64,000 nucleotides of DNA from Lamellibrachia columna (Eukaryota > Annelida > Polychaeta > Sabellida > Siboglinidae). The position numbers and the translations under genes are program-made. Shown here piece by piece: positions 1-64,000 of the stretch (its first letter is position 1; the number at the start of each line of letters is the position of its first letter). Below the pieces are notes generated by a model. That model was not told where the DNA came from and did no database searches. It saw nothing but the letters and a program-made list of their open reading frames with translations. The stretch lies in the NCBI GenBank assembly GCA_963662155.1, contig OY759273.1, positions 28,991,544 through 29,055,543 of the forward strand. Reading direction: 5' to 3'.

Positions 1-98
1 TTAATGAAGTCGTTTTCGCTCTTCTGCAGAATATCCAGCAGGTTGTTGCCGAGACGGTCTCGGTTCTTCTCCAGAAAGTTGCTCGCGTTGTACAGAAC
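1..98 (-). CDS. Gene B exon 12 (partial, cut by the window edge)
   Basis: Starts after TTTCTCAG in phase 0 and encodes [20 protein letters not shown] followed by [12 protein letters not shown]. This matches the myosin sequence VxYxxxGFLEKNRDxLxxdLxxLL. The exon continues left of the window. Confidence 0.92.
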
Positions 99-3000
99 CT
101 GAGAAACATTGAAAAACGACATCATCAACAGCTGCCGGCCTTCAATTGTTCAATCGAGACACGCGCAGGTGTAGCTTATTGTGTTTTGTTTTTGTATTAA
201 CGGTACTCGCAGCTACGAAATTCGAGAATGATTTTCGGTTTACAAATATGTATCCGATTTTAATAAATCGAATCATTGGTAGAGTTTGCTTTCTGAGACA
301 AGAGTTTTGCTCGCGTCGTCACTTAAAATAATGTTATTCTTTCCATTGCACATGAAAGCTGCTAAATAGCACATGCACCTGTTAAGATATGGTAAAACGG
401 TGAGCATTCGTTTTTATTAATATATAAGTGTCGTGTAGAGGTTCCATATTACTTCTAACGTAAGGAAATTTTTTATCCGATACAGTTTATTTCATCAAGC
501 TAGCTTTATACATGAGAGTGATAAGACTTGGACCTAGCTACGTTTGTCAGCACAGAGTCGTTGCTCTTACCCGGTCTGCGAAGTGCGTGATCACAAATGC
601 CAGTTCGTCGCCCTCTACCGCTTTGAAGCTTGGATGATCTCCTAAGTTCGTGCGCCAGGCCAGAACGAGGCTGTTATCGTTAGCACGCGGAGCTTTTGAT
701 TGGTCATCCACGATCGTGAACATATCCGGCGTTCTCTGTGTTATTATAACGACAATGTTATTACAAATGCTAATGCAAGATATATTAATTTAATTAATAA
801 TAAGAAAAGTAAGAAAAAGTAAAAGACTAATGAATTTTCCGGATGTTTGTTTGCTATGACACCATAAAGGAATTATTTAACGAACAACACACGCACGCAC
901 GTACGCACGCACATACACACACATAAAACATCTTCTCGATTTTTTTAATAAGATTAACTTGTATGGTTTCGATTGATTTCGAAATATTAGGTAATCATGG
1001 TATGTACATGCCACGTTGCTTTAAAAGTCGTTCATATGTTTATATCTCACTCTTGCCCGGAACCCAATACTTACCCCGAATGCCATCTTTTTGTGTCCGG
1101 TCGAGCCGACTCCCTCTTCCCCCAGAAACAGCCGCAAGATGTCCTCGTTGTTGCGGAACTCAATATGGCTCCAGTCAATTCCTTCCTCCTCGTAGATCGC
1201 CTGCTCCGTTTCGAAGATGAACGTGTTGAAGAAATATTGCAGCTTCTCGTTCGCCACGTTGATGCACAGCTGCTCAAAGCTGTTATCGCCGAAGTTCTCG
1301 AACCCAGACAGATCTAGGATGCCAATAGAGTTCGAGCCGCCATGACTGGAAAGTAATAATGATTACGTTTATGGAGGATGGGTAGATCGAGCGTTTGGGT
1401 GACATACAGCTACTTACTCTTGTTACATATGCAGTCATGTCATACCGTCTCCCTTTTTTGTCTTCGTCTATCCTTATGCTTGTTTCCGTCGATGTTTTTT
1501 GTTATATAGCCTCTTCTATTCCACATTTCCGCCGATGTTTTTTTTATGTAGCCTTTTCTATTCCACATTTCCGCCGATGTTTTTTTATGTAGCCTTTTCT
1601 ATTCCACATTTCCGCCGATGTTTTTGTTATGTAGCTTCTTCTATTCCACATTTCCGCCGATGTTTTTTTATGTAGCCTCTTCTATTCCACATTTCGGCCG
1701 ATGTTTTTGTTATGTAGCTTCTTCTATTCCACATTTCCGCCGATGTTTTTGTCATGTAGCCTCTTTCATTCCACATTTCCGCCGATGTTTTTGCTATGTA
1801 GCTTCTTCTATTCCACATTTCCGCCGATGTTTTTGTTACGTAGCCTCTTCCATTCCACATTTCTGCCGATGTTTTTGTTACGTAGCCTCTTCCATTCCAC
1901 ATTTCCGCCGATGTTTTGGTTATGTAGCCTCTTCTGTCACATTTCCGCCGTTGTAATCGTGTTAGTAAGTGATGTTAGTAGTGACGATTACACTACAGCT
2001 GGTTTGGTTTTACGTTCTTCTGTTGCGGTCTATGCCTTTTGCATTTTATAATTCATGGCAAAAGCATCACATTGTCGAAGATTTAGTAGTTACTCTACGA
2101 CAGCAAAGACAATATCATGTTCGGCATCGTTATCACCATGAGCGCAACCAATTGACAGAACGTAAAGTATTTGCCCTTATAACTGTTGTGAAGAAACACA
2201 AACATAAATTAATTAGATATGTAGTTGTGGCAACTAGATTACATAACATAACACATATTTGAATAAGATACAAAGTCAAAGGGACCAGAAGTTAATTTGG
2301 ATGAAAATAGGATGGACCTGTAGGTTGTCGTCTTTTTGAAATTAACTGTAGTTGCGTGGCGCTGTTCGGATTGTTGTAGCGTCTATACATTATCCAGCCC
2401 AGTTCTCGTCTGTGTCCCTGCAACTGCCTATACGTGTCGCTTACCTGCCCTGGCTGGTGTCCATCAGGTTGGAGTTGACTTGACGCACGATCCAGCCGAA
2501 GAGACGCGAGTACAGCGCCTTGGCGACAGCGTCACGTTCATCGTTGGCCTGTTCCATGGTCTTCAGGGCAACAACGTCCTCGCCTGATGGAACAGAGAAC
2601 ATCTTTGCAATATGCCCTTCACCAGTGCATGGTGAGACGATATACAACTCGGACGTCAAATAGCGAAACAGCTAGTGCTGCTCTTGAGAGGCCACTGGAT
2701 GACGCAAATAAAAAAAAATCGTCCTGAAAACATCAAGTTCTTACATAGCGCTGTATCTAGTCCTTGTGTCTGTTCAAAACGTTTTACACTTACGCTTTGG
2801 CCTTACACACACCCTGGCAGACCCGATCATTTCAACGCCAACACGATTTCTCTTGGAAGCATTCAGCCATGCTGCGCTTACTGCGCGAAGACTATTCGTT
2901 CACATAGCCACCACTGTTTATAGTGAGGTACGGCAACAAGTGGATTCGAACCCGGATTGTTTCGATTGAGAATTCGATGTTCTAATCACTACGTCACTAC

Positions 3001-6000
3001 GCTCACAACAAATCTTGCTTGTCATTGCATCATTGTGTGCAGAAAATAATGTGGTGATGGTATTAAACCAGCAACTTTCAAAGAACTAATTTACTTACCA
3101 TTCACAGGATTCGTCTTACTGATAAGACTCGTTGTTAGCTTGTTAACATCAATCGCGAGGAGATCGGCAACTGCAAACACAATGCCGCCGAATTGGCGTT
3201 AATGCAAGCTGCGCACTACTGCAGTATATGTACAGTAGAACCTTTCTTGGGAGACCACCATTCATGCCCAGTAAAAACGTCTCTCAAGGCAGGTTTGATT
3301 CAAGAGAGAGGTATTATACTATATTTCAATTCTGTAATACGACCAACAATGATTACATATTTTTCTAAAACAAAGTAATGTAGAATTAATTACTCGAATA
3401 GCAATACCGACATTTCCTCCAAAACATAGAAATTATTGTTACTAAATTTAACCGTGTATCCTACAAAATGTTGGTTTCATTTTAAGTACACAACAGCACG
3501 TGAAACAGTGGCATTCGAACATGTGTTGCTAAACTCCCGATATACAGACATCGTCAATGTAGACTGTGATATTAGCAAAATATACTGACCGATGTTGATG
3601 GGATAGTCGTCGATGATGACCACTCCATCCTCGTCTTCTTCTGGTTGAAACTCGACGTTTGTGATGAAGAGTACGGCCGCTAGGCACATATAGACGGTCG
3701 AGATGTCCTGGTGAAGGAAAACAAAATCCATCAGAAAAACGGATTAATTAAGTTAAGGTAGCAAGGTCGGGAAGGTAACACTACCTAACTTAAATATGAA
3801 TACATGTTAAAGGTCCCTCCTCAATTTTATTTTTTATTAAATTGACTGCGGATGTTACTTAATCTATTCACACACTACATATTTGGACATCGACGAACCG
3901 GATTCGCAACAGGCTAAAGCAATTGAGGATTGAAAGGTGAAAACGAATATGATGTTATGCCATAACAGGCTTGGCTTTTTTGGTCAGTTGCCCACTGGCA
4001 CAAAGTTTCAGTCAGTTGCCTACGGCCACGAAGTTTCAGTCAGTTGCACACGGGCACGAAGTTTCAGTGAATTGCCCATGGGCACGAAGTTTCAGTCAGT
4101 TGCTTATTCGTATGATTGACTTAACAAGCACTCGTTCTAACGGACACACTTCGCGACTAATAATTAGGACTACGTTGTCTAATGAATCACGTACAGCTAA
4201 CGCTGGCAACTAATGTGGCCATTAGGACTACGTTGCCTTGTGAATCACGTACAGCTAACGCTGGCAACTAATGTGGCCATTAGGACTACGTTGCCTAGTG
4301 AATCACGTGCAGCTAATGCTGGCAACTAATGTGGCCATTAGGACTACGTTGCCTTGTGAATCACGTGCAGCTAATGCTGGCAACTAATGTGGCCCCATTC
4401 ATTGAAGTGACTTTAAAAGCATGGAATTAATATATACGACGGTGAACGTACTGGATATTTGGTTGATGCGCAGCTAGTTTGTATTTCACAAGAAGATGGA
4501 GTTATGCATAGGCCATACAGTCTGCCAGCACTTGTAACCAGTTAACTATTACATGTTGTGCAGTGAGGTAAGTGGTACGTGTATTAATGAAAACATGGTA
4601 ATTCGTATTTTCACTTATGTTCTTCTGTTCTTGAATAACCCATAATAAAATTAAGTCAATATTGGACACATTCCCCCAGTCAAGTGAGCACATACGTCTC
4701 TGGTGAAGGCGACTTTGTCCATGATTTGTTCCATTTCGTTGAACATCTGTTTGCATCTCTCTCTGTCAGCTTCCCCGTAAAACACCCCTTTCTGGTTGTG
4801 ATCAGACTTGAGGATCCTGAAAATGCAAGTAGCTGGAGTCAGTCGTTTCTTTGAACCAACTTATATATGAAATGTAAGTCTGGAAACGTTGTGTATCACC
4901 TCGGTGTTCTCTTCGTTCTCGACTCTTGTAGCCATTACCTTCATCCCGTACTCCCACCGATCACAACACTCTTGTAGCCATTACCTTCATCCCGTACTCC
5001 CACCGATCACAACACTCTTGTAGCCATTACCTTCATCCCGTACTCCCACCGATCACAACACTCTTGTAGCCATTACCTTCATCCCGTACTCCCACCGATC
5101 ACAACACTCTTGTAGCCATTACCTTCATCCCGTACTCCCACCGATCACAACACTCTTGTAGCCATTACCTTCATCCCGTACTCCCACCGATCACAACACT
5201 CTTGTAGCCATTACCTTCATCCCGTACTCCCACCGATCACAACACTCTTGTAGCCATTACCTTCATCCCGTACTCCCACCGATCACAACACTCTTGTAGC
5301 CATTACCTTCATCCCGTACTCCCACCGATCACAACACTCTTGTAGCCATTACCTTCATCCCTTACTCCCACCGATCACAACACTCTTGTAGCCATTACCT
5401 TCATCCCGTACTCCCACCGATCACAACACTCTTGTAGCCATTACCTTCATCCCGTACTCCCACCGATCACAACACTCTTGTAGCCATTACCTTCATCCCG
5501 TACTCCCACCGATCACAACACTCTTGTAGCCATTACCTTCATCCCGTACTCCCACCGATCACAACACTCTTGTAGCCATTACCTTCATCCCGTACTCCCA
5601 CCGATCACAACACTCTTGTAGCCATTACCTTCATCCCGTACTCCCACCGATCACAACACTCTTGTAGCCATTACCTTCATCCCTTACTCCCACCGATCAC
5701 AACACTCTTGTAGTCATTACCTTCATCCCGTACTCCCACCGATCACAACACTCTTGTAGTCATTACCTTCATCCCGTACTCCCACCGATCACAACACTCT
5801 TGTTGCCATTACCTTCATCCCGTACTCCCACCGATCACAACACTCTTGTAGCCATTACCTTCATCCCGTACTCCCACCGATCACAACACTCTTGTAGCCA
5901 TTACCTTCATCCCGTACTCCCACCGATCACAACACTCTTGTAGTCATTACCTTCATCCCGTACTCCCACCGATCACAACACTCTTGTTGCCATTACCTTC

Positions 6001-8195
6001 ATCCCGTACTCCCACCGATCACAACACTCTTGTAGCCATTACCTTCATCCCGTACTCCCACCGATCACAACACTCTTGTAGCCATTACCTTCATCCCGTA
6101 CTCCCACCGATCACAACACTCTTGTAGCCATTACCTTCATCCCGAACTCCCACTGATCACAACACTCTTATAGCCATTACTTTCATCCCGAACTCCCACT
6201 GATCACAACACTCTTGTAGCCATTACCTTCATTCCGTACTCCCGCCGATCACAACAATAACATCGTCACCGGTTCTTCCACACTTACATACAGTATTCTA
6301 AATAATCTAAAGATACAGTGACAGACGACACTGTGTATGAGATACAAATCACCATAGACAACCCCCATAGATAGAAAACCGCCATAGTACAAAAGGCACA
6401 TGCACGTAAAACCACCATGAATATTTTTAGTAAGCCATTGATTGATTTTAAGTAACCACTAATACGTTTAGCTGAATGTTTCACAAAAATTCAATGATGT
6501 CAAGACATTATAATACACCGTAGATGAATTATGATGTCAAGACATTGTAATACACCGTAGATGAATTATGATGTCAAGACATTATAATACACCGTTGATG
6601 AATTATTCATTTGAAGATCTAAAGTGACTGTGGTCAGTATGTAAATAACAGCTGTTGATCACTATGTTCGAAGTGAGCGATAATATACGATATCATCGTC
6701 ACGAGTCATGCTTGTACGGAATGGAAGCAGCGACTACATGTTCCCTCCACACTTTCTTGTTATACGCCAGCGAGGAGACCTCAGCTGGCGGAATACCTTC
6801 ATATCTGGCGAGAATGGTGGGTATGTAAGAGCTTTCCTTTCCCGCCCATCTTTACCACTACGAGGTTGCCAGAACACCAGCTTGGAGACATGCAATCGTC
6901 TCCCTAGTACTGTGGACAATGGTGGTAGGACTCCATATAGTTGGGAGTTTGTCATATGGTCCTGCCATCTGACACCAAACACGCGCCGCAGAAGTTGGGT
7001 GTAGCATCCATTGATCCGGTCTTCGGAGGTACTGGTTGAAATCCATGCTTCTGATCCGTACAGTAGGATGTTCTCAACACATGCATTGAAGAAGATGGCC
7101 AGTTTTATGCTGACTTCCACACTTTCTCCTAGTTTGTTGCAGGCAGTCTAGGCAGTCCTTTTCCTGAGCTTGAAGTCTTTCTCTAAGATTAATTATTAAA
7201 AGTGCCCATAACAGTATTTGATACACACCACAACAATGTACTACATCCGTCACGGTATGGGAATCATATACTACTTCCGTCGTTATGACCGACCTGTGAG
7301 CCATGGGGTCCTCCAGGTAGTAGTAGCGTAGAGTATCCTCGGGCATGCCGGCGAACATGTAGTAGAAGACGTGGAAGTTGCGCTCCTGGGGCCCGAGGTG
7401 AACCACACGGGACTTCTCCAGCAGGTAGTCATGGATGCACGCTGTAAAGCAAAGTTCTACTTAGCTACGACAAGCTAAATACAGTTATCATTGTGAATTA
7501 TGCATCAATTGCAGCAAATTTAAGGCATTTCCCCGTGGTCATGGTCAGATTTTCTTAGCTTTACGATTTATGTTAAAATTAACGGCCGACACGATATCGC
7601 GTATAAAAAATTGGTCGTGTAAACACCCACACGAGACCGATTAGCGAGGCCATTTATTGGTACAATCACGAAATCTTTGGCTTAATTTTTTATTTTATCG
7701 TATATAACCTGTTGCGCCACTGTGTGGTAGCATGGGAAACCTAATGGGTAACTAAGCTTGCCCCTAAGCTTTCCCCTTTGCGAGATCCTATATACGCCAC
7801 TAGTCATTATTAAACAATTGCTACGTTAGACAAGAAGAAGATTATCCCACGTATTAAAAAACGGTCGCAATTATACTTGGTATATTTAGTTGATAAATAT
7901 TCGCTGGTGAAGAGAACAGCTATTTGCGAAATAGCGACCAATAAATGCAGTCAACAAACACGTACCGCCTTTCATCTGTCCGTTTGGATTGAAGACCAGC
8001 TCGACAAACTTGCCGAATCGACTGGAATTGTGATTCATCACTGTTTGCGCGTTACCGAAGGCTTCCAACAGTGGGTTCACCTATATACAAACATGTGATG
8101 ACATAGTATTATCGTGAAACACAAATAATAATATTGAATAAATAAAACACGATTTTTAACAACAACATAAACAACACCAACACCAACACCAACAA

Positions 8196-8293
<98 letters not shown>

Positions 8294-11200
8294 ATAAAAC
8301 GCATAATTAACAATGTATTCGAGAGGCCATACACATGTAAGAACCTACATAGTGGTATTATTATGAATACACAATGTGTTGCATTGTTAACGAATTTGAA
8401 AACGCAAAACACCTTAAACACTTTAGATTGGATAAATTAATCGAAAACGGGTACATTCCAACAACGTCGGGAAAATAACGTCACATTGTTTTGGTAAATT
8501 TTCAAACATCCTCCAGTTGTCCCGATTTCCGAGAAAAAATACCTCCCACTTCTGTCGTATTTTATTTAAACGATTCGTTTTGTTGCTTTTTATGTTCTGG
8601 GCTTTATTTATCAAATAAATCAGAGCTCTTGAATGATTCTGGTAAAGAACATTCGGTAGGCGGCGCCACCAACGGAATTTCCCGCTACTTCATTAAATGC
8701 CCTCTTGAAAGGTCTGCTATTACTGCTCTTCGCATGAACGCATGAACGCACTCACTTTGACAATTCGTTCGTGCAGATTGGACATCGTGGACTGGCAGAT
8801 GTGCGTGAGATGTTTCACAACCAGCTTCGTCGATTCCGTTTTCCCGGCGCCGGATTCGCCGCTTATCAAAATGACTTGATTGGTGTGGGAGTCGCTCATT
8901 CGGCGATAGGCGTGATCAACTGTCCAGTAGATGTGTGGCTCAAGATCGCTGCGCTGATTCACATACTTGTACATCTCGTGAAACTGTAACAGGAGGATGC
9001 GTCGATGAATCTACCAGTTACAGATAAGTGAACGCACATTCACGGCGGCCATTTTGTACTGCAGCCATGACGCAGCGGGGAGATTGCTACTGCACTGCAT
9101 GTAAACATTAGGAGTGATACATGGCTTGAACATGTAAACATTAGGAGTGATACATGGATTGAACATGTAAACATTAGGAGTGATACATGGATTGAACATG
9201 TAAACATTAGGAGTGATACATGGATTGAACATGTAAACATTAGGAGTGATACATGGATTGAACATGTAAACATTAGGAGTGATACATGGCTTGAACATGT
9301 AAACATTAGGAGTGATACATGGATTGAACATGTAAACATTAGGAGTGATACATGGATTGAACATGTAAACATTAGGAGTGATACATGGATTGAACATGTA
9401 AACATTAGGAGTGATACATGGATTGAACATGTAAACATTAGGAGTGATACATGGATTGAACATGTAAACATTAGGAGTGATACATGGATTGAACATGTAA
9501 ACATTAGGAGTAATACATGGATTGAACATGTAAACATTAGGAGTGATACATGGGTTGAACATGTAAACATTAGCAGTGATACATGGATTGAACATGTAAA
9601 CATTAGGAGTGATGCATGGATTGAACATGTAAACATTAGGAGTGTAATAACTAATAAACTTACGACTACAAACTTAGAGCATCAAATAATTATCCGAAGT
9701 CTTCACAGTCTATGTCGCTTTATAGAAACGTGATAGAAAATAATTGTTATAAATTGTTAACAAACCGTTATATAAGTTATAAAAGGTTTGTTCCTTAAGA
9801 CAAAGTTTGTTTGTTTTTTATTTCAATTATTATATTGACAATGCATGTCTATGGGAATTCTTTCATAGTCGCGTGGTCATGCGTCTGATTTGCGATGCAT
9901 AATTATCATATTAGAATTGATTCCGACGTGACAATTATTATTTTATGGAATATGCCTATTATTACGATGTCAAGACCCGGTGTAGTAAGTTCAAAGCACT
10001 CACCCTCGAAAACACTACGATAGTGTTTTAAACGTAGGTTCAAAACACCACAGTGCCTAATTTCAAAACGGATCGGTTTTATCATAAAATCATAATAGTT
10101 TTATCATAAATTAATGTTATATAGTTTCATATTATTTTAGCATCTTGACCGTTCAAATGTGTTTTAATTGTGCTTGGGTGCAATTGATTGTTATTGATAT
10201 CGACCTATTTCCAACCTGAAAAGAAAGTGTTTAAGTGTTTGAAATATACTACAGCGGGGTTTTGAACGAAGAAATGTTTTGAATATCCTTCACCGGCGTG
10301 CGTTTTTAAATAACATTACTGTTACTTTTTTCAATTCAACAATATTATCCATAATAGAACTTTGTATTAATGTTTTTATAATATTTGTTTGGTCTATTTT
10401 GCGACCGAATCAGATCCAATCATATCACGAAATGCAATGTCTTGTGCACGGCAGTTGATTGTTTGATATGACCGGCAAAATACGATTTGTCTAAAATAGT
10501 AATTTGCATGTGTGAAAAGTGACCACTCACCCTTTCTCCGTATACATCCAATTTCTTATACGGGTTAATGACGATGAGCACATCGCCGATGTATGTCTGA
10601 AAATTATCGACATTAGAGAATAAGAATATGATATGACGAGAATAGTTGCAATACCGAAATTAACTGCTTCGATTTTTTTTTAAATAAAGACATTTACACT
10701 GATGTCGCACAATATTATCAATACAAACATTTGACAAAATATGCATAATTTGCTCAAATTTGCTAAAAGCGCTCAATTGCTTAGTTTTGTTTGAAAAAGC
10801 ATTAAAACAATGTGGTTTCATAACCAATCCAATGGTTTATGGGTGGTTGTTAAATTATAGAAAACAATCCATATTTGGTTGGGCATGTAACGAATGACTG
10901 ACATTTAAAACGATTCACCATAATTCCTAACAAGAGTGAAAGCCTGGAGATGGGATACTGACACGCCACCTAGTGAGAATATCAACATTTCACTTCAAGG
11001 TCACATGCTGGCCGTGTCAGACATTACCTGGATGACGTCATGCATGAAGCGCTCCTCCAACACGCGTAGAATGGACACCTCGTTCAAGTTTTCCATCACG
11101 GACAGGTCATGCTCTGTGTCGGGAGAACGAGACACTTGTCGTAGGTTCCCCTTCGATCTGCCAGCGAGCTGAGGTACGACGGGGGATGCATCCGTTGGGT

Positions 11201-11309
11201 CGTCGTCATCGTAGTCAGCGGCAGGCTCTTCGTCCCTTACTTCGTAGTCGACCTCAGGCTCGTCATAGTCCGGGACCGGCTCGCCCTGGAACCGGACGTT
11301 CCTGTGCAT
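1..11309 (-). CDS. Myosin motor (N-terminal part) of a probable myosin-headed chitin synthase, gene B, 3' truncated by window edge
   Basis: Spliced gene. Coding exons (minus strand, 5' to 3'): 11309-11028, 10596-10531, 8983-8756, 8080-7966, 7441-7294, 4816-4696, 3707-3590, 3170-3099, 2583-2445, 1345-1075, 735-571, 98-1. All junctions are AG/GT and phases agree throughout, giving 607 residues. Residues 1-75 are an acidic leader rich in Asp/Glu/Tyr. The motor follows, with P-loop GESGAGKT (about 158-165), switch [10 protein letters not shown] (208-216) and switch II DLSGFE (441-446). The start ATG sits in a good context (GCC before ATG) with an in-frame TGA seven codons upstream. Known: molluscan and brachiopod chitin synthases carry an N-terminal myosin head thought to couple chitin deposition to actin. 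Inferred: this is such an enzyme, because a chitin synthase lies next door on the same strand; its catalytic half would be left of the window. A plain unconventional myosin cannot be excluded. Confidence 0.88.
571..735 (-). CDS. Gene B exon 11
   Basis: A 165-base, phase 0-0 exon between AACACAG and GTAAGA. It encodes [20 protein letters not shown], then [20 protein letters not shown]. It corresponds to the myosin region LLDEExxxPxxTD through FxIxHYAGxV, with the last motif read as FVITHFADR. Confidence 0.88.
1075..1345 (-). CDS. Gene B exon 10: switch II and relay exon
   Basis: A 271-base exon, phase 2 in and 0 out. It encodes [20 protein letters not shown], then [18 protein letters not shown] and [12 protein letters not shown], a textbook switch II, relay and lower-50K sequence. 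After ILRLFLG the protein diverges from ordinary myosins with about 15 extra residues ([13 protein letters not shown]) before the strong donor GTAAGT. This could be a lineage-specific loop, or an earlier donor may be used in some transcripts. Confidence 0.94.
1490..1950. repeat. Minisatellite, about 42-bp unit, 10-11 copies
   Basis: Unit contains TTCCACATTTCCGCCGATG followed by a T-run and ATGTAGCCTC. Copies differ in T-run length and single bases. It lies in the intron between gene B exons 10 and 9. Because the unit is near a multiple of three, long spurious reading frames appear on both strands. Confidence 0.95.
2445..2583 (-). CDS. Gene B exon 9
   Basis: A 139-base exon, phase 1 in and 2 out. 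The acceptor is CCATCAG at 2584-2586, chosen because it keeps phase and yields [20 protein letters not shown] followed by [17 protein letters not shown]. This is the diagnostic myosin helix (AxxxRDALAKxLYxRLFxWLVxxIN). Confidence 0.95.
2731..3005 (-). mobile_element. tRNA-derived SINE
   Basis: On the minus strand the element begins with a tRNA-like head (GTGACGTAGTGATTAGAAC, then a B-box GGGTTCGAATCC at 2943-2954). A body with GGCTGAATGCTTCC follows, and it ends GATACAGCGCTATGTAAG. The body and end recur at 17186-17495, 15392-15690 and 32455-32600, which defines a family. It lies in an intron of gene B in sense orientation. Confidence 0.8.
3099..3170 (-). CDS. Gene B exon 8
   Basis: A 72-base exon, phase 1 in and out, between TTTGCAG and GTAAGT. 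It encodes [20 protein letters not shown], matching the myosin segment AAxLLGVDxxxLxxALxxR. It is too short to be found as an ORF. Confidence 0.9.
3590..3707 (-). CDS. Gene B exon 7
   Basis: A 118-base exon, phase 0 in and 1 out (G|GTCAGT). It encodes [20 protein letters not shown] (compare myosin IFxxLAAVLHLGNIxF) followed by an acidic loop (PEEDEDG) and VIIDDYPIN. Confidence 0.92.
3980..4110. repeat. Short tandem repeat, about 28-30-bp unit, 4 copies
   Basis: Diverged units share CACGAAGTTTCAGTCAGTTG with variable filler. Intron between gene B exons 7 and 6. Confidence 0.8.
4163..4394. repeat. Minisatellite, 58-bp unit, 4 copies
   Basis: Unit contains GTGGCCATTAGGACTACGTT and ends GGCAACTAAT. 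Copies differ at only a few positions (TACAGCTAACG versus TGCAGCTAATG). Intron of gene B, directly after the shorter array. Confidence 0.93.
4696..4816 (-). CDS. Gene B exon 6
   Basis: A 121-base exon, phase 2 in and 0 out, between TTTTCAG and GAC|GTATGT. It encodes a Lys/Asp loop and then [20 protein letters not shown], matching the motor helix that usually begins D..x.F..t..AM. It lies left of a large intron holding the 46-bp array and a LINE scrap. Confidence 0.88.
4923..6256. repeat. Minisatellite, 46-bp unit, about 29 copies
   Basis: Unit reads CTCTTGTAGCCATTACCTTC, then ATCCCGTACTCCCACCGATC, then ACAACA. Almost all copies are identical; variants (TAGTCATT, TTGCCATT, CCCTTACT) recur in blocks, suggesting multi-unit duplication. 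The last few copies are the most diverged. It fills most of the intron between gene B exons 6 and 5, starting about 110 bases upstream of the exon 6 acceptor. Confidence 0.98.
6496..6606. repeat. Tandem repeat, 37-bp unit, 3 copies
   Basis: Unit GATGTCAAGACATTATAATA followed by CACCGTAGATGAATTAT, with one or two differences per copy. Same intron of gene B as the 46-bp array. Confidence 0.92.
6734..7120 (-). pseudogene. LINE (RTE-like) reverse transcriptase C-terminal remnant
   Basis: Translation on the minus strand includes [40 protein letters not shown] and [14 protein letters not shown]. This matches the C-terminal part of RTE-type non-LTR retrotransposon polyproteins (LYGSETWTL..., RLDGCYTRMLR..., NxxLYG.LPP). 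No catalytic domain or start is present. Only this tail remains, in an intron of gene B and on the gene's own strand. Confidence 0.8.
7294..7441 (-). CDS. Gene B exon 5
   Basis: A 148-base exon, phase 1 in and 2 out. It encodes [13 protein letters not shown], then [13 protein letters not shown] and a loop with LRYYYLEDP. These are the classic myosin motifs after switch I ([12 protein letters not shown] and ERNYHIFYxLxAG). Confidence 0.94.
7690..7806. mobile_element. Short non-autonomous DNA element fragment related to the MITE at 32039
   Basis: Contains GTGGTAGCATGGGAAAC, CTAAGCTTGCCCC and ends TATACGCCACT. The same blocks occur in order in the element at 32039-32205 (GGTAGCATGACAAAC, CTAAGCTTGGCCC, AATAAGCCACTG). 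Gene B intron. The left terminus is not clear. Confidence 0.5.
7966..8080 (-). CDS. Gene B exon 4: switch I exon
   Basis: A 115-base exon, phase 0 in and phase 1 out (G|GTACGT). It encodes [12 protein letters not shown] followed by switch I as [10 protein letters not shown] and the strand FNPNGQMKG. The middle Asn of the usual NNNSSRFGK is His here. Confidence 0.94.
8165..8293. repeat. Trinucleotide microsatellite (CAA/CAC then CAG)n
   Basis: About 40 triplets, first CAACAC-type and then nearly pure CAG, in the intron between gene B exons 4 and 3. It ends about 460 bases from exon 3. Its poly-Ala and poly-Leu frames are artefacts of the repeat. Confidence 0.97.
8756..8983 (-). CDS. Gene B exon 3: P-loop exon
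   Basis: A 228-base, phase 0-0 exon from GTTACAG to AAA|GTGAGT. It contains the preceding motor helix ([16 protein letters not shown]) and the complete nucleotide-binding loop [11 protein letters not shown], followed by [10 protein letters not shown]. The P-loop is intact, so nucleotide binding is expected. Confidence 0.95.
9097..9645. repeat. Minisatellite, 33-bp unit, about 17 copies
   Basis: Unit CATGTAAACATTAGGAGTGA followed by TACATGGATTGAA. Only scattered substitutions occur (GGCTTG, GGGTTG, AGCAGTG). It starts about 110 bases upstream of the gene B exon 3 acceptor. A 33-bp period keeps frames open, producing two roughly 200-residue spurious ORFs. Confidence 0.98.
9650..10520. other. 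Intron sequence without recognisable features
   Basis: AT-rich intron between the 33-bp array and gene B exon 2. A small perfect hairpin (AAAACACTA, spacer CGA, TAGTGTTTT) lies near 10009-10029. No coding similarity or element ends were seen. Confidence 0.6.
10531..10596 (-). CDS. Gene B exon 2
   Basis: A 66-base, phase 0-0 exon between TTTTCAG and GTGAGT. It encodes [20 protein letters not shown], the conserved myosin strand that normally reads TYxGxxLxxVNPYK. It is too short to appear as a long ORF and was found by reading across the splice sites. Confidence 0.9.
11028..11309 (-). CDS. Gene B coding exon 1: start codon and acidic leader
   Basis: Ninety-four residues beginning [11 protein letters not shown] strongly acidic stretch with [10 protein letters not shown] and DYDDDD is followed by the start of the motor ([20 protein letters not shown]), matching the conserved myosin entry region. 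It ends CAG|GTAATG in phase 0. A possible 5' UTR acceptor (TTTCAG) lies 22 bases upstream of the ATG at 11332-11333, so a non-coding first exon is likely further right. Confidence 0.85.
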
Positions 11310-11499
11310 GGCTGACGCCGGCTGTTGTCAGCTGAAACACACGTTGGACTGAGTTGAACGCATCGTTATTGGTGATGGTATGCTACTTATTGTATGTATT
11401 GTATTAATATGCCCACATATCCGACCTTTCGTAAACAGTATATAAGGGGAATTCTAAGGATATGGTGACCACATACAATTAGCGATGGAACAGTATGGG

Positions 11500-12190
11500 A
11501 AAGAACAAATAAAGAACCAACTGAACTGGATAGGCCATACTCTCAGGAAGCGGACACAACTAATCGCAAGACAGGCGCTCACGTCGAACTCTTAGGGCAA
11601 AAGGAAAGGGCGAGAGACACTTGGCGCAGATAAGTGGGTAATCATGAAATAGATCGGCCTAAATTATTTACGCCGCTGAACGACATGTCTACCTAATTTG
11701 TTCTATACCGATGCATTCATTCAATCATTCCACACCATGCCACGTACAAAAAAAGCATTTATTATTTTTAAAACATGATGTTTTGCGCACTTGTTCGGTC
11801 CAATTAGCGCCGCGATGCATCAACGTTTTATTCAGTAAGCGCCAGTGCTTTATATTTTCGCTCACCGCGGATGCAATATACTGCATTATTTGGACCGCAA
11901 AAGTGCGCAAAAAACATAATATTCTAAATTAATGTATGTTTTTGTTGTATGTGGAATAATGTGGAATGATTGAAGGAATGAATTTGCACAGTAAAATTGA
12001 GGTAAGAATGTCGTTCAGCGGCGTAAATAAGTTAGGCCAATCTAATTCATGATTACCGATAAGTGGAAGCACGGATGGCAAAAGCAGGATATAGGTGGAA
12101 ACACAAGCCCAAGACCGTGTGCGCTGGAACGGGGTCGTAAATGGCCTATGCTCTGCCAGAGAATGAAAAGGTTTAAGTCAAGTAAGTCAA
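11500..12190 (+). pseudogene. RTE-like LINE tail, split by a MITE
   Basis: Plus-strand translation gives NQLNWIGHTLRKRTQLIARQ, ALTSN and KRKGRETLGAD, then, after the insertion at 11637-12057, [19 protein letters not shown] remnants in shifted frames. This is the conserved RTE tail (WxWIGHTLRxP, ITRQALxWNPQGKRKRGRP, RWRxxVxGLCSxRE). The same tail occurs at 39725-40022. Confidence 0.75.
11637..12057. mobile_element. Complete 421-bp foldback MITE with perfect 8-bp target duplication
   Basis: Termini GGTAATCATGAA and TTCATGATTACC are inverted. The arms pair over most of the element (GGCCTAAATTATTTACGCCG against CGGCGTAAATAAGTTAGGCC, CAATCATTCCACA against TGTGGAATGATTG, TTTTGCGCACTT against AAGTGCGCAAAA). 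It is flanked by GATAAGTG at 11629-11636 and 12058-12065. An 8-bp duplication fits hAT-, P- or Merlin-type transposition; the GG terminus is unlike hAT (usually CAG/TAG). It has no transposase of its own. Confidence 0.92.
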
Positions 12191-12389
12191 GACATGCCCA
12201 CATAATACGAAATTTATTAACCTTGCATAGTTGCTTCATTCACCCCAACATCCGAAACAGTCGTGCTTTAATGTTTCTGTCAGGTGAGATACGTTTTTTT
12301 ACTGAATGTGTCTTATTTTACACGAATTTCGGCATGCAAAAACGCACTGACAAGAACCTTGTTTGTAATTGTGACGTGGTCTACAAAGT

Positions 12390-12521
<132 letters not shown>

Positions 12522-12699
12522 CTTTCAACACACAAAGCCAGCTCTTCCAAAAATAACTCGGTGATTCTTTTGTACGACGAAGACGGTGCAGATATGATTC
12601 GTCATTTATCTAGTTTTACACTTACACACGTATATGTTTGTCCGGGCACGTGTACGTGCACGTACCAGGACATTCACTTGGTGGTCTATGCAGCACACG

Positions 12700-12862
12700 T
12701 ACTGCTACGAAACAACGGAGATACGACGGTGAACTGCCACGAAACAACGGAGACACGACGGTGAACTGCTACGAAACAACGGAGACACGACGGTGAACTG
12801 ATACGAAACAACGGAGACACGACGGTGAACTGCTATGAATCAACGGAGATGCGACGGTGAAC
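12700..12862. repeat. Minisatellite, 32-bp unit, 5 copies
   Basis: Unit CTGCTACGAAACAACGGAGA followed by CACGACGGTGAA. Copies vary at a few positions (TGATAC, TATGAATC, GATGCG). Confidence 0.92.
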
Positions 12863-13249
12863 ATATCGGAAGTCCAGACCTAGGTAGACGGAATAAAAGA
12901 AGGATGAAGAGTCGCAGCTAGGTGGATATTCGGTAGACAGACCCTTCCTAGCATTACCGAAGACAATGTCTTGGATGGTAGCAGAAGCAACATATGTTCA
13001 ACCAACCAGTGTTCCATGGCGAGATTGAACACGCATTACACCAAACAATGGCACAGCCGCCCGCAGCCCTCAAATTAACATACTTCCTTGCTCCATGTTT
13101 TACGTTACGTGAACTACTCCGATGACGTTAAATGCTGCCGGCGTCCTGCCAACAACCGACGCTACACCGTCATGGTTCAGTGGAGAATACAAGAGACCAG
13201 GGTTGTAACGTTGGGTTGACGTCATCGCTATCAGATACTAATCTTACCC

Positions 13250-13515
13250 AATGTACCCACGTAAGAGGAGATCAAATTGAAGTGTTTAAGATATTGAATG
13301 GGTATGAACATATTGATAGGCATATTTTTGTCTCACTTAAGAAAGTCAGTAGTACTAGATGACACGAACAAACTTTGATGAAGGATCAGTGTAGATTCTA
13401 TATCAGAGAGTAGGTACTCATTCTCACAGAGGACAGTAACTGAATGGAACAACTTGAACTTATCTACAGATTGTGTAAGTGCTAGCAGCGTGAATATGAT
13501 TATAAAAAGTATATA
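13250..13515 (+). pseudogene. CR1-like LINE 3' fragment
   Basis: Plus-strand translation gives GDQIEVFKILNGYEHIDRHI and FVSLKKVSSTR, then in other frames SISE and TEWNNLNLSTDCVSASSVNM. This is the conserved C-terminus of the LINE family seen at 41430-43860. It is 5' truncated and frameshifted. Confidence 0.78.
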
Positions 13516-13837
13516 TGGTCCTTTCTACATGGTGTCTATACTAGGGGAAGTAAAATGTCCAACATATGATTTAAACGTGTAACATGTTGTGGACTCCATC
13601 ACTCATCTACATGAATCACGACAGAACCGTCCATTACGCGGCTCAGTTCATTCAGCTAACTTCGCTTGTTAATTTAGCCAGATGATTTTAAGGAAAAACT
13701 TACGATCATTTATTTATTAACACGCCAGAATTAAGGTCAACGCCACACACGATTGAAAACCACAAGAACGTCACCAGTAACACAACCAATGCAGCGCTAT
13801 TCAACCTGGCCTCGATCGTCCACTTCTTTTGTACGGC

Positions 13838-14190
13838 ACATCAGCAGGGCCTTTGTACGGCACACCAGCGGGGCCTTTGTACGGCACATCAGCGGGGCCT
13901 TTGGACGGCACACCAGCGGGGCCTTTGTACGGCACACCAGCGGGGCCTTTGGACGGCACACCAGCGGGGCCTTTGTACGGCACATCAGCGGGGCCTTTGT
14001 ACGGCACATCAGCGGGGCCTTTGGACGGCACACCAGCGGGGCCTTTGTACGGCACATCAGCGGGGCCTTTGAACGGCACATCAGCGGGGCCTTTGTACGA
14101 CACATCAGCGGGGCCTTTGTACGGCACATCAGCGGGGCCTTTGTACGGCATATCAGCGGGGCCTTTGTACGGCACATCAGCGGGGCCTTT
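13838..14190. repeat. Minisatellite, 24-bp unit, about 15 copies
   Basis: Unit GGGGCCTTTGTACGGCACAT followed by CAGC, alternating with a CACC/GGAC variant. The unit has no stop in at least four of the six frames, so octapeptide-repeat ORFs appear on both strands. There is no other sign of a gene. Confidence 0.96.
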
Positions 14191-14549
14191 GTGTGCGAAC
14201 ACGGAGACTGTAATTCATCTGCTGTTCCATTATACAATCACACACCAGTAAACGGAGTTTTTAACAGGCTGTTTTCCCAGTCGTGGCCGTATTATGTGTT
14301 GTTCGGCAACTTCGAATAAGACAGTTACCCAATGCCAGGCCCCGAACAACCTGCGAGTCTAGATTCCAGCGATTCATCGAAAGTACTACAGTTATTAATA
14401 TACACATGGATCGCTGTGACCCAAAAACTGTTTATCTGTACACCTGTTAAACCTATCTGTACTACTAGCATTTACACAATCAACATGTATCTTATGATGT
14501 ATTTTAGGAGCTATATAAAGAGCTCATAGCTCCTCGTGTATAAACTCTG

Positions 14550-14880
14550 GACACGTCTAGCAATAAATATCCTGGTTGGTTCGTATGTAGCTGTGAACTT
14601 CCTGGTTGCAGAATGTGTGGAACGCCTGAATGTCGGTCGTCCCAATTGAGAGTTAAACACAGTGCCATTTATCACATTGAGCAACCAGACAAGTTGAACG
14701 ATACCGGCGGTAAATAAGGGGTGCCCGAGTGAACAGCCACCCCAATAGAGAGTTAAATTCAGTGACATTTACACATTGAGCAACCTCACAAGTACAAAGG
14801 TACCGGCTGTCAATAAGGTCACGCCTGAATGAACAGGAGACGTCCCAATATAGAGATAAACGCAGGGGCATTTCTTTGAT
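14550..14880. repeat. Interspersed repeat with internal duplications, also at 18280-18420
   Basis: Contains two or three diverged copies of a roughly 100-bp block (AACTTCCTGGTTGC, CCCAATTGAGAGTTAAA, ATTTATCACATTGAGCAACC). A partial copy recurs at 18280-18420 (AACTTCCCGGTTGC, GGTCACGCCTGAATGAACA, ATTTATCACACTGAGTAACC). Class unknown. Confidence 0.6.
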
Positions 14881-15391
14881 AATAATGGTCTACGCGCGAT
14901 GCCCAAACACGACGGTCGTGCTAGTTATTATTTCCAAATGGAGTAACTGCACCGGAAGCCACAATGAACTCATAGTGTTCAAGCGGATGTGTATTTGCGT
15001 GTAATGATAACGTTTGTAGAACAGGACTTTGGTTAACAATCTGCATAACGCATAATGTACATAACACTGATTGTATCTTACGGGCCGCTCCTTGAGCACA
15101 TTAACACGCTATTGGGTGATTACCCGTTGTTGTTAGATTTCAATTGAAGGAATGTGATTTTATATCTCATCTTCTGAGCAAATCATGTTTGGAGGCCCTC
15201 ACAGGTGTCGTATGCAAAGAAAGCCAACATTTATTCACCCGCTCGTACCCCGGAGCCGGAGGAATGGTCGACATTCTGAGATAAGAAGGTTTTGCGAAAC
15301 AAAATTACCAAACAAAGCAGCAGCAGACCTGAAATTACACATGGACAAGGAAGCCGTTGGTTTTTCGAGTCTACTTCTCTCGCACGCACAT

Positions 15392-15690
15392 TAAGGTACT
15401 TACGTCTCACTAACGCTTCACTCTTTGTGTGACTTATTACGCTCTACCCCGGCATACATGTTCATTAAAGCACAAACTCGACTTCTTTGGGAAGCATTCA
15501 ACCACACCACACCAATCATTCATTTATTGCCACCACAGTATGTAGCCAGGTACCCGTTTATACAGCTGAGTGAACTGAAGCAACACGGACTTAACGAAAT
15601 TGCTGAAGCTTCGAAACGGCAGCAAGATGATTCAAACCGCGGACGTCTCGAATAAGAGTCCAACGTTCAAACGTCTGAGTCACAGCGTCC
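15392..15690 (-). mobile_element. tRNA-derived SINE (diverged copy)
   Basis: On the minus strand a tRNA-like head (GACTCAGACGTTTGAACG, then GCGGTTTGAATC as a decayed B-box) leads into a body with GGTTGAATGCTTCCCAAAG and AGTCGAGTTTGTGCTTTAAT. It matches the copies at 2731 and 17186 in order. Confidence 0.65.
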
Positions 15691-15699
15691 CACGATTTT

Positions 15700-17180
15700 C
15701 TGGGAACACGAGTACCTTTTTACATGCTATTCACTTCATACCGTTACAAGTATCGTATATACGACAATCCTTAAGAAATTACACCGACGAATGTTTATCC
15801 AAGCATACAAGCTGCTGTAATCAAATGTTCGATTCAAGTCGCGGCATTATTCGTCAACGAAATCACGACGACATGTTGACGCCATATCGGGCGATTTTCG
15901 CATAGTGGTATTGTTCGCGAGTTCGCGCTATATACATTCAACGTAGGTGAACCGAATCTGAGAAGACGCAGTCGTGGGGCAGCGGCCAGCAAACTGCGCC
16001 GTCTGGTCCGACCGATCTCTCTACATGGCGACCTACTGCGGAAATGACTCGGCAAAGGACGTGTTCCTTTTCTCTTCAGTTGCTACGCTGCAACCAGCCC
16101 CTTCTGGGGCTAACAAAGGAGTTTGTGGTACGCATGCAAAAGGTAAATCAAACATGGAAAAAATGGTGCAAATAAAACGTGTGGCTAAAATTAAGCTATT
16201 TGTCAGTCAAGTATTGGTAGTTAATATGTGTTTGCGTGCAAGTATGGATGTGAGTGAGTCAACTGTGCGTACGTGCGTGCATGCGTGCGTGATCACAGTA
16301 ACCCATTTTCTAGATAAACGTAGGCGTTCTAATCTCAGTAAACGGTATTGATCGACACGGTTTATAAGAATGTGAGTGACATTTACACCAAATCTGTATT
16401 CGGGCAGCTTGCCAAACCACTGCCGCGCAGTCAACCATGTCGACGTCTTCGCCAAGCCACTGGCGACGGCTTTATCAGTACACAGACCCGCTCCATGCAT
16501 CTAGAAGGGGGTTCTCTAGACCTATGATCATTATTTACCCAATTACACAAATTATTTAATACGCGTAGCTCTCTTCCACGAGTAAGATAACGTGAGTACA
16601 CAAGAATTTAATAAATGAAGTAATTTGAGTTTTATTCGCTTATTATAATTCTTGTCACGACTACGACAAGATCTGATAGCGTGATTGGGGAGAAACAGTA
16701 GACAGTTATGTTCAGTGTGGTTACACGGCGAGCGAGTCTACTGGTGCGATACGATCTGCCCTGCAGCTAAAGTGGAAAACCGTTCTGAGGTTCTTTTATC
16801 GGGAGCAACTTCACCCTCTAGTCGGCCGACGAACGGACGCCATGTGCGTGTTGGCACATGTTTACAACTGAGACTGGCAAGAAAGGGGGTAGCTTCCTGT
16901 GACAGGGTAATCTAATGTCGGCATCTTAGTCTGATGGAGTTCGATCGTCAACGTCAGGACGAACGTCTAGTGGCGATTGTGCTACTAACTGCCGCGAGTC
17001 CGGTTCGTTGGTGTCCATATTTGTAGTGTGGATAGTTTAAGTAGCGTCCGCAGTCGATTTAATAAAAATGCGTACTTTTGTTCATATCATCGCGTCTCTG
17101 TTTTACCTCAATTAATGTTTGACCAAACACTAAGTAATTTAATAGTTTGTCTGATGATATAAACACACAAAGGTTGCACA
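15700..17180. other. Intergenic stretch, nothing recognised
   Basis: Several short frames exist but none shows codon structure, splice context or family motifs. No element ends were found. Confidence 0.5.
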
Positions 17181-17185
17181 AACGA

Positions 17186-17495
17186 GCTAGCATGTTGCAG
17201 TGGTCATTCCGGCTCAGGTAATGTGAATCGTGAGGACCGGGTGTGAATCCACTTGCTGCAGTTTCAAAGCTTCGGTCAGTTGAGTTCACTGCACGTTGTT
17301 ACAGCTGTAGTAATGAGTACCTGGCTGTAGATAGTGACAAATATATGTGAGCGTATATGCTTCGCCCTCTAATTGCGGTGTGGCTGAATGCGTCACACAA
17401 AAGTCGTGTTAGTGTCAGAATGAACAGGCCTGCCAGGGGGTGAAATATACAACGCTTAGAACGGTCCAACGGACTGGATACAGCGCTATACAAGA
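17186..17495 (+). mobile_element. tRNA-derived SINE
   Basis: Head AGCATGTTGCAGTGGTCATT with a mutated B-box GGGTGTGAATCC, body GTGGCTGAATGCGTCAC, and end GGATACAGCGCTATACAAG. The end matches the copy at 2731-3005. Confidence 0.72.
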
Positions 17496-18049
17496 ATTTG
17501 CCTTTACCGTTTAACCAGGACCCAATTTAATGTTCACATCGCTGACAGCTGTGGTAACGTCCTCCTTGAATCACCACTGCCGTTACCATCAGAGGTGCCA
17601 GGTTAAATAATTAGGAGGAAGGAGATGCTGATGAAATAAAGGAGGAGGGTGTGGGTGACGTCACTGCCAACAAGTTCACACGGTGTTATCCCACAAAACC
17701 AAAGAAACGGAGCTCACATCATGAGCTGATCCAAGGGCGTCCATCAGGTACCCGGGAACCCCCCCACTTTATTTCGGTCGGGTTTTTTCATCATATCAGA
17801 ATTAGTTGTCAAGACACCATGAGGTGGCCGTCACCTGCACTTGTTCCGCAGATGTGAACATTTAAAACTTACAAACTGTGGGCATTGCCTAACGTACTGC
17901 AATATTTCCCCAGTCGTCTTGAGTCGCTTCCTCGCCCTGCCTTATCCTCGTAGAACCCATCAGGGCCATCACTAAACGCAGATCGATTCTTATTGTCAAT
18001 GGATATTTAGGGAATGTCCACTGGTCGGCAACAGGATAAGACCAGCGAT

Positions 18050-18133
18050 GAGGAGCTTACCTGGTCACCAGGAGCTTACCTGGTCACCAGGAGCTTACCT
18101 GGTCACCAGGAGCTTACCTGGTCACCAGGAGCT
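18050..18133. repeat. Tandem repeat, 19-bp unit, 4-5 copies
   Basis: Perfect repeats of AGGAGCTTACCTGGTCACC. Intergenic. Confidence 0.97.
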
Positions 18134-18429
18134 ATTTCGTAATATCTTAAATACTTTTCTTATGAAACACGGTTTTGATTGCAGCCATTTTATAATGATC
18201 CCCGTCTGAGATATCATGGTGTCTCTTAAGATATATGAATGGTCAGTCGGTCTACATTAGTGATCCCGCTGATTGGCTCGTGTGTGGCTGGTAACTTCCC
18301 GGTTGCGGAATGTGTGCGGTCGACAAGGTCACGCCTGAATGAACACACGTCCCAATGGAGAAATAAAAGCTGTGTCATTTATCACACTGAGTAACCTGGC
18401 AAGTTAAACTGTTCGGCGCCCCTGGCTAC

Positions 18430-19510
18430 CAGGATGTTGCCGGTGTGGAAGTATGTGTCTTTCAGACGATGTGTTACACTAAAACCACTACCTGTTTCAT
18501 GTGGTAGGGGAAGTAGTATACCCCGGACAGCGGTAAACGTGACAGAGTAAGACCTTACATTTGACAAAAATGCTATGTCTAAACACTATCAATACTGGCT
18601 AGTATAACTACTAAAATGACAATTAAATACTGAAAATTGTATGAACAAAAAGACTAAAATACCATAAAATCAACAAAAAAAAACCCAGGAGAATGTTGTA
18701 CAGTATCAATAGTGAACTGCTGTTCTAATCATTCTGTCCACGGTACTTAACGGGGGGGGGGGGGACGTCGACTTAGTATACCTGCTGTGGTGATTATGTA
18801 CTAGGCCCTGCTTGTTGTCACTGAAGGTGTGGCAAAATTGTTTTAGCTACCTTGTTGCGGTTGATTTAGCTGTATGAGGATCATTGGTAGCAAAGAGGTG
18901 ATTCCGGAGGCTTTCCGCATACATTGATTTGGTATTCGAATCAGTCTGCTCAATTGTTTTGAATAATGACTATCTTGGACAAGTGGCACGCTGTAGCTTT
19001 AAATCCTAACATTTTAGTCCAACACATAGAGCTAACTTCGTCAGAATTATTATCCGAAAACCGCATAAAGTAGAGATCGTCCTGCAACGACGATGTTGCA
19101 CATTTCGAAGAAATCCGTATGCGTGTCGAAACTTAGAAGAGGCACCGCCGAAGGGGATGCGAACGTCTTCGAAACAACGAGCCTTATACTACGAATCGGA
19201 CTGTTCAGCCACAGTCAGAACTGTCAACGCCTTTTGTCATCAACACCAATATCCTTACTCGAATCATTATGCTCGTCCTCCAAGGAAGACACTTTGTTGT
19301 TGTTTGCACGTAGACTTATTTACAGAGGACCACATTGTAATAGGTACACAGCTCATTGAAAAGGTGTGGACCTACCTACCGGGTGCTCTTTGCGCAATCC
19401 CACTGCAACAAAACCTGTCCAACATACGACACACAGAATGCATTCACCCCGGTACGCCCCGACCAGGACAAGCCGAGCGGAGGGCGTTGTGTCCTGGTTG
19501 GGCCGTGCCC
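18430..19510. other. Intergenic stretch with a G13 tract, nothing else recognised
   Basis: A run of about 13 G at 18752-18764 is the only notable feature. Short frames to either side have no recognisable motifs. Confidence 0.5.
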
Positions 19511-20800
19511 GAGTGCTCATCAGAGCGCGATCACTTTGATTTGGAACTTTACCTACTATACCTGTACAACACTAACAAAAAACTACTTCTCTGTGTTCCT
19601 TACCTTGCCGTGTCTTTCCTCCCGCAGAGAACACTTGAGAAGGCGCACACGAGAGAAAATTAAGTCTTACAGAACTGAGGTACGAATGGAGACTAAGCTG
19701 CGGTCCTCCATTAACGGCGCCCAGATCGGTTATGACGAACTCGTTTGCTTGGCGCTTATTTGCGACACGGTTGGCCGGGCATCTATGACGAACACGGGTC
19801 GACGCCGAGCATTGAGGTCAGGTAACTTCCTCGTCCGGCCAGAGTGACGTCAATGCTAAGACGTTTGAAGCGAACCGTTTTACCTGGCTTTGTCAATCAG
19901 CATCAATAGATGTATAGAATTTCGGCTGATGAAGCAGTCACCATGAGCAGAATACATCACGACAGAGGTTATTTTGGAAAACTGGCATATTACACGTATT
20001 GTCATAAACGACGAAGTTTTGCCATATCATCAGCCGGATCATTTCCATAGTGGTTTGTGGGGACACGATAGCCAGCATAAGCTGACTACTGGGATAATAC
20101 TTGCATATGACTATACAATTATAAAATACACCTTAATAACTCGACACTAGAACATCGTGCTGAACAACTTGATTAATAATACAGACACTCGTTATTTTCA
20201 ACTCTTGTGACTCTAGTTGACAGGAAGTTATTGATATCTGGTTTAAAACTTTGTCGATTTACATTGTATTTGAAAATTAAGGGAGTTCCATATATGGATA
20301 GCTGAACTGAAAAAGGTGCGTCAGATCGGTACTTTGACACACAAGATTTCAACGTTGTTGGCGCTATGCCTGGTACAATGACTATGTTGTTCAGATAATC
20401 TGACAAAATCATGGGTAAGGTAGGGAAACGAGTTCGTGTTGGCTACGTTGTGCTCATGGTTAAGCTTTCGCTGGGAAACGTTGTTTTCAGTAGACAATAA
20501 TAATTCTGATAAACAAACATGGAAATGTGGTCCCATACCACAAATAAGCCTTGCCATTTTTTTTCAAAATCACTTATAACTTATCGTTTAACTTTTGTGA
20601 CATTTCTGGATGCCAGGACGAGCAGGAACAATCCAGATAACACTGCATAAGGAGCAGAGCACAGCGTTTCCCTAGATGGTTATATTAACAGCCTTATATT
20701 ATGTTTATACATCCACTATTGTTGTTTATACATCCACTAATATTGTCAACAATGGTCTATTCAGACTGACTATTATATAATGTGACACCTTTAATATTTA

Positions 20801-20803
<3 letters not shown>

Positions 20804-20868
<65 letters not shown>
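20804..20868. repeat. (TA)n microsatellite
   Basis: About 32 TA repeats, inside copy B' of the LINE unit and absent from the matching place in copy B. Confidence 0.99.
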
Positions 20869-20873
<5 letters not shown>

Positions 20874-20946
20874 TATTTTACCCCTACATTTATCATCAAA
20901 ACCTTTTTCCTTTTCCAGAGTCCACTGTGATCCAAACAGCACGGTT

Positions 20947-21290
20947 TCTGTTTTAACAGACAGTTTAGTCAATTAGCCCCTCGTTACAAGATACAAGTTT
21001 TAACAGACAGTTTAGTCAATTAGCCCCTCGTTACAAGATACAAGTTTTAACAGACAGTTTAGTCAATTAGCCCCTCGTTACAAGATACAAGTTTTAACAG
21101 ACAGTTTAGTCAATTAGCCCCTCGTTACAAGATACAAGTTTTAACAGACAGTTTAGTCAATTAGCCCCTCGTTACAAGATACAAGATACAAGTTTTAACA
21201 GACAGTTTAGTCAATTAGCCCCTCGTTACAAGATACAAGTTTTAACAGAAGGACAGTTTAGTCAATTAGCCCCTCGTTACAAGATACAAG
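20947..21290. repeat. Minisatellite, 47-bp unit, about 7 copies
   Basis: Unit TTTTAACAGACAGTTTAGTC, then AATTAGCCCCTCGTTACAAG, then ATACAAG. Copy B of the LINE unit has a single unit at the matching place (near 27548-27595), so the array arose after the two copies separated. Confidence 0.95.
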
Positions 21291-22479
21291 TTCATAGCTT
21301 AATACCAGGTATATAAAGTGTTCATCTTTACCTGACCTATAAGCAATATCATTAGCATATAATAACCATTTGCAATTCACCCTGATGGACACATAATTAA
21401 CATAGCAGATAAATAACAAATGTCCTAACACATTTCCCTGTGGAACACCAACGATTACATCACGGGGCTTGGATTCTACTCTGTTTACAATAACTATTTG
21501 CTTTCTGTTGCTTAAATAATATTTAAGCCACTCTATTGATGCGATGCCTGTGGCCCTTAGTTTAGTAATGAGGATATCGTGAACGATCGTGTCGAAGTCC
21601 TTTTGGAAATCAAGGACTACCATGCCTGTGTAGTTACTGTCATACATTCCACATGATCAGTTAGGTTAATCAAACAGGCATCCGTATAATAGTTGCCCAT
21701 GAAGCCAGACGGTTGCTCCTACAGGATGATGTTGTTGGTCAGCTAAGCTGCCACGTGGTTATAAACAGCTCTTTCTAGAATCTTAGATACAGCAGATGGA
21801 TGCTGACCAACCTGTAGTTGTTTACTTCCTGTCGATTGTTCTTTTTATATACTTGTATGAACCTAGCAGATTTAAGATCAAACGGTATATTGTTGGTGGG
21901 GATAGAGAGATTTCTGTGCAATAGGTCTTTTGAAAATTGGACCACCATCCTTCAGGAACCTGCTATTAGTGGGGTTGAGTGCGCTGAGGTGTTTTTCTTG
22001 GGGAAATGTAGTTTGCAGACTGTTATGCAGCTAATTTACCACCAAACTCCGTCTTAATGACAATCAGTGTTACTGAACATTGTATATGGAAATTGGGGGC
22101 CGCTCTAACCCTGATGTATATAGACAATTGCTGAAAAAGCTATACTATTTGATGGGTCTTGCTTAATTCCGAACAAAATAAGAAGTAACTTATTTAAGCA
22201 AAACTCTCTGACTTAAAGTAGCCCCTACGCATTTTAGTTATTAAGAATTTAAAGAAAACTACTGACATATTTTACTTAAGATAATTACTGACATATTTTT
22301 CTTAAGATAAGAAATAAGAATAGTTGTTAAACAAGCAAAAACAATTTCATGTTGTTACTTACTGTTGCGAACAAATTTAACTTAGTAGCATGTCGAACGC
22401 CCGAAATCACAACACTGCATTCAATGAATAACACAAGAAGGTGGCGACCCAGGCGTATTGTACGGCTAGGTTAAAGCGA

Positions 22480-23250
22480 AACGAAAGTCATGGTTTGGGA
22501 GTAATGCATATCACACTAGTGGTTATCTAAGATGTTGTCTAAAGGTGGAAGATTCTAGTCAGATCTCAGTAACACTGAGGGCTCACATGTTTATTGGGCG
22601 ACCAATAAGTGCCTGGCAGTTCTAAGAAATCAACTCCGGTGAAAGATCATATGAAGCAACGAAAATTGTCAATCACGCGCGCTGCTATAATTCAGAACGA
22701 GATAAGTTAAATAAACAAAGGCCAACATATGTTGCATAAGTTGGGTTTAGGCGCAAACAGCATGGCCATATTTTATTGACAAGAATAACAGTAGGTGCTT
22801 ACAAATATTATTTAAGTTATCAAAACATTATGGCGCGGCCAATGAAATTAAGATGCTATGTGTTCAACACGGTTTTCCAAGTAAATCACTGACATGATTT
22901 TCTTGATTGTTGTTGCAAATGGTTGTTTTAGTAACTCTTATAGATACGTATGGCCCTAAACCATCACTTGTTTCGCGTTGACATTCGAACACATTGTGCA
23001 GTATGGCGCGTGTGGCGCGTGTGGCGCGTGTGGCGCGGCTGTACATGTTCACAGCACGCACAGTCGTCCACTCACGACGTCCTGAAGACTGAATCTGTGT
23101 ACTATGCACCGACGAGTAACCCGCAATATCTCGACCAAACAACTGCATGGATCTGGCAGGAGGCTGTCACAGATTTCAGTTTGGCTGGATAATATGCGGC
23201 GAGCCAATGGACGTGAACTCGTTAGCTTCAGTGTGGGTATTTGAACAACT
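22480..23250. other. Intergenic stretch, little recognised
   Basis: A short GTGGCGCGT triplication near 23003-23036 is the only regular feature. No coding evidence. Confidence 0.5.
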
Positions 23251-23261
23251 ACGATAATTCC

Positions 23262-23448
23262 TGTCTTGCGTACGGCGTGCTTGGCGAGTGCTGTCATGCG
23301 TACGGCGTGCTCGGCGAGTGCCGTCATGCGTACGGCGTGCTCGGCGAGTGCTGTCATGCGTACGGCGTGCTCAACGAGTGCTGTCATGCGTACGGCGTGC
23401 TCGACGAGTGCTGTCATGCGTACGGCGTGCTTGGCGAGGGCTGTCTTG
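23262..23448. repeat. Minisatellite, 30-bp unit, 6 copies
   Basis: Unit GTCATGCGTACGGCGTGCTC followed by GGCGAGTGCT. A 30-bp period keeps several frames open. Confidence 0.95.
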
Positions 23449-24270
23449 CGTGACAGCTGGCAGTATAGCTGTCAACGGCAAGTTGGTAGAGGCTATGGAG
23501 AGTGGATGGCGGTTGAAGTTACTGTCTAAAAAAAAATGTCTATACACAACCTCACACGATCTCCGATCTGTGACAGAGGCGCCCAGCTAGACGTTTGCTG
23601 TAAGTGATTCCGTGCGCCATGCATCGTTGTATCGTTGGCATTGTGTATAAATGTCCGAGGGAAAGTTGTCGTCGGGGTCGTGGAGTACGTAGTTGGCGGA
23701 ACGATCATTATCGATGAATCGATATCCACTCATCGGCCCCGACTTACGGCAAAGAAACTCACACAAAACGGAACAGCGGCATGTCAAATACTCAACGACG
23801 CAGCAAACACAATTACAAAAGTCAACTGTTAACAAGAGCAGTTGCAATAGTCCTTGTAACAGAAAGAGACATATACCGACGAATACAAAGACGGATCTTG
23901 TGGTTACTTCCCCATAAGCCATAATTCATAAATATTGAGGAAGGATCTGCCTACACATTTGTACACCTATTTGTATTACCTTGATTTGATAACTATGAGT
24001 AATACTGTACTTGCCAGTTGCACTGGTTAGTCGTTACGAGTTGATATCGCTTTGGCCAAGACGGCTCGAACTATGTATTTGTAAGTGACTATGGACATGG
24101 ATTAAATACTGGCAACGTGAGTTTGAGGGTTTGTTTGTGTTTTGTAGCCAATACTAATTATATGTAAATCGTAGGACCCATTGTAGAGCAAGCGTGAATC
24201 ATAATAGTCTACTATAAGCTCTTCATATGTATGTCTTCGTTTAATTTTATTGAAGAAACGCTTTTGATCG

Positions 24271-24420
24271 TATGACTAACTTCCTGATTGAGTCGTTCTA
24301 TTCATGCAAATCACGATACTGCGGTATGATGTTGGGCCAAAGAGACGTCACTTGCTTATAATCAATTGCATCGTGACTTGTGTGAATAGAACGACTCAAT
24401 GAGAAAGTTAGCCAACCATA
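24271..24420. mobile_element. 150-bp palindromic (MITE-like) hairpin
   Basis: Left arm 24271-24316 and right arm 24370-24420 are inverted copies: TGAGTCGTTCTATTCA faces TGAATAGAACGACTCA, and ACTAACTT faces AAGTTAGC. About 53 bases of spacer. Target duplication not certain (flanking TA only). Confidence 0.7.
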
Positions 24421-24910
24421 CTCCACTTGGCAATCTTAAAGTAGTCGCACAGATCGTGATTGTCACAAAAGCTATCAATTATGGCAATATCCGCTTTCAG
24501 AAGTGTTCTGCTTTCGCCCCGTCAACGAACAAATAACTTCCTTTCAGCGGGAGCTTCTAGTATCTTCTACGCCTCATGCCTAGACGTAACCGTTGAAATG
24601 ACACTATTCGTGGAAAGTCACTATTCAGTTAGGCCTACACTGAAAAGGTCGAAATACCCAGCAGGGCTTCTTTACATACGAATAAAAAAGTTGCCCCCTA
24701 GCCATTTCATTTACCCCCAGTCAGGCCAATCCCCCGATTAAATCCAACCACGTCATGCCTTATCCGGCCATTTTACTGGAATTTGAAACAGGACAAGGTA
24801 CTTTCAAAGTAGCCTTTCGGGTCATTGCCCCCTAGTGAAAATTCAATAAAAAATACCCTGCCACCCAAGCACATATTTACCTATCTGACGAACCAGAAGG
24901 TAAGAAATCC

Positions 24911-25916
24911 ATGTCGTGGGCACAAGCTACTTTGCGACTCCGTACTCGAGGGCGTAATATACGACAGATGTCCTTGTAAGCTGTATACGTGTTACCAACT
25001 AGCGGCTTACCCATTACAATCATCCAACCGTTGAATGGCGCTCGTAAAATACTAATCATATACCTACTAATCATATCAACTAACCTCAATGTTTCGCAGC
25101 TATGAAATGTATCACATGTCAAGAAAACTGAGGAGACACGATTGTTTTGTCGAGTTGTATGTACCAAAGATGAAACGTGCACCGCAGTGTGTGTTAAACG
25201 ACACACCGCCTGGTCACTCACCGGCTGGTCACTCACCGCCTGGTCACTCACCGCCTGGTCACTTATCGCCTGGTCACTCACCGCCTGGTCACTCATTACC
25301 CGTCCGCAGGCGCAGATGGTAATGGTGATCCAACATACTATTTACCAAGAGGAAAACCCACGTGCAAGAAATCGATATTACCGACTTTGCAGTGAATGTT
25401 TGTATTCAGCGATGATCTCTCCTGAATTAGTTGGAAAAGTTAACGCGAGAACAACAGAAACTCAGGAAACTAAACTTAATACGGCAACAATTAAAAACAT
25501 TGTCAGCGTCCATTTTTGTAGAACAGTACGGACATTTCGAAAATCATGAACTGGATGACATGGCCGGTAGCCCTTTTTGGGGAACACAAAAGCTCCACTT
25601 TCTACAGAAGACGTCTGATGCACGTGTGCTAGCAGTAACAAGCCATTTAGAGACAGAAGAGGAAGTTCTTGCACTGGCGCGTTTATAACCAGTGATTTAT
25701 GATATTCTATTATTATTCCAGTAGAGGACGTTATGCTTGAAATGTCTGCGTTGCCGCCCGTAAAAGCATTCGTTCTATACCCTTTTTGTACGTTTTTGCA
25801 CATTTGAAATAAACCACTAAGTTGACGTTTATAAATGTACACAATGGGTCTGTTTCATGTTATACAGATGCAAATGTTTCAAATTTGACGGGTCAGTCGG
25901 CATCGGGGCTCGCTGT
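24911..25916. repeat. Direct repeat A flanking LINE unit B (left copy)
   Basis: Shares ordered blocks with 29546-30440: GGGCACAAGCTACTTTG, GACTCCGTACTCGAGGGC, TTTTGTCGAGTTGT and GCATTCGTTCTATACCC. It includes a 15-bp array (25208-25296) that has only one or two units in the right copy. Identity unknown; no conserved protein was found. Confidence 0.7.
25208..25296. repeat. Tandem repeat, 15-bp unit, about 6 copies
   Basis: Unit CGCCTGGTCACTCAC with single-base variants. Confidence 0.95.
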
Positions 25917-25917
25917 A

Positions 25918-26036
25918 CAGTGACGGTGACGGTGACGGTGACGGTGACGGTGACGGTGACGGTGACGGTGACGGTGACGGTGACGGTGACGGTGACGGTG
26001 ACGGTGACGGTGACGGTGACGGTGACGGTGACGGTA
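25918..26036. repeat. Hexanucleotide microsatellite (TGACGG)n, about 20 copies
   Basis: Perfect repeats following GGGTCAGTCGGC. The same lead-in recurs at 30957-31000 with a shorter run and a poly-G tract. Confidence 0.99.
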
Positions 26037-26057
26037 TAATATCCGCGTCGTTCACAC

Positions 26058-29000
26058 AACGAGTGCTCATCAGAGCGCGATCACTTTGATATGGAACTTT
26101 ACCTACTACACCTGTACAACACTAACAAAAAGCTACTTCTCTGTGTTCCTTACCTTGCCGTGTCTTTCCTCCCGCAGAGAACACTTGAGAAGGCGCTCAC
26201 GAGACAAAACTAAGTCTTACAGAACTGAGGTACGAGTGGAGACAAAGCTGCGGTCCTCCACTGACGGCGCCCTCATCGGTTATGACGAACTCGTTTGCCT
26301 GGCGCTTATTTGCGACACGGTTGGCCGGGCATCTCTGACGAACACGGGACGACGCCGAGCCTTGAGGTCAGGTAACTTCCTCGTCCGACCATAGTGACGT
26401 CAATGCTAAGTCGTTTTGAAGCGAACCGTGTCAATCAACATCAATGGATGTATAGAATTTTGCCGGATGGCGCAGTCACCATGAAAAGAAAACATTACAA
26501 CGCTGGTTATTTTTGTAAAACTGGCATATTACACGTATTGCCATAAACGACGAAGTTTTGTCATATCATCAGCCGGATTGTTGGCGCTATGCCTGGTACA
26601 ATGACTGTGTTGCTCAGATACTCTGACAAAGTCATGGGTAAGACAGGGGACCCATGTTTTGTCCAGGGTTAAGCTTTCGCTGGGAAACCCTGTTTTCAGT
26701 GGACAATAATAATTCTGATACACCAATATGGAAATTTGGCCCCATGCTACAAATAAACCTTGCTATTGTTTTCAGAATCATTTATAACTTTTCGTTTAAC
26801 TTTTATGACACTCCTGGATGCCAGGACGAGCAGGCAAAATCCAGATAACACTGCGTAAGGACAGAGCAAGGTTTATCTACGTTTTTTTCTCCATCAAGAG
26901 CCTTAGTCTGTCTGCATATACACTATAGCTGGACGTTTGACTTCTTAACAATAGACCTGTGGTCAACAATGGATTATCCAGGCAGGCTTTTATATAATGT
27001 GACACCTAGATATTTAACATATATGTTAGTATTTTATCTTTACATTTACCATCAAAACTTTTGCTTTTTAAATTTTCATTTGGCTTAGGCTATTTTCAGA
27101 GCATGCTTTTTTTTTACCAATTTCTGCATGAATTACTACGCACACGTGCCTTGTGGCGAAAAAATGGACAAAAATCCTTCCGCCTATTGAAATCATCTAA
27201 AAATCCACAGTTACGCTGCCAACATGTTCTGCCAGCAAACTTGCCAATGTGCCTGCTCAAATGCAGTTATATCAGATGATACGATTTTTTGAAAATTACA
27301 CATATCTAAAATTACTGTGCCCTACATTCGTCTGTAACACACCAGGAAGTCTAACTGAGGCATGATCTCTAATAAATGCACCAGCTCTGAATTGGCGGGG
27401 GAATATGAAGTATTCCATACTGCGTTTTGATTGGTTAAATCAGCTTCCGGTTTGCTCGGGAAATAACGAATTATGGGCCGTTATTGCCAGAGCTGCTCGG
27501 TAAATAGCCAGTGCGTTTTCATTTTGATCTAAACAGCACGGCTTCTGTTTTACCAAGATGTAAGGACAGTTAGCCCCTCGTTACAAGATACAAGTTCATG
27601 GCTTAATACCTGGTATATAGAATGTTGATCTTTGTCTGACATCAATAAAGCAACATCATCAGCATATAACAACAATTGGCAGTTTGATGGATATATCATT
27701 AACACAGCATATAAATAAAATATGTCTTAACACATTTCCCTGTGGGACACCAATGGTTACACCACGGGGCTTGGGTTCTACTCTGTTTACGTTAACTAGA
27801 TACTTTCTGTCACTAAAATACGATTTAACCCATTCTGTTGATGCGATGCCTATGGCTTGTAGTATAGTAGTGAAGAAATCATGAACGATTGTGTCGAAGC
27901 CCTTTTGGAGATGAAGGACTACCATGCCTGTGTAATTACTGTTATACGTTATACATTTCACATTTGACATGGTCATTTAGGTTAATTAAACAGGCATCAG
28001 TATAATAGTTACCCATGAAGCCAGACGGATGTTCCTGTGTCCTACAAGGTGACGTTGTCGGTTAGGTAAGTTGATACGTGGATATAAACAGCTCTTTCTA
28101 GAATCTTAAATAGTTCAGATAGTACGCTGACCGATCTGTAGTGGCTTACTTCCTGTCCATTGTTCTTTTTGTATACATGTATGAACTTAGCACATGTTCA
28201 ATATGTGCAATAGGTCTTTTTAAAATTGGACCACCATTCTTCAGGAACCTGACTGGAATACTGTCTAAGCCTGTACTCTTAGTGGGGTTGAGTGTGTTGA
28301 GCTAGTTTGTCTTTGGTGGAAAGGTAGTTTGCAGAGGTTACCAATTAAATAGTCAGCCGTTTCCTGATTGATGTTTCGAAGTACACTATTTCTATTTTTA
28401 TTTACGATTCTATTTTGGATCTATCCTTTCTGAACATATACATCAGCCTATACCTCTCTTTGCTCCTATTGAATATTTCATTTGACATCCACGATTCCCC
28501 GAGTTTAAAATTAATCAATGCTGCATTTACGTAAATATATCTTGCAGTAGTCTACCAGTGTTGTGACGGTTGACCTGACATTTGACCATCTTTCGTGTGC
28601 AAATTACAAGAACATTATCAGTAATGCCCACGCTAATAGTTCCAGATTGACAGAACATATACCTTAAGCATGAGACGACATATCCACAAAACCGTTAAGG
28701 TGCTATATCCACCAATATAACTGTACATTCGCTGTCAGTCTGCCTTTTCCCACGCGTTGCCCATGGTTACGAGTAGCCGTGTATTCTCAACGCGCGATTG
28801 TAACATGGGAATGTGCTCAATGAAGCGCCACTGTTGTTTAAGGCCTTAACACACCTGTAGGGCAGTGGCACCCACTGAAGAGGTAATAAAGGCTTGCGTT
28901 ATTCAGTCATGGCGCGCTTGAATAGGTCTGGAGATTTCGCTGGGCGACATCAGATAAAAACATCCTTATCGTTTTCATACTGTGACCCATTTTTTAAGTC

Positions 29001-29515
29001 GAAGAATGTTGCCTTTGGTATTTTTTGGACACATGGCCTATGTTTATACAAACCAAATGAAGAGGCGGACTGACAACATGTAGAGATACATTGAATGCCA
29101 GCCGGACGTTGTAAGACTTGGCATTTCACCTGTTGGGAACCGCTCTAACCCTCATTTATGTAGACAATTGTTGAAATAGCTATAATTATCTTGCTTAATT
29201 CCGAACAAAATATGAAGTAACTTATTTCAAGCAAAACTCTGATTTTGTAGTAGGCCCTACACGTTTGATTTATTAAGAATGTTTCTTTAAATAAAAGCTA
29301 TTTTGAAGAAAACAACTGACATATTTTGCATGCCTGCATGAAGGAATTTTTTTCTTAAAATAAGAAATAAGACGACTTGTAAAACAAAACAAAACACAAT
29401 TTCTTAGCGTTACTTATTGTCGTGAACGTATTTAACTTAGCAGCAAGCCGAACGCCGGCAATCACTACACTACATTTAAAGAATAACAAACGAAGTTGGC
29501 AACCCAGGCCTGCCT
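26058..29515 (-). pseudogene. Degenerate non-LTR retrotransposon unit (copy B)
   Basis: Minus-strand remnant at 27659-27976: GMVVLHLQKGFDTIVHDFFT, then GVPQGNVLRHILFICCVNDI. A tail piece at 26529-26726 reads LTHDFVRVSEQHSHCTRHSA. Starts CGAGTGCTCATCAGAGCGCG and ends near GGCAACCCAGGC, the same limits as copy B'. Several frameshifts and stops; no intact catalytic motif. Confidence 0.75.
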
Positions 29516-29545
29516 ACAAGCCTATATCCGCCACTGCTCCCTCTC

Positions 29546-30440
29546 ATGGGCACAAGCTACTTTGTGACTCCGTACTCGAGGGCATCAAAGCCGCATAATC
29601 TACGACACATATCCTTGTAAGCGTTTCTGTTGTATACGTGATGCCAACTAGCGGTTTACATATTACAATCATCCATCCGTTGACTGGCGAATGTGCGCTC
29701 ATTAAACACTAATCACAATAAATCATATCAATTAACCTAATTAAAGTTTCGCAGTTATGAAATAGATCACATGTCAAGACAACTAAAAAGACACGACTGT
29801 TTTGTCGAGTTGTCTGTACCAACGACGAAAAGTTCACCCAGTCTGTGTAAAACGACACACTGCTTGGTCACTCATCGTCCGTCTGCAGGCACGGATGGCA
29901 ATGGTGCAAATCAAAATACTATTTACACACATGCATGAAATCGATGTAACTGACATTGCAGTGAATTTGTATTCAGCTATGATCTCTCCTGCATTAGTTG
30001 TAACAGTAAACGTGTGAACAACAGAAACTCAGGAAACCAAACTTAACATATAGTAACAGTTAAGAACATTGTCAGCGTAAATTTTCATCGATATGGACGG
30101 GTGTTTCGAATATCATGAATTGGATGACATAGCCAGTAGCCCTACTTTCTACAGAAGACGTCTGGCGTACGTCAGCTAAAAGTAACAGGCAATTTAGAAA
30201 TAGAAGAAGTTCTTGCACTGGCGTGTTTGTAACCGGTGATTTATGTTATTCTGTCATTATTCAAGTAAGGGACGTCATGCCTGAAATGCAATGTTGCGTT
30301 GCCGCCCATGAAAAGCATTCGTTCTATACCCTTTTGTACGTGTTGTTGCACATTTTTTGTTTGTTTGACATAACACATCAGATTGAAGTTTATAAATGTA
30401 CGAACCTGTTTCATGTTATACAGATACAAATGTTTCAAAT
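29546..30440. repeat. Direct repeat A (right copy, A')
   Basis: Matches 24911-25880 in order and orientation. Its end is displaced: the GGGTCAGTCGGC block that follows in the left copy occurs here only at 30957, after about 510 bases of inserted sequence rich in ACAC/CACG repeats. Confidence 0.65.
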
Positions 30441-30529
30441 GGATGCAACGGCTATATGAAGGAATGGGGAAGGTTGAACTAAAACGACTTTGCCGTTATC
30501 GTTGACAGACACATGCACGCATGCACGTA

Positions 30530-30711
30530 GACACGTACACACACAAACACACACGCGCTCGCTCGCACACACTAACACAAACCCGTTTAGTAACTCATAG
30601 AAATAACACACATATATTGTGTATGTACACATACATACATACATTCCTACACACATACGTACATACGTACACATACATACAAACATGCGTGCATTCGTAC
30701 ACACACACTCA

Positions 30712-30759
<48 letters not shown>

Positions 30760-30790
30760 CACGCACACACACACACACACACGCACACTG
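30530..30790. repeat. Complex CA/CACG/CATA microsatellite
   Basis: Alternating ACAC, ACATACAT and CGCACGCA runs, purest at 30712-30785. Inserted within repeat A'. Confidence 0.96.
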
Positions 30791-31002
30791 CATGGAGAGA
30801 TGGGGGCAGTCGCATTGTAACGATTCCAACCCAGTCAACCTAATAATTAAGAAACCGGTCAATCACTTCGCAGTTTTCGGACAGCAGTGAACAATATGAA
30901 ATAATAAGTTAGGATTTGACCGAAGTGCGGCAAAGATTAGCCGAGCTGTGTTATTGACGGGTCAGTCGGCGGAGCGGCTCGCCGTAATGTGACGGTGACG
31001 GG

Positions 31003-31018
31003 GGGGGGGGGGGGGGGT
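31003..31018. repeat. Poly-G tract
   Basis: About 16 consecutive G following a short TGACGG run. Confidence 0.9.
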
Positions 31019-31039
31019 GGCGAGCCGGGTGATATTCTC

Positions 31040-32030
31040 ATGAATTTCGGGTAGCTAGAGGACGCGGTTGGTCTGTTACACAGAATACCCCGCCTTTAGG
31101 GGCGATACGTGAACTTCCTCTTACAACAGTGCCATTACGGCGATATCTGATATACGCGACGACCGAGTGAATGAACAAGAGAATGTCTTGCGCAGTTGCA
31201 TACCTATGCGATAACATCAAACACTATATTGAGCTCTGCAGCGTTGAAACATGTAAACCGTGAACGACAAAACGGTAAGAAAGGTCGACAAAGCCAAAGG
31301 CCAAGTAAACAACTCGTCAACTATCTGGAACTGGTAAAAGACGGCGTTGCATAAGTTTTATCTACGGCCTCGATTTTACCATTTACTTGTCGGCACCTTT
31401 ATATGTGTTAAGACTTCATCTAATCGAAATGCACATGAATGATTCCTCAATGATCCGAGATGGATAGGCTACAAGCTTATATAAAAGGCAAGAATATAAT
31501 ATAATCGTAATTATCATCTCGGTGTATGTTACATACTAGTTGTCATCTTCTGTCTTCCCTAGCTCTTCATATGTAATTTTAAAGCACTATTTCATGTATT
31601 TATGTCCACATTCGTGAACGGGGCATTAGCACCGGATTTGATGATGTTTAAATAAAGGTATTATTAGTATTATTATTGGGAGCGGCCGCTCGGATCCTCC
31701 TCGCATCCTCCTGTCCAACGCGTTCTCCCCCACAACCTCTGGCATCTCCGTGTCTCTCCTTACGACGGCCACGGCACCTGCCACACCTACTTTGTCGTAT
31801 TATCGTCCTCCGTGCAGCTGTGACGGATCAGTGCTGTTGTCTAATGTGGAGTCATTTCTTTCCTTACGTTTGTTGCTTATAGTTCACAACATTTGACAGG
31901 TAACCTAATCAGGATCACCGTCGCAAGTTCGATTTCCCTCCCGGATGTCTCCATGCTGGAATCCATTCACGATTGGCTGCCAACATGTCTCGTCAACCGT
32001 GATCATGTCAATCAGTCATAATTATGGAAC
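31040..32030. other. Intergenic stretch, nothing firm recognised
   Basis: No coding motifs. Rare-cutter-like words GCGGCCGC and GGATCC sit close together at 31682-31697, but the flanks look genomic. Confidence 0.5.
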
Positions 32031-32038
32031 ATATTGCC

Positions 32039-32205
32039 CAGTGGCGTATTGAGGGGTATTGGGCCACGGCCCCCTGGCATTGAAGTATGACTTTTTTCTG
32101 TGAATAACATGTTGCATCACTACCTGGTAGCATGACAAACTGATGGATGACTAAGCTTGGCCCTCCTCCTTTATCCTTCTTTCCGACATCCTAAATAAGC
32201 CACTG
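32039..32205. mobile_element. 167-bp hAT-like MITE
   Basis: Termini CAGTGGCGTA and TAAGCCACTG are imperfect inverted repeats of the hAT type (CAGTGGC). Flanking octamers ATATTGCC and GTATAGCA match at 5 of 8. A related piece is at 7690-7806. Confidence 0.65.
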
Positions 32206-32454
32206 GTATAGCATTGATATTAGTACGTAGTGGCTCATGGATTGTGTGCATCTAGGAGTGATTTCAAAACATCAATGTACGGCTAAACGGAACAGCCGCT
32301 AACACCCCTCAACGTGAAACCAATTTCGTATAATGTTTTGAGAACATCCCTTACGGTGAATGAATCCGTCACGGACATAGCTGTTGTGGGACTATTTCTG
32401 CATATGTCTTCTTTACGTAGTGCATCGAGGTAATGTTTTCGAACTTCGTGAAGT

Positions 32455-32600
32455 TTGAGTATTTGAGTATAGACAGTGATGGATGTAGATAAATGAGTAG
32501 TCATCGCGCATAGATTGTGGCGTGGCTGAATGCTTCCCAGAGAAGTCGAGTTGATGCTCGAATGAACGTGCCTTTTACCTTCACATTCTCTGTAACGCGT
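32455..32600 (+). mobile_element. SINE body fragment
   Basis: Shares ATAGACAGTGATGGATG, GTGGCTGAATGCTTCCCA and AGAAGTCGAGTTGATGCTCG with the SINEs at 2731, 15392 and 17186. The tRNA-like head is missing. Confidence 0.65.
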
Positions 32601-32609
32601 AACCACGTC

Positions 32610-34520
32610 AAGCGTCTCGACACTGCAGCCATTCATGCACATCGGGATGTCACCACACAAAACCAGGCCAACGACGGGCGTTGGTGCACCCATAGGGGAA
32701 CCTCAGCGGACAATGCCAATGTAGCAATTAGTGACGAAGGACTCACGGGTTGCTATCTAATGTAGCGTAGTTGTATCTCACGAGTGTCGGGCCTCTGGCT
32801 CGCCGGTTATGCCTCAGGTCTATGCGAGGACACGAACAACGGCGCATTGTAACTTCGTTTTTTTACATAAATGTATTCGCGCTGTGCTACGGTAACATCA
32901 ATGACTAAGCGTCATTGCATGATATGTAGCATTGGGACGAACTGAGTGCCTTGTGGTGGTGTCGGTTGGAAAATTGAGATTATTAAAATCTTGGGGGAGG
33001 GGGGTCGAGAGATAATCCGACCCCTCTGGTCAAAATCAAAGTTAGATTTGGGGGCATATGCCTCCTCTGCATAAAAGTTCCAAAATATATGATGTAAAAT
33101 TATGTAGTAGTAATATTAGATTAGAAATTTTATGTATTTGACTAATTACTTTACATATTCATGGCAACACTTGATACTGCCTCTATCGGCCTCCCAGGCC
33201 TATCAGTGTTTCTACCAACTTGTGGCATCTCAAATGAAAATCAACAGGAATCAGAACTTAGCCGGAGATTGCCTACCATGTTTAAAAAGTACCCCTGCCT
33301 GGCAACCCTTAGAACAGTCCCTACTATAACGAGACAAGGTATGCCAAGTGTGAACTAGCCAAGGAAACTACGACAGTACCAGATACAAAGCATTTACAAG
33401 TTACTCCTGTTGATCGTTGTTATTGTGCATCTCAATTCATATTACGATGATGATACGAGAATCTGACTTTTGGTTTTGTTTTAACCATGTATGGTGGTTC
33501 CGGCCCTTCAGATCGCCGACTTGCTCCAGCTCGTCTTGGGTGACGTCAGTAAACAAATGCAAAGACAATGACAACAGCTGTGCACTGGTTTCGAAGAACA
33601 TTGTTTGTTATTGTACCATCTTATCATAATCCAACGTGAGTATCTATATATGTTTTTCTTATTATAATCCATGATTCGTATGTATGTATGTTTGTATGTA
33701 TGTATGTATGCATGCATGCATGCATGTATGCATGCATGCTTGTATGTATGTATGTTTCTATGTATGTATGCATGCATTTTATCCTACTAATCTTGGATGC
33801 ATTGCATCTCGGGCGTAACATTTTCAGGGGTTCATCTAATACCTCACGATCTCAGTTTTGTTTTCGAAATTCACCCCGCTATTACCCTTTCTACGAACAA
33901 TCGAATTACACTTTGTAGTTATTACGTACTTTGTAGTTATTACGTACAATAGTATGCAACGCTACGCGAACAATTATGCAATTGTTGACAACGTCATGCG
34001 TCTTTTCTTCGATAGTCCGTAAGTTAAGTAATGCAAGGGCAGAGCTTCGTTAGACGTTACTACGACGGCCTGGATGGGCCACTTTTCTCAGCTGAGCCTT
34101 GGTCAGAGAACCCGTGGCGGCCAGAGAGAGGTGCCGTACATCGCCTGTGCACTAACGCCAGTGTGCCCCGTCCAGTTTTGGTATAATACATTTTAATAAA
34201 ATGTTAGCGTTATTTCAGATAGTGCCGTCTACTGACCCGAATTAAAGCAAATTCGAAACTTTCGACTTTCAACATTACGTCACGAAATTCGCCGATGTGA
34301 TTATGGTATAGCGTGATTCGCACCACCATGTGACTCACACCATACCACAATCAGATCCAAATCCTTAGGTGGTAATCGACATCCAGATTTCTACATAAAA
34401 CATAATTTTTTTGTGATGAAGCACAAGAAACCTCCAACTCTCCCCAATTATTAGGAAAATATAGATTCTTCTTAATATAGGACATTGGAATTACAATAAA
34501 ATTATAGGAAATAGGTCTGA
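32610..34520. other. Intergenic stretch with an ATGT/GCAT microsatellite
   Basis: A tetranucleotide run (TATG/CATG) spans about 33679-33776. The rest shows no recognisable gene or element. Confidence 0.55.
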
Positions 34521-34529
34521 GCGAACATT

Positions 34530-34750
34530 CATCTATGTGTAACCCACCCTTCTGACATATTTGTCAATTTCGTTTTTAAACATATTCACTCTGCTAGCAT
34601 TTACACAATCTGTTAATAATCTGTTCCGTTCATTTATATAGGAAGACATATTAATGCTGGGCATTGTGACTAACGCATATATCGGAAGGTTAAAGTTCTT
34701 GACACAAGTTTGTGATGGAAGCTGAACTAGATAATAACAGAAAGTGCACA
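34530..34750 (-). pseudogene. CR1-like LINE 3' fragment
   Basis: The minus-strand frame ends ERNRLLTDCVNASRVNMFKN, then EIDKYVRRVGYT and a stop. This is the extreme C-terminus of the family at 41430-43860. Strongly 5' truncated. Confidence 0.8.
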
Positions 34751-34912
34751 AACAAAGCTATCCTGACTCGTTCCAACTACCTACATAAAAACATTGCATG
34801 AACAATTAGAATATTGTTTATTTAATTTTATTTATGTATTACAACTAGACGTGTAGTAAAAAAATAGAGCGACTGCACATTGCTTAGACAGAATGTCAAA
34901 GCACTAAATGAA

Positions 34913-35218
34913 CTACACATTTGTCAATAATGGGTGCTTATTGAACACACTAGAAGTCGCTAGCCAGGGTTTGCAGTAGTACAGCACCCCTGGCAGATCG
35001 ACCTGTTGAAACATGGATTTGTCAGTTTTTCCCACGCCATGTGTGGACGTACGCTGTATCATCTGTACTTCATCCCATTTGCCATCTTGGTTGACATGTT
35101 TTGTGGGAACTAGACGCGCCCGCACCCAATCCTCAAGGAGCGTTCCCACAAAATCCTCATCATTACCTGTCTGACCAGGGACGACGGGTCTGACCAGGGA
35201 CGACGGGTCCACCACCAA
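34913..35218 (-). other. Unassigned open frame within an inverted-repeat region
   Basis: A frame of about 100 codons without an ATG start, containing DFVGTLLEDWVRARLVPTKH and MFQQVDLPGVLYYCKPW. No family recognised. A 21-bp perfect inverted repeat (34989-35009 and 35303-35323) overlaps its end and continues beyond it. An 18-bp duplication (CTGACCAGGGACGACGGG) lies at about 35170-35206. It may be a remnant of a mobile element. Confidence 0.3.
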
Positions 35219-35710
35219 TTAAAGTTAAGTTCCCGTATATGAGCCCTGTAAATCTGAGCAAGCAATATTATTAGTTAACACAGCAACTGAAAGTTCCACG
35301 TGTCAACAGGTCGATCTGCCAGGACTGGTGTAGTCAGAAGACCCTGGTGGTAAGGAGGTGAGAAAGTGTATATAGTTTGTAACATATCAATGTGGTATGT
35401 CCAACTTAATAAATTGTATAGCTATCATAATGAATACAACCAACAGAGTGATACAGGAAAACTACCCAGCATAACATCAAAAGTCACCAACACCAATGTT
35501 GATACTGTATACAACAGTATACAAATAGCATAAATTGTTGTAATTCCCGGAATTATACTGAAAGCAACCGTAAAATGATGTTTACAAATATAAGAAAACA
35601 TTTGCTAGTTGACATTAGAGCAGCATGTATAATAAAGAGTTAGTATTACTATATAAACAAGTGCAATATCGATAAAGAACAATGTTTGTTATGTATATAA
35701 TTTATGGTAT

Positions 35711-35716
35711 TTTATT
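35711..35716 (-). promoter_or_regulatory. Candidate polyadenylation signal of gene A
   Basis: AATAAA on the minus strand, about 440 bases beyond the proposed stop codon. It is the first such hexamer found after the pyrimidine-rich tract (35840-36120), which would be purine-rich 3' UTR. Chance occurrence is possible in this AT-rich area. Confidence 0.35.
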
Positions 35717-35839
35717 ACAAGAGTTAAGTCCCTGAGTAACTCATTTGTTAGTCAAATATCTAGGTCGGCTGTCAAACATATTTTGTCTTCAGTACAACAC
35801 CATTTCAGTTTGTCATTCCTGATCACACATTGTGGCCTC

Positions 35840-36120
35840 TGTCCTAGCCTCCCTCTCCCTCCTGCCACCCCTTCTCCTTCCCTCTACCCCATATCCCTCT
35901 ACCCCGTCACCCTCCCTCTAACCCCTCTCGCTCCCTCTACCTCTTGTCCCTCCCTCGTATTCCTCTTGCTCCCTCTACCTCCTTCTACCCTTTCTCACTC
36001 CCTCTACCTCCTCTATCCCCTTTTGTTGCCTCTACCTCTTCTCCCTCCCTCTACCCCCTCTACCTCCCTCTACCCCCTCTCGCTCCCTCTATCCCGTCTT
36101 CTCCTGCCTATCCCTCTCCC
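35840..36120. repeat. Pyrimidine-rich low-complexity tract
   Basis: CCCTCTACC-type imperfect repeats on the plus strand. They would be purine-rich in the 3' UTR of gene A, just after its proposed stop. Confidence 0.9.
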
Positions 36121-36155
36121 TCTCGAGGGAGGCTCACTGGCTGTGTCTGCACCCC

Positions 36156-36467
36156 TCAGGCCTGCTCGAAGTGCGTCGTCTGTGGGCTGGCCTGAGTCCA
36201 CCGTGTCAGGCGTCGGATGAACTGATCCTGCAGCTCCCCACCTTGAATCAGATACGTGTTGGGCCCAACACCCGGAGGCCGCCGCTGCCGCCGCCGTCGA
36301 TGTCTCCGCTTCCGCCTCTCTCTGTCACGATCTCCATCACCGTGTTGATGATGGCGATGATGATGTCGGTGCTCGTGTCCGTCGTCATCATGTCGTCGGT
36401 GACGGTGACGGTGACGATGGCGATGGTTTGCTTGATCGTCATCACTGATGCCAGTTTCGGTGTCCAT
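36156..36467 (-). CDS. Gene A terminal exon h: His/Arg/Asp-rich tail
   Basis: A 312-base exon after TATTGTTGCAG, open in phase 0 to TGA. It begins MDTETGISDDDQANH and continues into a low-complexity stretch dominated by His, Arg and Asp, then a more ordinary end (YLIQGGELQDQFIRRLTRWT, closing HFEQA). The low-complexity part reflects a degenerate trinucleotide-like DNA repeat. The assignment rests on matching phase and an open frame, but the upstream donor is weak. Confidence 0.6.
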   Translation of the reverse strand: MDTETGISDDDQANHRHRHRHRHRRHDDDGHEHRHHHRHHQHGDGDRDRERRKRRHRRRRQRRPPGVGPNTYLIQGGELQDQFIRRLTRWTQASPQTTHFEQA

Positions 36468-39400
36468 CTGCAACAATACAGCATGGTAGGATTCACGAGA
36501 TTCGATGACAGAGGTCGGCAGGTGAGGTTATATTTAAAGCGGCTTTCATATTTAAATCTAGTATCTGCTATGACATTTGTATAAATATTTTATCTAGTTT
36601 TGATGAAATCATAGAACCATTAAATTATTTTGACTGGGCCCTGTCAAAAAAGGCAAAACTTGCTTTGCCTCTGTATACGGCATAAGGCTAGTCACACTTT
36701 GGCCTTCAAGTTAAAATTATCTAAACAAAATCAGTGGGGTACTGAATCATGCGAACTGCTGTGCATTGAAGGGAAATCATCTATGATCTATATACCATGC
36801 ATATGCTGTTATGCCTCAACATAGAGCCATTGTTGGTTTCATAGTCAGAGGCCAAGGCAGTTCACCCAGCTGTATAAGTAGCTTGCTGGCTTTAGGCAGT
36901 GTTTGAAAGTAAATAAATAGTAATGATTAATTGCAACGAGGCTGAACACATGTTGACTGTTCACATGGCTGCTAGTATCAATATGAGCTGTACCATATTG
37001 ATGGATATAGTAGTGTTGGTGTCTGGGGCGATCACGCCCATCAAGCAAAGCACATCCACAAGTGGCAATCACGGGAAGGGCCCAGAACTAATTATTATTT
37101 AATCATTAATTATTATTATAACTAATTATTATTATACTTTCAACAACATCATTATATATCGCGGCATGTGCCAACCTTGCGACGCAATGTGCGTTTGAGT
37201 GCCTGCGAGATGGGGTTATCTGTGTAGCGGTGTCGCCAGTCGTAGGCTCCTGGTCGCTTCAATGGTTGGTCAGCGTATGGCTCAACGCCGAATCCCTCAC
37301 ATTCCTGCTCTCGGGCCTGCAATCTCCGGTCAATCTGACCAATCTGGTTGACGTGGCGCTCGATCACATTAATTGCATTGGGCGTGGCCAATGCCTCGAT
37401 GTTGCGATGTCGCAAATTAGTGGTGCTGCCGAGGTTCCTATCTCCACCAGTGGCACCATCCAGTGTCATATCTGTGTAGATAACTTCGTCGTCGCTGCAT
37501 GGACCAACAAAAATAGTTCTCATTCAGTAAACTCTGTTTTTGACATTAAATGGTATGCTTGCAGTTTCTCATCATTATAAACATTGGTGAAAAGAATTTT
37601 GTGTTAAAACCAGGAATATTTAATTATTATATTTAACTGACTTTGTTACTTTCATTAACAGCGTTGTGTTATATTAAAATCAGACAACTCTAGTTAACTA
37701 CTGACTGATATATTACTTTGTAGTACTTATTCTGCATCTTGCATTTCAAATAATTAGCAAAAATTAATTATAATGTTATTTCCATACTGGCCACTTTTGT
37801 ACAAAAATGCACAAATCAAAAGAAAAAAAAAAAATCATAAAATAAAAACATTTTAAACAGTCTCTAAACAATATGATGAAATAAGTTAGGTTTCACGCTA
37901 TTTTAAGAAAAGATAAAAAATAATGCCAGACAATGCACTTGGTACAAGCAAAGATCATTGACTAACAATCAATTTGTTCAATTATCACACCTGTAGTCGC
38001 CTGGCATGTCGAACATGGAATGCGGCTTCATCATCTCACTGACAGTATTGACGACTTGTGAAGATGTCAGCTTGGCTGTGCGTTTGTTGTTGAGGATGAG
38101 GTCCTTGGCGGTGGGACGACTCCCCCAGATGCCCAGCTCTGTGATGGCGATGAGCTGCAGAAATGTGCCCCAGCGATGTATCAACATGCCAATGAGCTGT
38201 AGCACCAGCACGAACATGAAGAAGATCATGAAGACAAAGCCGAGCGGCTGGGTCTTGAGGCCGAACACCTCCATCTCGCTGAGAGAGTCACTCGTCTGAA
38301 GCATGTAGTTGAAGAGCACCCACAGCCCGTTGATGAGCCAGAACGCGAACGACACGTTGTTGCGCAGCATTATCAGTTCGTCCGCCATCTTCTTCTCATA
38401 CTTGGCATCCTTCTTCAGTGGCTTCAGATACTTCTTGATGAGTTGCTGCCAGAACTGGGTCTCCCGCTCCTCCAGGTACTCCACAGTACTGCCCATGGAC
38501 GTCCACTTCTGGATCCACACTGGATCAGTATCCGGATCATCTTTGTGGGCGGGCTTCTTGACTGGAGCAGGCAGATCCTCAGGTTGCAGCTGTGGTACTT
38601 CTTCAGACAGTTGTTGCTCCGGTGGTTGCATCTCCACGTCTTGCAGGCGGCGCTGACCAGCATCCGTGTCTGAATCCGAATCCTCCAGTGCGGTTCCACT
38701 GGCCATCCGATAATTAAGTTTCTTCAGGTCCTTATGGATGGTATGCAGGGCGCGTAAGATTTCCGTCTGGGTCTCGTTCACTTCCTTCTTCCCCGAGAAG
38801 ATAGTCGTTATCAATTCCCGAAGCTCAGACATCAGAGACTTTGTGTCGAAAGATAAGAACGATAACCAGCCTCGCTTCTTCTTCTTCTTCTCCTCTTCTT
38901 TTTTCTTCTCTTCCTCCAGCTGAGCCTTCGTCTTCTTCTTGGCCACTTCTCGCGTGCCCCATGAGACGACGTTCATGTTACTGAAGGAGTAGACAATGAG
39001 CACCAGATAGCCGGCCGGGATGCACAAGTAATAGATGAGTCCATAGGCAAGGCACGAGAACTCATATGGGTGGATGGTGCCGGCGAACACGAAGCATAGT
39101 GACAGGATGGCGAGGAAGATGAGACTGGGATCGAGGATCCCCTTTGAGGCGATTCCTTCGAGGATCCCCACGGCCACGACCGTCATGACGCAGGAATAGA
39201 ATGTGGTGAGGAACGCACACACCAACAGCTGAGTCTTAGACTTGGTCGTGAACGATATGATCAGGTGGAAGATCACGGGCAGCAGTGACATGGAGAACGA
39301 CTGCCACTTCTGCAGGGACATGACAGTCTCGAAGGCAGTGGCTATGGCCAGGATGACGGTGGCTGGTCCAAGAACCGTTGCCACCATCAGGCCAAACTGG

Positions 39401-42400
39401 TAGGCGATGTAGAAGTAACTGATGTTGTCGTTCATCAGTACAGTGTTGTGACTGTTTGATAGCAGATCAATGACGTTCGCCATTGTGGACGGCGTCCATC
39501 GACGACGCTGGTTAAAGAACTCATTGAAACCCTCCGGGGCATACGTGAGGGCGTCCGACGCTGCGGTGTAGTCGACTCTGTATCCCTGCTGCAGCAATAG
39601 GGTGCACAGCCATCTGTCCTCACCTGAAAATTTTAAAGTTTTCAATGAAACTTGTCCTCTGTCACCAATGTGCACTGATTTACATTGCACTGGTTAAACT
39701 ATCCAAACATTCGTCATCTACACATTAGCTGCAAAGAAACAAATCAAGGATAAACTCAAGAACCAATTGAACATCAAATTAGAAAGAGATGGTGGAGCTG
39801 GATAGGCCATACTCTCAGAAAACCAACACATTATAAGACAGGCACTAACGTGGAACCCTCGGGGCAGTAGGAAAAAGCGGAGAAACACCTGATGCAGAAA
39901 ATGGAAGGAGAAATGGCAAAGGCAGGGTGTAGGTGGAAGCAACTGGAAAAGCAAGCCCAAAAACGGTTCTGGTGGAAAGTAGTCATTAATGTCCTATGCT
40001 CCGCCAGGGAGTGAAAACTAGATGTCTTCTAGTCATGTCAACCAGTGGTAGATAACGATTCTTTGAAAGTCTCCTATCTCCAAAAGGAACAAATAACCCC
40101 AAAAGTCGCATTTCTGTGAATTGCAATTATATGAACTATTTTCCTGGATATGGTGAGGTAAATGTTACAGTGTATATAGACGGATGGCATAAAAAAGTCA
40201 TGCAATTGTATCCAAGTGTTGTGTGGGAGCCAGCATTGGAAGTTTATTGTTAGGTGTGGGGCATGAACAGGTTATGCAATAATTGTACCCATGATGTTTT
40301 AACTTTTGGCATGGTACAAGGGGTACTAACATAATGGGACCATCCGTAGATGTTTATTAATTTTTATTGGCTAATGCTGACCTTGTGATGTGGTGGGAAA
40401 GTTACCAAGCGATGGGTATAAGCGCGAAGTAAAGTGTATTCAGGAGAGGGGCCTGGCAAGGCCTGGTATGATGAGTGCGCCGTTAATCACGAAGTTGCAA
40501 AACCCTCTACAACTTTGATCCCAGACAACACAATGCCACGTCGGTAATTACAGCGCATTGTTTGACTGTATGCGTTGACCATCTGCATCAGCCACATCTC
40601 ATTTTCTGCTACCTACTGACTGCTTGCGACTGTTCAGCTATCTTTCTGTGTATGACAACAGTGCGTCCACATGAGCCATCTTCATGGCACGTTCGTCGTC
40701 TCCATGTCATGTTGATGGCCGGCTTACAGAGCATACAGCCAACTGTTCAGCTGCCTTCCCCTTGCACGCGACACCAGTATGTCAGCATGAGACGTCAGCA
40801 TGACACGTTCACCGTCTCCACGACATACTGAAGGCTGGTCTACTGTGCATCTAGTTGACCGTTCAGCTGTCTTCTCTTCGTGCGACACCAGAGCGTCCGC
40901 GTCAGCCGTTGTCACGAAACATCGCTGTCTCCATGACCTATTGACATCCGGCCGACTGACGGCCACATCATGCAACTGACGGTCACATCAGTTATCAACC
41001 TACTCAACCCAGCAGATTAACGCGAAGGGTATTGTTGACTTTGTGTGTCATAGGATATGCTTTTGTTTTCGGAACATTGTGCAATATGTCTTTCTGCTTG
41101 TGACGGATTTCTTAACACTGATGTCTGTGCTACAGTTATGAAGGGGAATAGCCTCAACTGTGAATGTTAAAGTAAACATAGTTTTTGTTTGTTTTGAGGG
41201 TATTGCCAACCTGTTCTGGAGTTAGTTTCTTTATTTCATTTGTATAATTTTTAAATATGTTTTGATTCATTATAAACACTTTCATGTTTATTAACATGGT
41301 GTTGTCTCTCATTTGTGGAAAATTCATATACCCTCATATGTTGAGCTTAATTTAAGTACAGCCCGCCCCTAGTATTTGAGCCACTTTGCACGGACCTCCA
41401 CTGAAATCTGTGACAGTTAGTTTAACAAGAGATTCAACATGACTGCCATCCAAGGCAATGGCCCAGATGGCAAGTGGACAAGGAAGCCATTGGCTTATCA
41501 AGAGTCCAACAATGTTCATTTATGTATAACCTGCCCTCCTGAGATATGTGTCGACCTTGTTTTAAACGTATTCACGCTGCTAGCATTGCACAATCTGTAG
41601 AATTTTTTTTTCATTCATTTATTGTCCTCCCTGAGAATGTGTACTTCCTGATATCATTAATTTATTGTCCTCCGTGAGAATGAGTACTTCCTGATATCAT
41701 TAATTTATTGTCCTCCATGAGAATGAGTACTTTCCGACATCCATTCTATGCTGCTCCTTTACTAATGTTACCTCATATCCTCTAGTTCTACTATCTATCT
41801 TGAGTGAGAAAACAATATTTCTATCAATATTTTCATACCCATTCAATCTCTTAAAAATTTCAATTTGATATCTTCTTAACCGCCTTGTCTTTAGGGTTGT
41901 CAAACCGCATTCTTTTAGGCATTCTTCATAACTAAGGTCTCACAGTTCTGGAATCATTTCAGTTACTCTCCTCTGTATTCATTCAAGCGTATCTATATCC
42001 TACGTATGATATGGTCTCCAAGCTTGTACGGTAGTACCTAGAACAGTATCTCCCATTTTATAGTTTACATCCAAGTTCCCATGGCCTGTGTGTAGGCATT
42101 TACATTTCCCAAAATTTAATAACATCTGCCATTTTTCAAACCATTTAAATAATTTGTCTAGCATCTAGATCGTTTTGTAAATGTTGTTTAACACCATCAT
42201 TTTTAACTTTTCTAAACACTTTTGTGTCATCAGCAAATTTTAGTACGCTGCTTGTTATATTACCTTCCAAGTCATTGATTTATATTAAGAATAAAAAAGG
42301 TCCTAATACTGATCCTTGTGGTACCCCACTCAAAACTGATTTCCAGTTTGAATCCTCCCCATCTAATATAACGCACTGTCTTCTGTCAGTCAGCCATTGT

Positions 42401-45400
42401 TCTATCCAGTCGATTATGCCATCCCCGATGCCATATAGGCTTTTAAGTAGTAATCTTTGATGTGGCACTTTGTCAGAAGCTTTCTGAAAATCTAAGTAGA
42501 TAATATCTACTGGTGATACCTTGTCTATCCACTTAGTGATTTCTTCCAAAAAACATAACATATTTGTTAAGCATGACTTCGCTTTTAGGAATCCTTGTCC
42601 AGATGGATTTAATAATTTATGCCTACCAAGGAAATCCACCATATGGTCTTTAATTAACCTTTCTAATAATTTACAAATCACTGATGTTAAACTCACTGGT
42701 CTGAAATTCTCTGACTTATTTCTCAAACCCTCTTTAAATAATAGTATGATGTTTACTTCTTTCCATTCAAAAGGAACCATTCCCTCTTAAATAATTTTAA
42801 TGACAAGTTGAATACTCTTGCAAGTGGAATACTAATTTGTTCTACTGTTTCCATTGGTAGTTTTGGCGGAATACCATCCACTCCAGGTGATTTATTATCC
42901 TTCATTGCCTTTATTTTCTTAGCTAACATTTCAGGAGTTACAATTAACTGCCTAAATAGTCCAATTTAGCCTCATTGAATTTAGCATCTGGAACTAGTAA
43001 TGAACTAATACTCTGGTAAACACTGAACTGAAGTATCCATTTAGGTCTTCTCCAATTAAAAAACATTGTGATATGATATTTCCAGCACTGTCTTCTGGTG
43101 GTCCAACCTTGTCTCGGACGTTGTGTTTACTCCTAACATATGCATACAAACTTTTGCTGTAATTTTTTATGTTACATGCACATTTTTTTTCCATAGCTTT
43201 TAGATTTTCTAATTTCAATCATAGCTGCATTAACATGATTAAGTGCTTCTTTGTAATTTCTGTAGTCTTCATCCTTTCTGGCATGCTTATAAACCCTCCA
43301 CATAGTTTGCTTATACATTATTTTTTTAATAACTTTCCATTGTATGTGACCGTGGTTAAAATCTCCGATTATGATACATTCCCCTTCACTCATTTTATAT
43401 ATTGTTTTATATTTTTATGTTATCCTCTTTGTTTATTTTTGGACATCAGTAAACTAATCCAATAGTTAACGTTGAATTTCCTGTAACTATATTGCATCAA
43501 ACAGCTTCATCGCAATCTGGTTCCCTTTCTAAGTCTTTTTTGTAAGCCTGAATAGATTCTTTAATATAATTAATATAGTAAAATAACTCTCCCTCCCCTT
43601 CTTCCTATTTGATCTCTCATAAACAAACACTGTCAGTCCTAATTCAACATCTGCTATGTCTTTGTTGGCCCATGATTCGGTTATACCAATTATACGAGGG
43701 TCAATATCTTCTACCATGTTTAGGTTTTCTTATTTACTATGCTCCTTGCATTTAAATGCACACATTTATAACCAGCTTCAGAAATGTTTTCCGGACATTT
43801 TGTTACTGGTTTGTGTGTACAAGTGGCCTCTTATCCTGCTTGAGGCACCTCTAAGTAACCCACCTGTGTTTCTAGTTTAAACAGTGTTGGTGCTCTTACC
43901 TTGATCATACTGCAGGAAGTGAACGGCTTCGGTGGGTCTGGCAGTGTATCGCTTCATGACGTTGTCGTCAAGCAGGGCTGAACCACGGAACAGACTGAAA
44001 CAGCCAGGACTACAGAGCACGCATCCCAGCACATGCTCCGTCGACTTCTGGAACCAATGTCCGATCGCATACTCAAACACCTGGTACCAAACCATTGGAC
44101 CTACAAACACACGCGGCAGCTGGATTGTAATAATTATTATTTTGGTTCCTTTATAGTGCATATTCCTGTACTAGGCAGATCAATGTTTTACAAAAAAAAT
44201 AATACATAAATAAAAATGCACATAATTATGCTTATAATTCTTATAATTATCACAAATATATATATTACATATTGTTATAAAAAAATCTACCGGTGGTTAA
44301 AATATAGTATACTTGATCACATATTAAAATAATATAATAATTATATTTAATATTGTTCAATTAAAGAAAATATGTTAAAATTTGATATTGTAAAACGATT
44401 GTAGCAACTTATTAGTGCCACTGGTCTTAAAATAATTGGTGGGTATTGAGTGTTCATTTAAACATCTGCAGCCTGCAGGTCCTTACAGACGTGCACAGTA
44501 ACAGGCAGCCTTCTTGTACCTTGCAGCCTGCAGGTCCTTACAGACGTGCACAGTAACAGGCAGCCTTCTTGTACCTTGCAGCCTGCAGGTCCTTACAGAC
44601 GTGCACAGTAACAGGCAGCCTTCTTGTACCTTGCAGCCTGCAGGTCCTTACAGACGTGCACAGTAACAGGCAGCCTTCTTGTACCTTGCAGCCTGCAGGT
44701 CCTTACAGACGTGCACAGTAACAGGCAGCCTTCTTGTACCTTGCAGCCTGCAGGTCCTTACAGACGTGCACAGTAACAGGCAGCCTTCTTGTACCTTGCA
44801 GCCTGCAGGTCCTTACAGACGTGCACAGTAACAGGCAGCCTTCTTGTACCTTGCAGCAACGGGCCATGAATAATTGAATGTCAGGGTTTCACAAGGCCAG
44901 ATTTCTGAATGATACAGTTTCCAAAAAGGTTTCTCAACAAAGCAACCGTTTCAGTAATTCCCTATTGGATTTAATTTGGCAAGGATATAAAAGAAAATTG
45001 CAGAAGCAAGCTTTATTAATAAGGTTGCTGGGATGGCTAACGTGTCAGATGATTTTTTTCATAATAATAGCTTGGAAATACAGTCAAATACTGAACTGAA
45101 CGTCGCCATCACAAATACATTGCAGTATGATGCCAACCTAAATTAACTTGTTCGATGCCTACCCATATTAACTTGTTCTTAATCTGTGGTTAAGTTAGTT
45201 TATTCTGCAGTTGATGCTGTAAATGAACCCGCCTGTAGCTGTAATCTGGTGATCCGGCCCCATAACGGGTCAATCAAATGATCTTGTGCACATGTAAACA
45301 ACTAACTATGGGCCCCACACTGGGCTGGCATAATCCGATCTTGATAGACGCCAAACACATAACAAATGCAAGTTGAAGCGCTATGTGATGCAAGATTAAC

Positions 45401-48400
45401 GGGGACATGTCAATATTTGAAATGGCTGTTATGTTTTGTCAACTATACGTAAATTTCAATCATGATACAATCCATGACATTTATGTTATCACTAACAACC
45501 ATGAAATGTTACCTAATTGTTTTTTTTATAAAATGGAATGAACTATCCATGAGCAAAATCCCACGGGGTTCTGGAACGAATGGTAGAGGGGTTGTCTCAA
45601 AACTGTTCTAGTAACTTTTGCCTTTCATTAAAAATTCTGCTAAAATCTTCCAGGTCCTGGTTCATGTTAACCAAAATAGCTTGTGGGATCTGACACTGTC
45701 ATACTTATATGTATGTAATTTATTTGTTTGGCAGTTTTCTCAAAATTATATAAGATGGCATTTTGTGGGTATTTTTTCATATTTACAAAACGTCATGAAA
45801 CATCACCAAATAAATGAAAAACGTTTTACTAATCTGGAGTATTATATAGTATTTCAACTCCAACTTGTGAAGAAATGGTTGGTTTATCTTAACAACTTTT
45901 ACCGAAACTACTCAATTCAAGACAAGGATAGAATAGCCACGCCAGCTATCTTAAAGTTCCCTCCCCAATTAATTTTTTACTTGTCACATTTTAGAATAAT
46001 ACATCGAAACATTGAACCTATCTAGTGTTCACTATGACATGCTAGCTTGTTTGTGAACATGTCTTATTAAGTTTGGATGAAATCGTCTAAAAAAACAATT
46101 GAATTATTTTTGACCTGGCCCAGTTGAAATTGTGCGAAGAGGGCAAAACTGGTATAACATAAGTCTATTTACACTTTCTCAAGTTAACTGATCGAATGAT
46201 CAAAGTCAACTCTTCTGATTATTTTATCATAAGTTTGCACTCTTCTATTAAATGCACTACAGATTCGAACGACATCAAACCTGATTAATTCATGATGAGC
46301 TAAATGTATTGCACAAACAGCTTCATAGCAGTCATTTGGTAGATACAGTTTTGTTATCTGTACACGCAGTGCTCTACATTTAACTGACTAACCTCTCATA
46401 GAAACAATGGACTTTCGTTTTGCTGAGATAACCATTTTGGTGGCAAATGCATATTAAACCATTTAGGTGGCAAATGCATATTAAACAGACATCAATATTT
46501 TACACAACACAAGTACACATGAGCAATTTGGAAGCTGAAATATGTAACTACATGACTGCAAAGGAGTAATTATGGCTCTAGTAACTGGCAACGGAGGCAC
46601 GCATTCATGCATTCTGTTAACTTGGCACTGGTTATTTTAAATATGTGACTAGTTATTAACACTACTGCCATCTGGTGATCATGTCTTCAACAACTTTGTG
46701 ACCAGATATTCGGTTATCTACTTGTATCTGGTAAGCACACATCATGGCAATATCAACAAAGTCTGGATGATTTCTGAGAGAATACAATTAAGGCATTGCT
46801 GTGGTGGCCATTGTGTGTGGGTTGAAAAAGATCGAAATATATTCAACATCTTTGGTGCACGTGGTTCCAATTGGGCCTTGACATTTTGAAGAACAAATTG
46901 AATTTGTTTACTAAAATTCACAGCAATCAAACCTTTGCTGAATGTTGCTGAATACATGGAATAGCACTCAAACACTGGGAACCAAGGTGTATGGATTAAT
47001 GAGGTTCCACTGCATGGATATTCTGAAGTTCTATGACATTTTTATGTGCCAGCAACTTAAATTACTCAGGCACACACTAGGTACTGTACATTTCCCTGGC
47101 TATTGATGCGACACTGAACTTGGAAAATTCCACTGGACTTGAGAAAAACCTTTTGTTCAGATTTAAAGTCAATCAATGAGACGGTTCATCTTTGTGAAAT
47201 TTTAGTTAAGCAATACTCAGATATTCTACTTACAAAAAATAATGATTATATTCAACCTAATAAGTGTATTGTATTCAATCTAATAAGTGTATTGTATTCA
47301 ATCTAATAAGTGTATTGTATTCAATCTAATAAGTGTATTGTATTCAATCTAATAAGTGTATTGTATTCAACCTAATAAGTGTATTGTATTCAATCTAATA
47401 AGTGCACAGTATGCTTGAAAAACATTGAGTCATGGAAAAATGTCAAGGAATCTGTTCTTATAAACATACACTAAAATTTTTTTGTCTATAGACAATAAGG
47501 TAATTGTTTAACATTAGTGGTGAAATTTGGTGACTACCCAGGTAGTGCAGAAGTAAAAAGTGGTGCCAACTATTTAATACAATATGGCAACCCTTTTTCA
47601 TGTGTGTGTGTACATAATACTAGGCCCTTAGCCAGCGACCTGTCTGCCCATCTTCAAGATGGGCAAAAGTCTGACGAAGACGGGTAAAATAAAAATAAAG
47701 ACTTTCTTTTACAAAATGGTGTATTTTTCATAATTTTTTTTAACTTGGTCTTAGTGCACGTTGTCGGAATTCGACGAGTGTTATCGGCGGTGAACACCGA
47801 ATAGAATAGCGAATGCCACTGATTTATAAGACTATATTTTTAGCCTTGACATCGTTGGAAAATAATGATACTGCAGCTGGTGTTGGGCATGCTGATCTCT
47901 AATTATTATAATCGTGTGTCATTGGTTGGGAAATACGTTTCTATGGGCTTTCCCAGTGTCGGATAAGCGACATTACGGATGTCGTGGAGCGAGTTCAAAA
48001 TGGCACCTGCCAAGTGAGAGTGAGTGAAAAGATATGTCATTGTCAAAGTTCACGACAGTCAATGCCTTTTTTGCAAATGAACAAGAGTAGCGTTCTGGTG
48101 ACTGTCCCTGAACAATCCGTGGCAGCAGTGTCTTCCACATCCTTTGTTACGGTGGCGGAGATTCACAATGTTGATGTGCCTGGCCCTAGTAACCGAGACG
48201 CTACTGTATTGTTACCCACTGCTGGCATTCCTTGCACTGGCCCATGTGCGATCACGGTTGACTTCGATGTCGAAATCGAGTCGTATTCGGGCTCCGATTC
48301 TCATACACAATTGGAGTGTGCTGTCGTCAGCTGTTTCCCAGTTGTTGAAAGGAAACTCTAATGGCAGGCAAACCCATAGGCAATACTGGTTCTGGATGAT

Positions 48401-51400
48401 TGCTGCTTTTTATCAAAGAAGTAATCTTTTTTGTTATATTTCAATGTATTACTTTCAAAACCTTCATGTGTTGGCTCTTCATTTATTATGTAGATTTGAC
48501 CATATAATAATTTTCGTATTTTTCATTATCATGGCATGTTTTGGCTTGGCAAGACTTCATTGGGCCAATAATGGCTAAACTAGACTTGGCCAGCCATTGA
48601 TAAACCTAATTCGGCCAATAATGGCTGCTGTTGGTTAAAGTGGCATTGGCTTACCAGTGAAAAAACAAATGGGCACAAATGGGTAGAAATAACTCCAAAA
48701 ATCTACTAGCTAGCAGGGCTATGTGACTAAAATATCTGGCAGCACGCAGATATATCTGGTAGCCCATGTGTAGGGCAATTCCTAAACAAAAACCTCATTG
48801 CGACTTTGTTGGCCAATATGTCATTGACATTAATGATGGAAATAGAATGGAAAGCTAATCATACTGGCATATTTCATTGAAGTAATCATTATTGCAATGT
48901 GTACAACTTAAATTGTGCAACAATTAATTTGTTTCACAAACTCACAGGTTTTCATAATATTTGATGTAGCAAACACTTGCGAATATTGTTGAGGAAAGGC
49001 ACCTGATCAACTGAAATTGCACATTAATTTTTACATAATTTAAGTTGCATATTAATTTTTACACATTTAAAAAAAGTTGTACATGAATCATAGCCCTATG
49101 GGTGTCAAAACCGGGGGAAGGGGGGACACAAATATTTTGGTGGGTATATGTTGTCCCCTAACATGGTTGCAGAAACCAACTTAGACCCCCCAATTAACAT
49201 CCAACAGCTTCCTACACAGATGCTAATTGTTACACAATTTAAGTTACACATTAAAATAACATGGCACCAGGAGAGATAACATTTGGGATTGTACCGTTAA
49301 GTAAAATACTATTATTTCTAAATGCTGTATAAATAGCAGGGGTATAACATTGTTACAGATCACTTCATTAAGGTAAGGATCTTCCAAGTTGCTCTAGATA
49401 ATTACAAACATAAAAAAAATTATGAAAAACAGTCCCTTTGTTTTAACCATTTCAGTATAACAGTCTGAATTTCTGGTCATGCGGTGTGTGACGCTACAGT
49501 AGGATAGGCCGGATTGTCGGCATTGGCTACGTTCATCATTTAAATCACTTTTACTCATAATTATCCACTACATGGAGCCACTTAATTATTAGCTATTCAG
49601 TAGCAGCAATCGTTGATTATTGCTCAATATAATTTTACATAGATTTTCGCGGTTTTTAAATGATGAATTATCAAAATCTATGATGGCCGCAAAGGCAGTA
49701 TTACCTCAACTGACAATTTACCGCCGTATGTTTTGGACAGATTGATAATTTTAGCGACGAATCTTTGTCAGATATTGACGATTGAAACAACGATGATGTT
49801 GGCGAGCTTAGCGACCGAGCCAGAGGCGAAATGGATACTGACAGCGGGAGTATTTTCGATAGCTACTCGGACATCAGTGATGATGAAAATGACGGTGTAA
49901 ACCTTGAGTATGAGCTGCACACTGTATTATCAATGCTGGATGATGCGTCGTTGCCAGATTTTTATTTTTCTAAGAAGGAAAAGGTGTCTGTGAATCTGTC
50001 AACATGCAAAGTTTGATTGGGATCAATCCAGTAGTGATGGATGTGTTAGCAAATATACAAATAAACACTTCTGTCATATATGTATAAAATACAGATAAAT
50101 AACATGTTTTTCATTTTCTTATACTCCTCAAAATGTACTTGATAGTGTATTTTATATCATAGTACATTCCTGTAACATGACCAACATGAGTAGTTTACAT
50201 TAAATATGTACATTGTTATACAACTGTGTTCAGCATGGAACTGCAAACATTTTTAAATTGTGAAACCACCTTACCACATTCAACGATAATGGCAGTGGAA
50301 TAACAACATAATACCACATTCAACAATAATGGCAGTGGCATAACAACATAGTACCACATTCAATGATAATGGCAATGGAATAACAACATAGTACCACATT
50401 CAATGATAATGGCAATGGAATAACAACATAGTACCACATTCAATGATAATGGCAGTGGAATAACAACATAGTACCACATTCAACCATAATGGCAGTGGAA
50501 TAACAACATAGTACCACATTCAACCATAATGGCAGTGGAATAACAACATAGTACCACATTCAACCATAATGGCAGTGGAATAACAACATAGTACCACATT
50601 CAACCATAATGGCAGTGGAATAACAACATAGTACCACATTCAACCATAATGGCAGTGGCATAACAACATAGTACCACATTCAACCATAATGGCAGTGGAA
50701 TAACAACATAGTACCACATTCAACCATAATGGCAGTGGAATAACAACATAGTACCACATTCAACCATAATGGCAGTGGAATAACAACATAGTACCACATT
50801 CAACCATAATGGCAGTGGAATAACAACATAGTACCACATTCAACCATAATGGCAGTGGAATAACAACATAGTACCACATTCAACCATAATGGCAGTGGCA
50901 TAACAACATAGTACCACATTCAACCATAATGGCAGTGGAATAACAACATAGTACCACATTCAACCATAATGGCAGTGGAATAACAACATAGTACCACATT
51001 CAACCATAATGGCAATGGAATAACAACATAGTACCACATTCAACCATAATGGCAGTGGCATAACAACATAGTACCACATTCAACCATAATGGCAGTGGAA
51101 TAACAACATGCATAGAAGCTTCAAGTCTGCGGGAACAACTGGGTAGGGAGAATTACAGGAATAAATAGGGTGGATTGAAGGAGGATGAATGACACGAGGG
51201 AAGTCATTGGGACATCAATCAGCCACTTGGTGTGGATGGAGGAGGGCTGACTACCAAAGAGAGCAGATGAGGGGAGAAAGCTGCCATTGGGGAGAAGTGG
51301 AAAGCTGGGGCTGAGCAGCAGTACAGGAACTAGCCTCACCCTATTATAAAGGGAGCAACGCGGATAACACACGCACGCACGCATGCACACACACAGTCAA

Positions 51401-54400
51401 CATTTCTATTTGACATAGCCCTACCTGCTCCAATAGGATGGATACGTCCACACGCGGCGCCGGTCTTGCAATTCTTCCTCATTCTGTCGACAAGAAGACG
51501 GACAGCATCCGGCTTGAAATCAACATCACCATCGAGGGCCAGCACAAACGTGTTCTCCGCCTGAGGAAAATAACATCAAACCACATATCTGCACATGCAC
51601 TAATCCTAACGATTAATTCAGCCGCCTCTCGTACACCAACAGGAGCCTATCAAATCAGGGTAGTAATTTGAAAGCATGACTTATGCTAATGAAAATTATT
51701 AAATGGCTAGGCCTTCTGATAATTTATATGGAAGCTGCTCTATATATATATATGTATGTGCATGCGTGCTTCTGTTCATGCGCACATATGTAAAAAAATA
51801 CACCAAAAGGGGTCCCTGGCTGATGGAAGGACATAGGTTGACAGCATAGGGTTGAACATTTTTTACCGTTCCTTAATTTTTCATTGATTAATTGATATGG
51901 AGCAAGATGGGGGCATAATAAAAATGCCCACATTCTCTTAACTTTTTCTATATCAAAGTATCTAATTTAACAATGTTTTAATCTTTATTGTTCTAGTATA
52001 TTTACTTGACCGACCAATAAATAATTAGATGTTAAAAGTTATATTTCACCTCTAAAGATGAAGATTCATTGGTCTGCTAATAACTGCTGAGAATTTTTTT
52101 TTATATATATATCTTATAAGAGGGGCATATTTTATTTCCAAAGCGTCTATTTTTTAAAAAGATTTAACAAGATTTGCCATCCAAGCCAAAGGCCCAGATG
52201 GCAAGTGGACAAGGAAGCCATTGGCTTATTGAGAGTCCAACAATGTTCATCTACTTATAACCCGCCCTCCTGAGATATGTGTCAACTTTGTTTTTAAACA
52301 TATTCACGCTGCTAGCAGTTACACAATCTGTAGACAATTTGTGATATGTTCTAAAATATTAAGAAACCTGCACGCCAGCACAAACACACAGAATTTGGTC
52401 TTGTAAGACAGGCAAGGTATAATGAAGAACTGTAAATCTGCCCCACTACATGGCACATACCTTGGTAACAAGGGCTTCAGTGAGTTTATGAAAGATGAGA
52501 CCTTTGGCAAAGTGGTCTGATCCAATGAGCCGCTTCCTTGCGTCATCAATGCTCTCCTTCCTCCTCTGTGGGCCCTGTGTCGCTCCAGCCTCAGTCTCTG
52601 CCTCATCCATGCCATCCGGGGCGTCTTTAAAGATGTCTCCATCACTCACTCCAAACAGCTTGTAGCCCAGTAGATAGTACATGTACATTACCTGCAAGGA
52701 ATATTTATTAATGGAATATAATTATTTCCGACATGCTGACTATGTCAGGCCGTGCGTTGGATGACTGCATGTCAGACGGCCGTGTGTGGGACGGTCGCAT
52801 CGATTGGTTGCACGTCAGACAGCTGCATGTCAGACGACTGCATGCCAAATATGTGGACACCACTAAAATTTAATTGGGCAGGCAGACCTGAAATCCCAGC
52901 AGTATTTGGCACTAGTACCCACATTGGGGTAATAGCCTTCGGGTCCTTGCCAGTTACCATACAGATATTTAACAAGATTTAACAACATTGTGACCCAAGG
53001 CAAAGGCCCAGATGACAAGTGGACAAGGAAGCCATTGGCTTGCCGAGAGTCCAACATTTTTCTATCTATGTGTAACACGCCCTCCTGAGATATGTGTCAA
53101 CCTTGTTTTTAAACATATTCATGCTGTAGATGTGTCAACCTTGTTTTTAAACATATTCATGCTGTAGATAACTTGTTCCATTCATTTATTGTCCTCTGTG
53201 AGAACGAGTACTTCCTGATATCTAATCTACACAGGCCCTTTACTAATATTGTTACTTCATGTCGTCTAGTTCTAGTATCTTTCTTGAATGAGAAAACAAT
53301 ATTTCTATCAAAGTTTTCATACCCATTCAATATCTTGAAAACTTCAATCTGATCTCCTCTTAACCTCCTCATCTCTAGGGTTATTAAACCACATTCTTTT
53401 AGGTGTTCATAGAATCCAATGTAGACATTCTCAACACACCTGTGACCAACGTTTCAGATGTCGGATCTTAGTCTTGTCCTTAAGGTGAGTAACTAAGGGT
53501 GTTCCGCCTGGCAGGATCCATGTCAGTCGGCCGCCGTAGGGTGTCGAGATGACTTCGGGTTGGCGCAGCATCACCTGTTGTCCAATCACAGAACTGCAAT
53601 GACGAAATACTTTTGTTAGATTTTTGCTATTTTGGGCAACGTATCTTGAAGCACAACTTTGGCTAAATGTATGTTACATGTACTTACGAATTGCACCGTA
53701 CTTACAGTTATTGGCTGGCATGGGGCGATTAACGTCATTTACTTTATAACTTGCAGACACCCCACATGGATAGGATTTATTTTTTTATTGCATAGACTAA
53801 TGCAATTGTTTTAGCCCAAACTGTAGAGTTGATCTTACTGAGTAACAAATATATTGAAATTTTTTCTGCCAGACCCCATTTCATTCTTTATCTATGAATA
53901 AGGGATTTAGAGGTATGGAATTGCTAAAAGTGAACTTTATAGATAGTAAATATACAAAGCTATCAGAATACAGTGGAAATACATTTTGAGTAAAAAAAAA
54001 AACCATTTCACCTAGGATGTCTCCCCTTAATCCACGGTGAACTAACTCTATGCTTAATCTAGTAAATCAGTTGCCCAATGCACGACTACCACAATGTATG
54101 AATAGGAGAATATGAGCCTCCGTAATAGTAATTATGTGTTTCTAGGAATTGATGCTAGCCACAATGTATTCAGTTACTGACACTGTTTTACATTACAAGA
54201 CTGGACATGTTCCACAAGGGAAACAAATATGCTACAAAACAAACATGTTGTACAAGGCAAACATATGTGCTACAAAACAAACATGTTGTACAAGGCAAAC
54301 ATATGTGCTACAAAACAAACATGTTGTACAAGGCAAACATGTGCTACAAAACAAACATGTTGTACAAGGCAAACAAATGTGCTACAAGAAAAACATATGC

Positions 54401-57400
54401 TGCAAGAAACATATTTGCAGTGGTGACTGAATTACTTTAATTTTGTACTTGAGTAAAACTAATTCACCTCAAAAGTACTTGAGTAAAAGTACTTTGTAAA
54501 AACGTATGAGTAAAAAGCAAAACTACTTTTCAAAAGTAAATGAAGTAAAAGTAGAAGTAAAAGTACACTTAGAAATAACAACAAAGCCATGAGTGCTATT
54601 ATATAGATTACACAGCCTGCATCTGGCAACTGTTTTGCTACCACTCTGCTTGTTCCCACACAGCCTTAGCTGGTCATTTGGAAGTAAGACATTCCCCCCG
54701 GATGTTTCCCCATGGTCATCCCTCCCAGACATTCCCCCGGATGTTTCCCCATGGTCATCCCTCCCAGACATTTCCCCCAGGACGTTCCCCCCACTAAAAT
54801 GAAAAGGTGGACATTTCCCCTTTTTTTGTAGTTTAAGTAATAATTAATTAGTTTATCATTTAAATACTTTTATTGCAAACGTGAAGGACACAACCTCTAA
54901 GTCTGGACTGAACGGCAGTAATACTGGCTGTTAAGTCTGGACTGAACGGCAGTAATACTGGCTGTTAAGTCTGGACTGAACGGCAGTAATACTGGCTGTT
55001 AAGTCTGGACTGAACGGCAGTAATACTGGCTGTTAAGTCTGGACTGAACGGCAGTAATACTGGCTGTTAAGTCTGGACTGAACGGCAGTAATACTGGCTG
55101 TTAAGTCTGGACTGAACGGCAGTAATACTGGCTGTTAAGTCTGGACTGAACGGCAGTAATACTGGCTGTTAAGTCTGGACTGAACGGCAGTAATACTGGA
55201 TGTTAAGAGGGTTAAAGGAGGACAAGACCCTACTGAAATGCTTCATTTTAATGCAGTTAAGAAAAGACCCTGCCTTGCCCCACCTTGCAGAAACCCTTTG
55301 CAAATAGCAGTTGACTTCATTTAGTGTTGAAGTCACATCATGATAATCATTCCTTCTATGTGATTGTGACATCTCATATGAAGGAAAGAAAGCACATAAT
55401 AATTATAGCATAATAATTAGTAACAAAATGTATTAACATTAATTCTATCACGGTTGTTTAAATTTTTTATTATAACATCTCTCCTAACATAAAGAGTGGG
55501 GAAAAGCAATAATAATATGAATTTAGGACATCGTGTAATAATAGGAAATAAGTTAAAAAAAATAATTTTTTCACTCCATATATATTTACTAATATTAATT
55601 AATTAGTTAAGAAATAAATTCATTATGTTATATTGATATACTGTCCATGTGTTTGTTGATTCTGAGTCCGAATAAAGATAATAATATATATCTCCTAATA
55701 TAAACAGGGGAGGAAAACAATTATTTTACATCTCTCTCCTAATGTGGGGGGGGGGAAACGTCCGCCTTTTCATTTCAGTGGGGGGAAACGTCCAGGGGAA
55801 TATCCGGGGGTGGGGGGAATGTCCATAAGGGATATGACCAAAAGTCCTCTAGGTCAAAAACCCCTTAGGTCAGAAGCCCCTTTGGTCAAAAGCCCTCGCA
55901 TCTTATATATATATTCATCTGACATTTTGCCCTTGGGTCAAAAGCCCTGTTATTAAATATTGTGTCGAATAGCTACAATGCAGTGTCATGAACAGAAACA
56001 TTTTGATTTACCAACATTTATTTCCATGGAGTATATTGAACATGATAAGTACATTCATGTTCATGAGTTGATTCAAATAATAGTCATTCACATTCATGTT
56101 CATTCAGTACAACTACATAGCATTTGCTTGAAGTGACATTTTATGTCAACAGCCTTGACCTGACCTATGACAATATTTGATAGACTTCGTTAATATATAA
56201 AACAGTGGTTGTGTCGATTTCCCAGAGTGGCTTGTATGCAAATATGATTGCATACTGGCTTGAGATTGGATAATATTAATAGCTTTTAGCCTGGCGACAG
56301 GATCCCCCGGCGATTAGGCATGGTGTTTGAAATGTTGTTGATGGGCGGAGCACCAACAGCAGCACCACCACCAGCACCACCAGCAGCACCACCAGCAGCA
56401 GCACCAACAGCAGCACCAACAGCACCACCATCAGCACCACCACCACCAGCAGCACCACCACCAGCAGCAGCACCACCACCAGTGGTTTTGACAAAAAATT
56501 AACAAAAATATATCACGAAGTAAATAAAAGTAATGAAGTAAAAAGTTGTGTTACTTTAGATAAAACTACTTTGTTACAAGTAAAAGTACTAAAATTTCAA
56601 CTTCGTTACATGCCAATTACTTTGAATAACTACTCAAGTATAGTAACAAAGTACTTTTGCTTTGTTACACGATACCACTGCATACCTGTCATATGGCAAA
56701 CATGCGTTAGAAGACAAACAAACAAAGGTTCTACAAGATAGACATACAAAGCAAACAAAAGTAGACAAACACATGGTTCATACAAAGAACATTGTTAGGC
56801 TTGGCAGCTTCATTGATGCACTCACAGAAGTCAAAGACCATTGCTAGACCCACCTGGCAGCTTCATTGATGCACTCACAGAAGTCAGAGACCATTGCTAG
56901 ACCCACCTGGCAGCTTCATTGATGCACTCACAGAAGTCACAGACCATTGCTGGATCCACCTGGCAGCTTCATTGATGCACTCACAGAAGTCAGAGACCAT
57001 TGCTAGACCCACCTGGCAGCTTCATTGATGCACTCACAGAAGTCAGAGACCATTGCTAGACCCACCTGGCAGCTTCATTGATGCACTCACAGAAGTCACA
57101 GACCATTGCTGGATCCACCTGGTGGCTTCATTGATGCACTCACAGAAGTCATAGATCATTGCTAGACCCACCTGGCAGCTTCATTGATGCACTCACAGAA
57201 GTCATAGATTATTGCTAGACCCACCTGGCAGCCTCATTGATGCACTCACAGAAGTCATAGATCATTGCTAGACCCACCTGGCAGCTTCATTGATGCACTC
57301 ACAGAATTCATAGATCATTGCTAGACCCACCTGGCAGCCTCATTGATGCACTCACAGAAGTCATAGATCATTGCTAGACCCACCTGGCAGCTTCATTGAT

Positions 57401-58016
57401 GCACTCACAGAAGTCATAGATCATTGCTAGACCCACCTGGCAGCTTCATTGATGCACTCACAGAAGTCATAGATTATTGCTAGACCCACCTGGCAGCCTC
57501 ATTGATGCACTCACAGAAGTCATAGATCATTGCTAGACCCACCTGGCAGCTTCATTGATGCACTCACAGAAGTCATAGACCATTGCTAGACCCACCTGGC
57601 AGCCTCATTGATGCACTCACAGAAGTCATAGATCATTGCTAGACCCACCTGGCAGCTTCATTGATGCACTCACAGAATTCATAGATCATTGCTAGACCCA
57701 CCTGGCAGCCTCATTGATGCACTCACAGAATTCATAGACCATTGCTAGACCCACCTGGCAGCCTCATTGATGCACTCACAGAAGTCATAGACCATTGCTA
57801 GACCCACCTGGCAGCCTCATTGATGCACTCACAGAAGTCATAGATCATTGCTAGACCCACCTGGCAGCCTCATTGATGCACTCACAGAAGTCAGAGACCA
57901 TTGCTAGACCCACCTGGCAGCCTCATTGATGCAATCACAGAAGTCCTGCACAAAGCTGTTGGGCACTCGATTCTCATCATCGTCCATCTCCATGGCATCG
58001 TCAAAGAAGATGTGGG
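36156..58016 (-). CDS. Chitin synthase (GT2, metazoan type), gene A, 5' truncated by window edge
   Basis: Spliced gene; exons (5' to 3'): 58016-57914, 53593-53440, 52691-52461, 51560-51425, 44100-43900, 39623-37991, 37494-37176, 36467-36156. All seven junctions keep phase, giving about 1028 residues and a TGA at 36156-36158. The enzyme transfers GlcNAc from UDP-GlcNAc to a growing chitin chain across the plasma membrane. Family signatures occur in order: LALDGDVDF (donor site), VWYQVFEYAIGHWFQKSTEH and CSPGCFSLFR, GEDRWLCT (catalytic EDR), FNQRRRW (chain-binding QRRRW), then a block of membrane segments and SWGTRE. A cytosolic Lys/Glu stretch, two more membrane segments and a His/Arg-rich tail follow. 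The N-terminal membrane block, and any myosin head, lie right of 64000. A possible AATAAA lies at 35711-35716 (minus strand). Confidence 0.95.
37176..37494 (-). CDS. Gene A exon g: C-terminal cytosolic region
   Basis: A 319-base exon, phase 2 in. The acceptor CCATGCAG is good. It encodes SDDEVIYTDMTLDGATGGDR, a region with IDRRLQAREQECEGFG and LKRPGAYDWRHRYTDNPISQ. The proposed donor AAG|GTTGGC at 37175-37174 is weak. Without splicing, the frame stops at 37152-37154 after eight more residues, giving an alternative C-terminus. Confidence 0.78.
37991..39623 (-). CDS. Gene A exon f: EDR/QRRRW active-site motifs, transmembrane block and SWGTRE
   Basis: A 1633-base exon, phase 1 in and 2 out (AG|GTGTGA). 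It opens with GEDRWLCTLL and reaches EGFNEFFNQRRRWTPSTMAN within about 50 residues, so both catalytic motifs are complete. Several hydrophobic helices follow, for example FGLMVATVLGPATVILAIA, then SNMNVVSWGTREVAKKK. A Lys/Glu low-complexity cytosolic stretch and a Pro/Gln/Glu-rich linker precede two further membrane helices (FAFWLINGLWVLFNYML and FVFMIFFMFVLVLQLIGM). Reading on past the donor would meet a stop within four codons, so either splicing or a short alternative end is possible. Confidence 0.96.
39725..40022 (+). pseudogene. RTE-like LINE tail
   Basis: Translation in several frames gives RRWWSWIGHTLRKPTH, AKAGCRWKQLEKQAQKRFWW and VINVLCSARE, the RTE C-terminus. It lies in the intron between gene A exons e and f, opposite to the gene's direction. 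Confidence 0.8.
40632..40970. repeat. Diverged tandem repeat, about 115-bp unit, 3 copies
   Basis: Each unit has GTTCAGCT(A/G)(T/C)CTT, a CGACACCAG-like word, GCACGTTC/CACGTTCACCGTCTCC and a GGCCGGCT/AGGCTGGT word. Intron of gene A. Confidence 0.6.
41430..43860 (-). pseudogene. CR1-like LINE, endonuclease to 3' end, degenerate
   Basis: Minus-strand pieces occur in order. Endonuclease remnants at 43529-43717 (IDPRIIGITESWANKDIADV) and 43172-43393 (ECIIIGDFNH). Reverse transcriptase at 42280-42780 (ENFRPVSLTSVICKLLERLI, PVDIIYLDFQKASDKVPHQR, SGVPQGSVLGPFLFLI). C-terminus at 41700-41903 (YQIEIFKRLNGYENIDRNIV). Frameshifts and stops break it, and the YxDD box was not found. It lies in a gene A intron on the gene's own strand. 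Its tail, containing CCAGATGGCAAGTGGACAAG, recurs at 52160 and 52970. Confidence 0.88.
43900..44100 (-). CDS. Gene A exon e: acceptor-side core motif
   Basis: A 201-base exon, phase 1 in and out (G|GTAAGA). It encodes GPMVWYQVFEYAIGHWFQKS, EHVLGCVLCSPGCFSLFRGS, then RPTEAVHFLQYDQ. These are among the most conserved motifs of animal chitin synthases. A CR1-like LINE starts about 40 bases downstream of the donor. Confidence 0.97.
44467..44857. repeat. Minisatellite, 55-bp unit, 7 copies
   Basis: Unit TTGCAGCCTGCAGGTCCTTA, then CAGACGTGCACAGTAACAGG, then CAGCCTTCTTGTACC. Copies appear identical. It ends about 360 bases upstream of the gene A exon e acceptor. Confidence 0.98.
44880..47240. other. 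Intron sequence, AT-rich, no recognisable gene
   Basis: Part of the large intron between gene A exons d and e. A 26-bp direct duplication occurs at about 46437-46485. A block near 46070-46165 (TTGGATGAAATCGTCTAA, TTGACCTGGCCCAGTTG) resembles 36597-36660, hinting at a shared repeat. Confidence 0.5.
47247..47404. repeat. Minisatellite, 23-bp unit, about 7 copies
   Basis: Unit TATTCAATCTAATAAGTGTA followed by TTG, with CAACCT variants. Intron of gene A. Confidence 0.96.
47980..48361 (+). other. Unassigned open frame
   Basis: A frame of about 125 codons without an ATG at its opening (an ATG at 47979 is in another frame and stops after 12 codons). It includes SVLVTVPEQSVAAVSSTSF and SNRDATVLLPTAGIPCTGP. 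No family recognised. It lies antisense inside a gene A intron. A decayed element seems more likely than a gene. Confidence 0.2.
49831..50016 (+). other. Unassigned acidic open frame
   Basis: An ATG-initiated 61-codon frame: MDTDSGSIFDSYSDISDDEN, then YELHTVLSMLDDASLPDFYF. The 75 bases upstream also read acidic (DESLSDIDD-like) in another frame. Acidic N-termini of this kind occur in some transposase-derived proteins, but no catalytic domain follows, so this is a guess. Confidence 0.2.
50272..51108. repeat. Minisatellite, 40-bp unit, about 21 copies
   Basis: Unit GTACCACATTCAACCATAAT followed by GGCAGTGGAATAACAACATA. The first few copies carry CAACGATA/CAATGATA variants and the rest are near-identical. 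It ends about 320 bases downstream of the gene A exon d donor. Confidence 0.98.
51425..51560 (-). CDS. Gene A exon d: nucleotide-sugar binding motif
   Basis: A 136-base exon, phase 0 in and 1 out (G|GTAGGG). It encodes AENTFVLALDGDVDFKPDAV, then RMRKNCKTGAACGRIHPIGA. DGDVDF holds the aspartates that bind UDP-GlcNAc and metal in GT2 enzymes; both are intact. Confidence 0.97.
52160..52350 (-). mobile_element. CR1-like LINE 3'-end fragment
   Basis: Nearly matches 41430-41600: CCCAGATGGCAAGTGGACAA, GGAAGCCATTGGCTTAT, CGCCCTCCTGAGATATGTGT. It sits just after gene A exon c on the gene's strand. Confidence 0.8.
52461..52691 (-). CDS. Gene A exon c
   Basis: A 231-base, phase 0-0 exon from CTTGCAG to AAG|GTATGT. 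It encodes VMYMYYLLGYKLFG, an acidic and charged loop, and FAKGLIFHKLTEALVTK. VMYMYYLLG continues directly from KRWSQ of the previous exon. The loop (GDIFKDAPDG, then a Glu-rich insert) is the most divergent part. Confidence 0.95.
52970..53415 (-). pseudogene. CR1-like LINE 3' fragment between gene A exons b and c
   Basis: The minus-strand frame RRLRGDQIEVFKILNGYENF, then YSFSQRTINEWNKLSTA, leads into the tail with GATGACAAGTGGACAAGG. A 35-bp piece (GTGTCAACCTTGTTTTTAAA region) is duplicated at 53093-53165. The insert ends about 25 bases from the exon b donor. Confidence 0.85.
53440..53593 (-). CDS. Gene A exon b: start of GT2 core
   Basis: A 154-base exon, phase 2 in and 0 out. It encodes VISTPYGGRLTWILPGGTPL, then THLKDKTKIRHLKRWSQ. 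The TPYGGRLxWxLPG and HLKDKxKIRHxKRWSQ motifs are highly conserved in animal chitin synthases. A LINE 3' fragment (52970-53415) ends only about 25 bases from its donor. Confidence 0.95.
54228..54400. repeat. Minisatellite, 38-bp unit, 4-5 copies
   Basis: Unit ACATGTTGTACAAGGCAAAC followed by ATATGTGCTACAAAACAA. Related words (GGCAAACATGCG, AGACAAACAAAC) continue at 56690-56790 on the other side of the hAT element, so the element landed in this repeat. Confidence 0.9.
54690..55830. mobile_element. Inverted structure nested in the hAT element
   Basis: CCCCCCACTAAAATGAAAAG with GTGGACATTTCCCC near 54787-54822 is mirrored by CTTTTCATTTCAGTGGGGGG near 55765-55785. GGACATTCCCCC-type words flank both sides. 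No target duplication could be defined. Confidence 0.55.
54901..55206. repeat. Minisatellite, 34-bp unit, 9 copies
   Basis: Unit GTCTGGACTGAACGGCAGTA followed by ATACTGGCTGTTAA. Essentially perfect; the last copy reads GGATGTTAA. Confidence 0.98.
56345..56485. repeat. CAGCACCAC-type microsatellite
   Basis: Interleaved CAG, CAC and ACA triplets over about 140 bases. Coding-looking poly-Ala/Pro frames are repeat artefacts. Confidence 0.95.
56801..57934. repeat. 53-bp minisatellite made from an exon-intron boundary, 21 copies plus the parent
   Basis: Read on the minus strand, each unit holds about 32 bases of the end of gene A exon a (GACTTCTGTGAGTGCATCAA, then TGAGGCTGCCAG) and 21 bases of its intron (GTGGGTCTAGCAATGATCTA, then T). 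The exon itself (ending 57914) is the rightmost copy, differing by GATTGC for GAGTGC. Each unit therefore carries a donor CCAG|GTGGGT. Variants (GTCAGAGACC, GTCACAGACC, GAATTCATAG) are shared among groups of copies. Confidence 0.96.
57914..58016 (-). CDS. Gene A exon a (first visible): cytosolic region before the catalytic core
   Basis: A 103-base exon, phase 1 in and 2 out, from TCTCACAG to GCCAG|GTGGGT. It encodes HIFFDDAMEMDDDENRVPNS, then VQDFCDCINEAA. Chitin synthases have the same HIFFDDA segment just before the catalytic domain. Its 3' boundary has been copied 21 times in tandem just downstream (see the 53-bp array). Confidence 0.9.
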
Positions 58017-58019
58017 CTG

Positions 58020-59100
58020 TGAGACAAGAATGCACAATAATCACCTACTGTTGAGTGCCAAATAAGCGTCCCTATATGAGTGTTTATTTGATGAAAAATG
58101 TCACCCTATACACACACCTTATTTGGCACTATACGGTTATTAGATTTATACATTTGTGCCAGCCTATATTCTCCGATAATTGTGGCTAATTCTGGAGCTG
58201 CATGTGGCTCCTCTGATGGCCAAGTTGTCATCAGTTCAAACAACAATCGTGAATTTAGCTGCAATCCGTGCTTCCGAGAATCCTAGATTTTGATTCTGAA
58301 GCGTTAGGCCATCAGATTTCTATGATTAGGTGAATTGGTCAGAATCCTTAGTTCTCGGGAGCTCGACATGGTATATTATTAGTCAAAACGCCATTATCAC
58401 CACATAAACTGACCATAAATGGCCGGCATGCGCAGCACCACAAACCGATTGTAATTGGCTGGTGGCGGTTTCCCCTGAAACGGGCTTGCATATTCAATTC
58501 AATAAAACTTTAATGTCAACTTAAAAACGGAAAATTCCCCATTTTTTGCAGACATAAAATGCAATTACTATATCTGCAGCGACGTGACGCGAATATATAC
58601 AAAGTTTATGCATAGTTGATGGGAAAAAACCCGAAAAACCCGGCGATCCACGTAGTTTACAAAGAATGCCTTCACGTCGAGTCAAACAATTTTGCTTTGG
58701 CACTAAAAAGGACAAATATACACTAGTGACTTTTTCAGGTGGGGTGGGGGGAGCCATTCTGAAATTGGCCATTACAGAAGTGGCCTGGTGTGGTCGGTTC
58801 CCTCACCTTTGCTGTTAGTTGGTGAATTTTCAATTACCTAGATTTGATGATGTCGTTTTATATTATATATGCATATTGTATTCTTGCATAATCAGTTAGC
58901 TTACTATAAAAGCTCGTATACAAACATACATCTGACTTGTACTTTTGTCTTCAGCAAACTAGCCACGATTCCGAGTCAATAACATTAGCAAGTAGCATTG
59001 TCTTACATAAATACTATTATTTGTTTTTAACAATTTGCACCCCCCCTATACTGCTATTTGGCACTATACTATTATTAAATTTGACAGATTTTCCACCCTA
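58020..59100. other. Intron sequence upstream of gene A exon a, no gene recognised
   Basis: Two blocks with similar words (CACCCTATAC, TTTGGCACTATAC, ATTA and AAATTTGACAGATT) occur at about 58103-58150 and 59038-59105, perhaps ends of an unknown element. No coding evidence. Confidence 0.45.
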
Positions 59101-59115
59101 TACTGTTACTTAGCC

Positions 59116-61475
59116 CATAGGCGGATCCAGATGGGGGTCCAGACCCCCCCTTTTTTGAGTACCAAAAAATTTATTGCAATTGCATGTCAACGGAGGACAA
59201 AGGCATTGCCAAGAAATGACAGAAGGTAAAAATTGTCGCTTACTATATACAAATTCTTTAGTAGCAGTCTGATGTTTTCAGACAATGATCTAGCACAGGC
59301 GATATACTTGGCGTTCAGGGGATCCCCAAAGTTATTCTTAGCATTATCGGTGACGTCGTTTATAGATTCACTGCACACGCACACTGAACATTTCTCCCCG
59401 CGAAAGAATGAACATACTATGGGAATGTTTGGCGTTCCTAGTCGTGTTGTGTGCAGTTGCTGGATCTGCGCAATATGCAGATTTCGCTCGATTGCGCTGC
59501 GCAATCCTTGGATACTTGAAAATCTGCAGATTGCGCACCCATCTGCAGATTGCACAGATCCAGCAAATGCGCCCAACAGACGCGCTGGTCCTTTGATGAA
59601 AATCGTCTGCATCAGTTCTTCGGACCGGACTTTCAACATGACAATTGGCATTTTTACATGTCAAAATTTAAGCTATCCTATCGGTTCAACATCAAAAGAC
59701 ACCAGAATGCTCCTTGCCCTAGTTGATAAGCCAGTCCAACCAGAAGATGTACAACAAAAACGTTCACGTCCTGAAGAGTATTATAGAAACAGTTGTATTT
59801 TGTGGAAAACAAAACTTGCCACTCCGAGGCCACAGGGATGATCGGACAAGTACATCGTCCAACAGGGGAAACTTCTAAGGCAGTTCTGGAAATGATGGCC
59901 AAACGCGACGACAAACTCCGAGAACATCTTGAGACCGGAAGGAAGAATGCGCAGTATACATCAAGAATCATCCTGAATGAAGTGATTGATGTAGTAACCA
60001 AATACATTAGAAAGGATCATACACGAAGCTTTGAAGACGAAAATGCCTTCTTTTCCATCATGGCAATGAGGTCACAGATCCACATGGTAACCAAATTCTG
60101 TCAGTGTGCTTGAGGATGTTGGCTGACTGTAAAGTAAAACAGTTCTTTTTTTATTTATATACATTGAGAGGGCAACGAGGGAAGCTATAGGTCATAGTGT
60201 CATTGAGTGCCTGAACGATCATAACATCGACATCAGTGACGCCAGGGGTCAGAGCTACGATGGTGCGCAGTGTATGTCCTTGGATAAGGTTGGCGTGCAG
60301 GCGAGGATAAAGCAGTTATCCACACGAGCCTTGTATAAATACACTGCAGCAGCGATGTCCTCAATTTGAGCATCGGCAATGCCTACCTGCCACCCGGAAT
60401 ATGATTGACACCTTTAATGCAGTATTCCTTTTCTTCGATCTGTCCCTCAAACAACAACGATTCCTGGAACGAATCCTAAAACATCTGGCACCAGATATGA
60501 GGGAAATAACGTGCAAATGTGAAAGACCAGATGGGTGGAGCATCACATATGCTACGACACGTTTTATGAAATGTATGAGTTCTTGTGTGAATGTCTGAAA
60601 GCCGTACTGAAACCGTCTGAATATCATGACATCTACGAGGAGGTTGCATTGACTGGCAATTGGGATCAGGAAACAAGGACGAAGGCGCAAGGGCTGCTAA
60701 CCAATCTCACTTCGTCACGTGCCATCATCGCATTCATCACCACCAAGAATGTTTTGGAGAATGTCAGCTTCAATAGAGGGACTTGGACATATATCAAGGG
60801 TACAGTATGATCGACCAAACCAGGGAACGAATGATAACGATGAAATATGAGCTAGAAGAGGAGTACAGTGTGTGGTATAACTATGCTACATGTTTAGTCA
60901 CACTTCTTGGTACACCCATCTCAGCACCAGGGACACCACGATAGTCCCGACAGATGCAAATAGCCAATGCCCCCAGCACATCCCCACGGGAGCACTACCT
61001 GCGCAATCTGGCAACCCCGTTTTGTGACCACCTGTCTGCCGAGTTCCACAATCGATTTAACCCTGAAAGCAGGAAGGGTATAGGTATTCTTGTTTTACTC
61101 CCCTGGATCATTACAGAGACAGGAAATGTACAGCATGTTGTGGACGGATTGGTGTTCTGGGAGTCAGAATGCCAAATGTCTCTTCGCTCCTAGCTGAGGT
61201 GAAGGAATGGCAGAACTTCCGCACCTTGTTGAGGATTGGTTGCGCTCTTGTTGTGAGGCAGAGTGTTCATTCTTCTGCCTGGGACGGGTCAAAACCTACC
61301 TACGCAACAGAATAGAAGATTGGCTTTCTGGGCTCACAATGAAGAACATGAACCACAACACGGAGATTGATCTGGAAACACCTCAAATCAGATGTGCTAA
61401 TATAATCACAATGGAAAATGCAACATGTAGTGGAGCTTGTTGTCTAATTATTAATAGATCTGCTGATGAACAACA
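59116..61475 (+). pseudogene. hAT-family (ZMYM1-like) transposase remnant
   Basis: The left end resembles hAT termini (AGGCGGATCCAGATGGGGGT). Translations in shifting frames occur in family order: VVFCGKQNLPLRGHRDD (59795-59845), MMAKRDDKLREHLETGRKNA with FFSIMA (59890-60065), DISDARGQSYDGAQCMSLDK (60230-60290), then near the end CEAECSFFCLGRVKTYLRNR and MKNMNHNTEIDLE (61250-61380), the C-terminal dimerisation region. Numerous stops and frameshifts; no right terminus seen. It is probably inside the 5' intron of gene A, opposite in direction. Confidence 0.75.
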
Positions 61476-61539
61476 TTTATTAAAACATAGCTGATATAAA
61501 CAGTTTCTAGTATTATTCTAGTTATTTCCATTAACTAAC

Positions 61540-61755
61540 TGTGGCATCGTGGACTATTAGCCGTTCCTATGAGTAAGCTATTGCGGAGTAATTGACACTC
61601 CGCATCTCGGACTACTTGCGAGCCCCTTCTGGCATAGCTTGATCTAGCAAGGAGTTGATGAATAATGTTGTATCCGCTTTAAGCCCTAATTATGGGAACG
61701 TTCAATAAAGTGCGTGATATAAAGACGCTGTTTTGACGTAGCATAAGATGCAACA
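61540..61755 (+). mobile_element. Candidate 5' LTR of the Ty3/Gypsy element
   Basis: Bounded by TGTGGCATCG and GCAACA (TG...CA), about 216 bases, with AATAAA near 61705. It is followed by TAATTGGCGACGAGGATG, resembling the leader and primer-binding region of such elements. The partner LTR would lie beyond the window, so the limits are a proposal. Confidence 0.5.
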
Positions 61756-61959
61756 TAATTGGCGACGAGGATGTTGGCTCGAAATCAGCCCCGAATTGAC
61801 TACTGTTGAAGCGAAAAAAGTTACATTTTCGACTTCACCGAAAATTGCAAATGGCGAACTGAGCCGCCGCACTTCAAATGAAGACTGCACCGCGTACTTC
61901 CAGTGAATAGACTGCACGGGCGTGAGTTTGCAAATCAGTATTAACTTTCGAAGCTATAT

Positions 61960-62756
61960 ATGATGGCTACATTCGGCAAAATTGACGAATTTAACGTGAA
62001 AGATGACTGGCCTCAGTACATTGAGCGACTGGGTCATTACTTCAGTGCAAACGATATCAGTGATGCTGGTAAACAGAAATCGATACTACTAAGTGTGGTA
62101 GGCGCAGACACTTACAAGTTAATGCACAACTTGTCGGTACCAAATTGACTGGGAACGAAGACTTATGAACAATTGGTACAACTGGTCAAAGATTATTTGT
62201 GTCCTGAACCAAATATCATTGTGCAATGAAATCGAATGAAACTGTACCAACGTTTGTCAATGAACTGCGTTGCATAGCTGCAAAGTGTGAATATGGCTTG
62301 CAGTTAAAGGAGAATTTGAGGGATAGACTTGTCGCAGGTGTCAACAATGACAAAATTCAGCAGCGATTATTGCAAAATCCTGGGCTAACATTCGAATCTG
62401 CATTGACCACATGTTTGGCTATGGAGACAGCTGCGAAAAATGTGCATGATTTGTCACAGGTAGCACAAGCAAGCACCGTTCACAAGTTACAAAGTAACAA
62501 CAACAACTATGTTGGTGATAACAAGAAAACTACTTGTTACCGTTGTGGCAGAAAACACAACCCAGATGTGTGTTGGTTCAAAAACGCAACTTGTAATCTT
62601 TGTGGGAAAACTGGCCACATTAAACCAGTGTGTAGATCGAATCAACAACAAAGTGAAACATTTGTGAAACACCCTGAACGTAAATGGTGTGTAGGAAAAG
62701 GGTATGACGTCACAATCACAATCCAAAACTCATCTTCTATAAGAGGGGGAGGATGA
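61960..62756 (+). pseudogene. Ty3/Gypsy gag, broken
   Basis: Opens MMATFGKIDEFNVKDDWPQY. It is interrupted by a TGA at 62146-62148 and a change of frame near 62226. The second part includes FVNELRCIAAKCEYG and two zinc knuckles (CYRCGRKHNPDVC and CNLCGKTGHIKPVC at about 62535-62630), and it ends TGA at 62754-62756. The nucleocapsid part is well preserved, but the element could not make a normal Gag from this copy. Confidence 0.85.
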
Positions 62757-62772
62757 TTAGCAGAGTTATACA

Positions 62773-64000
62773 ATGAATACAATTGACAGCTGCTATGGAT
62801 GGAAAAGAGAGGACCGAATCATTGAATCGTTCGTGATTCAAGATCAAAGGATTGACTTAGAAATTGATACAGGGGCAACTGTTTCTGTAATCAGTGAGAA
62901 CACTTACCGTCAATTGAAGAACAGTACAGTGTTAAAGAAGACACAAACGATTCTGAGAACATACTCGGGCGAGAAAATCATTCCTATGGGTGTGATAGAT
63001 GTCTCGGTGAATTACCAAAATTGGGAGCATGTGTTACCATTGTTGGTAATTTCTGGAGGACCAAATCTCTTGGGTAGAAACTGGCTGCGTGAAATTCGGC
63101 TAAACTGGCGGGATATTCAAGCCAAGTTACACAATGTGTCATCGACAAATCAGTCGGCACTAAATGATGTTCTACAACGTTATGAACACGTTTTCAACGA
63201 TGAACTTGGTGCACTTAAAGGAATAAAAGCGTCAATACACTTGAAAGATGATGCCACACCAGTGTTCATGCGAAGTAGACCAGTTCCATATGCTCTTCTT
63301 AAGGGAATTGAAGCTGAACTGGAGAGGCTGGAAAACGAGGGTACAATTAAGCCAGTTGAATTATCCGACTGGGCTACGCCGATCGTACCAATCGTGAAAT
63401 CGGATTCTTCTGTGAGAATTTGTGGAGATTACAAACTCACAGTGAACAAGGCTAGTCGAATGGATTCCTATCCAATTCCGAAGGTGGATGAACTTTTCGC
63501 GAAGTTAGCGGGAGGACAGAAATATTCAGAACTCGATTTAAGCCATGCTTACGAGCAAATACTACTGGATGAGTCATCATGTGAATGTGTGACAATCAAC
63601 ACACATCGTGGTTTGTTCCAGTATCAGAGATTGCCATATGGAGTTTCTTCGTCTCCTGGAATATTCCAGAGAATAATGGAATGTCTTTTCCAAGGAATGA
63701 CAGACGTGGCTCCATACTTGGATAATGTCATCATTACAGAGAAAGATGATGAGGAACATTTGAAGAATTTGGCTCTCGTGTTAGAGAAAATATCTCAGGC
63801 TGGATTGCGCCTGAAGAGAAGCAAATGTCAATTCATGAAGGAGCAAATGGTTGTCCTGGGACATGTTCTCAGTGGTAAAGGAATACAACCTTGTAAGGCA
63901 AAGGTAGAAACTATTCAGAATGCCCCAGCCCCGACTAACGTAACAGAATTGAGAGCCTATTTAGGTCTCATAAATTATTATCACAGATATCTACGAAACC
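62773..64000 (+). CDS. Ty3/Gypsy pol (protease and reverse transcriptase), runs off the window
   Basis: Open from ATG 62773 to the window end, in the +1 frame relative to gag; an in-frame TAG at 62758 lies just upstream. Protease motif LEIDTGATVSVIS comes first, then LLGRNWLREI. Reverse-transcriptase motifs follow: ELSDWATPIVPIVKSD, RICGDYKLTVNKAS, YSELDLSHAYEQILLD, LPYGVSSSPGIFQRIM. The catalytic box reads YLDN (63715-63726) where YLDD is expected. Then LVLEKISQAGLRLKRSKCQF and LRAYLGLINYYHRYL, leading toward RNase H. One essential aspartate is missing, so this copy is probably inactive. Confidence 0.92.
   Translation, partial: MNTIDSCYGWKREDRIIESFVIQDQRIDLEIDTGATVSVISENTYRQLKNSTVLKKTQTILRTYSGEKIIPMGVIDVSVNYQNWEHVLPLLVISGGPNLLGRNWLREIRLNWRDIQAKLHNVSSTNQSALNDVLQRYEHVFNDELGALKGIKASIHLKDDATPVFMRSRPVPYALLKGIEAELERLENEGTIKPVELSDWATPIVPIVKSDSSVRICGDYKLTVNKASRMDSYPIPKVDELFAKLAGGQKYSELDLSHAYEQILLDESSCECVTINTHRGLFQYQRLPYGVSSSPGIFQRIMECLFQGMTDVAPYLDNVIITEKDDEEHLKNLALVLEKISQAGLRLKRSKCQFMKEQMVVLGHVLSGKGIQPCKAKVETIQNAPAPTNVTELRAYLGLINYYHRYLRN

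Follow-up and report, generated by a model that had tools for sequence, protein, structure and literature searches.

Tandem repeats of exon-intron boundaries, known as mirages, have been described in lancelets, where they repeat either a donor or an acceptor and where many of the copies keep the AG or GT (PMC3087553, PMC3902484). They occur in Adh3, troponin C, the globins BflGb6 and BflGb9, and PGBD5; their units measure 10-72 bp in Adh3 and 150-160 bp in the globins, and the edge units escape homogenization (PMC3087553, PMC3902484). Lancelet mirages are said to splice normally (PMC3087553). In the human interferon-induced gene IFI6 (6-16, G1P3) the units of a minisatellite act as splice donors beside an exon, and with two downstream repeats in use, three mRNA species arise (PMC4526556); Turri 1995 appears by title in reference lists as the account of this multiple-donor minisatellite (PMC4526556, PMC2572611). 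In human paralogues, internal tandem repeats at exon-intron boundaries have been associated with new introns and with alternative transcripts (PMC2812944). Intronic minisatellites are reported from an earthworm, together with duplicated copies of a fourth exon that the transcript does not contain (PMC12783039), and an intronic minisatellite from an abalone (PMC6905558); the accessible text of neither report describes a repeated junction. A literature search, mostly of papers available without subscription, found no junction-repeat case in an annelid or mollusc.

The preliminary description of the locus analyzed here held that few cases are known in which an exon-intron junction is the minisatellite unit; the lancelet mirages and the IFI6 donor minisatellite are precedents. 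Judged by its sequence, the array at this locus is a known kind of oddity, a mirage, and its structure has the mirage features that were tested.

A chitin synthase gene and its 53-bp array

The window, a 64-kb stretch of DNA to which all coordinates refer unless a locus is named, carries on its minus strand an animal chitin synthase gene, here called gene A. Its exons were placed by eye via family motifs and by homology, from genomic DNA and not from cDNA. Exon a (58016-57914) follows the acceptor CACAG|CC and ends with GCCAG in phase 2. It is followed by intron a/b (53594..57913, 4320 bp), of which the array is the first 1.1 kb, and then, all on the minus strand, by exons b (53593-53440), c (52691-52461), d (51560-51425), e (44100-43900) and f (39623-37978), the last running to the stop codon. 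The joined product of these six exons is 822 residues long and in frame, with GT/AG at all five introns, and matches PF03142 (Pfam Chitin_synth_2) at 4.3e-35. Remains of a LINE-like reverse transcriptase lie within intron 5 (42283-42786, minus strand). At the high end of the window, positions 62761-63999 of the plus strand hold a gypsy-like retroelement fragment in which a protease and reverse transcriptase frame is open; its best match from a named organism has 66% identity among the matches listed.

The 5' part of gene A is outside the window, and similar blocks are found upstream in L009, L010 and L053. The L053 block is at the position that corresponds, by similarity, to the myosin head in protein P0124. 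A second gene on the minus strand (1-10659), downstream of gene A and in tandem with it, yields, with L041 and L042, myosin-head pieces; at C13:28.97 Mb it appears to run on into a chitin synthase. Going by these similarities, gene A and its neighbor each appear to carry a myosin head. Among animals, chitin synthases fused to a myosin motor are described for lophotrochozoans (PMC3942024).

The best protein matches of gene A have 79-80% identity, and those from named organisms at most 57%, among the matches listed. A 48-row protein tree groups gene A with four proteins, two from Platynereis and two from Dimorphilus (support 100/99); branch order inside this set of five is open and one Dimorphilus row is long. 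The highest identity of gene A in this tree is to Lingula. The remaining annelid rows (Capitella, Osedax and three from Owenia) are placed elsewhere, as expected for an old multigene family. The same Platynereis/Dimorphilus set is recovered in a 40-row tree with five further relatives (98/94). Both trees were built without cephalochordate sequences, and Branchiostoma is not named among the matches listed for three protein searches, from whose collection lancelets may be absent. A lancelet host is disfavored by the trees and by the myosin head that seems to belong to gene A. Unlike that of the cephalochordate mirages, the host here is placed by its protein sequence as probably a spiralian and probably an annelid; should it be an annelid, mirages would not be peculiar to lancelets.

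As in lancelet mirages, the units are of minisatellite size: TRF reports a 53-bp array at 56802-57945 with 21.6 copies, 96% matches and a score of 2022. The unit also extends across an exon-intron boundary and directly adjoins its parent exon, which was assigned by homology. Alignment in register with the parent (57945-57893, minus strand) bears out the preliminary description, according to which the unit consists of the last 32 exon bases and the first 21 intron bases. The authentic donor GT is at 57913-57912, exon a ends CCAG|GTGGGT, and the array begins at the exon end without a gap. The parent is followed by 20 full 53-bp copies (56833..57892, minus strand) that all have CCAG|GT, 18 as GTGGGT and two as GTGGAT (57118 and 56959), and that comprise ten distinct unit sequences. 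Beyond them is a distal edge copy (56783..56832, low end approximate, minus strand) that has lost its donor (CCAAGCC, about four bases missing) and continues into unique intron. There are thus 20 downstream donors and not the 21 previously counted; CCAG|GT occurs 21 times only when the authentic site is included (19 GTGGGT and two GTGGAT). Here too the likeness to lancelet mirages holds, since the splice signal survives in many copies without being universal (GT in 20 of 21 downstream).

The inner units are alike and the distal edge is diverged, again as in the lancelet arrays. Differences from the consensus, counted in fixed register, number 0-6 in the inner copies, four in the parent unit and 15 in the edge copy; the exon-side edge retains its donor and the distal edge copy lacks one. 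The last 32 bases of the exon are identical to the inner copies at 28 to 31 of 32 positions, with one difference in 7 of 20 units and two to four in the other 13. The exonic part of the edge copy matches the unit consensus at 31 of 32 positions and the exon at 29 (three differences). At one position the exon alone has GTGATTGC and all 21 later copies have GTGAGTGC. The mean difference between inner units is 1.9-2.1 at lags 1-3 and reaches 3.2 at lags 11-12, an increase with distance that is expected under local exchange or slippage. Because tandem expansion leaves the original intron distally, the distal edge is probably where the old intron resumes. A 128-base query against the 879.7-Mb genome (30 contigs) found matches in this array only (21 of 21, a number that, as a repeat count, is a lower bound).

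Strength, reading frame and conservation of the decoy donors

Fifty-three is not a multiple of three, as had been pointed out, and the predicted premature stop upon decoy use holds for the four decoys tried, the first to the fourth. Exon a extended by one, two, three or four units (156 to 315 nt) reads Arg-Trp-Val-stop each time, with the stop in the first unit. The TAG occupies intron positions +8 to +10; five bases, and not the six first described, separate it from the GT. In IFI6 the repeat donors are used and give three mRNAs, whereas use of the gene A decoys tried would give a stop.

Duplex energies were calculated with what we take to be the 5' end of U1. The authentic exon a donor and its exact decoys score -11.4 kcal/mol and the GTGGAT decoys -7.6; the five authentic donors of the gene in the window range from -7.7 to -11.4, and that of exon a is the strongest. 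A site scan with a donor weight matrix, which we assume to be adequate, finds 18 sites at least as strong as the weakest authentic donor of the gene in the 1133 bp of array versus two in the 16,430 bp that make up the rest of introns 1 to 5 (none in the 3186 bp remaining of intron a/b and two in the 13,244 bp of introns 2-5). Since most decoys equal the authentic site, site strength cannot account for the presumed silence of the decoys, and position and exon context must decide the choice. With 18 exact and two altered decoy donors behind one exon, the locus offers a clean natural experiment on splice-site choice. A second donor-like site in each copy, TCT|GTGAGT (GTGATT in the exon), was rejected as weak (U1 duplex -6.6).

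Diversity among the 20 inner copies is 0.021 in the donor, a value that 17 of 53 equal-length blocks match or undercut, versus 0.054 in the rest of the unit; across these copies the donor 9-mer has no excess conservation relative to other stretches of the unit and gives no sign of selection. The lower diversity of the exonic part (0.030 versus 0.076) was likewise discarded as a sign of selection, 9 of 53 circular blocks being as low or lower. RNA structure that hides the decoys receives no support, because exon a with the rest of its unit and three further units folds worse than its shuffles (z +3.78), 200 of 200 of which fold at least as well. A coding function of the array was rejected: the longest open stretch is 52 codons on the plus strand and 45 on the minus strand, with 17 to 36 stops per frame. 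A search against Rfam gave no match at the gathering threshold.

Junction arrays in the sister genes

The protein core of gene A has 33 matches in the genome, which we grouped into seven chitin synthase genes. A search for exon a succeeded in four paralogues (L041, L043, L045 and L049) and failed in the other two chitin synthase genes. The homologous exon is followed by AG|GT in all four, and none has an array at that junction. Like the human boundary repeats, gene A shows a minisatellite expansion at a boundary in a duplicated gene; unlike those, which are linked with novel introns, its intron position is common to four paralogues.

The survey covered 192,520 bp over parts of the seven genes and compared 88 coding blocks (176 edges, approximate because BLAST similarity defined them) with 109 non-redundant arrays; whether an array spans a junction was judged by inspection. 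Eight arrays repeat a splice junction, in six of the seven genes, seven of them besides gene A and in five other genes. Donors are repeated in the 53-bp array of gene A, in L047 (2283-2355, 20-25 bp x 3) and twice in L052, at 1164-1490 (38 bp x 8.6, with seven CAGGGTGGGT including the authentic site) and at 3458-5090 (49 bp x 33.3). The latter is longer than the gene A array and contains 33 CAGGTACGT including the authentic site. These 33 sites and the 20 decoy donors of gene A, both counted in the DNA of one assembly, set the two arrays apart from the lancelet mirages. Acceptors are repeated in L043 (7355-7448, 31 bp x 3), in L046 (5124-5209, 29 bp x 3, AG kept in one of two upstream copies), in L050 (3364-3535, 29 bp x 5.9, with three upstream CTGCAG|GTTGT and further copies degenerate) and in L051 (1451-2102, 74 bp x 8.8). 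The L051 array has nine CAG|GTTGTTCG sites, eight of them upstream, and about 55 bases of its unit are exonic.

The junction arrays of the family thus contain up to 32 exact decoy donors or eight decoy acceptors, and the exon-touching copy has an intact site in 8 of 8. Two junctions, the exon e donor and the acceptor of the exon beginning LFV, were each struck in two genes with different units. Not every decoy is destructive, because a decoy three units away in the L051 array leaves the frame open. The parts fetched of the gene next door to gene A contain no junction-spanning array.

Four candidates were not counted: L047 4189-4309 abuts an acceptor and its copies are without AG, L043 9259-9699 and L044 3356-3544 are near a junction that they do not repeat, and L010 3503-3607 (36 bp) is degenerate with a probable donor. 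That all eight periods are not multiples of three (chance about 0.04) was not relied on; TRF calls one of them 25 or 20.

Random seeds of one unit length predict 1.8 to 3.0 junction arrays versus the seven observed besides gene A (P 0.0025 to 0.034), with thresholds set after the data were seen and edges approximate. For these reasons, and as the survey covered the chitin synthase family alone, the excess is a hint; random placement may fall short as a full account. For gene A taken alone, 0.255 junction arrays are expected from 17 arrays (P 0.225), and its junction array is not surprising.

Origin and possible roles of the array

The array is probably a neutral junction-spanning minisatellite, a mirage in intron a/b that arose as a by-product of frequent minisatellite birth. 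Of the two possibilities raised in the preliminary description, the best fit is the second, in which the first donor always wins and the array persists for that reason. A 53-bp segment over the exon end and intron start would have been duplicated in tandem and the array then expanded, presumably through unequal exchange or slippage. Because it preserves the protein and adjoins the whole exon, the exon-adjacent donor is proposed as the one used; the 20 downstream donors would be removed with the intron. The copies would be alike because they were homogenized, not because they were selected. The genome produces many minisatellites, some of which begin on a splice junction. This account starts from what was observed, namely how the array is built, the stop codons, a decayed edge copy and the recurrence in sister genes. 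Neutrality is supported by the lost distal donor, by a donor 9-mer that is not extra-conserved and by the absence of the array at four paralogue junctions. By analogy, human IFI6, whose repeat donors can be used, would speak against silent decoys.

The same IFI6 case (PMC4526556) lends some weight to a splicing rheostat, in which use of a downstream donor leads to a premature stop and mRNA decay and in which the output of chitin synthase is tuned by the number of copies or by the level of splicing factors. Eighteen downstream donors are identical to the authentic one over CCAGGTGGGT, and the stop on decoy use is immediate. Such a role is nevertheless unlikely, as the donors give no sign of selection, the edge copy has lost its own, all four paralogues in which this junction was seen lack the array there, and lancelet mirages are reported to be without effect on splicing (PMC3087553). 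The array could instead act on U1 snRNP, its unspliced donor motifs binding the particle and so preventing premature polyadenylation or retaining the transcript on chromatin. This idea draws on work on U1 telescripting. It would be in keeping with 18 strong donor-like sites in 1.1 kb versus two in 16.4 kb of other gene A intron, and with seven AATAAA/ATTAAA hexamers in the rest of intron a/b (2.2 per kb, above the 1.09 of intron 4 and the 1.31 of the whole minus strand of the window). These hexamers are denser, however, in the array-free introns 2, 3 and 5 (4.0, 3.3 and 4.0 per kb), and the acceptor arrays of the sister genes cannot act in this way, which leaves the proposal very improbable.

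Little credence can be given to a role as regulatory DNA, with the array as an evenly spaced cluster of transcription-factor sites, each unit having a CAGGTG/CACCTG word that we take to be an E-box. Although 21 of the 38 CACCTG words on the plus strand of the window fall in the array, the word is inherent in the donor, and the other junction arrays of the family have different units. Tandem arrays are error-prone in assembly, and reads might have been wrongly expanded at a smaller tandem duplication; the ten distinct unit sequences among 20 copies, the diverged edge copy and the position of the array on a 49.9-Mb contig of a 30-contig assembly make such an artefact highly unlikely.

Beyond the neutral origin favored for gene A, it is possible, if doubtful, that splice junctions are preferred sites of minisatellite birth or survival in the host lineage, the exon-adjacent site presumably being used. 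If so, the spliceosome would pick sites by exon context and not by their sequence, and the family would offer a natural series for testing this. Eight arrays in one family let one ask about the rate of birth, the tolerance conferred by a first-site-wins rule and a role in intron gain. Such arrays may also trip gene predictors and short-read assemblies.

Donor-like sites were seen elsewhere in the window. The acceptor of exon f (39623) reads CAG|GTGAGG, with a strong donor-like site directly after it. On the minus strand, a 19-bp array at 18051-18133, where no exon is shown, has 4.4 identical units with CAG|GTAAGC four times, and a 15-bp array at 25204-25295 has the donor-like site GTGAGT four times.
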